A stretch of 64,000 bases of DNA. Origin: Clavulina sp. PMI_390 (lineage: Eukaryota; Basidiomycota; Agaricomycetes; Cantharellales; Hydnaceae). The notes below the pieces were generated by a model. That model saw only the letters and a program-made list of their open reading frames with translations, was not told the origin of the DNA and ran no database searches. The translations under genes and the position numbers were made by a program. Positions 1-64,000 of this stretch are shown in pieces (the stretch's first letter is position 1; the number at the start of each line of letters is the position of its first letter). Location of the stretch: positions 21,231 to 85,230 of the forward strand of contig WIDE01000010.1 in assembly GCA_015039315.1 (NCBI GenBank). Direction: 5' to 3'.

Positions 1-35
1 GGCTGTCTGACTGACTCGCTGATTTGGCCTTCAAA

Positions 36-1399
36 ATGTGTGTCGGTTTCTGGACGTTGGATCACCCGGAATGGTCTCTGTATGTTGCTTAATCTCGTAT
101 ATACTGATGCCATGGGCTTAAAAGCTGTGTTCTATAGAGTGTTGTGTGCCAATCGAGATGAATTTCTAGACAGACCCACCCGACCTGCTCAATGGCACAA
201 CTTTCCATCAAAAGATGAGCTGTCTGAAAATATAGCTCGCAAAGACGCTACTCCCGAGCCCCACTCTTCTCCGCCCACTGGATCCGTTCTATCTGGGATC
301 GACGTTCAAGCTGGAGGGACGTGGTTTGGAATCAATCACTCAGGTCGCGTAGCTTTTATGTGATTGAAAACGTCTTCGGACCATGTTGAGCCCAATTTGA
401 CCTGGATTCCTCTCCTTCTACATGATTCCTCCTACCCTAGAACCAATATCACTGAGCCTCACTTCAAGCCCCATAAGGTGTCGCGGGGAGCATTGGTTGC
501 GGCATATTTAGATCCGACGAAACAAACTCCTCAGCCCAAGTCCCAAGACTTATCAGGATTCCTGGATGCCGCTGTGACAGGTCCCGAAGATCCGATTGTT
601 GATACTGCGGGCTTCAACCTGTTACTGCTGGAGCCACAACGGTCCAGCACTAATGCCTTGGATGCATCCACACGACGGCCAACCGAGTTCAGCGCAGCTC
701 TCCTCAGTAATTCTGGCGGCGAGACCCCAATTAGAGCTCGCACTATCCGCTCGGCCTCCAAGTCGTCTGTCGCCCCGGACGCTACTTCATTGGCATGTGA
801 AGGACTTTCAAATGGGATAGATCGGAGCGAAATCGACGGACTAGGATTGCGCGATCCATGGAAAAAGATCCCACTTGGAGAGCAGCTACTAGCAGAAGTG
901 CTAGCTCAATATGAACAAGGGTTGTCAAACGCGCGACAAGCTCAATCAATAGCAGAGCTGGAGGGCCAACTCGTCGAAGACCTTATGAACCTCCTGGGGT
1001 AAAACTCTTTTCCACAGTGAACAGGTCAGACTCTAGTCTCACGAGTTTCACTTCTATGTCAATAGTTCTCGAGCCCCTCAGCCGATTATTACTGTACGCG
1101 ATATGCGAGACAACATCTTTGTCCCTGCTAGTCTCAGCATTCGCTCCAGCGCCAAATGGTATGGTACCCGTCTATCCACCGTTATTCTCATCCGGAGAAC
1201 CACAGGAGAGGTGCTATTCGTCGAGCGGGACCGCTCAATGCTCGTCCCTCGAGATGACGCTGTCGTTGCCGCATGGAGAGCAGCAGGAGGGCGCACTTTC
1301 GACGAGGCGATGCTCGAACAACAAGCAACAATCCCATGGATCATGGATCCTGTTGAAAGCCGTCGTACTCAACGCGTCTATCGCTTCACAATACCATAG
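36..1399 (+). CDS. TANGO2/NRDE-family protein, copy 1
   Basis: Homologue of TANGO2 (transport and Golgi organisation 2), named NRDE for its conserved N-terminal Asn-Arg-Asp-Glu. In animals the family is linked to Golgi/ER organisation and haem or lipid handling; its biochemical role is unsettled. Four exons fit: 36-79, 138-359, 441-998, 1066-1399, about 385 residues. The start reads MCVGFWTLDHPEW, with Cys2 as usual in the family, and after the first intron VLCANRDEFLDRP gives the NRDE motif. GGTWFGINHSGRVAF and TNITEPH are further family blocks. The exon phases match the downstream paralogue exactly, which supports the model. The 3' exon ends QRVYRFTIP. The tandem copy starts 490 bp downstream on the same strand. 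Confidence 0.85.
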
Positions 1400-1888
1400 C
1401 CTTCCAGTGAACTTCAAATAATATACTTTTCTCTCTATGAGCTTGTGATACTGTGTGAACACCAAGTTATCCATTCGTTCTGACGTATTTACGACCATTA
1501 CATCGCTTAGACTACTGAGCGCAATGAGCTGCCCTGTTAGACCATACCAGCGTTTCTGATCTTCCAGAATTACTCACGTGCAAGTCCCAGCGAGCATTGC
1601 TTTCCCCATTGTTCCTTCGAGCCATTACACATACCATCTTGGAGGGAACAATCACGCGACCTTAGTGATCCCAAGTCCTTCCGTTTATTCCCGCCATCCT
1701 TGTTGCATCTCGCGTGTTCTCGGGCGCTGCTGCTCCATATTCAAATCCTGCTAGCTCATAGGTCAAATCCCCGGATCCGCCTCCTTCCGATCCGTCTCCC
1801 GCAACACTCCGGCTCTAGGTACAACCTAGTTAAATTAGAGCGATGGGTCTCATCGCTCCGTCATTAACTTAGTGACTCAACCTCCACA
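1400..1888. other. intergenic, promoter of second TANGO2 gene
   Basis: No gene seen. It must hold the 3' end of copy 1 and the promoter of copy 2. The stretch is not an obvious duplicate of the sequence before copy 1, of which only 35 bp are in the window. Confidence 0.5.
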
Positions 1889-3264
1889 ATGTGTGTCGGT
1901 TTTTGGACCTTGGACCATCCTGAATGGTCGTTGTATGTCGATTCATCTGTTAGATATTGATGTTGTGGATATGCGTCTAAAATCATTATGTTACAGGGTG
2001 CTGTGCACCAATCGAGACGAGTTCCTCGACAGACCCAGTCAGCCTGCTCAGTGGCACAGTTTTCCACCAAAACATGAATCATTCAATATCACGGCTCAAA
2101 CAGATACTCATTGCAAGCCACAATCCCCTCCGCCCATGGAACCTGTCTTATCCGGGTTTGACATCCAAGCTAGGGGGACGTGGTTTGGAATCAATCAGTC
2201 GGGTCGCGTTGCCCTAATGTGAGTAGGCTGTTCTTGACATCTGTTGGTTCAATTATTCCCTGAAAACTCTTTGTTGATGCTTCTCTCTATCACAGAACCA
2301 ATATTGCTGAGCCCCACGTCACGGCTCATACTGTGTCCCGCGGAGCGTGGGTAGCCGCATATTTAGATCCAATACATCAAGCCCCTCCCCTGCACGAGTC
2401 TGACGACTTGTCAGAGTTCGTGAGGGGTGCCGTAACTAGGCCTGAGGGTCCGATCTCAGACACCGGGGGCTTCAATCTCTTGCTCCTAGAACCACAGCGA
2501 TCCATCGTCGATGGACTTGAAGGGCCATTACGGCGACCTACCGCATTCAATGCCACCCTTCTAAGTAACACTGGTAGCGAGACCCCAATTAGGGGTCGTA
2601 CGATTCGCTCCGCTTCCAACCCCAACGTTGCTTCTACCAATATATCGCTGACATGCGAAGGACTATCTAATGGAGTAGATCAAAGTGAAATTGATGGACT
2701 AGGGCTGCGGGATCCATGGAAAAAGATATCAGTTGGACAGCAGTTGCTTGCAGATGCGCTTGCTCAATATGGCCCTGGCCCATCAGATACACGGCAATCC
2801 CAATCGATGGAAGAGCTAGAAGACCAACTTGTTGAGGAACTTATGAGTCTCTTAAGGTAGGTGAATTGCTGAGGATCGCAGTTTCCTTTTCAATTTGTTA
2901 CTTTGACTGACCCACAATTTTTGTTAACAGTTACAGGGCCCCCCTGCCAATCAACACTGTGCGCGATATGCGAGACAACATCTTCGTCCCTGCCAGTTTG
3001 AGTATTCCCTCAATTCCAAAGTGGTATGGCACCTGTCTCTCCACGGTTGTGCTTGTCCGGAGGACCACAGGCGAAGTGCTTTTTGTTGAGCGCGACCGTT
3101 CGGCGCTTGTCCCACGAAGTGATAATGCCCTCGCTGCGTGGCGAGCAGCAGGAGGACGAACTTTTGATGAAGCCTTGCTCGAAGAACAGGTGGCTGTTCC
3201 TTGGATTATGGATGCCGCCAGCAGTCGTTGCACTCAGCGAGTCTATCGTTTTACAATATCATAG
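1889..3264 (+). CDS. TANGO2/NRDE-family protein, copy 2
   Basis: Tandem paralogue of the preceding gene with the same four-exon plan: 1889-1932, 1997-2218, 2296-2856, 2931-3264, about 386 residues. The NRDE block reads VLCTNRDEFLDRPSQPAQW, followed by GTWFGINQSGRVAL, TNIAEPH, and a C-terminal half with VRDMRDNIFVPASLS and ALVPRSDNALAAWRAAGGR. Exons 1, 2 and 4 have identical lengths in the two copies (44, 222 and 334 nt); exon 3 differs by one codon. The copies have drifted at many synonymous and some replacement sites, so the duplication is not very recent and both seem under coding constraint. A cytoplasmic or organelle-associated NRDE protein is expected; the substrate is unknown. Confidence 0.85.
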
Positions 3265-4132
3265 TCTTCTAGTTAACTGCGAAGTAATATATTACGTTGT
3301 TAGTTTTTATCATCCATCGAGCATACAATAGAGTGAAGTTATTGCTGGTCGGAAAGCTCTCGGTAGCGCTTGATTATCCAGGTGACTTATTTGGGTTGCG
3401 TAGGTGGTTAAGCATGCGACTCGCCAGAGCCTAGTTAGAGGTGTAAGGCGATTTCCCCTCTGAAGGATGAAGAGTAACAACCCTCACACTCGAGCCCGTC
3501 TTGAACAAGGAGCTCTATTCAATCACCAAAGCTAAGGTTGGCCTGCCGAGATACAGCTTGCTTCATTGTGAAATGCGGAGCGTCTTTTTCTGTGAATTGA
3601 TGCAAATCAATAATGGTGAGAACAAAATTCATGCCAACACTGGTCAGAAGTTTGGCGATAATCGAGCTGCAGCTTGAAAGATTCCATAATATTATTCAGC
3701 ATCCTGGCAATGATTCTAGTGATAGGGAACAAGGAGGAAGGCTAACGGCCCAGACAAAAATTGAAAATTCAAGCGAAAGAGTCCAGCAAATAAAGAAGCC
3801 TGTTGAAGAATGAAGTTAATGATACAGAGAGGGGGTTTACATGAACAAAGGCACAAAGGCGGAGACATTGATATTGATAAGAGCTTTACCCAGAGAGAAT
3901 AGATAGCCGCTAGGAAGAAAGCAGACTGCGAAATTTCAGGCTTAGAATTATAAGGCTATAATGTATCAGCGAATATACTGATGTGGGTACGGAGGGGCGA
4001 ATGGAAGTAGCAGAAGAAAGGTAGTCAAAGAGCAAGGCAAAGCAAGGCAACCAGCCAGCCGCCTAACATAAAGGGGGGAGGAGGAGAAGAGGGAGGGTGC
4101 GCGCGCAAGGGACTGAATGTTGTCGCCCTGAC
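3265..4132. other. intergenic, nothing recognised
   Basis: Holds the 3' ends of two convergent genes. A 66-codon open frame at 3613-3813 has no recognisable domain. A stretch near 3396-3470 has a faint tRNA A-box look but no B-box and no acceptor pairing. Confidence 0.4.
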
Positions 4133-5004
4133 TCAGTCCCGACCGCACCTAAGCATCTTGAGTACATTTGCCCTCACTTGCATTAAAGCCTCTCCTCGAG
4201 CTTCGCAAGCTCTGATATTACTTTCCATTTCAATGAGCTGGTCTCTGAGTGCGTTGTAGATCTCCTTCTGCTCCGTTACGTCCGCATGTAATGTAAGGAC
4301 CTCTGCTCTTTTCTTCTCCCGCGAGTTGTTTCGAGAGTGGGAAGAGGGATCCTTGCTAAAGTCGTACCCCCTGAGTTTATCAAACTCCCGGAGATCCTCG
4401 ACTGGGAGCTCGTGAACAGGACAACCAAAGGGATAGTTCGTTGGAACTAGTGTACCATCTGGACTGACAGGGGCTTGCGGGGTCTGGAAGGATGAGAATG
4501 GTGGTGAGGGAGGGAGGGGAGTGGCGTAGGATCGTAGAGGCCCGGGGGAGTATAACGGAGTAATGAGACTTCCCGGCCCCGTAGGTGTGTGTGGAAGAGT
4601 TGTGAATGCAGTATGGTGATATGACTGAGGGGTATTTACGACGGTAGGCGAGACGTTCTGGATCGAGTTCCGAATGCGAGTTCCCTTCCAGGATAGGTGA
4701 TAGGGGGCGCGGGTAGGAGTGGTCTTATATATCTGATGAGCAGGGAGATATGACTGGTCTGCAAGTGTGAACTTACCTGGGTGGGAAAGCCCCAACCGCC
4801 TCCAGTAGCGTCATAGGGAAAAGAGGCCGCAGTAGCAGCCAATGGGGTGGAGGGGCCACTGGTCTGTTGGGGCAGTGTTAGTTGGGTGGTCGAAAGATCA
4901 GCTGAAGTCACTGACTGTGGTAGGCCGAAAACCGCGCTCGAAAGATACTGGGAATCGATTGTAGCCAGCCTAGAGAATTTATGATGAGATTCCTTCATGG
5001 TCAC
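4133..5004 (-). CDS. hypothetical protein with C-terminal coiled coil
   Basis: Not recognised. A Ser/Thr/Pro-rich, probably disordered protein that ends in a charged amphipathic helix (ADVTEQKEIYNALRDQLIEM and what follows), a likely short coiled coil that could mediate dimerisation. Two frames join in phase if a 44-bp intron at 4733-4776 is removed (donor GTAAGT, acceptor CAG). A block reading FGCPVHELPVEDLREFDKLR suggests a conserved segment before the helix. The 5' end is unresolved: an upstream exon around 5010-5163 is plausible because a GTAGGC donor and CTAG acceptor would feed into this frame, but I could not place the start codon. It may be a transcription-associated factor; there is no DNA-binding motif to prove it. 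Confidence 0.5.
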
Positions 5005-5164
5005 TGAGGGTAGTTGTGCCTACGTTTGGTGACGAAACCCGAGTGCCGTCGTTGTCTGGAGTGAATATCACAGGTATGGATTAACCAGCCATTCAATCGA
5101 GCAATAGAAAAGGGATGCCCACCAGATGTGGCTTCAATATAGTGATTGAAATGGGATGGATCCA

Positions 5165-7122
5165 TATTGCTTGCAGAAAAGGGAGAAGTAGTAGAGGGGG
5201 GAGCTTTGATGTCGGATGCTGGCTGGTGCAGCCGACCTATCTATAGTGCTGCTCTTTGTCGGCCAAGCTCTACGCCCGCGCCTCCCCTAAGATGCCCCTC
5301 GTGTATTGACCAGCGACGGAACCAAATTTTCCATTCAAAACCTGTCCTGGGCTGGATCACCACAGGCGGCTGGCAAGCCATCCGTGAGTTGCCAGTGGCA
5401 GCTCTGGGCTGTACACGAGCAAGATCTAAGACATTCGCTGCGACGGCAAGAAAAGATCGATTTCTACCATGCTCAGAGCCCATAAGGCGACCGGGAGCCT
5501 GAAGGAAGACGAGGTGTATTACCACACTGTTAGGCTTGGGGTCCAATATCAAAACCACAACATCGTCCACAACGGCCAATAAAGTAGACCCTGGCGGTGC
5601 TCCAAGCGAAAGCGGCGATAACTTAATTGAATCAAAGCTTCGGATCAATAGAACGAGGGTGCGAGGGTAACAGAACTGCAAGCAATCAGGGACATGGTAG
5701 CAGCGACAAACCACCCAAGGTATTCGGTCCTGTGGATAAAGAGAACAGATAGTGGGCGGCGATCGGTGCAATATTATGGCCCAATGGTCACCACGAAGCG
5801 TGACCGTAATAATTAGGCACCTGCGAAGGCTGACGGAAAGTTAGTGCAAGTCGACTCGAGTAAGAGAACACAAAGCGACCAGATTGGGCACTTTTTCAGA
5901 GTTTAGGGCTCAAGGTAGCGGCATCAAGAGCGAGACCATACGACGAGAGACTCCAGTGGATGGGGACGGCCTAGCATCCAAGACCGAAGCTAGCATCGTT
6001 TGAGGATGAGCGATCCGAGTGTCGGACTTCCCAACCATCAATGCAACAAATTGTTCACAGGCACAAAAGCTATACCCAACATCGAAGAGATGAATCCAAG
6101 TATCAGTCATTATTATTTGGCTATAATCTGTCCAAGGGTTGGGTTTCGTTAGATTTTTGCAATGGATGGTCAATCTCTGAAGTGCAGAGGTTTCGGAGTC
6201 GGAACACGTGGTGTACAGCTTTCTTCATATGGCGATGTCCTCACTGAAAGGTGGATCGACAAAGATAATCCTCTTGAGGGCCGAGGAAAGATGAGGTGCT
6301 TGCTACTGGCTCAAGACAATGTGGTGGTTGACCCTTGGCTTTATGACCAGAGTCCGGCGCTTGTTCGGCCAACCACGTGCACGCTTGACCCTACGGAGGC
6401 CATCTCTGAGCAAATCAATTCGGTCTTTTCCGAGCTCAGGGCTGTGTGTTCTTGGTCTAGAATGTGGTTTCTTTCACCTCAGTTCATAGCAGCATTCCAG
6501 GTAGGCAAGACCATGTAGTACCAAAACAAATGTCAGCGCAAAGGATCAAATGGATAGGGGATTTGCTAGTGTAGGCAGACGATACAAATGCAGAGACGAT
6601 ACGTACGATTCTACTAGTATGGCGTCAGCAGATGCGCAGAAAGTGTAAGGAAGAAAAAACGGCACGCTGAGTACAATAGATTGCGTGCATGCAACAGAAG
6701 AGAGTCGGGGGGAGACAAATCAAAGATTAAGGCCAAGACAAGATCAGAAGAAAGGTACGAAAAGACACAACTGTTGATACACTATAGCTTGCGCTTTTTG
6801 GCGACGCGTAAAGCTTCGGGGTATGACGCGAGACAACGAAGGTAGAATAGTAGTGGGGATTCGGAGTGAAGAGTGATCAGAAAAGAAGAGAAGAAAGGAT
6901 GCAAGATAAAACAATAAGTCAGATTTTCATGTGGCAGGCCAGAAGATTTTCGTGAAAGAGGAGACGAGGGGGGAATCGGATGTAAGGGAAGCTTTGAGGG
7001 ATCCTGAGGAACTTAATCAAGAGCGAGCAGGTTAGTGGCTGCATCGGAAAGGCGGTGCGTTTAATAGAGCAGACATACCGGAGGTGTCGCGAGCAAGGTG
7101 ACAAGGAGGTAAGAGATCCGCT
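5165..7122. other. long intergenic stretch
   Basis: About 2 kb without a convincing gene. Open frames at 5241-5771 (minus) and 6162-6518 (plus) lack family motifs, intron-supported extensions or typical composition. The right part is the 3' flank of the SET gene. Confidence 0.4.
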
Positions 7123-10100
7123 CTAAAGCCCGTTGGATGGACGGTTGAACGAGGATGACGGCCCAGAGGGTCCATTCGGCAGTCGGCCCTTGTTGCCCAT
7201 GGGGTTGAACCCATTCATATCAGGCGAGGATCGCATGTTGGGCGAGCGCGACGGGTCCTGGTAGTCCCCACGCCCACCGAATCCACGGCGGGGGTGTTGC
7301 ATAGGCCGGCCACGGTTCCCCCACCCGTTTGGCGGAGGGGGAGGGCCATTGCCATAAGGACGAGGGGGTGGGTAATCATAGTCTCGTTCACGGGGAATGA
7401 TGGGTGGAGGGGAACCACGTCGTTGGCCTAGCCATCGGTCATTCGGAACACGCGGAGGACCTTGGTTATAGCCCATGCCTCGTCGAGGAGGATATGGGTT
7501 GTAGCCCGCTGAGTTTCCGTGGTATGAGGAAGATGACGGTGGAGGCGCCGGGTACGAGCTCGAAGAGGACGGCGGGGCTCGATATCGGTACTCATCACGA
7601 TCCCGGTCAGAAACCGAAGAATTCGACTCGGCAGGGCTACCAGGGGCGAAACCAAAGCTAGGTGCAAGCGGTGGCTTCCGAATGGCTGGGCGGTCACGTT
7701 CGCGCAGGCCAGGGGATGGGCGTCGGATGTTTGGTGAAGGGGCTTGAGGGGGAGGTGAGGAACGCGAGGAAACGGAGGCGGGTGTGGAGGAACGTGAATT
7801 GCGAGTGAGAACGGAGCCGAGCGACGATGTTGGAGCGCCAACGCCAGGCGAATCAGAAGAAGCAGACGCTGACAGTCCTGGGGAGTCCAAGATTTCTCCA
7901 TCTTCAGCATCTTCCATGAGGGCATCAGAAGCTGGCTGGATGGTGGGAGTGGAAAGGTCGGCAAGGGCGAGGTCGACGGCCTCCAACTTCACGATAGGTT
8001 GGGGAGATGCAACTGAGGTGTTTTCATCTGGATAAAGTGGGTCCACTGGGAGGGAAGGAGTGTACGGGCGAGCTGGGGACAGCGTTGCAGGGGCTGGCAG
8101 CGTCTGTACCTCTTCGACAGTGGTCTCTTCTTCCATATTCATATCATCGTCAGCTTCATGCTCCTGTGTCGCCACGTCAGCTGCGAATACTGGCTCGGGG
8201 GTCGGAGGAGCCATCAGCGTCGAGGTCGATTGAACGTCCCTCTCAATGGCTTCCTCAGCAACGGGAGCGACAATATCTGCGGGAATCGGGGCTGGCTCAG
8301 ACGTGATGGCGGTGGCAAGAGGGGTCAGATCAGATGATTCAGGCTGAACATCTTCTGGCTGAGTGGGAGCCTCCAAAGGCAGCTCTGAGCTCGTAACGGG
8401 AACAGATTCTGATGGAGGAAGTGAATCCACGTCGGCGTCCACATCATCGCGGGCTTGTTCCGGGATCTCGGTGGGGGCGGAATGCTGTTCGTCTGGAACG
8501 GTCAGCGAGACTGGGGCGTTATCAATGGCAGACGTCTCTTCCGCGGCTGGTGTGTCACTGGTGTCTACCGGAGCAGAGTCAGAAGTGAAAATGGGAGCAG
8601 AGACTGGTGCAGGAACTGGGGCGGGAGCTGAAGTTGGAACGGGGGCAGGGGCTGGGATTGAATCTGAGGCTGGAGCAGCATCTCCTTCGACGACCTTTGC
8701 CTTATCACGCTTCTTCTTCCAGTCAAGGAAGCTCATCTTCACTGCAGGGGCAGCAGGCGGAACAGGCGCAGGGGGAGGAGCAGTAGGGGAAGCAGAAGGA
8801 GCGTCGACAGCAACCGGTTCGGATTCGTGACTGGGTTCCGAATGAGTTTCCTCCGTCATCTCCACATCATCATCTGTCATCTCAACGGATGAGGATGCGG
8901 TGGTCGATTCTAGAGGGACGAAGTGAGACGGGGGACTCGAGGGCGCAGGAATGGACGTGACGGTCGTAGGATCCAACGACGCTGGGATCGGCGGAGGCGG
9001 CATGACAGAAGGGTCCATGATGAATCCAGTCGAAAGAGCGCTCGTCGTGGTAGTTGGGACCGCTGTGAGGAAAAAGTGTGTGAGGTGAGTCGCTGGTGAT
9101 ACCGCAGTCGCGGAGAATAAAAACGTACGCGTCTTTTCCTCTTCCAAACCAGCAGCATCAGCGCTATCCGTTCCAGTTCCAGTCACAGGTACAATAAGTC
9201 CTGTCGTCCCATCCTCCATTTCCTCATCAATCACCTCGCTTGGTACGATCGACGAATGCATCGCCAAGCCACTTGACGGCAAGCTCATCGACATCCCCAT
9301 TCCCATCCCAACAGGCTCGCTCGAACTCGAATTCAAGGCAGCATGATCGCGGAACGCGTGACGAGAGGAAGAAGACGACGCTAGTGGCGAGGGGGAAGAG
9401 AACGCAGCAAAGCTCGTGCTGCGCACCCGCTTCCTCGCCCATGGCGGCAACTTTGCCTTGCTCTCACTCGAGCCCGAGGCGTCGTCCACAAGCTCGCATG
9501 TCGACGCGGCAGACGCGATGGATTCCACGTCCTCCATCTCCATTGTGGTATCTGCATCGGACTCATCCAGGATCGCGGTTGACGTGGGCGAAGCAAGATC
9601 CGCATCAAGAGCAGCAGCGGACGAAGAAGAAGTAGCTACAGCAGTTGCAGGAGTGGGTTCTGGGACAGCGAGTCCAAGAGAAGAGGAAAGTGAGGCCGCA
9701 AACGACGCTGCAAGGGGGTTTAGCGACGTCAGAGACATTGAGCCCGACTTCTTGTGCACTGGACTAGCCAAAGAGGGCGTTGCAGGTGCAGGTGCAGAGA
9801 CAAGGGAGGACGCAGTATCAAGCTTGGCAAGGCTCGGCGAAGCTTTCCCCACATCCATCCTCGACGCAAGTGGAACAAGCCTTCCGCGACCCAGGCTAGG
9901 GGGCATACTCGACCTCTTCGACGGACTCGGCGTCGGCGAACCACTTCTCCTCAAATACTCCTTTGTCGTCGTCGGTGGCGTACCAGCATTGGAACTGCTA
10001 GCACTGGCCATCTGATCACGCTCGCGATCATGCAACCCCACAACATCCGCCCACCCTCGTTTCGCAGGGGTTGGTGTTGTAGCAGCAGCGGCATCAGCGA

Positions 10101-13100
10101 CAGGCCCATTCGTAGCGAGCGTCCGGGCCAATAGCGTCGTTGGGTTCGTCAGGTGCGGCGGTGCAGAATGACTGCCTCCCAACCTGATGCCACTCCAATT
10201 CCCAGAGGGAGAAGGAGAAGTATAAGCAGCAAGTGAAGAACGAGGCGGTGGGGTCATGCTCCTGTACAAACTGATAGCGGGAGACGAAGCCCGAGGCGTA
10301 GTAGGCGTCCCAGCTCTGCTCCCTCCACCCATCGTACTACTTGTGCTCGTGCTTGAACTCGAGCTGTTGAACCGCCGTAACGACGCTGCGGTTGTCGGAT
10401 GATAGATCGAGTGCGCATGGAAGTACGAGAGCGCAGACACTCCAGGAAGAATCCCAACAGGGAACTTTTTCCTCGCCTCCATCTCCATCGCTGCGTCCGC
10501 ATCAGGATCAGCCGCAAAACCCAAGGCCTCTGGCCACCCAACCATCGGGCCCAACTCCATATTCCCGCTCAACCCATCGGAGGATCCACTCGCGCTAGCA
10601 GTAGCGCTCGCGTTCCTCAGCTTCTCAAAGTTCGCCTCCAAGCTCAGTTTGGGCAGGGCCGCACCTCCAAGCTTGGAGCTAGACGATTTCCTCCCTGGGG
10701 TAGACGACGAGGGCGCAGGGGAAGAGAACACAAAGTGATTAGGTGTGGGAGTCGAAGGAGAAGCCGGTAAAGGCGACGGGGATGCGAAACGCTGGTGGTG
10801 TGCAATCATCGTTGATGATGACGGCGACGAAATACCATGCCCACTCAGGCCGGCAGAAGGCTTGCCGATGAATCTGGAACGCTCAGCGACGAACCGGGCC
10901 ATCATGACAAAGGTACATTCCCGTATGGGCTCAGCACTGAGGCGGGAGCCTGCAGAAGCTGACGATATCGACGATGATGATGACCAAGACGACGACGACG
11001 ACGAAGAGCAAGCACACGACGTGAGCGTACCGCCCATCGTGAATAGGATCTGCGACAGCTGGGCTTTGAGGTCAACCCTAGAACACAAAAGTCAGTGACC
11101 CGTCTAAACTCCACATGAAAGAGAACACGCACTCATCCTCAATTTCGCCCAGACCACCTTTCAGAACTTTGCCCAATCGATGCACAGCGCTCCCCCTATC
11201 CCACTCCCATCCCACCACAATCTCCTCTCCGCGCGGGGCGATCGGGCGCGTAGCGAACAGCGCAAACGACAACGTCGGCGACCGGCCTTGGAGCGCCTGC
11301 TCTCGCTCCTCCCTCGCGCGCGCCTTTGAGTGCGATTTCGACGGGCGGCCCTTGGGTTTCGTGGAGATGGTAGGGGTAGGATTAGTGAGTGTTGGAGTCG
11401 TTGATAGGGGATCGGAGGAAGAGGAAGGGGATGGTTCGAGGCCCAGGACGGGGCGGATGACTGCGTTAGGCCAGCACCCTCGACGCGCCCAACGAGCCTC
11501 TCCACCCATCTCGCGCGCATCAAGAGCCAGTGCCAACGGAGGAGGAGGCGGAGGAGGAAGTGGATGTCGTGATACAGACGACAATGACGGGGACTTGCGA
11601 GATCGAGCAGCAGCAGCACCCAGGACCTCAGCTTCATCCACCGTATCCTCACTACCCTCAATATCAACCTCTTCCTCGTCGTCCTCAGTCTCCTCGACAT
11701 CCATATCCATCGCCATGTCCATCTCATCCTCCACCTTGACTTTTGGATGCATCTCTTCCTCCCCACCAAGGCTGCCGACAAGGAAGACGAACGGTTTAGC
11801 ACACTGCACGAGCCCGTACTGGCTCGCACCCTCACGGACATACGCCTCGAGGCTCCGCACATTACTCGGGAACGCAGCAAGGAGCGTGCCAGCCGGGATC
11901 GGAGTCGTATGGTACGCAAGGAGGGCATCCTTATCGAGCTTGGTGGAACTTGACGAGGCGGATGAAGGAGTCGGAGATACTAGGGGTGAGGAAGATTGAG
12001 ACAGTATCGAAGTCAGAGTCAGACCCTGCTGATGCTGAGCATGTGCCGTCGGGCAATTCGTATACAGCCCATACTGCGGTGGTCGCGTATACATCCCCAT
12101 ACCCATCGCGCCTCCATATCCTGTCCCATTGGGACTCTCCCCAATAATGGCAGAGGCGGAGAGCGGGCTCGGAAATGGGTATGCGGACAGAGGACCACTC
12201 CCTGCTCCTCCGACCGCACCAGGCCCTGCCGGACCCACGATAGGCGACGCAGGGCAGACATTCGGCGATGGGAGCGGGGTGCAGTCTGCAAGTGGGACCG
12301 CGCGGACTTGCAGTTTGGCGCGCTTGGACGTCGAAGGGTGTGGAAGTGGTAACGGGGGCGATGATGATGATAATGATGACGATGATGAAGATGACGCGGG
12401 GGCGGTGGATGACAAGAATGAGGCCGAGGATGTGGATGGAGGTGGAGGAAAGAGGGGATGTAAAGGTAGTGCGCTCACGATGGGTGATACGCCCATCGAG
12501 CTTGACGACGAAGGACAAGGATAGCCCTCATTCGCCCTCTTCCACCATGCCCCTTCTTCACCATCATGTTCTGACTCACCCTCCACCTCTCTATCCACAA
12601 GCCATTTTGCCCATCGATCCATCGCGTCCTTGACTCCGCGCTCTAGCACGATGTCCTCAGGGATGTCCGAGTATTCATTAGCCCAGGGTTCAAAGAGCGT
12701 CTCCTCATCATGCTTGCTCAGGCCAGTCGGTGGTTGGTGTTGGTGCTGGTGCTGGTGCTGGTTCTGGTGATGATGTTGAGATGATAGGGAGCCGCGCTTG
12801 AATTTGGCTAGAGCAGAATGTGATGATGCTGTGGATGTGGATGGGGACGATGGTGATGCGTGGTGTGAATGGGAATGTGACGAAGACGAAGATGATAAGA
12901 GGGCGTTCGCTTTGGTGCTTGCCCGTCGGGGCGGTGGCGCACCCCATACCGGTGGAGGCGGAGGCGGTATCGAGGTGCTTGTTGAGGCAGACGGCATGGA
13001 GGATGCGACGGATGATGATGTTGACGAGCTCGAAGTGGTAGAGGTGGTGGTGGTAGAAAAAGCAGGGGGATGGTCAACTGCGCTGCTCTTTCTCCTTGCA

Positions 13101-13981
13101 CCTCCTCCACCGCCTCGCTTTTTCCCAGTTGCAGTGCTCGCGGGTGTCGGCGTCAGTGGTCCTGCTTCGCCATCCATGTCCACATCCTCCTTCTTTGACA
13201 CAGACGACGACCCGCGCTCGCTTGCTAGTCTTGCAAGCTGCCTATCGCGTGCACCCGCAGCGTCCACTTTGCGAGGGATGCAGCGTTCGCAGAACCACTG
13301 TTCGGGGAGAGCATCTGCGTCAGGAATGATGATAGTTGGTCTGCCGTCTGAAGGTAGGTTGGCGCGCCGTGACGAGGGTGAGAGAGATTTGGCTTTAGAG
13401 GGGGATCTGGGTCTTGAAGTGGGCGCTACAGAGGAGGATGAGGGAGGGGATGCAGGAGAGGTGGGTGATCGAGTGCTGGTGGTGGCGTCTCGGTGGGAGG
13501 GTGCCTGGTCGTCATCCGCAGGCTTGACTGCTGGCTGAACCTGGGCCAGAACACAGGAAATGTGTTGCCAGAAGCCACACATGTCGCAGAAGATGGTGAG
13601 ACCATCGTCGTCGGGGATGCCGCATATACAACGAATGATTCCAGAGTCTGCGACAGGTTCACTCGGCAGACGTGGGATAACGACACCATTGGGCTTGTCG
13701 TCGTCCTTGCCAGAAGAGGGGAGAGGTGAGGGTGAATGCGAATGGGTGGTCGAGGCGTCCTCCTCTGAGGAGAGCGGAGGGGGAGGAGAGTCGTCGTCGG
13801 GATGTGTCAGAGGAGACCTCTTGCGCTTCAGATTGTGATTTGATGGTCTGAGCAAGTTGGGGTGTTGATCGAGCGAGAGCGATGCGAGGGAGCTCGTGGG
13901 TGATAACATAGCATTGCAGGCTGTAATCCTCGCCGTGGTCGCTGTCGCTGTCGCCACTGTAGTGTGTGCTGCAGAAAGCAA
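7123..13981 (-). CDS. SET3: Set3/MLL5-type PHD and SET domain chromatin protein
   Basis: Large nuclear protein, about 2,250 residues. It has a PHD finger near residues 115-240 (IRCICGIPDDDGLTIFCDMC, then WQHISC, an inserted Ser-rich loop of about 80 residues, then EQWFCERC). The SET domain lies near residues 670-960 and is interrupted by an acidic insert. Its last blocks read RWARRGCWPNA (the NHSCxPN position) and GEEIVVGWEWD. The degenerate NHSC box is typical of Set3/MLL5, which bind histone marks inside a deacetylase complex and usually lack methyltransferase activity. Two frames join by a 55-bp intron at 11078-11132; a 66-bp in-frame intron (9063-9128) is also likely. The long C-terminal half is Ser/Pro/Ala low complexity with a short conserved SFLDWKKKRDKAK motif and an Arg/Gly/Pro-rich tail. 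A 5' non-coding exon is possible. Confidence 0.85.
12728..12776 (+). repeat. GGTGCT microsatellite in coding sequence
   Basis: Imperfect hexanucleotide run that encodes alternating Gln-His on the minus strand inside the SET gene, between the PHD and SET parts. It is one of several low-complexity tracts there. Confidence 0.7.
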
Positions 13982-15380
13982 AAAGCAACAGACGTTCGTT
14001 CAGGTGTGTGGTGGTTGTGGCTAGATGAATATAGTGTAAATGTGGTCCAGAGCTGTAGCAGTCGTCAGAATAGGTCGTTCTTTCCGTAGAAGCTGAGCAG
14101 CTGCTCGCCTGGAAGAGGGAGAATGGTGAGGGGGGGGTTCGGCGATGGAGGGCAACAAGTCACGTTTTCCGTACAAACGACTATCAACCTCCCCAAGAGA
14201 GAGACCCACCAGCTGACTGATGACTAACGAGAAAAAAAATCTGGAAAAAATGCCATCTCTGTTAAAACTGTCTGCAAGCACTAGCGAACCCGGCTCCAAC
14301 GCAGTTATCCAGCCAGCCTCCTCCTTTTGCTATTTTTTTGGTGCTCGCCACACACCTAGAACATGACTCGAACACCGCCTATCTCGTGCCTCCTAACTGT
14401 GCCCTCTGCTACTTTCTAATATCCATCTACCGGTTCATTTCCTGCCATACAACTCTCCGCGCGCCTCGTTGTTCTACGTCGTTCGGGACTCTGGAGGACA
14501 GCCCTGCTCTCCCTTGTTGGGCTCCTGTTTCGCTTTGGCTAGTGTGCGAAAACCCGACCGACCGCATTTGCTGATCATCGCCATCAAATCGTCACTGGAA
14601 ATCTGGGAGGGGACCTTGGCCCAGCAGCACCCTTTACTCATAAACCTTCCGTCTTTCTCTTTTTTTATTCTCGTAATTATTATTGACGCTCGCCCAGAGT
14701 GCATGCATATCGACCGAGCCACCACCCCAATATCACCGCCGTAGTCATGCAGACAGAGACAGAACCCATCCGACATTCTTCCTCCCTTTCCCCTCTATCT
14801 CTGGGTCCTCAACAGGCTGGTTCTTTGCGCCATCAAGCCCTTTGCCAGCCGCTGCTAGGTTCCTGTGGTTCGTCCGAGTTCCCCCCTTCCCAAGCCACTA
14901 CATCCCACTACTCCCGCCATTCAACCTTTCCACGTCTCCTCCCATTCCCTTGCCCATATTCTCTTCCCTTGCTTATCTCTTCTGTTCGCTTGCCCTTGCG
15001 ATGACCCTTTATCGCCTAGAACCCAAAACCACGATAGTCTTTACCTCTTTTGGATGACTCTGCCAAAGTAGCGCCCATCCGTTCGTACTGAATATATATC
15101 TAACCCTTTCCTGTTTGTTCTCTCGTTCCACTCCCTTACTGTATTCTGTGTATCCTGTATCCAGGAAACGGTTACCTTGTCTTCGCGCCGTTTGTCTAAC
15201 GTGTCATTCGGTTCTGCATCGTGGCCGCAATATCCCGTGAGATCTCGTCCAGACCCGAACCCATCGTAAAAGCATAATCTCTGCCCCGGCCCTCTATGCC
15301 CCCCAGAAAACATCCCTACCGCGGCAATCGGCAGACCCAGCAAAGAGAAATAAATAGTTTGCAACACGATCGGAAGGACA
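13982..15380. other. intergenic, promoter side of SET gene
   Basis: About 1.4 kb upstream of the SET gene and of the next plus-strand gene. It is rich in CT tracts (14340-15000), common in fungal promoters and 5' leaders. No conserved ORF seen. Confidence 0.4.
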
Positions 15381-15754
15381 TTGAATCGCGATGACGAGAT
15401 TCATTCGGAGCCGACAGCCATCAATTCATTTTTTTCACGATTATTAGTTCCGACCTCCACTGCCCGCGCTCGCTCACGCTGCCCCTTTGCTCTGCCAAAG
15501 AAACGATCCAAAGCACAATCTCCGAGCTCCATGTGGAGCGCTGAAGCTCGTCAGATAATCGAAAGTCTCGTTGAAAGAGCCGAGCTCGAGGAGCTCTGGT
15601 CGCGTGTTCTGCGGTACGGCGGTGAAGCTTGATGCCAGTTTCATCGATTACGACGAATAGTAGCCCAGTTTAGACTGAGAGACCTTCTCCGGACAGCGCC
15701 TTATTTCCTCCTCATCTCGCATTCGAGATCGCCTCGTTCAAAGCGCCCTCTTAC

Positions 15755-16246
15755 TTGACGGACTCTCGAACCAGCGTATGCTTCACAGTCTCCCGCCGAG
15801 GATACGCAGACACATGCTTCGTCTTGACATGGAACAACGCTGGTAAGATAGCCAATACCACCACGTGGCATACCGCAGGGAGCGCTATTGGGATTAGTGG
15901 GACTAGGATACATCGCGTCCACTGCGAGAACACCAGACTCACGTTCACACGGTCCGATCCTGAAGGTCGGTTCAGCCAGGAGACGTACGAGCATAGTCCC
16001 GACCATATGCTATACTTCATCCCGGGAGATTGCGATCTTCTGGAGCCACTAGGATACCAGCGCCTTGTTTCTGCTGCCCAGCATGCCCGTGCACGAGTCG
16101 GTGTTACAGTCGGAGAGCCTGTTGAGCCGTTGGATCTCGGGCATTACGAATTGAGTAGCTCCCCAGCCCCAGAAGACTATGAGTTCGGGCCTTTTGAATC
16201 CTCTCAGAAGGTGCTGAGCCCATCTCCAGGCCCTATAGCTCATCAG
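15755..16246 (+). CDS. hypothetical exon(s) upstream of F-box gene
   Basis: Open frame with coding-like composition that can extend upstream to an acceptor near 15674 (reading FEIASFKAPSYLTDSRTSV). It contains FTVSRRGYADTCFVLTWNNA, not recognised. It joins in frame to the F-box exon if a 60-bp intron at 16247-16306 (GTCTGC to CTTCAG) is removed, so it may be the N-terminal half of that gene. A short candidate first exon at 15531-15610 starts MWSAEARQIIESLVERAELE. Alternatively it is a separate gene; an F-box is more often N-terminal. Confidence 0.4.
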
Positions 16247-16306
16247 GTCTGCCTTCTTACCGAGAGTACACGCATGATACGACGTTAACCGTAAGCCTCT
16301 CTTCAG

Positions 16307-17299
16307 CATATCACCAACCTTCCGAACGAAATTCTTTTACAAATCGTTGATCATCTGCCAAGTGCTGATATTCCAGCGGTATCCCTGACCAGCTCGCTCT
16401 TCAGCAGCCTAACAGACCATCGTCGATGGCGCCATGTGAGAATCACAAAATGCGGCATGCAAAACGTCATTGAGCGTTGCGAAACCCTCCTACGACATCT
16501 TGAGAGGACGCACCACGTCCGTAGTCTAGAGCTAGACGTCTCATGGCCATGGACAACACGTCTGAAACGCCTAGTCGGCCAACTTCCCTCCGCTCTCGCT
16601 CGACTAGAGGATTTCTCTCTTCTTTACACGTTAGATCACGACTACTCCAACTCTGGGCACATCCTCCCCGCACTCAGGGCCTTCAATAATCCGCAGATCC
16701 ACCTAAAGTCATTCGAATGCGAGGCATGGCTCCTCCCAGAATCACCCCTATGGGAATTCCTACGTGCCCAGCCATCCATCGAGTCTCTCAAAGGCATCGA
16801 CATCATGCCCACGCGAGTCCCTGACATTTGCGGAGACTTACTGCCCTCTCTGAAAATCCTGCATTGCGCGCACGGCCACACGGCTTGCTATTTCCTTCCC
16901 ACTCGACCGCTGCATGTAGTAAGCGTAGTCAATCCAATTTCTCCCCACTTCGATATAGAGCCTATCATCGAGGGTCTCAGCCAATGTCCCGGACCCTTGA
17001 CGGACGTCACACTTTCTCTCGTTGAGAAAGGCTCAGAATCCATCATGCACCGACTAGCAGAGGCGCTATCTCGAACTCGAATCCTTCAGATCCACATCCG
17101 CGAATGGTTTGGACGAGAGGATCTCCCATTTCCTTTTTTGCTCCCAGAACTGGAAGACTTTTATTGTGCTGGGAACCCTGGACGCAAAGTGGAGGAGATC
17201 GAGAAGTGGGTATCTCAAATTGGACCCAAGATCCTGCGAGTATCCATCTGGTCGGATTTTGAGATGGGTGTTTGGCGGCGCCAAAAAGACGGCAGGTGA
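16307..17299 (+). CDS. F-box protein
   Basis: Begins at an intron acceptor with ITNLPNEILLQIVDHLP, then AVSLTSSLFSSLTDHRRWRH, a typical F-box that would bind Skp1 in an SCF ubiquitin ligase. About 270 residues of degenerate leucine-rich character follow (LPSLKILHC, LEDFSLLYTL, LPELEDFYCAG, ILRVSIWSDFEM), probably the substrate-binding part. The stop at 17297-17299 follows KDGR, where GTGAGC could also act as a donor to a further small exon. The true start is unclear. It differs from the four F-box genes at 49-61 kb in having no Zn2Cys6 tail. A broken antisense copy of its 3' part lies at about 18 kb. Confidence 0.65.
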   Translation, partial: HITNLPNEILLQIVDHLPSADIPAVSLTSSLFSSLTDHRRWRHVRITKCGMQNVIERCETLLRHLERTHHVRSLELDVSWPWTTRLKRLVGQLPSALARLEDFSLLYTLDHDYSNSGHILPALRAFNNPQIHLKSFECEAWLLPESPLWEFLRAQPSIESLKGIDIMPTRVPDICGDLLPSLKILHCAHGHTACYFLPTRPLHVVSVVNPISPHFDIEPIIEGLSQCPGPLTDVTLSLVEKGSESIMHRLAEALSRTRILQIHIREWFGREDLPFPFLLPELEDFYCAGNPGRKVEEIEKWVSQIGPKILRVSIWSDFEMGVWRRQKDGR

Positions 17300-17983
17300 G
17301 CGAAGACATATCATGCTCACGTTAGTAGTAAGCGAAGTGTGACTGAAGCAGTACGTTTTGTCATAGATTTTTGGCCAGTGATATGAATGACCGCGAGCCT
17401 CTATCCCATCATAAAAATCTTCGTAAGTCATTCACTTCGATAACCATTGCTGTCGTATTTGCATTTCTTACTTGGATTCGCCCAATAAAGTTATCAACAC
17501 CGAACGTTCGAAAGGCCTTCCTTAAATGCCAATATTAGTATGATTCCATCCCTCAAGTCGAAGGATTCATTTCCTGTGGTAGTTTGAATCATTATCAACT
17601 ATCGGGGCGATGTCGAGGATAAATGTTTGACTCCGAGGGTGTGCAATCGTACATTGATATCACAAGGAGAAAGACTATTAGCCCAACAAAGGGGAGGTCC
17701 TACCTCGCCGTTGGCTTAATTGGCTACGGGGAGAAACTTCTTGCGCTGGTCATTGGTCCCTGAGTGGAGATTTGGCGACTAAGTTGAGAATGAGGTGAGG
17801 GCATAGGTACTTCATTCACAAACATTTCGATGTTGAGGAAGGTTTTGGTGATCGCTATCATCGCTGACTGCAAAGCTACGCAAAGAAAGTGGCCGTTTGA
17901 GAACCTGCTCATGCTGCAAACATGTTAATCAAATGACGCATCTGCCATCCGGCTGACGTTGCCAAACTTCAACTGGCATCCCG
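17300..17983. other. intergenic, nothing recognised
   Basis: 3' flank of the F-box gene and of the antisense relic. An open stretch after a possible splice near 17354 reads hydrophobic (TIAVVFAFLTW) but is unsupported. Confidence 0.35.
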
Positions 17984-18253
17984 CTACATCGATAGTCTTG
18001 TCATGTTTGGACTCACTATGGATACCAACTCTTCCACCTCTTCAACTCTTAGATCGATGTTGCCTGAGCAACAGAAGTCTTCGAGTTGAGGAAGTAGCAT
18101 CGGAAACGGGACATTCTGCCCGATGCGCCAGTTGCGAAGGATTCGCGCCTCCGCTAAAAATTGCAGGTTTTCAGGGGATTCTGCTTGATAAATGAGAGGG
18201 CGACATCTGTCAGACGACCAGGACAATATTTGAGGGTCACGCCCGTAGGTCAC
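17984..18253 (-). pseudogene. relic of the F-box gene 3' end
   Basis: Minus-strand reading gives VPFPMLLPQLEDFCCSG and RVEEVEELVSIVSPNM, matching LPFPFLLPELEDFYCAG and KVEEIEKWVSQIGPKI of the plus-strand F-box protein. Upstream, a CPG-LTDVALSF block that matches CPGPLTDVTLSL is found only in another frame, so at least one frameshift separates the two parts. No F-box region is found. This is an inverted, decayed partial duplicate. Confidence 0.75.
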
Positions 18254-18659
18254 ATCTCGAAATCACTTTCTCTCAGGTAACCTGTTCTGGTCACTTCGCA
18301 TCCATGGCCACTCATTTGAGCCACGATTTAGGTTGACTGTAACTTTCGATAAACTTCTAAATCACAATTTCATCACAATACATCTTTGTGCATCCTCCAA
18401 TGGACTGGATCAACAACTTAGTAACCCCATCTTCATACCCAGTAGCGCACCTCGTCACCATTGAGGTTGCCACGCTAGAAAGTACTTCATTCATTACTCG
18501 TGCCGCCTTGTGTACATCATGCGAAATACTAAGCCCAGCAAATGGAAGTAAGCAACGGGTCGATAGTTGTGATCAGACATTTGGCAAGGAGGTGAAGTAA
18601 GATGTAGATCCAATCAGTATGTGATTAATGCTCCCTGTTTACGAAAAATATTTTCTCAC

Positions 18660-20237
18660 TCAGACAGCCCACGAGGAAGAGCGCACGGTGGCGATCCAAG
18701 TGGAGTCGGCCTGAGGATATTCCCAGACCGAAACACCACCGGTCCATCCGTCAGCCTGTGCCTGACTGAGGCAACCGGCAAGTGTGGCGGGGGCGACGTA
18801 GCCGCTGGCGGCGGCGGCAGAAGTAGCTAAAGGCCAAACGCAGATATATATTAGCGAACGATGTGTTCGAGTCGTAAAGTGCATTAATGACTGACCAGGT
18901 TTGCCGATCACAATCTTATCGAGAGGAACACCAGCCACCGAGTTGATCTCGAAAACAGAGGTGCTTGGGTTCCCACTGGAAGACTTCGTCAGAAGTCCAG
19001 CGCAAGTCTATGAACATTGATATCAGATGAGTTGCCGACTCTCCATATTGTTGTTGCGGAGTATACGAACGGTGTATTCAGAGGATCCTGGGGAGATAAG
19101 AATTCAGGCTCCAGTTCCTGCAATCACGATGAATGGTCTAGCACTGACCCTCGTTATAGAATTCAATATTGTACCAGTCGATCAGAGAGCCGACCTCAGA
19201 GTTAACCTTCGTGTAAGCACCAGTGGTGTAGATGGGGGAGAACCACGGAGCCATCACTGAATGAGTGATCAGATACTGGCTTGATGGAAGAGCTGCGCGA
19301 AGCCTGATGTAATTTGTCAGCCCATTAATTCATGTTACGTCCGAAAAAAAGGACGAACGCCTGGGTGAAAGTGATCAACCAAGCCTCAGCTTTGCCTTCA
19401 CTCATGGCAACCTGGAGAAAGAATCGCACAGTAAGGTTATTGGTCTGCATGAGGCTCGAATAATACTTACTACATCGCTGTAGTCTGGCAGCCAGGGAAA
19501 GAGAAAATCGTTAAAAGCCCCCTATTAGAATATATATCAATGGGACTAACCAACGCTAGTGAGGAAAAAGTTAGAGATTTGATTAAAGTGCGGTTTGTGG
19601 AGCGCACTTACTCGATGCCATCCAAGCTGTTGTCCTGAACCCACGCAGCCATATTGCTGGCGGTCGTATTGGGATCAAGCCCCGAAGTGGTAGGGAGCTC
19701 AGTGCTCCCAAACGTGGTGACTATGAGAACAGTGCCCATGAGGTTCGGTGAGATGTTGTATTATAGCTTTTGAACCCACCTAAGAGACTGATTCCTGCAG
19801 CCGCATAGGCAGCTTTGGTGGACGTGCGGGTGGCGTCGTCAAGGTTCTGCCATGCAAGAGCAGAATCGGCTGCGCCAGAGCTAAGCAGGAATGCGAGGTT
19901 CCTGAGATGAAATGATTGTCGTCAACTGATTGCGCATTACTTTTGATCTCAAATGTTCATACACTGTGTGGTAGCCCTATAGAGCGAGAATAAGTGGGTT
20001 AGGGTGTCATAAGGGAACACGAATCAAATCTACATACGCTGATGGTGGAGACATCGGTAGGAACGCTGCCTGGAGAGAAAACGTTAGAATATCACCTTAG
20101 TACTTGGGATAGATTTGCATACCATCGGAGTAAACCACCCAGTGAGGAGCAGAATTGGAGAGACGAGGCTGCAGAGGGGTAGCATTGACCGTGGCCAAAG
20201 CGATAGCGAGGGTTGAAAGAGAGCGAATAGGCAACAT
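18660..20237 (-). CDS. secreted GH18-like protein, catalytic Glu replaced
   Basis: Glycoside hydrolase family 18 (chitinase-like) fold. The start MLPIRSLSTLAIALATVNA is a signal peptide, and the protein appears to be the catalytic domain alone. Blocks in order: PHWVVYSDG; GYHTVNLAFLLSSG; AWVQDNSLDGID; AEAWLITFTQ; SVMAPWFSP; SLIDWYNIQFYN; DKIVIGKPG; GGVSVWEYPQ. The gene is cut by many small introns. A 5-nt micro-exon (CGTTG, about 19555-19559) bridges to DYSDV, so the family motif DxxDxDxE reads DGIDVDYS: the acid/base glutamate is serine. That predicts no hydrolase activity, perhaps a sugar-binding role, unless splicing differs. Near-identical architecture is common in agaricomycete secreted GH18 proteins. 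Confidence 0.75.
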
Positions 20238-23200
20238 TATTGAAGCTGAAACACGAAGACACAGCACTTGAACGGAGGGAACCGGAGCAGTCTGATCAGC
20301 TCCCAAAACCTTCCCCCTCATCTATTTATGTAGTCACACCACCATAATGTCGGAAAACTTCTTGGTACTCTTTTCCAGAGTGGCGGGTGGTCGCTAGCCA
20401 ATGTGCGTAGCCCATATCGGAGGCTTCGCCGGGATTCATGTGATCCTACCTGCACCGAAACTTGATCGAGAAGCTACATATTCTGCAGGCCGGGTGAGAG
20501 CTTCTGAGAAGGTAATTCTCTTTGACCCCACTTTGCTTCCAACACCAAACGACAGAAATATCGAATATAAGCAAATAAGCTTGCGTCGAGTCGTTGTTTG
20601 ATCACGATTCTCCCGCATCATGAGTTGCGGGGAATCGCAAAGGTTGTTATATGAAAATTCGATGTTTGCACTGGTGCAAGCGAGGTTTGATGATCACCGC
20701 CAAGGTTGCGGTGGGTCTCGGAGATCGCGTCAGGTATATTAATTACCAATTTGGTTGTTGATCCTTGACTCATAATCATGGCCACAGCTGGTTCGGAAAG
20801 CTCTCCGCTTGTACGTCAGTATCACTCACTATAAGAGCTTAGGTATAGTGGAATCATGAAGAATCCACTGGAAGGCACCCGCACGGGCTTAAGCTATAAC
20901 CAGCAAGTTCCATCAAGACAGATGCCCAGAGCTTAGACAAATGAGTTTCAGGTGGGATTGAGATATGCAGTCAAATTTTAGGTACCCCCAGACCGTGCGT
21001 CAGGTCGAAGTTTCACAGACAGTCGGGCAGCGTCCGCTAGACAATTCTGATGGATCATAGGAGCAAGCCCGATACATACCAGTGTCAGTGAGTTACAGGT
21101 CTAGTTCCTTTTTCTCTGGATCGCGAAGAAATATTCGTCAATGAGAGAAAGGAGAACAGATTTGTTGCATTCAAAACTCCGTTGAGGAAGTGGCCGCCGT
21201 CTGACGACTTACATAGGACTTGTATAAGACTCATCAGTCGGCGATTATCCCATCATAACAGCGAGAGATGATGCCTTGTCCGTAAGAATGTCGAAAGCAC
21301 TTTCATTGATGCCTAACGTGGGATATCTCGCTATGGAGCCCCGTGAACAAGCGTCAACACGCGCTCCCAAGCTCGTGCATACAACCCTCAACAAACCCCT
21401 CCGAGCCCATGTTGGATAAAATCCTGGGTCAATACATCTCCGGCCCTATATGTCCGCCTCTGAAATACCAAAAATTTTAGGGAATACTAATGATATTATG
21501 TTGTCGCTCCTGCTGCGATACAAGTGCAACGACGCCCAAGTCTTCGATTCTGACTCCCATCCGTATCAACGCTTTTCGACCGCTTGTCGATTCCGCAGTC
21601 CTCCAAAGCAGCCTTGATATGGATCTGTGATTGAACTGATGCACCTTCCATCTTCTATGGAGTCATTCGTGCGCCTTGGGATTCTTCGCTGCTCTCAGAC
21701 TTCACCCGTATAATCAATATGGGATCTGCAAAGTCACCCGACCTCATCCACGTAGGTCAATATTCGTCTCGTGGTATAATGTGCCGGCTAATCATCTTTT
21801 CTCGTACTCCCAAATTAATTTCTTCTAGCAGGGATAAGTTCACCCCTCGTAGAACATGCTCCTCTTCATTTCGTAACGCTCGTTATCCTACCAGTGGCGT
21901 GTTGACAGGTCACTTTGACATCCCTTCCAGCCTATCCTTTGATTCTTGAGCGTTCGTCATTTGTATGATTCTATGAACGCAAAAGCAATTTCGAAAACGC
22001 AGATCATTTCTATATTGGGTACTTCTAGACCTATTTCTCTCCATCACCCTAACGCCGCGGGGCACAGTCGTACGCGATTAAACTGGCTCCCCTCTTGCGT
22101 TCATGATCCCTCCAAATCGCAAAGCTGGGGGGCTTCATCACACTACTGAATGTCTACCCCGTTTCAAGGCAGCAATGAGATTCCAGCTAGTGCCATGCTT
22201 TCCAGTTGCGGATCAACGCTGAAGGTGTCTCAAATCTTGCCTATGCACAGCAAGGGATCGCCGCCAACCACCTTGCGATATTGATATTGCGTGCCACAGG
22301 GTGCATCACACAGAGCTGTCAACAAACCTGTCAGCGGTCACCGCTTCCGGTGTGCCGAGGGTTTTTATATGGACATGTTGGCTCCGCTCTGCTTTATGGC
22401 ATGCGCTGCTCTAAACGAGGGGCCATAGCTGGCTTGAACGACAAAGATTGACTATAGGCTGTCCTACTTAAGCTCCGTGCCAGAATGCTTCGCAGCGCTA
22501 TCACAACCTCTTCCTTCGCCCCATGGCTCCTTCCCCGTTCCCTTCACCCAGCAACATCAGTTCTACTGGTACCATACCTATTAACCATATGGACAGCGGA
22601 AATTATAGCTGACATCATATCCATCCTTTGGCATAGCCTTTACCACCAAACCCATCACGCCGGCAGCCCAAGTAGGCAACTTTTGTTGACAAAAAGGAGC
22701 CTGCTCATAGCTGAAATTGTCATCGCTCGTAGGTTGTTGATCCCCAATCTCCTGAAGCTCCCAATGGTAGCAGTACTCCAGGCCAAGTGGCGAAGGTGGA
22801 GGTGACAACTCTTTGATGGCGGTGAAGTTGCTGAATTTGCATTTGCAGAAATCATCCGTATCTGCACCTGTGGTCGCCAATATCATAGTTGAGGTGCGCG
22901 TGGGTGGAGAGCATGTCATCATGGAGAAGGTAAGCGAGCCATAGCATATGCCATCTGGTTATCACTAAGAACCTCTCGCAACCCAGCCGTCTACGCAGGC
23001 GATCCCCATTCCTATCAAGTGTGCTTGTGCTCACAACCCCATCCTAACTTCAGCATCTCGGGATTTTGGCCTCTTGATCGGCTTCCCACAGTCCGCTATA
23101 GATACTGCTCCACCCATGTCTGAACCTTCACGAAGCACGATCGATGTCAATGGCAACGGTCATGAACTCGTCGTTGGTGGATTTGGTTCTGATGAAGAAA

Positions 23201-24583
23201 CTGAATGGTTCGCCGAACGTGCTGCAGACGAACAGGTACGGCTCAACATGGACGGTCAACCGAGGGTTCGTGTAAAGGGCCGGCCCAATGCAGAGCAGGC
23301 TAGAGAGTGAAGTCGAGAGAAGAATACCTGAGGGTGCTACAGTGGTTAAGCAGAGATCGACACCTGTCCTGGTCCCTCTGCTTAAGTACCGCTCCGTGGT
23401 ATATATTTCTCTCCATTAGATCTCTCTCGCTCAACCCTCCTCTTCCAGCCTTTCTTCTCTTGTCACTAGTCGATTTGTAACCGTTTCAGCCGAAATGTTT
23501 GGACTATCCGCCTTTGTAGTTTTGCATGTACTCGTGTAGTTCTTACTGGTCTACTAATAGCCCTCTTATGTCCAACAGTCCCTTTTACATAAACGAACTC
23601 CTCTCCCACGACTGTACTAACTTAGTCCTGGTATTGGTGGCATTGGCATCGCTCCCATCCAAAGAACGAAATATACTGGCGGCCGTCCAAAACCGAGGGG
23701 GTTGGGCGATTATATCACGTGACCGTTCCATGTACACCCGCTCTCCCTAGATATCCAAGGCAACAAACCTCGAACTATTGCGGGTCTAGTTGAATTAGGC
23801 GACTATTTTGAAATATTCAGGGCAATCTCGTAGAAGAAGCTGTCACCTCGGGTCACCGACGAGAGCTCCGCAAGGCATGCGACGAAAGCATCCTTCCACC
23901 ACTGCCAACCTCTTCGATATTCTGTACCGGTGCATTGCTGATAAAATAAAATAAAATAAAACCCATTGAATGGCTGGAAATGGTGCTCGTGTTTCGTTGA
24001 AGATGTCCTTTTTCGGCCACCTGGACCATAGCAACGAAGCGCGACCAGCGATGCCCTGGACACAATCTGGCCTATGTCCTCTTTGAACCTCCATCAAACC
24101 CGTTCATTTGTATGAGCAAACTGGACTCTGACTTGTTTTCTCCGCTGTGATCCATCCTGGGTGGTTTACCTCTTCTCCGATCCTCGGCAGATGGACGCAA
24201 TAATGCTACCCTTGATGCATCGCATGCAGTGCTTGGAACGTTGGAAATGATCAATTGCCCCTGCATTCCATTTAAAAGACATCAAGCCACCAAGGCTGGT
24301 GGTCGAAGAAAGCTTCAAAGAGCCTTGCTACAGTAAATCGAGATTCGCCAGAGTTTCAAGGCGATACAGTTCCCGATCTGCCGCGCTTGGCCAAGGGGCG
24401 ACACTATGTCGATTCTCGACCACCCATGGATCAAGAGCTATAAAATTCTCTGGATGGCCTCCTTCTCTCTCTCACCACTGCTCCCCTTCTTCCTCTCCCT
24501 AAATTGCTCTTGCACATAACCCAGAGATTATTTGGGGGAACCACCACAACCGTTCAACCACTACCAATAAATCCAGACTTGCC
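20238..24583. other. 4.3-kb gene-poor stretch
   Basis: No gene I can support. Short open frames (21719-21949, 22206-22451, 22485-22805, 23074-23310) lack family motifs. The minus strand at 22581-22922 reads a Cys-containing polypeptide (CKCKF, YCYHW, FCQQK, FRCPYG) that could be part of a small secreted protein with unseen introns. No transposase, LTR or terminal repeats were recognised. Confidence 0.35.
23940..23960 (+). repeat. TAAAA pentanucleotide run
   Basis: Four consecutive TAAAA units in non-coding DNA. Confidence 0.85.
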
Positions 24584-25114
24584 ATGTCATCCCGCCGTTC
24601 TACCATGCCCCCCGCGAGGTCCGACTCATACCAGTTCGCGTACAAGTAAGTGCATTCCAACAAGGTAGTTCATAAGACGTAAGATATGCTGGGGCTGACG
24701 CGGGCATCATTTAGTAACGTCGATCCTCGTTATTCTGGGGATTATTATGGGTACGAGCAACCTATCGCAAGCACATCGGCGTCCGTGGGCCCGGACCCTC
24801 GTGCCCTGCAAGAGGCGGCCGAGATCAAGGCGGCGGCGAAAAGGGAGAGAAATGCCAAGGCCTCGCGTGACAGCTACGGAAGGAAGAAAGAAACAACCGC
24901 GATGCTTGAGCTCGAGCTCGCCCGGCTACAGAAGAGGAATGAAGAGATGGAGGCAGAGAAACGAGCTAAGATGCAGAGACTCCGGGTCGTGAAGCGAGAT
25001 AATGAGCGGCTGGAGCGCGAAGTGAGGGCGATTAAGATGAGCTACTACGAGCGCTACGGCCCGGAAGAGGGCGAACGCTTGTGGAGGCAGGTTGCGGGAG
25101 ACCTCGTTATCTAG
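24584..25114 (+). CDS. small bZIP-like protein
   Basis: Two exons, 24584-24645 and 24715-25114 (153 residues), intron GTAAGT to TTTAG. The N-terminus is short and Ser/Pro/Tyr-rich. A basic stretch, KRERNAKASRDSYGRKK (about residues 75-91), precedes a helix with leucines and charged residues at heptad spacing (LELELARLQKRNEEMEAEKR, then RLRVVKRDNERLEREV). This is the layout of a bZIP: basic DNA-contact region plus leucine zipper. The invariant Arg nine residues after Asn is Tyr or shifted, so DNA binding could be altered. The tail ends with a Tyr/Glu-rich segment, SYYERYGPEEGERLWRQ. It probably acts in the nucleus as a dimer; the target is unknown. A plain coiled-coil protein is the alternative. 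Confidence 0.65.
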
Positions 25115-26589
25115 CGTCTCGGCGCTCTTGCAGCGATAGTTGAGGCTATTAGTAGTAGTAAGGTGAGGGCCGAGCGGATAAAACCTTCGGCTTCCTCATC
25201 CTTTTCTCGTGTTTTGTGAGGTTGGTCTTCCAGAATATGGACTGTTTGGTTGTCTGAAACTACATGGTTTGTCGTAGTCATTGGGCAATATTTTCTGATA
25301 CATACTTGTTCCTTTACGCACTGCCGGATGTACCGTATTATGTCCTTGTTCTCTTGTTGGTTCGTCAATGAGTGGTCATAGTCACTTCGCGTAACTCCTT
25401 GTCAATTCTCTAGTTGATTCCTTGAGCGTATGGTATGAGATCTTTTGTATCGTGGCTACTTTGCAGAACGCGTTGCTCCTTCCTGGTAGGGTGTGAAACC
25501 TGACTCTCGGGGATAGCACGAAGGGCCCATTTTGCATACCCGACCAACACCAGCCACAGAGTCAGTTGACTCTCTGAAGAATAAGGCGCATTTAGAGGCC
25601 AAAGAGATTGCCAAATTTCTGCGGCTTGTGGCTATAATATTGAAGAAATCCCCAAAAGAGCCCATCATGTGAAGTTGTTGTTCAAGGAGACGATATAGAA
25701 GATTTAGAGTCGTTCAAGACAGAGTGGAGGCGAATGGATGATTTCCTAACTCCACAGTTCTACAGAGTAGCACTAGATAGAGCGCCGGCCTTCGTTCTTG
25801 CATCCGGAACAAGTCTGGAGTTATTGTCCGGTGTCTTCCGGGCAGGACCCGCAAACGCTTCAGAATGTATATGGGAGTGACTTCTGATCGATTCACGTAA
25901 CTGCAATACTAAATTCAATTATCTCTGACCCGAGTAACTAGCCAACACAGTCAGATGAGAGGTTTACCTGAGCGCTTTAGTGAAACCATTCGATCAGGAA
26001 CGAACATGGAAGCTCGAGACCACATCCTTTGCCTTGATTCGAGTCATTACTGCGAAATATTATAACAGAGATGAGATGGCCAGTTTTATGGGTTGTACGA
26101 AGAGTGGTGGTGCAAAGAACTCTGTTCCCGTCGTGACCGAGCCCCACGAGGATGCGATCGACGCCGCCACGCCCGCCGTTCGGCCCGCCACCGCGATGCA
26201 ATCGCGAAGCTTGTGTCGACAACCATGAGTCATTGTGCGCCCACCGTCCGTTCAACCACATGAGCGGCACTCGGGCCTTGTGGGCGATCGGTGATCACCG
26301 CCGGATATCCAGTCAAGGAGGCAACAAGAAATGTTCCACTAGGTTGTCCGATACAATGGAAGCTCATCTTCCCAGACGGTCGGAACCGCAAGTTATACAA
26401 GTGAATGTCGTGCTACCATACCCGACGAGCGCATACACTCTCAACTCTTATCTATCGGTCTTGTGTCGCATATAAAGCTGTGCATCCTCTCCTCCATCTC
26501 GCTCAGCAACACCCACCTCTTTGTCCCAGAAACGTGACAGCTGGACTCCACACACCTCACAAGTCATCGTAACTCGACTCCAAACCATC
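25115..26589. other. intergenic, nothing recognised
   Basis: About 1.5 kb: 3' flank of the bZIP-like gene, then the promoter of the next gene with a TATA-like ATATAAAG at about 26470. Open frames here look incidental. Confidence 0.4.
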
Positions 26590-27917
26590 ATGTCTCGACC
26601 CACCGTCCTCTATTTTGGCGCTTCGCGCGGCGTCGCCTTCGCTGCTTATACTTCGCTTGCTGCAAAGCGTCCCGACCTCCACCACATACTCCTCATTCGC
26701 TCACCCAGTCGCTTCAAGGAATCGGAAGAGTACAAGTCGCTCCCAGCCGATGTCATCGAACGTTCTACGTACTTCCAAGGTGATGCGCACAGCGAAGAGA
26801 ACATCGCAGAGGTTCTCAAGGTTGCTGGCCCCGATCTCCATGGGGTCGTCTCGTCCATTGGTACATAACTCATGCAACCAACCCAACGATCACATCATGA
26901 TGTTAATCATTCTAATATCCAATCAGGCTTCACTCCCCCCAGCGACCTCGCTGGTACATGGAACGTGCTTGTGCATGGAATGACTCCTCCCGATCTCTGT
27001 TGCAGAGGTATGTCCCATCATATGTATCCAGAGTGACTGGGTTTGACACTCAATTCCTTGTCTGCTTCACAGCTCTCTTCATCCTGATTTCCGAGCTGGC
27101 AAAGGTTTACCCCACGCTGACCACAAAGCCCAAGTTTGTGCTCTGTAGCTCGATGGGTATGGGGAAAGTGCCTCATCAGGCTCTCGCATTTGGGTGAGTT
27201 GCCAAATTGAGCCTGCGAACACACGGCAGGTGTGAAGCACTTGCCCACGTGTGGAGATCCCGGCGTCGGTCCCTTGTTAATCATTGCAGCCCCCCTTGTT
27301 CATTTCGTCCTCATGCGTGGCAAACTGACTCATTTTCATTCATCTTACTATTTCGTCGAATATCGCGCCGCTGCTTACCATGGGCTCGCACGATCTGATT
27401 CTGGGTCCTTCTTCGCTCAAATCAACGTATCGGCAGTCTCGGTCCCTTCTACACGATCGCTCTTACACCCCCGCATGTCGATAAAATTGGGATGGAGCTC
27501 ATCATGGAACACGCTATCCTACCCTCTACGGACGCGTCGCTCCCGCGCCTCTTCCCCGACTTTTCTGAAGTCCCTTCACACGTGCTCACTGCCGACAAAT
27601 TCGCCACACTCCCCCCACCTTTCATCCCGCCTACTGATGTCCTCGTCCTGCGCCCTGCACTCCTGCACGATGGTGTTCCCAAGGGCTGGTCAACGACTGT
27701 TGTTCTGCCAGAGGACGGAGCCAAGACAAAGGTCAAGGGAGATGATGGGTATCGTGTCATCCAAGAGGGACTTGGGCCGCTGGAAAGCAAGGGAAAGAGC
27801 TGCTACAGTGTAAGTCGGAAGGATGTGGGAGATTTCATCGCGATTATGCTGTCGGGTGGGAAGGACAAGGAGGGAAGTGAGGTTTGGTGGGGACGACAGC
27901 CTGTGTTGGCTTACTGA
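26590..27917 (+). CDS. NAD(P)-binding Rossmann-fold protein
   Basis: Four exons fit (26590-26860, 26927-27007, 27073-27193, 27437-27917), 317 residues. The N-terminus PTVLYFGASRGVAFAAY carries a GxxxGxA-type dinucleotide loop after the first strand. Later blocks follow the atypical SDR / NmrA-like pattern: LHGVVSSIGFTPP after strand 4, then KFVLCSSMGMGK, and PPHVDKIGMELIMEHA, where a helix carries the Lys equivalent. The last intron is long for this window (about 243 bp), chosen because it restores the frame into LGPFYTIALTPPHVDK. A cytosolic oxidoreductase or NAD(P)-sensor role is likely; the substrate is unknown. The next gene to the right is the RiPP precursor A on the opposite strand. Confidence 0.65.
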
Positions 27918-28564
27918 ACTGAGCTCTCATCTGTTTAGTTACATGCATGGACATGTACGAAACATGCCCATTGTACCAACTACTTACTGCATGCGTGCGT
28001 TGTACCTCTTTATGCTTTCCTCCAATGTTTATATTTCAATCAATTTCTCCGAGCGTTGTGACAGTCGGTGGTGATAAACTCTCTTCATCAATGGTTCTCA
28101 TCAGCTGCTGACTGAATCACGAAGAAGCTTAAATGAGGAAATTGTTTTTAACGAGGGTTCCGAATCTTATTACCCACGCTACTTCTCGAAAGAGCGAGTC
28201 GGAACAGATAAGGAGAGAGCTTCGATTAGTTTCATAACCTGTCAAGTGACGACGTAACAAAGGTAGAGATTGGAAGAGAACTTGATCAAGCGAAAAGGTA
28301 GCAGCGAGAGTACGATTACATCTAAGCCCGAAAGAGACAGAATAATGAAACAGAAATGTTGAAATCTAGAGTATTAGGGCTGAAAGCTAGGTATTGCGGG
28401 AAAGAGAGGGCATAAAGAGCGAGTGTGGAAGAGAACGTTCACTGAAGGATGTGCCAAGCAGCCATGAGCTCCTATACTGCGGAAGAGGGACGAAATTAGC
28501 AGGCAGGAATGTTGAAGAGATGAAAGGGCCTTACCGTCGCTAGATATACGCGACTCGGAGTCCG
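27918..28564. other. intergenic between convergent genes
   Basis: 3' flanks of the Rossmann gene and of precursor A. Purine-rich, no gene seen. Confidence 0.4.
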
Positions 28565-29663
28565 CTAGAAGCGGGCCTTGGCAACGGGAGCCTTGCGCTT
28601 GACGGTGCCGTAGTAGGAACCGTCGAGGAACTGATCAACAGGAGCCTCGCGCTTGACGGTACCGTAGTAGGAGCCATCAAGGAACTCGTCAACAGGAGCC
28701 TCGCGCTTGACGGTACCGTAGTAAGAGCCGTCAAGGAACTGATCGACCGGAGCGGAGTCTTCCACACGTTTGACCGTACCGTAGTAAGAACCATCGAGGA
28801 ACTCGTCAACAGGGGCTTCGCGCTTGAGGGAACCGTAGTAGGATCCGTCGAGGAATTCATCCACAGGGGCAGAGGCTTCCTCCCGCTTCAGGGAGCCGTA
28901 ATATGAGCCATCGAGGAAGTCATCAACTGGGGTAGAGTCTTCCACACGTTTAACGGTGCCGTAGTAAGAACCATCGAGGAACTCATCCACAGGAGCCTCG
29001 CGTTTGACGGTGCCGTAGTACGAGCCATCAAGGAACTCGTCGACAGGAGCCTCCCGTTTAACGGTACCGTAGTAAGAGCCGTCAAGGAACTCATCTACGG
29101 GAGCGGAGTCCTCAGCTCGCTTAAGGGAGCCGTAATACGAGCCATCGAGGAAGTCGTCGACTGGGGTGGAGTCTTCCACACGTTTGACGGTACCGTAATA
29201 GGAGCCATCAAGGAACTCGTCCACAGGGGCCTCTCGTCTAACGGTGCCGTAGTAGGAGCCGTCAAGGAACTCATCGACAGGGGCGGAATCCTCCACGCGC
29301 TTGACGGTGCCGTAGTAAGAACCATCAAGGAACTCATCCACAGGGGCCTCGCGTTTGACGGTGCCATAATACGAGCCATCGAGGAACTCGTCGACAGGAG
29401 CCTCGCGCTTGACGGTGCCGTAGTAAGAACCGTCAAGGAACTCGTCAACGGGGGCAGAATCCTCGGCGCGTTTGACGGTGCCGTAGTATGAACCATCAAG
29501 GAACTCGTCCACAGGAGCAGAGCTCTCCTCGCGCTGTCACAAGAAGAGTATTCAACATCGAATGCTCGAGACATTGAGCAACGATTGTTCGCACCTTGAT
29601 TGGAGCCGCGACAGCAGTGGAGACCGCAGCGCTCAAGATAACAAGGGTGGTGAAGGACTTCAT
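28565..29663 (-). CDS. RiPP/KEP precursor A: 16 repeats with YYG core
   Basis: Secreted repeat protein of 345 residues in two exons (29595-29663; 28565-29533). Exon 1 encodes only a 23-residue signal peptide ending AAPIK. A 61-bp phase-0 intron follows. Exon 2 holds 16 tandem units of the form VDEFLDGSYYGTV + KR + spacer. Kex2 sites (Lys-Arg, once Arg-Arg) end every unit. Thirteen cores read YYGTV and three (units 7, 11, 12) read YYGSL. Spacers are short (EAP) or long (AEDSAP, VEDSTP, EEASAP). The tail is KAPVAKARF. Kex2 would release up to 16 peptides with paired tyrosines, comparable in design to UstA (ustiloxin) and the asperipin precursor, whose tyrosines are cross-linked by UstY oxidases. 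The first UstY gene lies 1.4 kb away, divergently transcribed. Confidence 0.9.
28600..29520 (-). repeat. 54/63-bp tandem coding repeats of precursor A
   Basis: Sixteen in-frame units of 54 bp (short spacer) or 63 bp (long spacer). Units differ at many synonymous sites while the protein stays nearly constant, which indicates purifying selection on the peptide rather than very recent expansion. Confidence 0.9.
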
Positions 29664-31040
29664 GGCTAGGATTGGGGGTGAGAAGAGCGTTGCGCTGGAG
29701 AGAAGCGCTAGTCAGTGCCAGAGCGGTTGAGCTCGTAAGAGTGAGTGAAGAAGCTCACTGTGAACTGCGAGTGGAGAGGTGCTGAGGGATGCTTTTTTCC
29801 AGCTCCAATCTCGTCCCTTTTATGTCAAACGAAGCAATCCTGCAATGTAGACAACACTCCATCTCATCCTAAGCACAGTAGGCGAACTTGAGCGATCAAT
29901 TCCCGAGACATGTTCCAGTCATTATTTTGCGCATTATCGATGCGCATACGGAGCTCTTCGACGATGCAACGATACGAGCTCAGCACTGAAAGTTCATCCG
30001 CAGCATCGGAGCCGATGGGCGTCGATCATGGATCATGTTGAGGCTAAAATGAAGCTTCGATTAAGCATTCAAGGCTAATCTCGTACCTCAATGATCCATC
30101 AATTTCCTTGGCAGAAGGGTTATCAACGTCGCAAGCAGCTTGACACTGTGCGGAACTTTGAGGCGTGTGGAAGATTAGCATGCATGCATCATGACAAGGC
30201 AAAATGTAACACAACCGCGTCTTGGCAATTTCTTTCTTCTTGCTGTCATAGTCGTTCAAGGCAAGGTTGCGCGATAACCACCCCTGAGTACAACATCACT
30301 GGCATTAACTGTGCGCCAGAGGACGAGTCCATCGATGTCGGAAGGGCTCTATTGATGGATCCAGCGATGAAGAGCTGATTATTTCCCGCAAATTGATATG
30401 TAAGGCGACATCAGCAGAGCCGTTTCAGTCTTGGGTCGGGACGGTCGGGTATTGCAACGAGCTCATCGTCAGCGACAATTGCGGAGCATGGCAGCGCAAA
30501 TAAATCAAATAGTAATTTCATAACGGGGAAATCCTAGATAAACTCAGATACTTATCAGTGAGCGTCCCGAGTAGCGAGTTCAAGCCACCTGTCAGTATAG
30601 GTGGGCACACGATCAATTTCTTAGGATCCTTCCCCCAAACCATATTAGTGGGACAACAAAGAAGATCACGATCATGAGTGAACCTGTTATTGAGGAGTAC
30701 GGGTTTCAACATTACAGACATAGCACGATAGCTGCTGGCGACAAAAATCCACGCTGCCAAGAAACATGGACTGGTCACGTGGTATTATTTGGCATCCAAA
30801 CAACGTCCTCGCAATTCAGGTGGCTGGTTCATGAACTCCTCTCAAGACCAAGTAATATTGATGCCGCGATCTTGTGGCTGGAACTCGTTCCTGGGGGACT
30901 AATTCCACAAGCTTTTTCGTGCCAAGATTGATTGCCGCAAGTTTCAATCTCTTCATAGACAAGAGGAGCACAGAAGAATGCTCTAGCTCGATCCCTCTCC
31001 TCCCCTCCGCCATCTGCCCCCATCTCCCCTTCCCTTAGCC
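29664..31040. promoter_or_regulatory. divergent promoter region, precursor A / UstY1
   Basis: Shared upstream region between head-to-head genes. On the precursor side a TATA-like CATAAAA lies at 29817-29823, 154-160 bp before the ATG, matching the spacing in the other two precursor genes. No ORF here is supported. Confidence 0.5.
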
Positions 31041-32190
31041 ATGTCACAAGACTCTCCAATCTACAAGCAGCCTCTGCTCAGCAAGTCGAGCTTGGACGAT
31101 GTCGAGAACGTTCCTGACTATAGTCCAATCGACGAAAGAGCTCTTGCTGCCTCCAACCGAAACCGGAAGACTCAACGACTTCTTCTAATCGTCTCTGGCC
31201 TTCTTAACATCACTCTTTTCATCGCGGTGGCCGCCATGAGGTCGAGGGTGATGAATTCTGTGTCTTGGAAGGGCGCGCGACCAGTGTGGAGTATGTGCTA
31301 CCTTATATCGCGAGACCGCACGAGCATCTGATACGTTCTTCGTCCACTAGCACCTGCTAATCATGTCACCGAGCACGTTTATGTCAGGTTCCCGGACATT
31401 CATGACATTACTCCATTCAAGGGTCCGCCCACGGATGCCGTCGACAAGGCTTGGGAGGACCTTTATCAATGTAAGACCCTATTATTGAGATGCATTCGGA
31501 ATCCTTCCATTCTCTTACTTACTCCCTTCTAATGTCAGTTGGCGTCTCTGGAATTCCGAGAAGTATGGCCGCGAAGTTGGAGGGGCCCACTGTCAAATTC
31601 TACAATGACCAGGAGCACTATGCTGTTTTGATGGACGTTTTTCATCAGCTGCACTGCTTGGTACGTCTCCCCTAACGCGCCCTCTTTCGCGTCACCCACC
31701 TAGTATTCCAATCCTCCTAGAACGCTCTCAGAAAGAGTCTGTACCCTGAACGATACCCCAAGAATAACATGACCTTCAGCGGAGGCATCGACCATGTTGA
31801 GCACTTGGATCATTGCGTGAACAGCATCAGAGAAAGTCTCATGTGGGTCCATCCTACTTCCCCAATGCTCGCTGTCTCGCTCACGATCGTGGACATCCTA
31901 GGTGCAACGCGGATACTACGCCTAACCGCTGGGATTGGAATCCTGATGCGCGTGTTTCCGATCCTCACTTCACAAACGTCCACACTTGCAAGAACTGGAA
32001 CCTCATCAGCGACTACGCCAAGTCCATTTCCGCTAAAACCACATTTGACCGGTGGCACTTTGCGCCAGACGACCTCAAATACCCAGAACACCGGTACGAG
32101 AACGTTATCGAAGATTACTCCTCGATAGATCTCTACGCATTCCACAACTATGACTGGAGCTACTTAGACAAGATCCGCCCAGCGGATTGA
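31041..32190 (+). CDS. UstY-type oxidase (DUF3328), alpha type, copy 1
   Basis: Five exons: 31041-31290, 31351-31470, 31539-31660, 31721-31842, 31902-32190; 300 residues. One N-terminal membrane helix (about 53-72, LLLIVSGLLNITLFIAVAAM) follows a short cytosolic start with a PLLSKSSLDD motif. The lumenal part carries the two diagnostic HxxHC motifs, HQLHC (159-163) and HLDHC (192-196), which are thought to bind copper in this family. UstYa/UstYb proteins catalyse oxidative macrocyclisation of tyrosine-containing core peptides after Kex2 processing. A family-specific C-terminus (HFTNVHTCKNW, RWHFAPDDL, YDWSYLDK) is shared only with the copy at 39.7 kb. It is followed 755 bp later by a beta-type UstY gene in the same direction. 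Confidence 0.9.
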
Positions 32191-32944
32191 TGGGAAGCCG
32201 GTAGTGGCTAAGATTTCTCTAGTTAACTCGTTACACACATCTTTCCGATCTACTTCTGTTAGTGTTAGTCGTCAATTGATACCGAATAACCATTATCGTT
32301 TTGTGCTTTAATAAATCATATGCGCGAAGCCGCAACGCCAAGAGGCACACGACCAGTATTTCCCAGTGGCTTTGTTGATCGTGGCCAAATACTGCTGTGA
32401 TGAGCTGGCCACATTGTGACAATCATACTCCGTGAATGTAAAGGTCTTTCACAAACAACGCTGCGGGGCTCGAGATCTCATCCAGTCATCTTGACACTAC
32501 TTTCTATGCCGGAGCTTGCCCGGATGACCTGTTCTTTGTCAAACACGAATATCGTTCACGGCGTTCATTAGACTAATGCATGAACAATCTCCTCAAATTA
32601 TATTCGAGGATGCAGGAACCGAGTAGGTAACTTATTTCACATCACTCCGCTTCGAATGAGTCACTGAAAGCAGGTCGGACTTCATTCAAGGCCTGTTCCA
32701 TCACAGCGCACTAGGGCAACGAAAATGGTGCAACCCATACATCGGCTCATAACTTATCAGCAAATAGCGGACTCTTATATCGGATGCTTCTCATATTGCA
32801 TCTCTCTACTATCAATTTAGAGGAACATGTACCTCCTACACCTGATCCCAATAGGGGAGATCAGCTCGTATCCCTCTTCTTGCTCCTTCTAAGAACTGCG
32901 CTTCTCTTGCCCCGCCCTCTCCCTTTCACCTTTAACTCTTTATC
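32191..32944. other. intergenic, UstY1-UstY2
   Basis: 3' flank of UstY1 (with TTAATAAATC at about 32310) and promoter of UstY2. No gene seen. Confidence 0.45.
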
Positions 32945-34133
32945 ATGATTCCGTCGGATTACGAACCTTTGAGACTGTCAGAGGAGTCTGCAATCGAGAA
33001 AGCTCCTCCTACCCAGCCACTCCAAGGCGTGGAGACCCCATATTCTGAGCACTATGCTTCTATCAGTCGTCGCGCACGGCTGTTCGGGATATTTTTCTCT
33101 TTTTCTTTCGTATTCAACCTCTTGTTCATCGCGTCATTCGCCGCGAGTGGTTGGTCCACGGCCATGGTGCTGAAGCGGGACGAAAGTTGGGTTCTGTGGC
33201 GAGGAGCAAAGCCGGTGTACTGTGAGCCATTCGAACTCATCTACCCGAGTTCTATTCGCTGAAATATGATATCTTCTGTCAGCCCCAGCCGCCAAAGTCC
33301 TTACACATGAGCATAAGCTATCAAAGCGATTTACCCAAGTTTCGGATTATCAAGGGCCACGAACGTACGAGCGTGATCGTCTATGGGCGAGCCTGTACAT
33401 GCCTTGTAAGCTTCAATTCGCCCTCCCCCCGATAGTACTTAGCTAATCCCAAAACTATAGACAGTTGGGTTGGTGTAACTCGCGAACTGGCTAAGCCAAT
33501 GCTCAATCAAACGGAAAGGATCCAAGACGACATTAAGATCATGGGAGAACCTCGCTACATTCTGGACCTTGATGTCTTCCATCAACTTCACTGCCTCGTA
33601 AGTCCATTGGGTACTCGATATAGTCACGCCATTCTACGCGAGCTTATGCTATGACTCTCTATCAGGACATGATCCGTCGCAAGCTTAAAGGGCCACGAGA
33701 GGGTGAGGACCAGGAGCACAAGCCTCATTTTGCCCCAATGGGACCAGCCGACGACCCGACATACGACCATGTCGATCATTGTATCAACTCGGTCAGAGAA
33801 GCACTGATGTATGGCCACCATTTTACAATTTCACTTCGTTCATCCAGCTAATAAGTCTCTGCCAGGTGTAACCCAGACCTCACCCCAGTCGTTTGGCAAT
33901 GGGACGAAGCGAGCCAGAAAAGTGGTCCCAAGATCGACGTGGTGCATGTGAGGACTCTCGCCCCTCAGATCCCTGTTTGCCTTCTCTGACATAGTCCACT
34001 TTGCTTTCAGACTTGCGCGAACTTCAACGCCATTCAAGAGTGGGGAAAGAAGTGGAAGTTGCCTTACCATATTGATGATTCAGTTCATGTGCATGACGAT
34101 TGGACTCATTCTCCTCCTAACTTGGGGAGTTAG
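32945..34133 (+). CDS. UstY-type oxidase (DUF3328), beta type, copy 1
   Basis: Six exons: 32945-33221, 33283-33405, 33461-33597, 33666-33808, 33866-33947, 34011-34133; 294 residues. A membrane helix (about 44-66, LFGIFFSFSFVFNLLFIASF) lies near the N-terminus. The HxxHC motifs are HQLHC (174-178) and HVDHC (214-218). Between them is DMIRRKLKGP, and after them CNPDLTPVVWQWDE and a C-terminal WGKKWKLPY block. Exon lengths 2-6 (123, 137, 143, 82, 123) are identical to those of the copies at 41.6 kb and 63 kb, which defines this as a separate clade from the alpha type. As with UstYa/UstYb, the pair may act together on one precursor or form two different bonds. Confidence 0.9.
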
Positions 34134-34807
34134 CTCGAACTTCCTCCATGGATTTCACGACGTGAACTCTCAGGACGTTTGGAGCTTTTAACATGTTAGG
34201 GCAGTGTGCCTTCCTATATACTCTCTCTAGTCCCTCGTATTGGGTCGTTCTTGTGGAGCCTCTTCTTTATTACTTTTTCATCCACTTGAGGCTCACACAT
34301 TAGCGAGAACACCATAGTACTGTGGTATCATACGAAGTCAGAGCACGTTTTCATTTACTGGTGCATTTTGTATTTGAGGCAGGCAGCGCAAAGACAATCA
34401 GAATCAGTAATTGGGAGAATTGACCCAAGAAGAAGATCGACTTCCTTATATGCAGAACCATTGGACCCAGTACGGATGATGATCCCTGTTAGTTGGTTGC
34501 ACTGATTCCCTCGCTCAACTCTCACAGATGGATAAACCCCAATAGACCTAACGACAGGGTAATTACACGTGATCACAGTATATGAACGCCAAAAAGATTA
34601 CGGGAAAGAGAGTACGAAAAAGGAGACTGCCAATGGGCTGAGAGTAGTGTGGGGGTTGTGAACTGCGTCGCGATACGAATCAATACAGAGGAAGAAGGCA
34701 GCTCCCCGAAGGACAACGGAGAACGACGACATGCCGTTCGAGATGTACCTGTGCGCCAATCGAGATCCGAGAATGCCCGATAATCCTTGAATGACATGCA
34801 TACATTA
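34134..34807. other. intergenic between convergent genes
   Basis: 3' flanks of UstY2 and of the small precursor C. No gene seen. Confidence 0.4.
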
Positions 34808-35035
34808 TCAGCACATGTAGTCGGGGGATTCAACATCAAAGGCGGGAGTCTCGTTGCGCTTCTCGCCACGAGAGCAACGTCTCATTGCGCTACCATCGTC
34901 AACAGGCTGTTAAGTGAAAAGGATTGATCAGCATCCTAGCTCGTGAACTTTTCAAGTTACGCAAAGCACCTTGAGTGGGGCAGAAAGACTAAAAGAGAAC
35001 AAGGCGCTGAAGAACACAAGAAAGAAAGCCTTCAT
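34808..35035 (-). CDS. small RiPP/KEP-like precursor C, single core
   Basis: Found from gene architecture: it is too short for usual gene calling. Exon 1 (34970-35035) encodes a 22-residue signal peptide starting MKAFFLVFFS and ending SAPLK. A 63-bp phase-0 intron follows (34907-34969). Exon 2 (34808-34906) encodes 32 residues that contain one Kex2 site (GEKR) and end TPAFDVESPDYMC. The last segment aligns with the final unit of precursor B (TPFPDVEFTAYGGEKR), so this is probably a shortened paralogue whose last core lost its Kex2 site and ends in Tyr-Met-Cys. Exon-1/intron layout and upstream elements match precursors A and B. It could yield a different peptide or be a decaying copy. Confidence 0.75.
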
Positions 35036-35185
35036 TTTTCAAACTTGAAAGACGGATGAATAGATCTTTCCATGGTGAAGAAGAAGGGTGAGAGTGATTC
35101 TCTATATGATAGTAGGGATGATGTTACCTATGAGGGAGCTGGTCAGCTGGGGGTGTTGCTCTTTTTTCTCCTGCCAATGAGAGGG

Positions 35186-35307
35186 TTTTTATATCTGAGA
35201 GGCACAGTCAGAGAGCGGTCCAGTGGGAAACTATCTCTACTGGCATATCACCTCGATCAAGGCACTGTAGAGCATTAATTCGGCACGCAAGATTTAGTGC
35301 TCTCGGC
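35186..35307 (-). promoter_or_regulatory. precursor C promoter: TATA box and block shared with precursor B
   Basis: A TATAAAAA (minus strand) at 35186-35193, about 151-158 bp before the ATG. Further upstream, GATCAAGGCA (35255-35264), GCAAGAT (35287-35293) and CTCGGC (about 35302-35307) recur in the same order before precursor B. Confidence 0.6.
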
Positions 35308-35770
35308 AAGTTGGGGCCGATGGCAGTGGGGTCTTCAAGCGTGTTTGTGGCGAAAGTACAGGACTAAGTGGTTTATCCATGGCTTGAAGCGCTCATTAAG
35401 CTGAATGGTCTCACCAGCAGGTCCAGAAAATTCAAAAGACCTACTGGAACAACGGGCACAATATCCCAACGGGGTGGCCGGACGCGAACTGTGTTACGAG
35501 TTATTCAGAAGATAATAATCTACCAGTGGAGACCCAGCGTTATGGTTCCAGAGAGTGCTTCTGGTGTATGCCGCCGGCTTCCTTACAAGCGAAGGCTGTA
35601 AACAACACGGCAAACAAGGTTGAATGGCTGGCTACAAATAAATAGCAACTGTTCTTAAATGCAAAGTGTCCCAACCGTTGATAATCTACAAATGGTATAC
35701 GCAACAGGCCCCTTATAACTACATGTAGCCCAGTAGCAGCGGACCACGAGATTCTGTCGAACCCTTCAGG
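35308..35770. other. intergenic, nothing recognised
   Basis: AT-rich sequence between the precursor C promoter and the duplicated segment; no supported ORF. Confidence 0.4.
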
Positions 35771-36939
35771 GTACTATACGAATTGGAACGCCAGTACTTC
35801 ATGGATCATCTATCTGAGGGCTACTCTAAGGTCACCTGATATATCCGGGGTTTATGATCCCGAAAACGACACGTATGGTGGCCGTACATACAAAAGACTG
35901 TGCAGAGCTTATCGCCCAACCTCCGCTTTGAAACTGTTGTTCGCTACTTATGACCCTTTCTCATAGATGGCACTCTCATCCGACATGCTTACAAATAATG
36001 ACCTATAACAGAATGAGATTGATTAGAACATAAAAAAGCCTAATCCCAAGCAAGAGCAAAATTGGTGATTCCCTTCGGCTCCTCTGACGGCGCAGCGCAA
36101 GCTTGGATTGATAACCTATGAAATCTGCTAGTTTTCCCTACAAATATCCCTCGATTGTAGCTCAGATATTTATGTGTGGTACGGCGATCGGACAAGGTAT
36201 ACGCCAAGAGCGTGATCCCTTATTGATGTCGCCTACGTGAGTTTTCTGCTCCTCCGGTACAATTCATTTCGTAACTCTGTTCGGGAAAATCCTCCAGTAT
36301 CCTATTCAATTGATGAGATGACTCAGATATAATCCCCACTACAATCAAAATTCGGGCCGGGAGTTCACTTTTGATCTGCGTAGTTTGTAAAGGATATTGC
36401 GTGTTCTCATTTGCTTGGACTACGGTTGATTTCTTTATCCGATCTCAACCTAGTGCGCCACCACTCAGATCCCACATAGAGATATTTCTCCGTCCCCTGA
36501 TTTGTCAGACGCTTTGCAAGTGCTCACTCAAGAACTGAGAAGCATACTATCATTACACAACCAAAAGAGGTACAATCGCTCGAGGCATGAGCACAACAGG
36601 GCAAGCACAGGCGATATGCTTCATTCGAATCTGTGTAACTCCGCAGGGTCATCACCGGAGACATTCTAGATTCGGGAATAGGAATCAGTCCGAATGGCGC
36701 CTGTTCGAGGAAACACGAGAACTCACAAAATTCGTCAGCTTGCTGGCATCAATCAAAATTACACTGCGTTTTCGACAACACGCTTCTCGCCACCATAGGC
36801 AGTAAACTCCACATCAGGGAAAGGAGTGTCGTCGCGCTTCTCACCTCCGTAGGCAGTAAACTCTGTATCAACGGGAGGAGAGTCATCACGCTTCTCGCCG
36901 CCGTAAGCGGTAAACTCGGTATCAACGGGAGGCGTATCA
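35771..36939 (+). repeat. 1,169-bp duplicated segment, left copy
   Basis: Near-identical to 36950-38118 (offset 1,179); I saw one mismatch near its start (AGTACTTC against AGTAATTC). It ends directly at a run of Ns, inside precursor B coding sequence. Its edges coincide with the gap, so an assembly overlap or a second haplotype is the simplest cause. Confidence 0.9.
36759..36939 (-). pseudogene. truncated duplicate of precursor B 3' end
   Basis: Carries the last three repeat units and stop of precursor B, then is cut by the N gap. Sequence is the same as 37938-38118. Probably not a separate gene. Confidence 0.8.
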
Positions 36940-36949
36940 NNNNNNNNNN
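36940..36949. other. assembly gap (10 N)
   Basis: Ten Ns, a placeholder of arbitrary length, between the two copies of the duplicated segment. Confidence 1.
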
Positions 36950-38118
36950 GTACTATACGAATTGGAACGCCAGTAATTCATGGATCATCTATCTGAGGGC
37001 TACTCTAAGGTCACCTGATATATCCGGGGTTTATGATCCCGAAAACGACACGTATGGTGGCCGTACATACAAAAGACTGTGCAGAGCTTATCGCCCAACC
37101 TCCGCTTTGAAACTGTTGTTCGCTACTTATGACCCTTTCTCATAGATGGCACTCTCATCCGACATGCTTACAAATAATGACCTATAACAGAATGAGATTG
37201 ATTAGAACATAAAAAAGCCTAATCCCAAGCAAGAGCAAAATTGGTGATTCCCTTCGGCTCCTCTGACGGCGCAGCGCAAGCTTGGATTGATAACCTATGA
37301 AATCTGCTAGTTTTCCCTACAAATATCCCTCGATTGTAGCTCAGATATTTATGTGTGGTACGGCGATCGGACAAGGTATACGCCAAGAGCGTGATCCCTT
37401 ATTGATGTCGCCTACGTGAGTTTTCTGCTCCTCCGGTACAATTCATTTCGTAACTCTGTTCGGGAAAATCCTCCAGTATCCTATTCAATTGATGAGATGA
37501 CTCAGATATAATCCCCACTACAATCAAAATTCGGGCCGGGAGTTCACTTTTGATCTGCGTAGTTTGTAAAGGATATTGCGTGTTCTCATTTGCTTGGACT
37601 ACGGTTGATTTCTTTATCCGATCTCAACCTAGTGCGCCACCACTCAGATCCCACATAGAGATATTTCTCCGTCCCCTGATTTGTCAGACGCTTTGCAAGT
37701 GCTCACTCAAGAACTGAGAAGCATACTATCATTACACAACCAAAAGAGGTACAATCGCTCGAGGCATGAGCACAACAGGGCAAGCACAGGCGATATGCTT
37801 CATTCGAATCTGTGTAACTCCGCAGGGTCATCACCGGAGACATTCTAGATTCGGGAATAGGAATCAGTCCGAATGGCGCCTGTTCGAGGAAACACGAGAA
37901 CTCACAAAATTCGTCAGCTTGCTGGCATCAATCAAAATTACACTGCGTTTTCGACAACACGCTTCTCGCCACCATAGGCAGTAAACTCCACATCAGGGAA
38001 AGGAGTGTCGTCGCGCTTCTCACCTCCGTAGGCAGTAAACTCTGTATCAACGGGAGGAGAGTCATCACGCTTCTCGCCGCCGTAAGCGGTAAACTCGGTA
38101 TCAACGGGAGGCGTATCA
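36950..38118 (+). repeat. 1,169-bp duplicated segment, right copy
   Basis: Right partner of 35771-36939. It continues without a break into the rest of precursor B, so this is the copy that belongs to the intact gene. Confidence 0.9.
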
Positions 38119-38538
38119 ACGCGTTTTTCGCCGCCATAGGCCGTGAACTCGGTATCAACGGGAGGCGTATCATCGCGCCTCTCACCACCGTAGGCTGTAA
38201 ACTCGGTGTCTACGGGAGGCGCGTCATCACGTTTCTCCCCGCCATAGGCAGTGAATTCGGTATCAACGGGAGGAGTGTCGTCCCTCTTCTCCCCACCATA
38301 AGCAGTGAACTCTGTGTCAACGGGAGGTGTATCGACCCGCTTCTCGCCACCGTACGCAGTAAACTCCGTGTCAACGGGAGGAGCGTCTCCCGCGCGCTGT
38401 GAAGATAGTTGAGTATGATTTGTCATTATGGACCAAGGAAATGCGATACTAATGAAATGATATTCTTACCTTGAGCGGGGCAGCAAGTCCAAGGGTGCTC
38501 AAAGCACACAGGATAGCGATACAAGTGGTAGCCTTCAT
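37938..38538 (-). CDS. RiPP/KEP precursor B: 8 repeats with TAYGG core
   Basis: Secreted repeat protein of 175 residues in two exons (38470-38538; 37938-38396). Exon 1 is a 23-residue signal peptide starting MKATTCIAIL and ending AAPLK, then a 73-bp phase-0 intron. Exon 2 holds eight units of the form DDTPPVDTEFTAYGGE + KR (one unit ends RR), with a tail VVENAV. Unit 8 is the most divergent (TPFPDVEFTAYGG). Each Kex2-released peptide carries one Tyr in FTAYGG, near Phe and Gly, which resembles the one-Tyr cores of ustiloxin-type precursors. UstY3 lies 1.1 kb away in the divergent direction, exactly as UstY1 does for precursor A. The 3' part is duplicated to the left of an assembly gap. Confidence 0.9.
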
Positions 38539-38688
38539 CTCCACGAATTCCGAGCGCGGTAGCGAGTCTAAGCTGCTGGCGTCAACATGGGGTGAGGGCT
38601 AGTATAACCGATGGAGGAGAATTAGTGTCACCTTAGATGGAGTGGTGGAAGGAAACTGGAATGTTCTCCCACCGCAAGGATGGAGGGG

Positions 38689-38820
38689 TTTATATCCTTT
38701 TACCTCACAATTCAAACCGTTGTTTCTTAGAGAAGTGGCGTGCAGTGGCCTTCGTCTAGCGTTATCTAGCCCATGATCAAGGCATTGAGTTGAAACACAA
38801 GATCCACTGCTCGTCTCGGC
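38689..38820 (-). promoter_or_regulatory. precursor B promoter: TATA box and shared block
   Basis: TATAAA (minus strand) at 38689-38694, 151 bp before the ATG. GATCAAGGCA (38775-38784), ACAAGAT (38797-38803) and CTCGGC (38815-38820) repeat the order seen before precursor C. Confidence 0.6.
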
Positions 38821-39670
38821 GATTCCGAACCGACCGATAGGATGGGGCCAGAAAATCCTATGAAGAAATGGTAGTGTTTTTGAGTTTCCTGGCGGTGATA
38901 CCGCTGAACTCCGCGCGCGCCTGAGATCAATTTCCTGACGGATTCATGCGTTCGGACAAGTTGAGGCAATGGCCATGTGGCCAATTGAAGCACATATATA
39001 ACGTCTCAACAGATCTTTTGTATAGGAGTGGCTCCACTGGTGGATGAAGTGGACACGCCGGCGGGCTTATCGGAGGCGATATGAGGCAATCCCTACCAGA
39101 CAGCCATAATATGTTGAAAAAGAACCAGAACCAGCGCATCGGTTGCATTTACCCCTTCCATCTCGCCGCGCCATGCCGTCTCTGAATCGCTGTAAGTAAG
39201 CTCGAACATGCAAAAGGAAGGCTGAGATGCTGATTGGCCAAACATAAATAAAGCACAACTTCTCCATGTGGGCTATTTTCGTCGATGGTCAATGTACGTG
39301 TCTGGATAAACCTTCTGGCTTTGATTCATCTTGTGTCTGTCTCTGATTCTATGGGGCTCTATTAATCGGCGTCGGCCAGTCAGACCGCAGAATATCTCCT
39401 ATGATGGCATCCATGTTGAACACTCAATCCTGAGCTCCTTTATACATGAGAGTCCCGGCCTGACATCAAGAAGGGTGGTGGCTCCCCACATGGATGTGCA
39501 GAGCTGCGCATGATCTTCAGGTTTTGCTTCCATTGAACCTTCTTACGAGGTGTTTCTCCCATCAAACTACGCGGGAGCTGCTACCCCGAACAACTCCACT
39601 TTAATCTGTTCAGCACCTCATACCGCCTATCCCCTTCACAACACTCACAACCCTCTCAACTTTTGCATCG
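38821..39670. other. intergenic, divergent promoter region of UstY3
   Basis: Remainder of the shared upstream region; no supported gene. Confidence 0.4.
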
Positions 39671-40800
39671 ATGGCCCCAACAACTTCGATGTACCAGCAA
39701 CCTCTCCTCAGCAAGTCCAGTCTCGACGATGAGCATGATGTTGCCAACGAATACATGCTCCCAGATGAGAAAACTCTCCAAATAACGACTCGGCGCCACA
39801 AAATAGAGCGCCCACTACTAGTTCTTTCCATGGCCGTGAACATCTTCCTTCTGATCGTTGTTGCCGCAATGAGAGCCAGGGTAACACATTCGGTACCTTG
39901 GAAGGGTGCTAAGCCAGTATGGAGTACGGTCACATTACACTCCAGACTCTGTTGATCGCTCATCAATATTGTAGCGCCCGCAAACGACGTCGTCGAGCAC
40001 GTCCACGTCAGGTTCCCAGACATCCATGACATTACAGCTTTTGGCGGTCCGCCTACCGATGAAGTTGACAAGGCATGGAATGATCTTTATCGATGTGCGT
40101 CAGCCAATAAAAGACACATTCCTATGGCTCTGCTTCTAACACGTCCCTAGTCGGTATTTCTGGGATTCCGAGAAGCATGGCCTCCAAGCTTGAAGGCCCA
40201 ACGTTGAAGTTCTACAATGACCAAGAACACTACGTTGTTGTCATGGACGTCTTCCATCAACTCCACTGCCTGGTGCGTAGAAATTGCCTTGGCATGAAGT
40301 CGCACTCAATTCCCTACCTGCTCCTACAGAATGCGTTGCGCAAGACCCTATATCCGGAGCGATACCCAACGAACAACTTAACCTTTGGTATCGGCTCTCA
40401 TGTTGAGCATCTGGACCACTGTGCGAACAGTATCAGGCAGAGCCTAATGTACGTTGAATACTACCCAGACCTGCCATACCAACCTACTCACGCTCGATAC
40501 ATCGCCAGGTGTAATGCGGACATGACTCCAATCCGGTGGAAGTGGAACCCTAGAGCACGGGTGTCTGATCCCCACTTCACGAATGTTCACACGTGCAAAA
40601 ACTGGGATCGGATCAGTGACTTCGCGAGAAGTGTTGCTGCGAAAACTCCTCTTGATCGTTGGCATTTCGCACCTGACGATTTGCAATATCCCGAGCACCC
40701 CTACAAGGATGTTATCAAAGAGTACACCTCCGTCGACGTTGACGCTTTGCACAATTACGACTGGAGCTACCTCGACAAAGCCCGTCCGAATGACCAATAA
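39671..40800 (+). CDS. UstY-type oxidase (DUF3328), alpha type, copy 2
   Basis: Five exons: 39671-39923, 39975-40094, 40151-40272, 40330-40448, 40509-40800; 301 residues. Paralogue of the gene at 31.0 kb, with the same intron positions and phases. Shared blocks: PLLSKSSLDD, HVRFPDIHDIT, GISGIPRSMASKLEGPT, YNDQEHY, HFTNVHTCKNW, RWHFAPDDLQYPEH. Membrane helix about 52-70 (LVLSMAVNIFLLIVVAAM). HxxHC motifs: HQLHC (160-164) and HLDHC (192-196), both intact. It lies divergently from precursor B and is followed by a beta-type gene 752 bp downstream. Likely a membrane-anchored secretory-pathway oxidase acting on Kex2-cut cores. Confidence 0.9.
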
Positions 40801-41552
40801 AGTTCCCGTTCATTGTACCCCGATAACCTCGCAGATTGCTTCCATCAGACTATCGCAGGTCATGACTCTACTGCCCTCGCATGACTCCCTCTCGTCACTT
40901 TGCCGTACGTAGCTCTTGTAAATTAATTGGTACTTCAGCATCATCAAATCTGGAGCAGGGCCGAACTTGGGCGTGTGTCAATACAGGCTGAGCCCAATGA
41001 TATTATGGCTAACCCTGGCGTCCGCTCTAGAAAACTAATAGGATTGATTATCATTCTTTATCAACTTCCGATCTCAACAAACCATGTGGTACGAGATAGA
41101 GAACGAATACGTACAAGGTTGCACCATTGCGCTCGATCAACGGCCCGGAGTATCATTTCCCAGCTGACTGGAGCTGTGGCGATCATCTTGTGCCGTAGAA
41201 GCTTCGAATCTTGCGCTTGTGTTCGGAGGAATCCTGCGTTGACCAGCGCTAACGCTCGGCGCGCGTCCAACCGGCTTCTGCGCCCAAGCAAACGAGGTAT
41301 TATTAGATACAGCGCAAGTAAGTAGCCCAATAAGCATTCCCATGTGGCCGAAACTCACTCCAGCTAATTTCGGCGCATATGAACACTCTGTGAATCCAAA
41401 CCATGTAATCTGATAGCCAAGCCGCCTCATCGAGTTGAGCCTATGTTCTTGATGAACTAGGTCAAACTCGAAATCCCACCAGGAACTGGGCTTCCCTCAG
41501 CAGTTTCTACCTCTCCACCCTTTCTCTTTCCTCTCAATTATACGACCCCTTC
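40801..41552. other. intergenic, UstY3-UstY4
   Basis: 3' flank of UstY3 and promoter of UstY4. No gene seen. Confidence 0.45.
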
Positions 41553-42741
41553 ATGCCTGTGGCGGAGTACCAGCTACTGCCGCCCTCTGTGGACTCGCTC
41601 ACCAAGAAATATGAGCTTGACACTCTCCATGATGTGGACACCGAGAACCCTCACTCAAAAGAGCTTGCTGCTGCGAGTCGCCGAGCAAAGCTGTTAGGCA
41701 TATGCTTTGGACTCTCTTTTGCCGTCAACATCATGCTTCTTTCGTTATTTGCCACCAATGGATGGAAGATACCAGTGCTCTTGAGGAAGGGCGAACAATG
41801 GGCTATATGGCGGGGAGCGGCGCCTGTCTACTGTGAGCACTAACAACAGTGCAGGTCATCATTTGCTAGACCCTGGACACCTTCCTTTACAGCACCTGCC
41901 TCTGGGTTTATCACACATAAGCTAAAGCTCTCGGACCGCTTCACTCAAGCCTCAGACTACAACGGGCCCAGAACCAAGACACGAGACCACCTTTGGGAGA
42001 GCCTCTACTTACCATGTACGCGCCACTGTGGCACCATCTTATTTACGAGATTTAACTAACATATGGCTGCAGATAGCCCGGCGGCGGTTCCCCGTTGGAT
42101 GGCTGAGCCACTTCTAAACCATACCGAGAGGGTACAAGATGATACCGAACGTTTGGGGGAGCCTCGATACATCATCGATCTCGATGTGTTCCACCAACTG
42201 CATTGCCTCGTACGTGCCTCCTACTGTCCAGCATAGAGGAAGCCATTACTCAACACAATAGTTGCTATCGGGTAGGACATGATTCGACGAAAGCTGAAAG
42301 GGCCACTTGATGGCGAGGTGCAACACCACTCACCCAAGTTCATTCCGATCGGACTACCTGGCGATCCCCCCTATGAACACATTGATCACTGCCTAAATTC
42401 CTTGAGAGAGTCGCTCATGTAATTCTGCCTCACTACATTGAGAGGAGAGCTAAATTGACGAGTAAATGGCCATCTAGGTGTAACCCAGACCTCACACCCG
42501 TGGTCTGGCAGTGGGATGAAACACAACGAAGGACTAGCCCGAAGATTGATGTCGTGCATGTGAGCAGATCGCCTCCCAATGAAGATCTCTATTGGCCAGC
42601 TAATGACCATGGATCTAGACCTGCATAGACTTCCGCCCGATCCAGGAGTGGGCGAAGAAATGGAAACTGCCGTACCCTCCTAATGACACGATCCGGGTGG
42701 TGGATGATTGGATTCATTCACCCCCCAAGCTTGGAACATAG
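41553..42741 (+). CDS. UstY-type oxidase (DUF3328), beta type, copy 2
   Basis: Six exons: 41553-41832, 41893-42015, 42073-42209, 42276-42418, 42478-42559, 42619-42741; 295 residues. Membrane helix about 47-67 (LLGICFGLSFAVNIMLLSLF). HxxHC motifs HQLHC (175-179) and HIDHC (215-219). Shared beta-clade blocks: WAIWRGAAPVY, DYNGPRT, GEPRYIIDLDVF, DMIRRKLKGP, CNPDLTPVVWQWDE, WAKKWKLPYPP. It is much closer to the inverted copy at 63 kb than to the beta gene at 32.9 kb, so the 63-kb copy is the younger duplicate. An alpha/beta hydrolase gene follows 545 bp downstream. Confidence 0.9.
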
Positions 42742-42904
42742 GCAAGTCGTCAGGTCATGATACATCGTTCTATTCAGTTTCTGATTGATTTACGACAAGC
42801 ACGAGCGCTTCTGCTGTAATTTCTCAATGTCCAAATGCATATTATTGAATGCATCGAGTTTCGCAATCAAAAACAGTCGCCATGTGTTCCAGTGAAACGG
42901 GGAC
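41709..42904 (+). repeat. inverted duplication arm, left
   Basis: Covers most of the beta-type UstY gene plus about 160 bp of 3' flank (to CCAGTGAAACGGGG). The reverse complement recurs at 62807-64000, with scattered substitutions. Confidence 0.85.
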
Positions 42905-43285
42905 TCGAATACCGACTCAAAGTCCTTGAGATGCTGCTCGGATTAAAATTCCAGAGGATTGAGGAACACAAGTAACCTTTCATGAAATACTGTGAAGTGA
43001 CCCATCGGGTGACAGAATCTAGTAGGATATTTGGAGAGTGACGAGTCGAAGTGTCTCACGGCACTTTGAGCTAGAAGCTTGATTGCATCCGCAGCTTCTC
43101 TTTGCCTGCGGCGAACCGGACCATGCCGCGTTGGGGCTTTCCTCGGCACCGACCCTCTTGACTCACCTTCAGAGAGTTTGAGTCCACTACCCCTGAGGGA
43201 CTAGTTGCCTTGCGGTGAGAATTCAAGCTTGCCCACCCCATAGTTACACCTGCGGATATTGCCAACCCACTAGTACGTGAGCTCG
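42742..43285. other. intergenic, UstY4-hydrolase
   Basis: The first 160 bp belong to the inverted duplicate. No gene seen. Confidence 0.45.
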
Positions 43286-44582
43286 ATGACTGTCACTAAC
43301 TCGTTGTTCCTGCCAAGCATTACTGGCACCGTCAAACGAGCCTATGTCCCCCGTAAATCATGGCGAGCAGTAATATTCTGGTGGGCTTGGCGTTTCCAAA
43401 AAGTCTTTTTCCAACTTCGACGAAACCTCTATCGTCGCATCCGTCGTCTAATTGGACAACCTGTTCCTCCTCCTTGGCCAGAAGTTATCTTTCCCAAGGG
43501 GCCTCAGATATGGGGCCTTCCTCCCCCAGCATTAGTAAACAGGATGCTAGAAAGCGACAGAAAAAGAGCTATTACTCAGTGGGAACACGAAGAATCGGGA
43601 TGGGTGATGCCAATTGTATCGCCGCTTACTGATTCGAAGGAATCGAGTGCGGTTCGGCGGACGATATTCTACCTCTATGGCTCTGGATTTACAGATCCTC
43701 CAATGTACGCCCTAGGAACTGTTTCTATTGAATCTGATTACTTATCTCGGTCTCATCCTTAGCATGAAATGGCACTGGGCGTTCATCGGGTATCTTTCGC
43801 GTTGGCTGGATGCTGAGCTGGTTGTAGTGCCTTACCCTGTGGGACCAAATAACCCAGGCCCCGAATGGCGGCCTACTCTGCTAAGGATCTACAAAGAATT
43901 TCTAGCAAATGCTGGTGACAAGGAAATAATACTTGCTGGCGATAGGTAAGTGCTATTGGTTTACTAGTCATTGTGGATGGATTACTGAAATCATACATGA
44001 TGCGGCAGTGCTGGGTCGATAGTATGCAATGGACTAGTCCATGAACTACATGCCGCGAAAATACCTTTACCTCACCAGCTAGTCATCATATCCCCTGCTT
44101 TCGACCTTCAGCTCCCCAGGTCTGCAGATATGAAGGCCATTGAGCCATGCGACAATATGCTTACGGTGGAGCGCTGTCACCACATGCTCCGCGTATACGC
44201 CGGTATCCCTGTCCCACAATCCACCGTTTTAGCTCAACAGGTCCATACAATCCCCTTGCCGACCGAGTTCACCTCGAACCCTTGTTTTTCCGCGGGAGCA
44301 GGCGATCCATCCATCTTCCGTGAGGCTGGCACCAAAGTCATCATTGCCAATGGCGAATGGGATGTTCTCTTTCCCGAAGCAGATTCATACATCGAAAGGT
44401 TGGCGGCTGCAGAAGTGGACGCCACTTATATTGTGGGTGAGAAGCAATTCCATATTTTCCCTGTTGCGGTTGGTGCTACTCCAGAGTGCACAGTTGCCGC
44501 AGATATTGTTGTTGAGGCCATTCTTAAGAATGGAGAAGAATTTCATAGAAAAAGATCGACAATGCAACCAAAATCTCTCTAA
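43286..44582 (+). CDS. alpha/beta hydrolase (hormone-sensitive lipase / steryl-acetyl hydrolase type)
   Basis: Three exons: 43286-43704, 43763-43945, 44009-44582; 391 residues. The catalytic serine sits in GDSAGS (split by intron 2: GD-S-AG). The acid is probably in WDVLFPEAD and the histidine in KQFHIFP. The oxyanion-hole HGGG of the family is replaced by YGSG in IFYLYGSGF. A basic, Trp-rich N-terminal segment (RAVIFWWAWRFQKVFFQLRR) may associate with membrane. In other fungi this family removes acetyl or short acyl groups from sterols, lipids or metabolites. It lies directly after the beta UstY gene in the same direction, so it could be a tailoring or peptide-trimming enzyme of the locus, but nothing in the sequence fixes its substrate. 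Confidence 0.75.
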
Positions 44583-45033
44583 TTAGCATTTTGCGGCCCC
44601 GTCCTACGCACTACAAGTATTGTATTCGTATCACGTCAACTCATGCTAGTATGTTTGACGGTCCATAGGCAAGGCTAGCTCCCAAGGCACCCAATCCTAA
44701 TAATATACCTCCGCAATAGGCAATAATCCACTTTCAGAGCACTAAGGGTAATAGATTCGTTGTCTTCCCATACTGGCTCGTAAGCTCGATCGTGCCTCGC
44801 CAATATCCTTCACCATACTACAGATCGCCAAATACGCGTAGGGTCCGCGAACAACAAAATGCACACGGTCATTAAGAAGTCCATTCGATTGATTCTTGCA
44901 TATTCAAGGGGTCCATGTACAACATCAACTTCGTACATCCAGAATATTCGAAAATTTAGCACTACAGCATTAGCACACATTCACAAAACCACGAGACGAC
45001 ACTCCCTATCCCCTACACAATTTTTCAAGCCGG
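44583..45033. other. intergenic between convergent genes
   Basis: 3' flanks of the hydrolase and trehalase A. No gene seen. Confidence 0.45.
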
Positions 45034-48000
45034 TTACTTCTTCCCCCACATCCATGATGGCAGGGTGCTCTTCAGCTTGAAGAACTTCTTGGCCATCGCC
45101 TTCCTCTCTGGTTTCCCACGAACGGCACGTCCCCTCGTATCACGGATATTGGAGCGCATCTGCCTTCCGATCAGGGCACGACGGTATGCAGCGGCATCGA
45201 TAGAGGCATCCGTGGAGGTCGTGGTAGTGGTGTTGATGCCAGGGCAGCTAGGAGTGTTGATGACGGAGCCAAAGTTCGCAGCGATCCAGAGAGTGACGCC
45301 ATTGGTCCAACCGAAGCCCGCTTGGACTGAACATCGGTTCACACAAGAACAGAGGTGCGTCAGAACGATCCACGTTTGCTCAACGACGGAGGGAGCGTGA
45401 CATGAACTTACCAGTGTACTCGCCACCACTACCTGCAATATCAACATCAAACATACTTTCCTTCTCAAACATGTTTCCAGTGTTGTTGAGCGAGAACGTC
45501 GAGTTGAGCACGCTATCGGGAAGACGAGGGAGGAGACCGTCGATCGAGCCACCCGTGGAATACCTGTATAACAGCGAAAGGTTCAATACAGCTCCTTCAT
45601 AGCAACAATAATTCTCAGCTCGGGGGAGAATACTCACCACGAACAGAACACGGCACTCATATACCGGTTTGCGAGCTCCCTGGCAAGCACCGCGTTCCAT
45701 GCCTCGCCAACCACTGGATCACCGCCGTTGACGACAGTGGTGCCATTCGAAGAATCGATTTCATTGATATCAGCTCCTGGACCGGTGCCAGTAGCATTGG
45801 CACCCGAAAGAAGAGGCTGGATGGGAAGGGCCGACTCGTCCAGACCGAGTTGACCACTGGGGACAAGAGAGAACGAAGAGACCTCGGAGGAAAGTGCAGG
45901 GAGCGCAACGGAGGTCACATTAGCAGGGAGATTCTGAAGAGCTTCGATAATGATGAACTGGTGAGGAGGCCATGCGCTGCAATATCGAATCGTCAGTGTC
46001 ATCCTATAGGAACGATGGCCGCCGGATATCGATGCGAACACTTACTTCGGGGCATCCCATTGCAGACCAGTCTGGACGAAGCTCGCAGGGAAGGTACCAT
46101 TATACCGCGACAGCACCATACGGACGGCTGAGAAGGCAGCAAGCGCATTGGTCGAGTTGCTCGCAACTTCATCCGGAACGATACCGCTCCAGTAAGGGTA
46201 GAAAGCCGCAGGAGAGAACCACGAGTTACGTGCGTTCGCCGTGACACTGAAGTCATAGAAAGCCAACTTTGTCGGATCCCAGAAGATATCGAGGATGGCT
46301 GACTTGAGAGTCGCTGCAACCTGAGTGTGGTAGGCTGCGCGCTGGAGATAGTATGTGGAGTTCCCAGTCGCGCCGGCCGACCGTCGCGCGAGAGGAACCG
46401 TTGAGTTTTGGGCAGCTTGGGTATACAGGTCCGCGAGAAGCGCTCGGTACTTGTCTATAGAGATCAATTAGGGAATGATCTTGTGCGGAGATGGCAAACA
46501 AGATGACTTACAGAGAATGCTGTTGAGATCAACAGGAATTGTCTCACGGACTTGCAGAGTACGAAGGATTGGGTACTGGTCAGACGAGTTCCCTCCCACA
46601 TATGGGTTAGACGAGAAGCTTCACGAGGATGGCGAGGTTAGTGTGATTCATATGGTAGAGGTTCAGAAGAGAACAGTTCGTACCGAGCAGTGTAGTCGTG
46701 TCCGCTCTCTGCACCACTGGCAAGCTCAGCATAGAGATCTGCTTTCTGGTCCTCGGTGTAAGGAGTGGTGAGATCGGGTCCGTTCGTTGTCAAGTAATCC
46801 TCAAGGAAGCCCTAAGAGTGAAACGTGAGATGAATGAAAGCGCAAATGGCGCTCATAATACTGACTTCAGGGCGAGGAGCTGTGTTGACGACGGCGTAAC
46901 GAGCGAGCTCCCAGGTATTGTTGCTATAAGGAGAGGTAACGTTCACAGTTCGGTTGTTGTGCCACCAATTAAGCTCAACCTAGAACAGAATGAGCGTTAA
47001 CAATATGATAAAATGCTCTTTCGCTCACCTCAGCAAGAGGGAGGGCTCGGTTGAGGATCGAAAGGTCGTTGGTCGCGCTGACGTATGCATAGAGCATCTA
47101 GAGAGGAGTAGATCAGCGATGAGTCACGCGCAATGCAGGGCAGATTCTGCTCACCTTCATGAAAAGAGGTGGTTGAGATCGGTTGAGGTAGTAGATTCGG
47201 CCGCCGTTCGGGATGAATCCATAATGCTCAAGCTCGTCCATGAAGTTCTGCAGGGACGAGTTCGCCACACTGTACAGCTCAGATTGGATGAGACCCTGAC
47301 AAATGAAAAGATGTTGAGTTCTATAGAAGTGTGATATATGCATAGAAACTACCACGCACTTCGATGATCCAGTATGAGTCCCAGTAGTACTGTTCCCGGA
47401 AACGACCACCGGGGACAACGAAAGTGTGGTTAAGCGGGATCAGGGTGCTTTCACACTTGACGCCATCGCATAGCGTGCTCGTGTTGGTATTGCGAACAAG
47501 ATCCGACCAATACGAGTGCACGATCTCCGCCCACCCAAGGATCACCGGACTAGTGATTGAAGTAGTTCCTGGTTGCAGGAATGCGGGCGTGGTATTCGAG
47601 GGCAGGGTGCCAGCCTCCAATTCTAGACCTTCACCTTGCTGAAAATTCGGGCAACACGGACATGCGATATTAATATCCAATGATCAAGAAACGGAAACGG
47701 GATTGTGAGAAACCGAAAATTTCGAAATGAAGGTCCTATAACGCCCGCTTCAGAACACTCACGTAGTCTGTTTCCACGTACGTCTCAAGCGCGCCATATG
47801 TGACCGCCGAGTAGTTGGAGATCACGGAAGTGTTGTAGAGTGCGTAAAAGTCCAACAAGGTCGCATTCGATGTGCCGACAGTGGGTTTGTCCACAAAGGT
47901 CTTGGCATCGCCATACAGCTGTGCAATGTTGATTGTTTGGAGAAGCTGAATCACTTGTATTAATATCATTCCCGCAGTAGCATTTTAGAAGGCGATCGAA

Positions 48001-48376
48001 CGTACTGCGCCATTGCAAAAGATCTCGGAAGGACACCACGCTTGCCTATGGAGAAATCGCGTCAAACAACAAACAGAGCAGCTGAAAAAAAAATCGAAAC
48101 TCACTTCGCTGCCAAAGGAGATTGCGCAGGCAAAGTTGCATTAAGTGCAGCCGTTGGGCTAGGCACTGACGTAGAGACCTCTAGTGGGGTCGTAGTCGTG
48201 GGAGCCTCCGTGCTCACGCTCGTAGAAAGCGTTGTTTGAGCCGTATGGCTCGTCGTAACTTTAGTCGTCAACGAGATCGCGCGAGGCTCAAGCTGGGCCA
48301 CGGCTGCCGCCCGGACGCTCTCAAGCGCGAGGGCAGCAGCGACGACGCCCACAGTAGCTTTCACAAAGCCAGTCAT
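45034..48376 (-). CDS. secreted trehalase, GH37, copy A
   Basis: Hydrolyses trehalose to two glucoses, most likely outside the plasma membrane. Many small exons. The N-terminus has a signal peptide (FVKATVGVVAAALALESVRA) and a Ser/Thr-rich linker. Trehalase signature 1 is at about 47351-47395 (PGGRFREQYYWDSYW) and signature 2 at about 46040-46060 (QWDAPNAWPP). AESGHDYTARF carries the general-acid Asp block, and GSGGEYTVQAGFGWTNGV the glycine-rich region with the catalytic Glu. Many N-glycosylation sequons (NST, NTS, NRT). The C-terminal tail is basic (RRALIGRQMRSN, KFFKLKSTLPSW). It is followed at 48.9 kb by an F-box gene on the same strand; this two-gene unit recurs at 51-56.5 kb. Confidence 0.88.
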
Positions 48377-48894
48377 GACAGTTCGTGAACGTTATCGTCA
48401 ACACACGCAGTAAGACACTCCGACGCCGTTTAACGTGGGCTGCTCAAACTCAAGAAGGGGGGGAGATGATGGAGCTGTCTGAGTTTTGCTCACGGCGACC
48501 TACATAATATTCTAGAAGCGAGCCCATAGACTGCGAGAGTTCATTATACCCCACAGTCACGCGAACCAAAGTCAGTTGACGTCACTCCTCCGATGGGAAA
48601 TTTCCTATTTGGGACAAAGTTCCCACAAAGCCAACGGCAACCAGTTGAACCGAGTGAATACGCCTATAGAGAAATCATTGAAAAATAATGACGCGAGCGG
48701 AGTATAAGCAATTATTGCCCGTATCGAGCGGCACAGATTAACCGAGTTGATTTATTGAAAATCAGTTCGCTCTTAGGAAGCTCCCAGCTGTCTAGACGAC
48801 CGACTCGGGAGCACTGCAGTATCGTACATGTCCTGTAACTCATCTACAGCGGAACTAAAAACAAAAAGGGTTACTCATAGGTTCACAAAAATGA
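48377..48894. other. intergenic, trehalase A / F-box A
   Basis: Promoter of trehalase A and 3' flank of F-box A. The trehalase-proximal part resembles the matching interval at 54.46-54.6 kb (both contain TATTCTAGAAGC and TTATACCCCA), so the promoter was part of the duplicated unit. Confidence 0.6.
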
Positions 48895-50737
48895 TCACCC
48901 TATCAGCCGTCGTCCTGAGATGATTTTTTGTCGTGGCCGACGAGGGAGAGTGGCCCCCGGCAGCTCCGACGAAAACGCTTTCAGAGCCCAAGACACCTCG
49001 CCGCCAAAGAAAGCTCGCAAATGCTTTATAGCTTTCTGGGTCTCCCGAACCTCTGTAACCACAGGATTATTCTCCAAGGTGCATCCTGAATTCGCTCTTT
49101 CACATTGGGTGCACTTCTGGCCCGATCTGGAGAAGACATCGCAACGTTTCTGGAAGAACAATGGGAGAAAAGACAGTCAGTTGGACCACCTCTCGTCTGC
49201 ATTAATTCATTCTTCAATTCACCTGCCGTTTTCTACACTGGTCGCAGTGAAGCTTCTTGCGGAGTTCGTCTGGTATTTCAGTTGGTTCCTGACAAACAAG
49301 CCAGTCAGGTGGCTCCGGAAAGCGGTCAGAAAGGTCCTCCAAGGGCCAGTAACGAGCCCTGGATTCCTCGATAGATATCTTGTTGAGAAGTGGAAGAAAT
49401 AACTCGGCACTGGGATTGGTGCTTGTTCTAGTTGCCGATGTCGTCTCCATCGGCCTCTGCTCAGCAAAAATTTGGCAAACACGGTCGAGAAGTTTCCCGT
49501 GGCCGGCTGTGTCATATAAGCGCAGGCGATCGACCTGCTTAAGCGCTTGAAGTATTTTCCGAATAACGTGGTGGTCAATCGAAGTGCCGGAAAATGTAGC
49601 ATCGTGTATAGGCATCTCCGCTAGCAGGCTTAGCAGTTTGGCAAATATCGGGGTTGTCTCTCTCGCAAAGAACTCGGTTGCTATGGTTGATGATACATTG
49701 TATAATAAGGCTGGGCCTGTTAGGAAGGTCACAGAGCGGAGGGAAGGAGTGAAAATGTCATGCCAAATGGCGGGGCTATTTGTTGTAGCACGCTCAACAA
49801 AAGGTAAATGGATCTTGGTTTCGCGGGGTGGATCACCAAGCTTTATAGGCCCTAGCTTAATAACAAACTCCCTGAGAGAAGGGAGCTGTGCAAGTGTGTC
49901 ACAGACACTGGGCCAGAACTGGCCAGAAACATTCAGCTCAATGAGGGATAACAGAGGCCACGGGACATCAATACTCTTGGGAAGATACGTCCAATGGTCG
50001 TAAAATCTCAGCGTTCGGAGGGGGGTCCACTGTGATGAAACATCCCATGTAGTGTCCCAGATGAGGGGTTCATGAACTTGCTCATAGATTTCAAGCACCA
50101 ACTCGGTAAGAAGCCCGAACCTCCGCTTCTCTGAAAGTCTAGGAAGCTCAATTGAGCCACTAGTTTCCCCAAATTGGAGTGATACTGTTCGACACCGCTC
50201 TAGATGAGGGTCAAGGAGATCGTTCATGACTCTCCAGCCCTCCTCGATCGATATTCGCTCATCATCCGCGAGCGAATCAAGATCTATCCACGAGCGAGGG
50301 ATGAAGACATGGATCGGGGATTGTTTTGATCGTTCCAGGAAGCAACGCACTCGGTCGATGTCATTTGCAGTGACTTGGATTGGGAGTTCGGGAGTAGCCC
50401 TTCGCCGTAATTTAGGGGGATCGAAGAGTTTGACATAGATATTAGCCCAAAACGGCCCATGTTTTATGGCTATATCGCGCCAATACGAGGAGATGGAGGT
50501 GATAGTGATGAGGGACGTGGCGACTACTGGGGGCGAATCTTTGGCAGTGAGGAGAAACTCCTCAATCACGGCCAGTATCAATTCGCTCGGAAGGATATCA
50601 ATGATTGAATGCATGGTAGAAGGAGCGTCGCTTAATTCGAGGCTAGGTGTCTGGGCGCTGTTAGCTTGCTCACGCCGTGTCTCAAAGGTAGGTGGTGTTC
50701 GGGGCATGGCATGAAGAAGTTTTGAGAAGAATATCAA
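48895..50737 (-). CDS. F-box protein with C-terminal Zn2Cys6 cluster, copy A
   Basis: Two exons, 49223-50737 and 48895-49149, separated by a 73-bp intron (GTGAAT to TTCCAG). The F-box begins IIDILPSELILAVIEEFLL, with SYWRDIAIKHGPFWANIYV after it. The conserved start is probably Met42 at 50614 (548 residues); an upstream Met gives 589. A middle region of leucine-rich, degenerate repeats ends DRFPEPPDWLVCQEP. Then comes CDQC at the end of exon 1 and KRCDVFSRSGQKCTQC plus a last Cys in exon 2. Joined, the spacing is C-x2-C-x6-C-x9-C-x2-C-x6-C, a canonical GAL4-type zinc cluster, followed by a helix (VVTEVRETQKAIKHLRAFFG) like a dimerisation coil. F-box proteins normally recruit substrates to SCF ligase; the added cluster suggests DNA or chromatin contact. 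The C-terminal 28 residues are unique to this copy. Confidence 0.8.
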
Positions 50738-51160
50738 CCAAGTATGATTTGACTTTTATGTGCCAGATGACGCGGTCTAGGCGTTTGGGTTTACTGATGT
50801 TGGAGGTAAGAGATATGTGAACGGACAGCTGGCGTGTTACCGTCACAACTTGGGCTACATCCTATTCTGATACTGGGCGTCTGTCTAACGAGCTCGACCC
50901 TCCCTGTCTACCAGGTAGAGTGAGAAATCGATTTCAGTATGTTGGGAAAGATAGGTAAGTACAGGAAAAGGCTTGGCGATTAATAAACTCGACGATAATC
51001 AATATTATATGGCAATGGTTCTAGAGAGTCTTCCCTCTTTCTTCACCCTATTCAAATCGTCTTATTTATTCAGGTAAAGGCAAGAAACTGTTGAGTGCAA
51101 CACCAAACATCAACACAAGCTTCGCGCTGGTAAACTCGCTTCTCCCCACCATCACTCCAA
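50738..51160. other. intergenic, F-box A / trehalase B
   Basis: Promoter of F-box A and 3' flank of trehalase B. Nothing else seen. Confidence 0.45.
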
Positions 51161-54100
51161 TCATTCAATCGATTGCGCTGATATCCGGCCATGATGACCA
51201 AGATTTGATTTCCTTCTATGCCTTCTGATCAGCGCCCGGTGGTAGGCGGCAAATTCGATAGCAGCGTCCGTTGAGGTCGTGCTACTGGCATTGACCCCGA
51301 GACAGCTAGGAGTGGCAAGAACGGAACCAAAGCGGGCAGCAATCCACAGCGCAATTCCATTGGTCCATCCAAAGCCTGATTGAACTGTTTAGCGCGTTGT
51401 ATAGGATAACAAACGCCGTCAGAATGATGTATACTCATGTGGAGCCAGAAAAATCCAGCATAGCATGAACATACCAGTATATTCGCCCCCACTGCCCGCA
51501 ATGTCAACATCAAACATGCTTTCCTTTTCGAAGATATTCCCAGTGTTGTTGAGGGAGTGTGTCAGGTTGAGCACACTATCAGGAAGACGAGGGAGGAGGC
51601 CAGGTAGTGAGCCACCCGTGGCATACCTAAGCGCAGTCGGAAAGTTCAATATAGCTGCAAGAATTTCGAACCAAGTGATCAGAACTCACCACGAGCAAAA
51701 CACTGCGCTCATATATCGATTTGCCACTTCCCTCGCGAGCACCACGTTCCATGCCTCCCCAGCCACAGAATCGCCCCCATTAACTAATGACGTCCCATTT
51801 AATGAATCAATCTCATTAATGTCGGCCCTCGAGTCAGTACGAGGGGCATTTCCGCCCAAAAGGAGAGGTTGAGGGGGAAGCGAGGACTCATTTAAGCCTA
51901 GCTGACTGCCGGGGACGAGAGAGAACGAGGAGACCTCGGATGAAAGGGTGGGGAGCGCGACTGCGGTCAAGTTGTCTGGGAGATTCTGGAGAGCTTCGAT
52001 GATGATGAATTGATGGGGAGGCCATGCGCTGGGGATCCCGTTCGTTAGCATCGTTTTACAGGGGGAAGACAATAATCGGTCGAGTTGGTCACTTACTTGG
52101 GGGCATCCCACTGCAGTCCAGTCTGAACAAAACTCCCAGGGAATGTCCCATTATACCTCGCCAGCACCATCCGAACCGCGGAGAACGCGGCAAGTGCGTT
52201 GGTCGAGTCCTTCGCAACCTCAAGGGGCACAATCCCGCTCCAGTAAGGATAGAAGCCTGCAGGGGAGAACCACGAGCTGCGCGCATTTGCTGTGATGTTA
52301 AAATCGTAGAAATATAGCTTCTTCGAATCCCAAAAGATGTCGAGGATGGCTGATTTGAGAGTTTCTGCGGATTGGGTATGGTATGCTGCACGTTGGAGAT
52401 AATATGTGGCATTTCCGGTCGGGGCATTATCTAGACCTTGCGAGAGGGGAGTAGTGGCCGTCTGAGCTGCCTGGGTATAGAGCTCAGCTAGCAACACGCG
52501 ATACTTGTCTACAGATATCGATTAGAAGATGTGTCGATAGGACCATACAAGGTTGAGTGAACTCACATAGAATACTGTTAAGGTCAACAGGGATGGTCTC
52601 ACGAACTTGCAAAGTACGGAGGATTGGGTATTGGTTGGAAGAATTTCCTCCAACGTATGGATTTGAGGAGAAGCTTCATAGGATGGATCACCATCAGCAA
52701 GATTCATCGGGAAGTTTAGGGGAATAGTTCTCACCGAGCAGTGAAATCATAACCGCTCTCCGCTCCACTGGCGAGCTCCGCGTACAGGTCTGCCTTCTGC
52801 TCTTCTGTGTAAGGAACAGAGATGTCAGGTCCGTTCGTAGTCAGATAATCCTCGAAGAACCCCTGAAGCCTAGAGATCAGCTAGATGCGAAGGAAAACGT
52901 ATACCATGATACTGACTTCAGGGCGAGGGGCTGTGTTGACAACGGCGTAACGGGCAAGCTCCCAAGTGTTGTTGCTGTATGGGGAAGTGATATTTACAGT
53001 CCGGTTATTGTACCACCAATTGAGCTCGACCTAGCGCGAAAATGAGCTTTGTCATATATAAAGAAGAAAGACCTAGTTAGCTCACCTCCGCAAGTGGGAG
53101 TGCTCGATTGAGAATTGACAGGTCATTGGTGGCATTGACATAGGTATAGAGCATCTAAAACAGGATTAAGGCCCCAAAGACGCAATATTAGGGTTGAGAG
53201 CCTACCTTCATGAAGAGAGGTGGCCCAGATCGATTAAGGTAGTAGGTTCTGCCACCGTTGGGAATAAATCCATAGCGCTCAAGCTCGTCCATGAAATTCT
53301 GCAAGGACGAGTTCGCCAGATCATACAACTCGGATTGGATGAGACCCTGAGGTATGGAAGAAGGTTGAGTTTCGTCGTGGCTATGATGCCAGGGTGTATC
53401 GCACCAAGTACCTCAATGATCCAGTATGAGTCCCAATAGTACTGCTCTCGGAAACGGCCACCAGGTATCACGAAAGTATGATTCAGGGGGATCAATGTAC
53501 TTTCGCATTTGATGCCATCGCACAGGCTGGCCGTTTTGGTATCGCGAACGAGGTCGGCCCAGTAGGAGTGTACGATCTTCGCCCATCCTAGAATCACGGG
53601 ACTGGCAATTGTCGTCGTGTTGGGCTGGAGGAACGCAGGCAGGGTATTCGATGGGAGTGTTCCAGCCTCCAGCTCTAGACCTTCACTTTGCTAGAGGTAA
53701 GTTAAAACCAAGTGTAGTAGGATAGTGTTATAAGCGAGGCTTCGAAACGAAGGAGGAGAGCACTCACGAAGTTCATTTCGACGAACGTTTTGAGCGAGCC
53801 ATATGTCACTGTTGAATAATCAGAGACCACCGAGGTGTTGTAGAGCGCGTAGAATTCCTCTAGAGTGGCGTTTGGAGACCCAATGGTAGGTTTGTCCACG
53901 AAGGTTTTAGCATCGCCGTACAGCTGGGCGACGTTGATGGTTTGGAGAAGCTAGATGGCTCTGGTGAATGATTCCCTCTGGAGGTAAAATGCCAACAGGT
54001 GGTCAAACTTACGGGTCCATTGCAGAATATCTCGGAAGAACACCACGACTGTCTATGGAGAAGTGGCGTTCAAGCTAGAGAACGGGTGGGCCACCAAACC

Positions 54101-54438
54101 AACGAAACTCACACTGTTGCCAATGGAGATTGTGGACGTAAAGTCGCCTTAAGGATATCTGCTGGGCCTTGTGCTGAAGTTGAGACAGCCGCAGGGTCCG
54201 TGATTGTTGAAGTCTCCGAGCTCGCAGTCGAAGAAACTGTCGTGCTGGTCGTGAGACCCGCCGTGACAGCAGCCGTCACCGAGTTTGCTCGCGGCTCCAG
54301 CTGCCAGTGGGCGCCTGCCGCTGACCAGGCGTGCCGAAGCGCAAGGGCACCAACGATACCAAAAGCGACTTGGGCAAAACTACTCCGGAGAGTCCGTCGC
54401 GCTGTTGTTGACGCGCGAGGTAGGGGCTCGGATGCCAT
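51161..54438 (-). CDS. secreted or membrane-anchored trehalase, GH37, copy B
   Basis: Paralogue of trehalase A with the same exon plan and signatures: PGGRFREQYYWDSYW, QWDAPNAWPP, AESGYDFTARF, GSGGEYTVQSGFGWTNGI. The N-terminus is different: a basic start (SEPLPRASTTARRTLRSS) precedes the hydrophobic segment FAQVAFGIVGALAL, so it may be a signal anchor rather than a cleaved peptide. The start is taken at 54438 (MASEPL); a Met 21 bp upstream at 54459 is also open. The C-terminus is shorter than in copy A, ending HHGRISAQSIE, and lacks the long basic tail. Catalytic blocks are intact, so it should be active. Same order as in the first unit: an F-box gene sits upstream on the same strand. Confidence 0.85.
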
Positions 54439-54873
54439 TTTCTGTAGGCCAAGGTTCACAGGGGGAGGTGGGGTTGGGGCTTAGGTTGGCTCACAGCAAC
54501 CTAAATATTATTCTAGAAGCCACGCACGAGGTGCTTTGTTATACCCCATATCTGGGTCGACGTCGCTCCTGATGGGAAACGTCCTATTCAGCCACCTGGG
54601 TCCACGAGCCGGCGGGGTCGGGAACATTCGGCATGGTACGAAGGGACAAATTAAGCTAGTAACACCACAAAAAAACAACGTATTCAAACCGAACGGCATA
54701 AAATAACCGGGTTTATTGATTTGCTCTCTGCGGACCGACTTCCACCGTCTGTGTCAAGTGCCGCCACGACAGTGCTTGCACATGCAACTCATCCGCAGCT
54801 AAAAACGATCAAAAGCGGACAGATAACAGTACTCCGGCCGACAGAACGTAATGTTAAGCAGTGTTAATTAACG
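54439..54873. other. intergenic, trehalase B / F-box B
   Basis: Promoter of trehalase B; partly similar to 48377-48600. No gene seen. Confidence 0.5.
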
Positions 54874-56519
54874 TCATCCGAGAACCCAAGTTACCTGGAG
54901 CCCTAAAGCTCGTAAGCGCCTCATGGCCTCCTGAGTCTCGCGAACCTCCATAACCGCGGAATCTGTCTCAAAATTGCATTCCAAATTAGTGCTCTCGCAT
55001 CGAGTGCATTTGCCGCCCAGCTTGGAGAAGACATCGCAATAGGCTGGGGTCTTGAGAAATAAGAAGAGATAACAGTGTTTTGAGCTAGGCGTCCCAATAA
55101 GTGTAATTGATTTTGGAACCGAGAAATTACCCTATTTTCTTTGCATTGGTCACAACCCTTCACTTTCCTTCGTAGTTCTTGAGATGATGCCGTTGGCTCC
55201 TGATGGATAGTCCAATCGGGTGGTCCCGGCAAGCGCTCGGGAAACTCGTCAAAGAGCCAGTGGCGGGCTCGTAGTTCCTCGATGGCTATGCCGCTAAGGA
55301 GCGGAAGAAACAAGTCGGTATCCAAGTTGATATTCGGCTCCGAAACGTTTGATCTCTGCTCAAGGGCTTGACAAATACGATTGAGTAGCTTCCCGTGCTG
55401 GTACGTTTCATAGAAACGCAGGCTGGCAGTACGGTTAAATGCTTGAAGCATCAAGAAAATAACATTGTCGTCGGTCAATCGACCGGAGAACGTAACATCC
55501 CTCGTAGGCATCTCTGCAAGCAATCGCAGCAGCCTGGCCTGTTCACCCTTGACCGCATTCCTAGCAATCAAGCGAGGTGGGGTCCACAATAGGTTGTACA
55601 TGAAGGATGCGCTATAGTGAAAGGTGGCATGTCGGATGGATGGGGTGTCAAGATCATGCCAAATCGCGGGGTTATTCGTGGTAACACATTCGACAAGGGG
55701 CAGCAATATCCGCGGTTCATGAGGCGGATCCGCAAAAGAAAAACCCCCTATGCTGATGCGCAGTTCCTTGAGAGAAGGGAGTTGGGAAATTGTGTCACAT
55801 ATACGGGGCCAAAAATCTCCAGCAACATGTAGCTCAAGGAGGGACAAAAGAGGCCATGAGACGTCAATGCTTCTAGGAATATATGTCCATACATCCGAAA
55901 ACCTCAAGGTTCGGAGTGGAGTCCATTGCGGAGAAAGATTCCATGTGGTATCCCATGCAGGGGACACATTTTGAGGTTGCGGAGAGTCGCGATTATCAAT
56001 AACTAGCTCCTGCAGAAGCGGGAACCTCCAATGCTCCAAAAGTTTAGGCAGCTCAAACGCGCCCTCGGCTCCACTAAAGTGGACAGATATTGCATAGCAT
56101 CGCTCCATATGAGGATTGAGAAGGTCCTTTATAATCAACCAACCCTGTTCAATTTCCAATCGTTTGTCCTCGGGAAGTAGTTCGAGGCTTTTCCACGAAC
56201 GAGGGATGAAGATATGGATAGGAGACTGCTTCGATCGTTCCAGAAAGCAGCGTACTCTGTCGATGTCGTTTGCAAGGAGCTGGATGGGGAGTTTGGGGTA
56301 GCCACGCTGCCACGACATGGGGTTTCCAAAGAGATTGACATAGATATTGGCCCAAAAGGGACCATGTTCGACGGCAATGTTGCGCCAACGAGAGGAGATA
56401 GAGGCTATGGTATTAAGAGAAGTGACGATCGCATGCGCCGAATCTCCAGCACAAGCGAGTACATACTTAGCCACAAGCAAGAGAAGCTCACTGGGGAGCA
56501 TATGGATGAGTGCTTGCAT
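54874..56519 (-). CDS. F-box protein with C-terminal Zn2Cys6-like cluster, copy B
   Basis: Two exons, 55131-56519 and 54874-55050, with an 80-bp intron; 521 residues. Starts MQALIHMLPSELLLLVAKYV (F-box), then SSRWRNIAVEHGPFWANIYV, a shared FLERSKQSPIHIFIPRSW block and leucine-rich segments. Exon 1 ends GCDQCKENR and exon 2 begins TPAYCDVFSKLGGKCTRC, ending with a sixth Cys in NLEC. The spacing between the second and third Cys is eight, not the canonical six, so zinc-cluster geometry may be altered or the splice site may shift. The tail helix reads VMEVRETQEAMRRLRALGLQ. Exon 1 continues open past the donor for about 70 residues, so an unspliced or retained-intron form would lack the cluster. 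Confidence 0.78.
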
Positions 56520-56844
56520 GGTTGGACCTGCGTTACTTTGCGTCCAAATTGCCTCCTCTGGTCCTCTGGAGAAGCGGATAGTGGTGGGGAGAAAACTCAG
56601 TTAGAGTGTATCTGAGATTTTTTTTGGACTTTATGTATCAAAATAGATGATAGACTTCGGGCTGTTTGGGCCACTGATGTTGGGGGGAAGAGATACGTGG
56701 ACGACAGATAGCTCAGCTTCGGTGTTACAGTCACGGAGAAGTATTTCTAGATTTGTCACCCGAACTCAACTTACTCCCAACATAAGATAGAAATTGCGTA
56801 TGATGATGAAAACAGGGTTATAGCCTCCACAATATTGACCGAAA
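56520..56844. other. intergenic, F-box B / F-box C
   Basis: Promoter of F-box B, no gene seen. Confidence 0.45.
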
Positions 56845-58500
56845 TCACTTGAGAAACCAAGTCACCTCGAGACCTAAAGCCTGAAGGCGAGCTCTGGCTT
56901 TCTCAGTCTCACGAGCCTCCATGACCGCGGTGTTTGTGTCGAATGAACAATTGCGTGCTCGTTTCGTGCATGCAGTACAGTTTCTACCTAAATTTGATGA
57001 AGCGTCGCAGCGGAGCTTGAAAAACACACAAAGAAAAACGGTTAAGGCCCACACCGAGAAGGGACCAATAAAGAGTGGACACACCATCGAAGGCCGGCAT
57101 TGGTCGCAGAATATCCTTCTTTTCGGACTTTCGGCTGTTGTTGGCCTTCGCTCTCGATAGACGAATGAGTGCGGAGGTTCCGGCCATATATTAGGAAAGT
57201 CTGTAAAAATCAGATAGCGAGTTTGTGATTCTTCTATGCATATCTTCCTGAGGAGCGGAAGTTTCAAAGTTTCACTGCTAGATGTTTGAAATGCGTCGAT
57301 ATTTGTGATGGATTGGGATTCCGGCGCGCTCGCCGTGGATCTCTGCTCGAGTGCGCGAGAAAGAGTGTTAAGCAACCTGCCGTGCCCATACGACTCATGG
57401 AAATGCAGATTTTTGACACGGGGAAAGCGTTCTAACATGCGAAAGACAACATTATCGTCCATAGAGCGGGCAGAAAATGTAACGCTGCGCAAAGGCATCT
57501 CTGTGAGCGACTGCAGCAGCCTGGTAATCGCCGGGTCATTTTCAATGCTATTGGTCGACTGAGGGGAAATATAGAACTGGAGAGAGGTAAAAGTGACACA
57601 GTGAAGGGATGGGGTGCAGATGTCATGCCAGATAGCAAGGTTGCTAGTCGTAACATGTTTAACGAAGGGTAAATGGATTCGTGGTTGGCGGAGAGTAGGA
57701 GGGATGGCATCCATACTCGGAGTGATGCAAAGACTGATACGGAGCTCCCGGAAAGAAGGAAGTTGTGTGAGCGTCTCGCAGACATTGGGCCAGAACTGCC
57801 CATCGACTTCTAGCTCGATGCGTTCCAACATAGGCCACGAGGCATCGATGGCTCTTGGAAGATATCTCCGCGGATCTGAGAACTTCAGGCTTCGGAGGGG
57901 GGTACACTGTGGTGAAAGGCCCCATAGGTTCTCCCAGCTCGTCAGATTATTCTGCAGCATCCTGGGATCGCAGTTCTCCATCGTCAACTCCTGTAGAAGA
58001 GGAAACTTCCAGGGCTCCAAAAGCTGCGCAATCTCAGGTGCGCCTCCAATCCCTCTGAAGCTCACAAATATCGAGAGACAGCGCTCCATGTGGGGATCAA
58101 GGAGGCTGTTCACGAGTTCCCAGTCTGCCTCGACCGCCAGTCGATCATCTTCGGAAAGTAGACTTAGGTTTGTCCACGAGCGAGGGATGAAGATACGAAT
58201 CGGAGCCTGTTTTGACCGTTCCAAAAAACAACGCACTCTGTCAGTGTCAGTTGCGATGAGTCGAGTCGGGAGTTTGGGGTTATTTCGTCGCCATGATTTC
58301 GGGGGCCTAGAGAGCTTGATGTATATATTGGCCCAGAAAGGGCCATGTTGAACAACCACCTTGCGCCAATGGGAGCAGATGGAGGTGATAGTGGTGAGTG
58401 AGGTGACGATCGCACGCCGCGAATCTCCAGCGGCGATGATAAGATTTTCAACCACGAGAAGTATTAGTTCGTTTGGAAGCACAGAGATCAATGCGCGCAT
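56845..58500 (-). CDS. F-box protein with C-terminal Zn2Cys6 cluster, copy C
   Basis: Reads through as one frame of 551 codons, but a 69-bp in-frame intron (57016-57084, GTGTGT to TTCAAG) must be removed to give the cluster; spliced length 528. The N-terminus is MRALISVLPNELILLVVENL (F-box), followed by SHWRKVVVQHGPFWANIYIK and the shared FLERSKQAPIRIFIPRSW block. After splicing CDQCRPSMLRCDASSNLGRN joins CTACTKRARNC: C-x2-C-x6-C-x9-C-x2-C-x6-C, fully canonical. The tail helix is VMEAREKA-like (AVMEARETEKARARLQALGL) and ends EVTWFLK. The unspliced in-frame insert is hydrophobic (FSVWALTVFLCVFF), so intron retention would create a membrane-like segment and break the cluster. Confidence 0.8.
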   Translation of the reverse strand: MRALISVLPNELILLVVENLIIAAGDSRRAIVTSLTTITSICSHWRKVVVQHGPFWANIYIKLSRPPKSWRRNNPKLPTRLIATDTDRVRCFLERSKQAPIRIFIPRSWTNLSLLSEDDRLAVEADWELVNSLLDPHMERCLSIFVSFRGIGGAPEIAQLLEPWKFPLLQELTMENCDPRMLQNNLTSWENLWGLSPQCTPLRSLKFSDPRRYLPRAIDASWPMLERIELEVDGQFWPNVCETLTQLPSFRELRISLCITPSMDAIPPTLRQPRIHLPFVKHVTTSNLAIWHDICTPSLHCVTFTSLQFYISPQSTNSIENDPAITRLLQSLTEMPLRSVTFSARSMDDNVVFRMLERFPRVKNLHFHESYGHGRLLNTLSRALEQRSTASAPESQSITNIDAFQTSSSETLKLPLLRKICIEESQTRYLIFTDFPNIWPEPPHSFVYRERRPTTAESPKRRIFCDQCRPSMVCPLFIGPFSVWALTVFLCVFFKLRCDASSNLGRNCTACTKRARNCSFDTNTAVMEARETEKARARLQALGLEVTWFLK

Positions 58501-59046
58501 CTTGGCAAAAAGAGTTATTCAGTCCAACTGTACAAATCTTGCGGTGGAGAGCTGAGTAGTGCTTTGGATATAGAAGAGATCCGAAGATATCAGCTGTTCA
58601 TATTTTCCCTTTATTGAGCACATACACTTCGGGCTGCACACTTTGCCTATGTTGGCGAGACGGTACAGCCTCAAGCTGGCGCTACAGTCACAGCTTGAAC
58701 ACTGTCACACGAGCCCACCATCACGCATGGAAATCGTGTACCGCCATTGGATTTACGGAGAGGGAATGGTGGCTGGGCCATGTGCCGGGTCGCGAACAAG
58801 CTGCCCCGCATTATTAGCATTATTAGCCGTATTGGTCTCATGACATGAGCAAGAAGTGATTCATTCGGATCGCACCAGAAAGAATATCCTAGTTCAATGA
58901 TTGTTACATTATTCAGTACTGGGGACTAGCCAAAAATTGCCCAATTCTGCCATTCTAGTACCGCTGCTGTGGGCCTATTGTAATTGCGATAGAAAGTATC
59001 ATCAGCCTGGTGCTCACAGGTTGTACCATGAGAGCACCAATCAACG
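58501..59046. other. intergenic, F-box C / F-box D
   Basis: Promoter of F-box C and 3' flank of F-box D. No gene seen. Confidence 0.45.
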
Positions 59047-60734
59047 TCATTTAAGAACCCAAGTCACCTCGAGACCTAGCGCTTGTAGGCGATTTACCGC
59101 CTTCTGCATCTCTCGAGCCTCCATGACCCCAGTGTTTGTGTTGAATGTGCAATCTCGCGCCCGTTTCATGCACTGAGTACAACTGCCCCCTGGTTGTGAT
59201 AGCCCGTCACAGCGGATCTTGAGATAAGAGAACAGAAGAAAAGTGTCCGGTTAGCTTTTGTAATGAGGATAGTTCGGCCAAGTTCTTGACATACTAAGGC
59301 CTTCCTGCATTGGTCGCAAACTATTCCTTTTTTGAGGGTTCCATTTGTTATTGCCTTTTGCTTTTTTGGGTGGACGAATGAATGCGGAGGCACCGACCAG
59401 ATATGGGGAAAGTCCCAAAGAATGGAATATTGGGTCTGGGGTTCTTCAACGAACACTTTTTTTAGGAACGTGAATGGCACGTCGCTAAGAGTAGATTTGT
59501 GGGATGAGTTAACATTGGTGATGGCCCGAGAATCGGGCGAATGTTCCGCGGCTCTCCGCTCTAGGGCGTAGGAGACACTGTTGAGCAGCTTGCCATGCCC
59601 ACGTGAGCCATAAAAACTCAGGCTCTCCATATGGGCAAAGGCTTGTAGAATCGACAGTATGAGATCGTGCTTGATGAAGCAGGAGGAGAAAGTGACGTCG
59701 CGTATAGGCATCTCTGCAAGCAATTGGAGGAGCCCGACAAACAACAAGTCATCCTGGCCCCTATAGGTCGGGTAAGGCGAGTAATATAACTCGTTGGATG
59801 TAAAAGTCACGCTGCGGAGGGATGGAGTGCAAACGTCATACCAAATCGCGATGAGATTGGTGGCAACATGTTCAACGAGGGGTAGCGTTATGTGTGGTCG
59901 GCGGGGGGCAGAGGAGATAGCGTCTCTGACGGTTGTGACACTGAATGCTATACGAAGTTCCTGTAGGGTAGGAAGAAGTGCGAGGGTATCGCAAACATTG
60001 GGCCAGAATTGCGCGGCAATATTGAGCTCGATGGAGGCCAGCAGGGGCCATGACACATCAATATTCTTTGGAAGATAATTCCACGGATCTGAAAATTTGA
60101 GAGCTCGAAGGGGTGTATGTTCTGGTGAATAGCTCCATGTTGGATCCCTGACCGTCATGTGATCCTGCTGCTGAGCCCAGTTTTGGATCGTCAATACCTG
60201 TAGAAGCGGAAATTTCCAAGGTCGCAAGAGCCGAGAAAGCTCGGAAGGCCCTTCCACTCCACTGAAATGAACAGATATTGATCGACATCGCCCCACGTGA
60301 GGCCCAAGGAGATCGTTTGCGACCGTCCAGTTTTCCTCAATTGCCGACCGTTTGTCCTCAGGAAGCACTTCGAGGTTTTCCCACGAGCGAGGGATGTGAA
60401 TATTAATCGGAGACTTCTTTGATCGTTCCAGAAAGCAGCGCACTCTCCCCAAGTCAGTCGTAAGGAGCTGAGTTGAGAGCCTAGGGTTATTTCGACGCCT
60501 GAATGTTGGAGGCTTGGAGAGCTTGAAGTATATGGTAGCCCAGAATGGACTATGTCCAATCGCGACCTCGCGCCAACGGGTGGAGATGGATGTAATCGTG
60601 AGGAGGGAAGTGACCATTCCTTGCGCTGAATCTGTAGCAGAAAGCAGAAGATGTTCGATCACAAGAAGGAAGAGCTCGTTAGGAAGCGCATTGATAGCTG
60701 TATGCATTGCGGAAGAGATGGTTGTATAGTACAA
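59047..60734 (-). CDS. F-box protein with C-terminal Zn2Cys6 cluster, copy D
   Basis: Two exons, 59295-60734 and 59047-59217, with a 77-bp intron; 536 residues from the first Met or 527 from Met10 at 60707, the better match to its paralogues. The F-box is INALPNELFLLVIEHLLL, then STRWREVAIGHSPFWATIYF and FLERSKKSPINIHIPRSW. Exon 1 ends VCDQCRKAL; exon 2 begins IRCDGLSQPGGSCTQC and MKRARDC completes six cysteines at canonical Zn2Cys6 spacing. The helix that follows (VMEAREMQKAVNRLQALGLE) ends VTWVLK. Closest to copy C in tail and middle region; the pair C/D probably arose by a tandem duplication after the A/B unit. Confidence 0.8.
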
Positions 60735-61375
60735 GGTCGTTTATGTGCGGGGGAGAGCCGAGCGCTCTTTTGACTGGGGAGGAGGGTAGAGCAGTTCCGT
60801 TTTGGCACGAGAGATAGCAAAGCGGAGATTTTCTATGTTGCTAGTCGTAGAGGGGGTGCAACCAGCTTGCCAGCAAGTGACCCTGTCTGCAGCGGCGTGA
60901 GATGAGAAGCGCTCGGACTACGTCACGTCACACAATGTTTGCTGCCACTCAACACGAAAACATCGCACAGATGGATGCGCACTGAATGTACCGATTACCG
61001 CATAAAATGGTATATCTAATGTGAATGATGGTATTCCAAGCTTCCCACCCGCTTCTAATTGCCAAAAGCTCGGCTATAACCCCTCCCGAGCCTCGAGACG
61101 TATTAGAATGATCTCTGCCTCGACTTCGGCCCCCGGCTTGATAGAACTTGGTATCCGGATCGAACCAGCAGTGATATATGAATATCCTGTACTCAGGATA
61201 TACGCTTCCCTTCTGCTTCGGAGAAGCAGTCGGTTGTTGTCATTGAGGAAGACTTTGCAGGTACCTCAGGCGACCACCGCGGTGAGGGCCAACTCGGCAA
61301 TGTTCTTCGCATAAAAGCTCTGCGAGGTTCTTCAAAGAGCATATCCCTCTACATATCACCAGCCTCCAGCCCACC
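60735..61375. other. intergenic, F-box D / hypothetical gene
   Basis: Divergent promoter region. An open frame at 61021-61314 has no family motif. Confidence 0.4.
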
Positions 61376-62067
61376 ATGCCGGCGCGGATCTCCCAAATGC
61401 CACGGCTTCAACCTCAACCACTTCCCACTATGGACGATGGGCGAACTCTACCGCAACTTGAATGCGTGATCCTACGCTCCGGTCGAGGAAACACCTGTGC
61501 TATGTAAGTCTCCGGCATCTTCTCTGCTTGTCCCTAAAATGACTCCCCATCCAGTTACACACCATACACGATCACGGCGAAATTCTTCTTGTCCAACATA
61601 GATGCTCAGACTTTTCGCGCTCTATCATTCGACCACATCATGGTTTTGGTCAACAAGCACTGCGCTATCAAGCGGGTCACCTCAAAATCCGAACTCCCGG
61701 CTGCTCCGACTACATCTTGCGACTTCTCCCCTTGGAAATACAATGATGCAACTAGGACAATCGAGACAACGCTCAAGATCGAGATCCCCGACGAGTATAT
61801 GGGCTACGAGGCGCAGACGTATCTTCTCCGGATGCGCAAAGCAAGCTTGTTCCACCGATCTGGTCGCAATGCCATGAGCAATCTTAACCCATTCCTTCGC
61901 CGGCCAGAAGTGACTCTCTCCGCAACGGTCTACATCGCGCCCTTCGGTGCTCTCGGTATGGGTAGTGACCCTTGTGGGGTCCGGCTTCATCGCCAATGGC
62001 GGGGCGAGCTCCGATTCCAGGAACAGCGAGGGACATTCTCTATACCGCCCCCCTCCTTCCAAGTTGA
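61376..62067 (+). CDS. hypothetical protein
   Basis: Not recognised. Three exons fit in frame: 61376-61503, 61555-61955, 62021-62067; 191 residues. It starts MPARISQMPRLQPQPLP, then a globular-looking core (YTPYTITAKFFLS, RALSFDHIMVLVNKHCAIKR, DEYMGYEAQTYLLRMRKASL) of alternating strands and helices. Introns use GTAAGT and GTATGG donors. No signal peptide or membrane helix. The last exon is weak; a different 3' end running into 62100-62560 is possible, where another open stretch starts MPEEARSMGANFARGFERW. Confidence 0.45.
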
Positions 62068-62806
62068 TACCCCTCAATTACCCCGTCCGTGATGATCTCC
62101 TCATTTTATTGGCAGCTCCCAACCCCCCATCGATCTCACCACCCGCTATTCACTTATAGAACCTATCGATCGGATCCATCCTATGACGCATACGACCCCC
62201 GTCCCTAAGCAAATACAGCCCATATTCGAATGCCCGAGGAGGCGCGAAGTATGGGAGCTAATTTTGCCAGAGGATTTGAGCGCTGGGAGCAAGGGAAATG
62301 GAAGAAATCGGAGACAAAACTTACTGTAAGTCGCGCCTCTTCTCTGAGGTGGTGACAGATAAGCTTACCGAATCTCGTCTACAGCTCGCTCGGTTTCCCC
62401 TCGGCCCTTGCAATATGTGCCGTTGCCTCCCGATATTCAGCTGATGCTGCCATCAAGTTGAACCTGCTTCCATTCCGCAGCAGGACAAATCGCGCAATTA
62501 TGTCTTCTCGTAATGAGATGGAAGGCACTCCGCACTTGTGTACGTGGCGAGAGCTAGTTTAGTACGCGTTAAGGAGTCATAAGTGCTGGTCGCGGCGACT
62601 TCTCGAACGGAACAAATACCTCCGTCACAGTCTTTGTAATATTTAGCTTGTGAAATCCTCGTAGCTCACCGTGCCTGCCACTTACTCTTATTTTGTCAAA
62701 GAACGCTAGACCCAATATACAGTTAGTTCCCGACGGAGTGTACTCGACACGGTGAAAGACGAAAGAACAGTAGCCTAGTGATGGCTCCCCTAAGTTGGAC
62801 GCAATT
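62068..62806. other. intergenic, nothing firm
   Basis: Possible extra exon of the preceding gene at 62228-62325 (reading RGFERWEQGKWKK). The minus-strand open frame 62569-62883 has no family motif and overlaps the inverted duplicate. Confidence 0.35.
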
Positions 62807-64000
62807 CCCCGTTTCACTGGAACACAATGACGATCGTTTTTGCTTGCGAAACTCGATCCACTGGATGATAGGCATTTCGACACTAAGAATTTAGAGCAGA
62901 AGCGCTCGTTCTTGTCGTAAATTAACCAGAAACTGAATAGGTCAATGTATCACGAGCTGACAACTTACCTATGTTCCAAGCTTCGGAGGTGAATGAACCC
63001 AGTCATCCACCACCCGAATCGTGTCATTAGGGGGGTACGGTAGTTTCCACTTCTTCGCCCACTCCTGGATTGGGCGGAAATCCACGCAGGTCTAGACTCA
63101 TGATCATTAGCTGGTGAATACAGAGCTGCATTGGGGAGTCATCTACTCACATGGACGACATCAATCTTGGGGCTAGTCCTTTGTTGTGTTTCATCCCACT
63201 GCCATACGATGGGTGTAAGGTCTGGGTTACACCTAGATGGTCATTTACTCGTCAATTCAGCTCTACCTCCGTCAATTGAGGCAGAATTACATGAGCGATT
63301 CCCTCAAGGAATTTAGGCAGTGATCAACGTGTTCATAGGGGGGATCGCCAGGTAGTCCGATCGGAATGAACTTGGGTGAGTGGTGTTGCACCTCGCCATC
63401 AAGTGGCCCTTTCAGCTTTCGTCGAATCATGTCCTACCCGATAGCAACTATTGTGTTGAGTAATGGCTTCCTCTATGCTGGACGGTAGGAGGCACGTACG
63501 AGGCAATGCAGTTGGTGGAACACATCGAGATCGATGATGTATCGAGGCTCCCCCAAACGTTCGGTATCATCTTGTACCCTCTCGGTATAGTTTAGAAGCG
63601 GCTCAGCCATCCAACGAGGAACCGCCGCCGGGCTATCTGCAGCCATATGTTAGTTAAATCTCGTAAATAAGATGGTGCCGCAGTGGCGCGTACATGGTAA
63701 GTAGAGGCTCTCCCAAAGGTGGTCTCGTGCCTTGGTTCTCGGCCCGTTGTAGTCTGAGGCTTGAGTGAAGCGGTCCGAGAGCTTTAGCTTATGTGTGATA
63801 AATTCAGAGGCAGGTGCTGTAAAGGAAGGTGTCCAGGGTCTAGCAAATGATGACCTGCACTGTTGTTAGTGCTCACAGTAGACAGGCGCCGCTCCCCGCC
63901 ATATAGCCCATTGTTCGCCCTTCCTCAAGAGCACTGGTATCTTCCATCCATTGGTGGCAAATATCGAAAGGAGTATGATGTTGACGGCAAAAGAGAGTCC
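62807..64000 (-). repeat. inverted duplication arm, right
   Basis: Reverse-complement copy of 41709-42904 with scattered substitutions and small indels in non-coding parts. It continues beyond the window. The two arms enclose the hydrolase and the trehalase/F-box array. Confidence 0.85.
62969..64000 (-). CDS. UstY-type oxidase (DUF3328), beta type, copy 3 (5' end outside window)
   Basis: Minus-strand exons, last to first: 62969-63091, 63151-63232, 63291-63433, 63500-63636, 63694-63816, and 63877 to beyond 64000. Exon lengths 123, 82, 143, 137 and 123 equal those of the gene at 41.6 kb. The protein keeps FHQLHC and a second HxDHC motif, IVWQWDE and the WAKKWKLPYPP block, and the last codons read KLGT then stop. 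I saw no stop or frameshift in the visible part, so it is probably functional. The membrane helix and start lie to the right. A precursor or an alpha-type UstY gene may follow beyond the window, as in the two complete cassettes. Confidence 0.85.

Follow-up and report, generated by a model that had tools for sequence, protein, structure and literature searches.

The genome of the basidiomycete Clavulina sp. PMI_390 carries UstY genes at six places, and the same cassette is present at all six: a precursor gene and, divergent from it, two UstY genes in succession (precursor <- -> UstY -> UstY). These modules are best read as dikaritin-type RiPP cassettes, and this reading is probably right; the genes as predicted would supply Kex2-cut peptides and a UstY pair that oxidises them. 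The same six places were returned by three genome searches, which used PF11807, protein B1 and protein D5 as queries. The first-pass annotation of the window, a 64,000-nucleotide stretch of contig WIDE01000010.1, had correctly taken the host for a basidiomycete and had paired a Kex2-type repeat precursor with UstY genes, a pairing which is supported by its recurrence at every UstY place found.

Cassette layout in the window and in the genome

Positions 28565-42741 of the window contain two putatively secreted repeat precursors and four UstYa-family (PF11807/DUF3328) genes, which form one cassette in two copies. In the first copy, precursor P1 (28565..29663, minus strand; exons 29663-29595 and 29533-28565) encodes 345 aa with a signal-peptide-like start and 16 units of the form ..SYYG(TV/SL)-KR. 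It is accompanied by UstY gene A1 (31041..32190, plus strand; five exons, 300 aa, HQLHC and HLDHC) and UstY gene B1 (32945..34133, plus strand; six exons, 294 aa, HQLHC and HVDHC). In the second copy, precursor P2 (37938..38538, minus strand; exons 38538-38470 and 38396-37938) encodes 175 aa with eight ..FTAYGGE-KR units, and is accompanied by A2 (39671..40800, plus strand; five exons, 301 aa, HQLHC and HLDHC) and B2 (41553..42741, plus strand; six exons, 295 aa, HQLHC and HIDHC). The window also holds a precursor-like gene that the first-pass annotation did not list, P3 (34808..35035, minus strand; exons 35035-34970 and 34906-34808), which encodes 54 aa with one degenerate unit and has no directly divergent UstY gene.

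Two other features were considered as members of the locus and rejected. A truncated FTAYGG array (36759..36939, minus strand) abuts a 10-N gap at 36940-36949, and was not accepted as a separate gene since it repeats 37938-38118 across that gap. The flanks of the gap, 35771-36939 and 36950-38118, are the same except for 1 mismatch over 1169 bases, and the truncated array is probably an assembly overlap. An alpha/beta hydrolase at 43.3-44.6 kb lacks a relative at each of the other module loci compared, so the end point of 44582 first given for the locus, which takes in this gene, was too far. Further along the window, an extra UstY-B copy (62972..64000, minus strand), with DNA 93% identical to B2, adjoins module 3; its first exon is cut by the window edge and by a 2005-N gap beyond that edge.

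Three modules are on the window's contig and one each is on contigs C60, C198 and C237. The start of the putatively secreted precursor is separated from the start of the first UstY gene by 860-1378 bp, and the second UstY gene lies 276-1331 bp behind the first; in module 3 the second UstY gene is cut by a gap. The core patterns are [ST][YA]YGxx in modules 1-4 and xYYR in modules 5-6. P3 and P7 are precursors that lack their own partner, either next to them or on the same contig. The first-pass annotation had described a locus with multiple precursors. Several do exist, but they belong to parallel modules and not to one multi-precursor cluster.

UstY proteins

From the letters, a membrane helix had been noted in each of the four UstY genes at the locus, together with two HxxHC motifs, and both features were confirmed in A1, B1, A2 and B2, each of which splices to an open frame. 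The HMM check against DUF3328 that had been proposed for them also came out positive. Scores against PF11807 were 168.9 bits for A1, 173.7 for A2, 136 for B1, 125.5 for B2, 107.4 for C5 and 149 for D5 (cut-off 25), covering six of the eleven modelled UstY proteins, and HxxHC occurs twice in all eleven. Our model of A1 is the same, letter for letter, as public protein P0002. For A4, the public model (P0003) begins further in, at an internal Met, and retains the sequence read here as intron 1.

In an alignment of 25 of the 26 homologues (P0017 was dropped), residues H159, H162, C163, H192, H195 and C196 are invariant. The tree places the eleven Clavulina UstY proteins in one clade (95/95), and within it four UstY groups (100/100 each) match module type. 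This tree was built without eight of the 26 homologues (P0001-P0003, P0010, P0018, P0021, P0022 and P0026), P0001-P0003 being replaced by models made here or their kin, and the gap-cut UstY copies (L010 about 3022-2006; window 62972-64000) were excluded from both the tree and the dN/dS analysis. The A1 monomer structure model has a mean pLDDT of 73.3. No relative was found among solved structures, where the sequence search gave one chance match (E 0.7) and the fold search gave 21 matches (best E 1.9). In NCBIfam, A1 had no match and B1 had one match far below the cut-off.

Precursor repeats and their cores

Repeat arrays were sought in 134,939 bases as at least three identical 4-mers preceding KR or RR. 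The scan gave five matches, P1, P2, the truncated P2 copy, and P2b and P4 from elsewhere in the genome, and the same scan on dinucleotide shuffles gave 0 matches in 20 sets. Thus, the KR/RR repeat arrays are not due to chance. The repeated cores split by Kex2-type sites number 16 in P1, eight in P2, five in P2b and four in P4. In P1, 15 of the 16 units end in KR and one in RR, with YYGTV in 13 and YYGSL in three; in P2, FTAYGGE occurs in all eight units, seven ending in KR and one in RR. The putatively secreted precursors, with their Tyr-containing units and Lys-Arg ends, were therefore correctly recognised at first pass, apart from these two RR ends. Visual inspection and a crude hydropathy rule both indicate hydrophobic N-termini in the precursors.

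Could the products of such precursors instead be linear Kex2 peptides that serve as signals, surface-active agents or effector-like molecules, with the UstY proteins acting elsewhere or making only a minor change, for example a hydroxylation? KEP peptides that are linear and minimally modified have been detected in several agaricomycetes (PMC9769878), DUF3328 proteins also hydroxylate (PMC12435403), and a 2020 survey counted a DUF3328 neighbour for only 103 of 1680 basidiomycete KEPs (PMC7329392). However, a precursor accompanies the UstY pair at every one of the six UstY places found, and the Tyr is invariant in 16/16, 8/8 and 4/4 units of three repeat precursors. We consider the linear-peptide explanation unlikely.

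Much less credible is the idea that the repeats belong to precursors of the alpha-pheromone type. STE13 signatures are on record for basidiomycete KEPs (PMC6339444), EA stands straight after KR in eight of the 16 P1 units, and 17 of 76 KEPs like putative basidiomycete pheromones have a DUF3328 neighbour (PMC7329392). Yet the XA/XP dipeptide ladder is absent: the EA of P1 is single, and it occurs in 0/8 units of P2, 0/5 of P2b and 0/4 of P4. In addition, the 2020 survey shows no DUF3328 neighbour for 98.6% of the putative pheromones of fungi or for any of the 227 yeast alpha factors (PMC7329392). The pheromone reading was rejected for want of an STE13 ladder.

The repeat-unit pN/pS values were 0.055, 0.118 and 0.109, with pS of 0.62-0.77, which indicates that the units are under constraint, amino acids being kept where synonymous sites differ. 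This bears on a further explanation, a decaying or silent gene family whose cassettes were copied with their repeats and are no longer used. P3, with its single degenerate unit, fits such decay, but all eleven modelled UstY genes and the precursors other than P3 keep open spliced frames, and A2 and A3 differ by a dN of 0.023 against a dS of 0.26. With the low repeat pN/pS, these values make decay very improbable.

Neither P1 nor P2 had any match, even to itself, among the 7998 and 7997 top candidates scored from a set of 5.8 billion proteins (E cut-offs 0.001 and 0.1), and thus there is no outside support for their expression. Pfam domains in the precursors were rejected as repeat effects; no single stretch passes alone. 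A shortened P1 gave five Pfam matches, the best being SPRTN_ZBD at 40.4 bits (cut-off 27), and P2 gave Cin1_N at 25.6 bits, under the cut-off of 27.

The precursors on C198 and C237 are built differently, with one xYYR core per phase-0 mini-exon. The core exons are 33-90 nt long. P5-P7 have two to three units each on separate exons, outside the reach of the 4-mer repeat scan, and a tandem-repeat finder reported no repeat in the C198 and C237 loci. Such exon-per-core precursors thus show how peptides of this kind can escape repeat-based mining. The weakest call is the C198 precursor, which has two units, was chosen from a crude list, and was matched neither by the P6 search nor by the core pattern. 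The crude signal-peptide scan gave four starts on L013 and four on L014, and one start for each was picked by divergent position and reading of frames. The core pattern also matches at C236:511244. Among the entries listed, our literature searches found no published report of exon-per-core precursors or of a repeated three-gene module, and neither "intron" nor "exon" appears as a word in the main text of PMC7329392 or PMC6339444.

Known systems and the proposed pathway

The first-pass annotation saw no P450, methyltransferase, flavin monooxygenase or transporter, and none was found here among the candidates and frames scored. The P450 search scored 92 of 173 candidates and found none near the modules; methyltransferases, flavin monooxygenases and transporters were absent from Pfam scans of 30 chosen frames, as were reductases (the flanks of modules 5 and 6 lay outside the scan). 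All six tyrosinase candidates were scored, and the five matches were only on C113 and at C198:176.7 kb; none was near the modules, and none was on C2 or C60.

The locus had also been called a reduced version of the known clusters. This is fair in relation to ustiloxin and phomopsin, but asperipin-2a of Aspergillus flavus is likewise described with only four genes: precursor aprA, a single DUF3328 oxidase aprY, transporter aprT and reductase aprR (PMC6514808). Both systems have a YY-containing core (FYYTGY in asperipin-2a) in a repeat precursor beside a DUF3328 oxidase, in a small cluster without tyrosinase (PMC6514808). The Clavulina cassette differs in that each precursor is accompanied by two DUF3328 genes, the frames scanned show neither a reductase nor a transporter, the cores are SYYGTV, TAYGGE and xYYR, the layout is divergent and the host is a basidiomycete. 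Ustiloxin and phomopsin, with two and five DUF3328 proteins, share a repeat precursor that carries Kex2 sites and a signal peptide (PMC7329392), the latter putative in Clavulina. In contrast to both pathways, neither C2 nor C60 of Clavulina gave a tyrosinase match, other tailoring genes are absent from the frames scanned, and the core is not Y-x-I in P1, P2, P2b, P4 or P5-P7.

Basidiomycete KEP-DUF3328 pairs are already known, being counted in the 2020 survey; for example, its table gives DUF3328 with 8 of 12 KEPs of a Sistotremastrum type (PMC7329392). That survey used annotated proteins, whereas P1 and P2 are unmatched among the public proteins scored, and its main text does not contain the words Clavulina or Cantharell-. 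CctR, the DUF3328 hydroxylase of cyclochlorotine, has been established as a binuclear copper enzyme via its HxxHC motif, and the same source cites a DUF3328 halogenase and the cyclase AprY as copper- and oxygen-dependent and links DUF3328 enzymes to hydroxylation, halogenation and isomerisation (PMC12435403). The Clavulina proteins resemble CctR in combining HxxHC(x)nHxxHC with a single membrane helix and a lumenal domain (PMC12435403). CctR hydroxylates as a homodimer; Clavulina has two diverged paralogues that are always together.

In the dikaritin-type pathway that we propose, the precursor would enter the ER via its signal peptide (judged by eye), and Kex2 would cut after KR or RR, followed by trimming by Kex1. 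Cutting would yield a short peptide in many copies, each acidic in its front part and followed by a Tyr core. We infer that two UstY proteins, anchored in the membrane and with HxxHC(x)nHxxHC sites on the lumenal side that would hold copper, oxidise the Tyr-containing core of the neighbouring precursor. Family membership alone does not imply a cross-link, and the Tyr-cross-linked cyclic peptides proposed at first pass stay putative products. The kind of modification, like the biological role, is a guess: oxidation would most likely form an intramolecular cross-link, and we lean slightly towards its presence in the Tyr core. The ends of the core are not set by the sequence. Calculated [M+H]+ values for the linear peptide and for the peptide minus 2 H are 1761.785 and 1759.770 for EAPVDEFLDGSYYGTV, 689.314 and 687.298 for SYYGTV or SYYGSL, 1713.713 and 1711.697 for DDTPPVDTEFTAYGGE, 597.252 and 595.236 for TAYGGE, and 659.304 and 657.288 for SYYGVA. 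A more speculative proposal, which we regard as doubtful, is that the two paralogous UstY copper oxidases work only as a pair, perhaps as a heterodimer, and complete the peptide without other enzymes, and that YYR cores, each on its own symmetric phase-0 exon, may be gained, lost or selected through splicing in a plug-in exon design.

Modified ribosomal peptides of this kind are known mainly from ascomycete fungi. The predicted cassettes suggest that Clavulina, a basidiomycete, may make its own. Six precursor-UstY-UstY modules in one genome can be tested three genes at a time, and the cassette raises the question of whether each peptide needs two UstY paralogues.

Three-gene cassette in the Clavulina genome

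UstY genes, which encode proteins of the UstYa family (PF11807, or DUF3328), were searched for throughout the source genome of the window (39.4 Mb in 301 contigs; Clavulina is a cantharelloid basidiomycete). The queries were PF11807 (22 of 22 candidates scored), the window protein B1 (22 of 22) and the module 5 protein D5 (19 of 19); they placed UstY genes at six positions, of which three are on contig C2, where the window occupies 21231-85230, and the others on C60, C198 and C237, one per contig. A diverged member could escape, since the first pass of these searches is loose and B1 was missed by PF11807 alone.

The layout is identical at all six places: two UstY genes follow one another on one strand, and the precursor lies on the opposite strand. 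In modules 1 to 6, the start of the first UstY gene lies 1378, 1133, 1109, 1185, 860 and 1155 bp from that of the precursor, and the two UstY genes are separated by 755, 753, 763, 1331, 276 and 334 bp. Module 3, at about C2:87.2-91.7 kb, is an inverted, diverged copy of module 2 (86% over 4.5 kb). Its second UstY gene enters a 2005-N gap just past the right edge of the window (64000), and the last kilobase of the window, across that gap, holds a further B copy; the gap cuts two UstY-B copies. A separate assembly gap at 36940-36949 consists of 10 N between duplicated 1169-bp flanks.

Repeat-array and exon-per-core precursors

The repeat scan required at least three identical 4-mers before KR or RR, the presumed Kex2 sites, and covered 134,939 bases, comprising the window and eight loci picked for holding or flanking modules. 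Five sites were identified: P1, P2, a truncated P2 copy, P2b and P4. The first-pass annotation had proposed secreted precursors of Tyr-containing units ending in Lys-Arg, and repeat-built precursors of this kind are borne out by P1 (28565-29663, minus strand, 345 aa, 16 units) and P2 (37938-38538, minus strand, 175 aa, 8 units), with no match in 20 sets of dinucleotide-preserving shuffles of the scanned bases. P1, P2, P2b and P4 have in common a short first exon of secreted type that closes with AP(I/L)K and an intron positioned such that the first Lys-Arg forms across the splice. SYYG is invariant in all 16 P1 units, followed by TV (13) or SL (3), TAYGGE is invariant in all eight P2 units, and the module 4 precursor on C60 carries four SYYGVA units. 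Synonymous divergence between units is wide (pS 0.62 in P1, 0.68 in P2 and 0.77 in P4) and amino acid changes are rare (pN/pS 0.055, 0.118 and 0.109, respectively), which argues that it is the protein sequence of the arrays that is maintained and that they are not recently formed DNA repeats.

A small precursor-like gene, P3 (34808-35035), has the first exon and intron of the P1/P2 type and only one degenerate unit; its sole match in the genome is itself. The final unit of the module 3 precursor (L010, 6022-6485) has a different terminal core, ending in YEFPYWK versus FTAYGGEKR.

The repeat scan is blind to precursors with one core per exon, and a tandem-repeat finder reported nothing at the C198 and C237 loci. 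A crude scan for secreted starts gave four per locus, one of which at each locus is divergent from the UstY pair. Reading the frames showed that this start opens a series of short phase-0 exons, each carrying a single core. For example, the exons of P6 (C237) measure 84, 24, 75, 75 and 69 nt and encode a putative signal peptide, VNKRAEEI, NPDIIIYYR..KRAEEV, NPNLILYYR..KRDEEI and NPDLILYWR..RRAD. P6b and P6c (C237) and P7 (C263) follow the same plan, with exon 2 exactly 24 nt long and bearing the first KR. Three such YYR precursors lie in tandem on C237 (within 33500-43499 and 31000-33600), and P7 is an orphan (within C263:33500-36500) on a contig without a UstY match in the B1 and D5 genome searches. 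A degenerate core-exon pattern gave nine matches in the whole genome versus none for the reversed pattern, and eight of the nine fall in the C237 and C263 precursor genes; the pattern was composed with knowledge of P6, P6b and P7, so P6c is the sole new match among these genes. P5 (C198), with two units and three exons that are also in phase 0, is the weakest precursor call: both the P6 protein search and the core pattern miss it. All exon-per-core gene models are predictions from splice signals, phase and mutual similarity. No report of one-core-per-exon precursors was found in searches of open-access literature.

UstY enzymes and their descent

The four UstY genes of modules 1 and 2 in the window (A1, B1, A2 and B2, plus strand) were expected from the first-pass annotation to belong to DUF3328, and their spliced models do score 125.5-173.7 bits with PF11807. 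The A1 model matches a public protein in every residue, which checks it independently; for A4, the public model (P0003) begins at an internal Met and retains the first intron as read here. Each of the 11 modelled UstY proteins has both HxxHC motifs, and the His and Cys of the motifs do not vary over 25 aligned relatives, 15 of which bear ascomycete names. According to a 2025 paper (PMC12435403), the DUF3328 hydroxylase CctR holds two coppers by the HxxHC motif; the paper cites a halogenase and the cyclase AprY as likewise copper- and oxygen-dependent. The AlphaFold prediction for A1 has middling confidence (mean pLDDT 73.3, pTM 0.58, helix 32-74) and no solved counterpart was found, so structure is uninformative for or against.

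In a 29-row tree, rooted for drawing only, all eleven Clavulina sequences fall in a single clade (95/95), which divides into four tight groups (A, B, C and D, each 100/100); B and C are weakly joined (85/61). A and B occur in modules 1-4 and C and D in modules 5-6, which suggests that the two genes were duplicated together. Between A2 and A3, dN is 0.023 and dS 0.26, which indicates constraint; in older comparisons of UstY genes dS is saturated and gives no usable ratio.

Neighbouring genes and known systems

A partial Pfam scan, of 30 chosen frames outside the regions flanking modules 5 and 6, identified families in 11, namely trehalase (3), F-box, TANGO2, PHD, alpha/beta hydrolase, ketopantoate reductase, HisG, dynamin-like GTPase and aspartic protease; methyltransferase, flavin monooxygenase and transporter had no match in these frames. 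For P450s, 92 of 173 candidates were scored, and among the 104 matches listed the only one on C2 lies at 406 kb. Tyrosinase was matched on C113 and at C198:176.7 kb, the latter about 50 kb from module 5. Six neighbour frames were compared with the module loci, and none recurs beside modules on different contigs.

Five related genes (49217-60713 and L010 7214-8743; 42-53% identity to the first) lie between and beside modules 2 and 3 and look F-box-like by eye; the one member scanned had no Pfam match. Two trehalase genes (45161-48342 and 51219-54356) have 71% DNA identity, and tandem stretches at 28-1425 and 1881-3291 are 70% identical, with a TANGO2 match in a frame of the first. A ketopantoate reductase-like gene (ApbA; L012 1319-2128) adjoins module 4 and was not seen in the other module loci compared.

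A DUF3328 neighbour is already known for 103 of 1680 basidiomycete Kex2-processed repeat precursors, according to PMC7329392, and PMC8893723 describes 16 UstYa-like genes of Pleurotus ostreatus as probably involved in dikaritin production. A divergent three-gene module of constant layout, present six times and with no UstY gene found elsewhere, was not met in searches of open-access literature. Ustiloxin and phomopsin have a tyrosinase and a Y-x-I core, whereas the Clavulina cassette has neither. The nearest system is asperipin-2a, whose YY core and small cluster without tyrosinase (PMC6514808) resemble it. The simplest account of the sequences is a dikaritin-type cassette, in which Kex2 would release Tyr-containing peptides from the precursor and the UstY pair would oxidise them, the type of reaction being putative.
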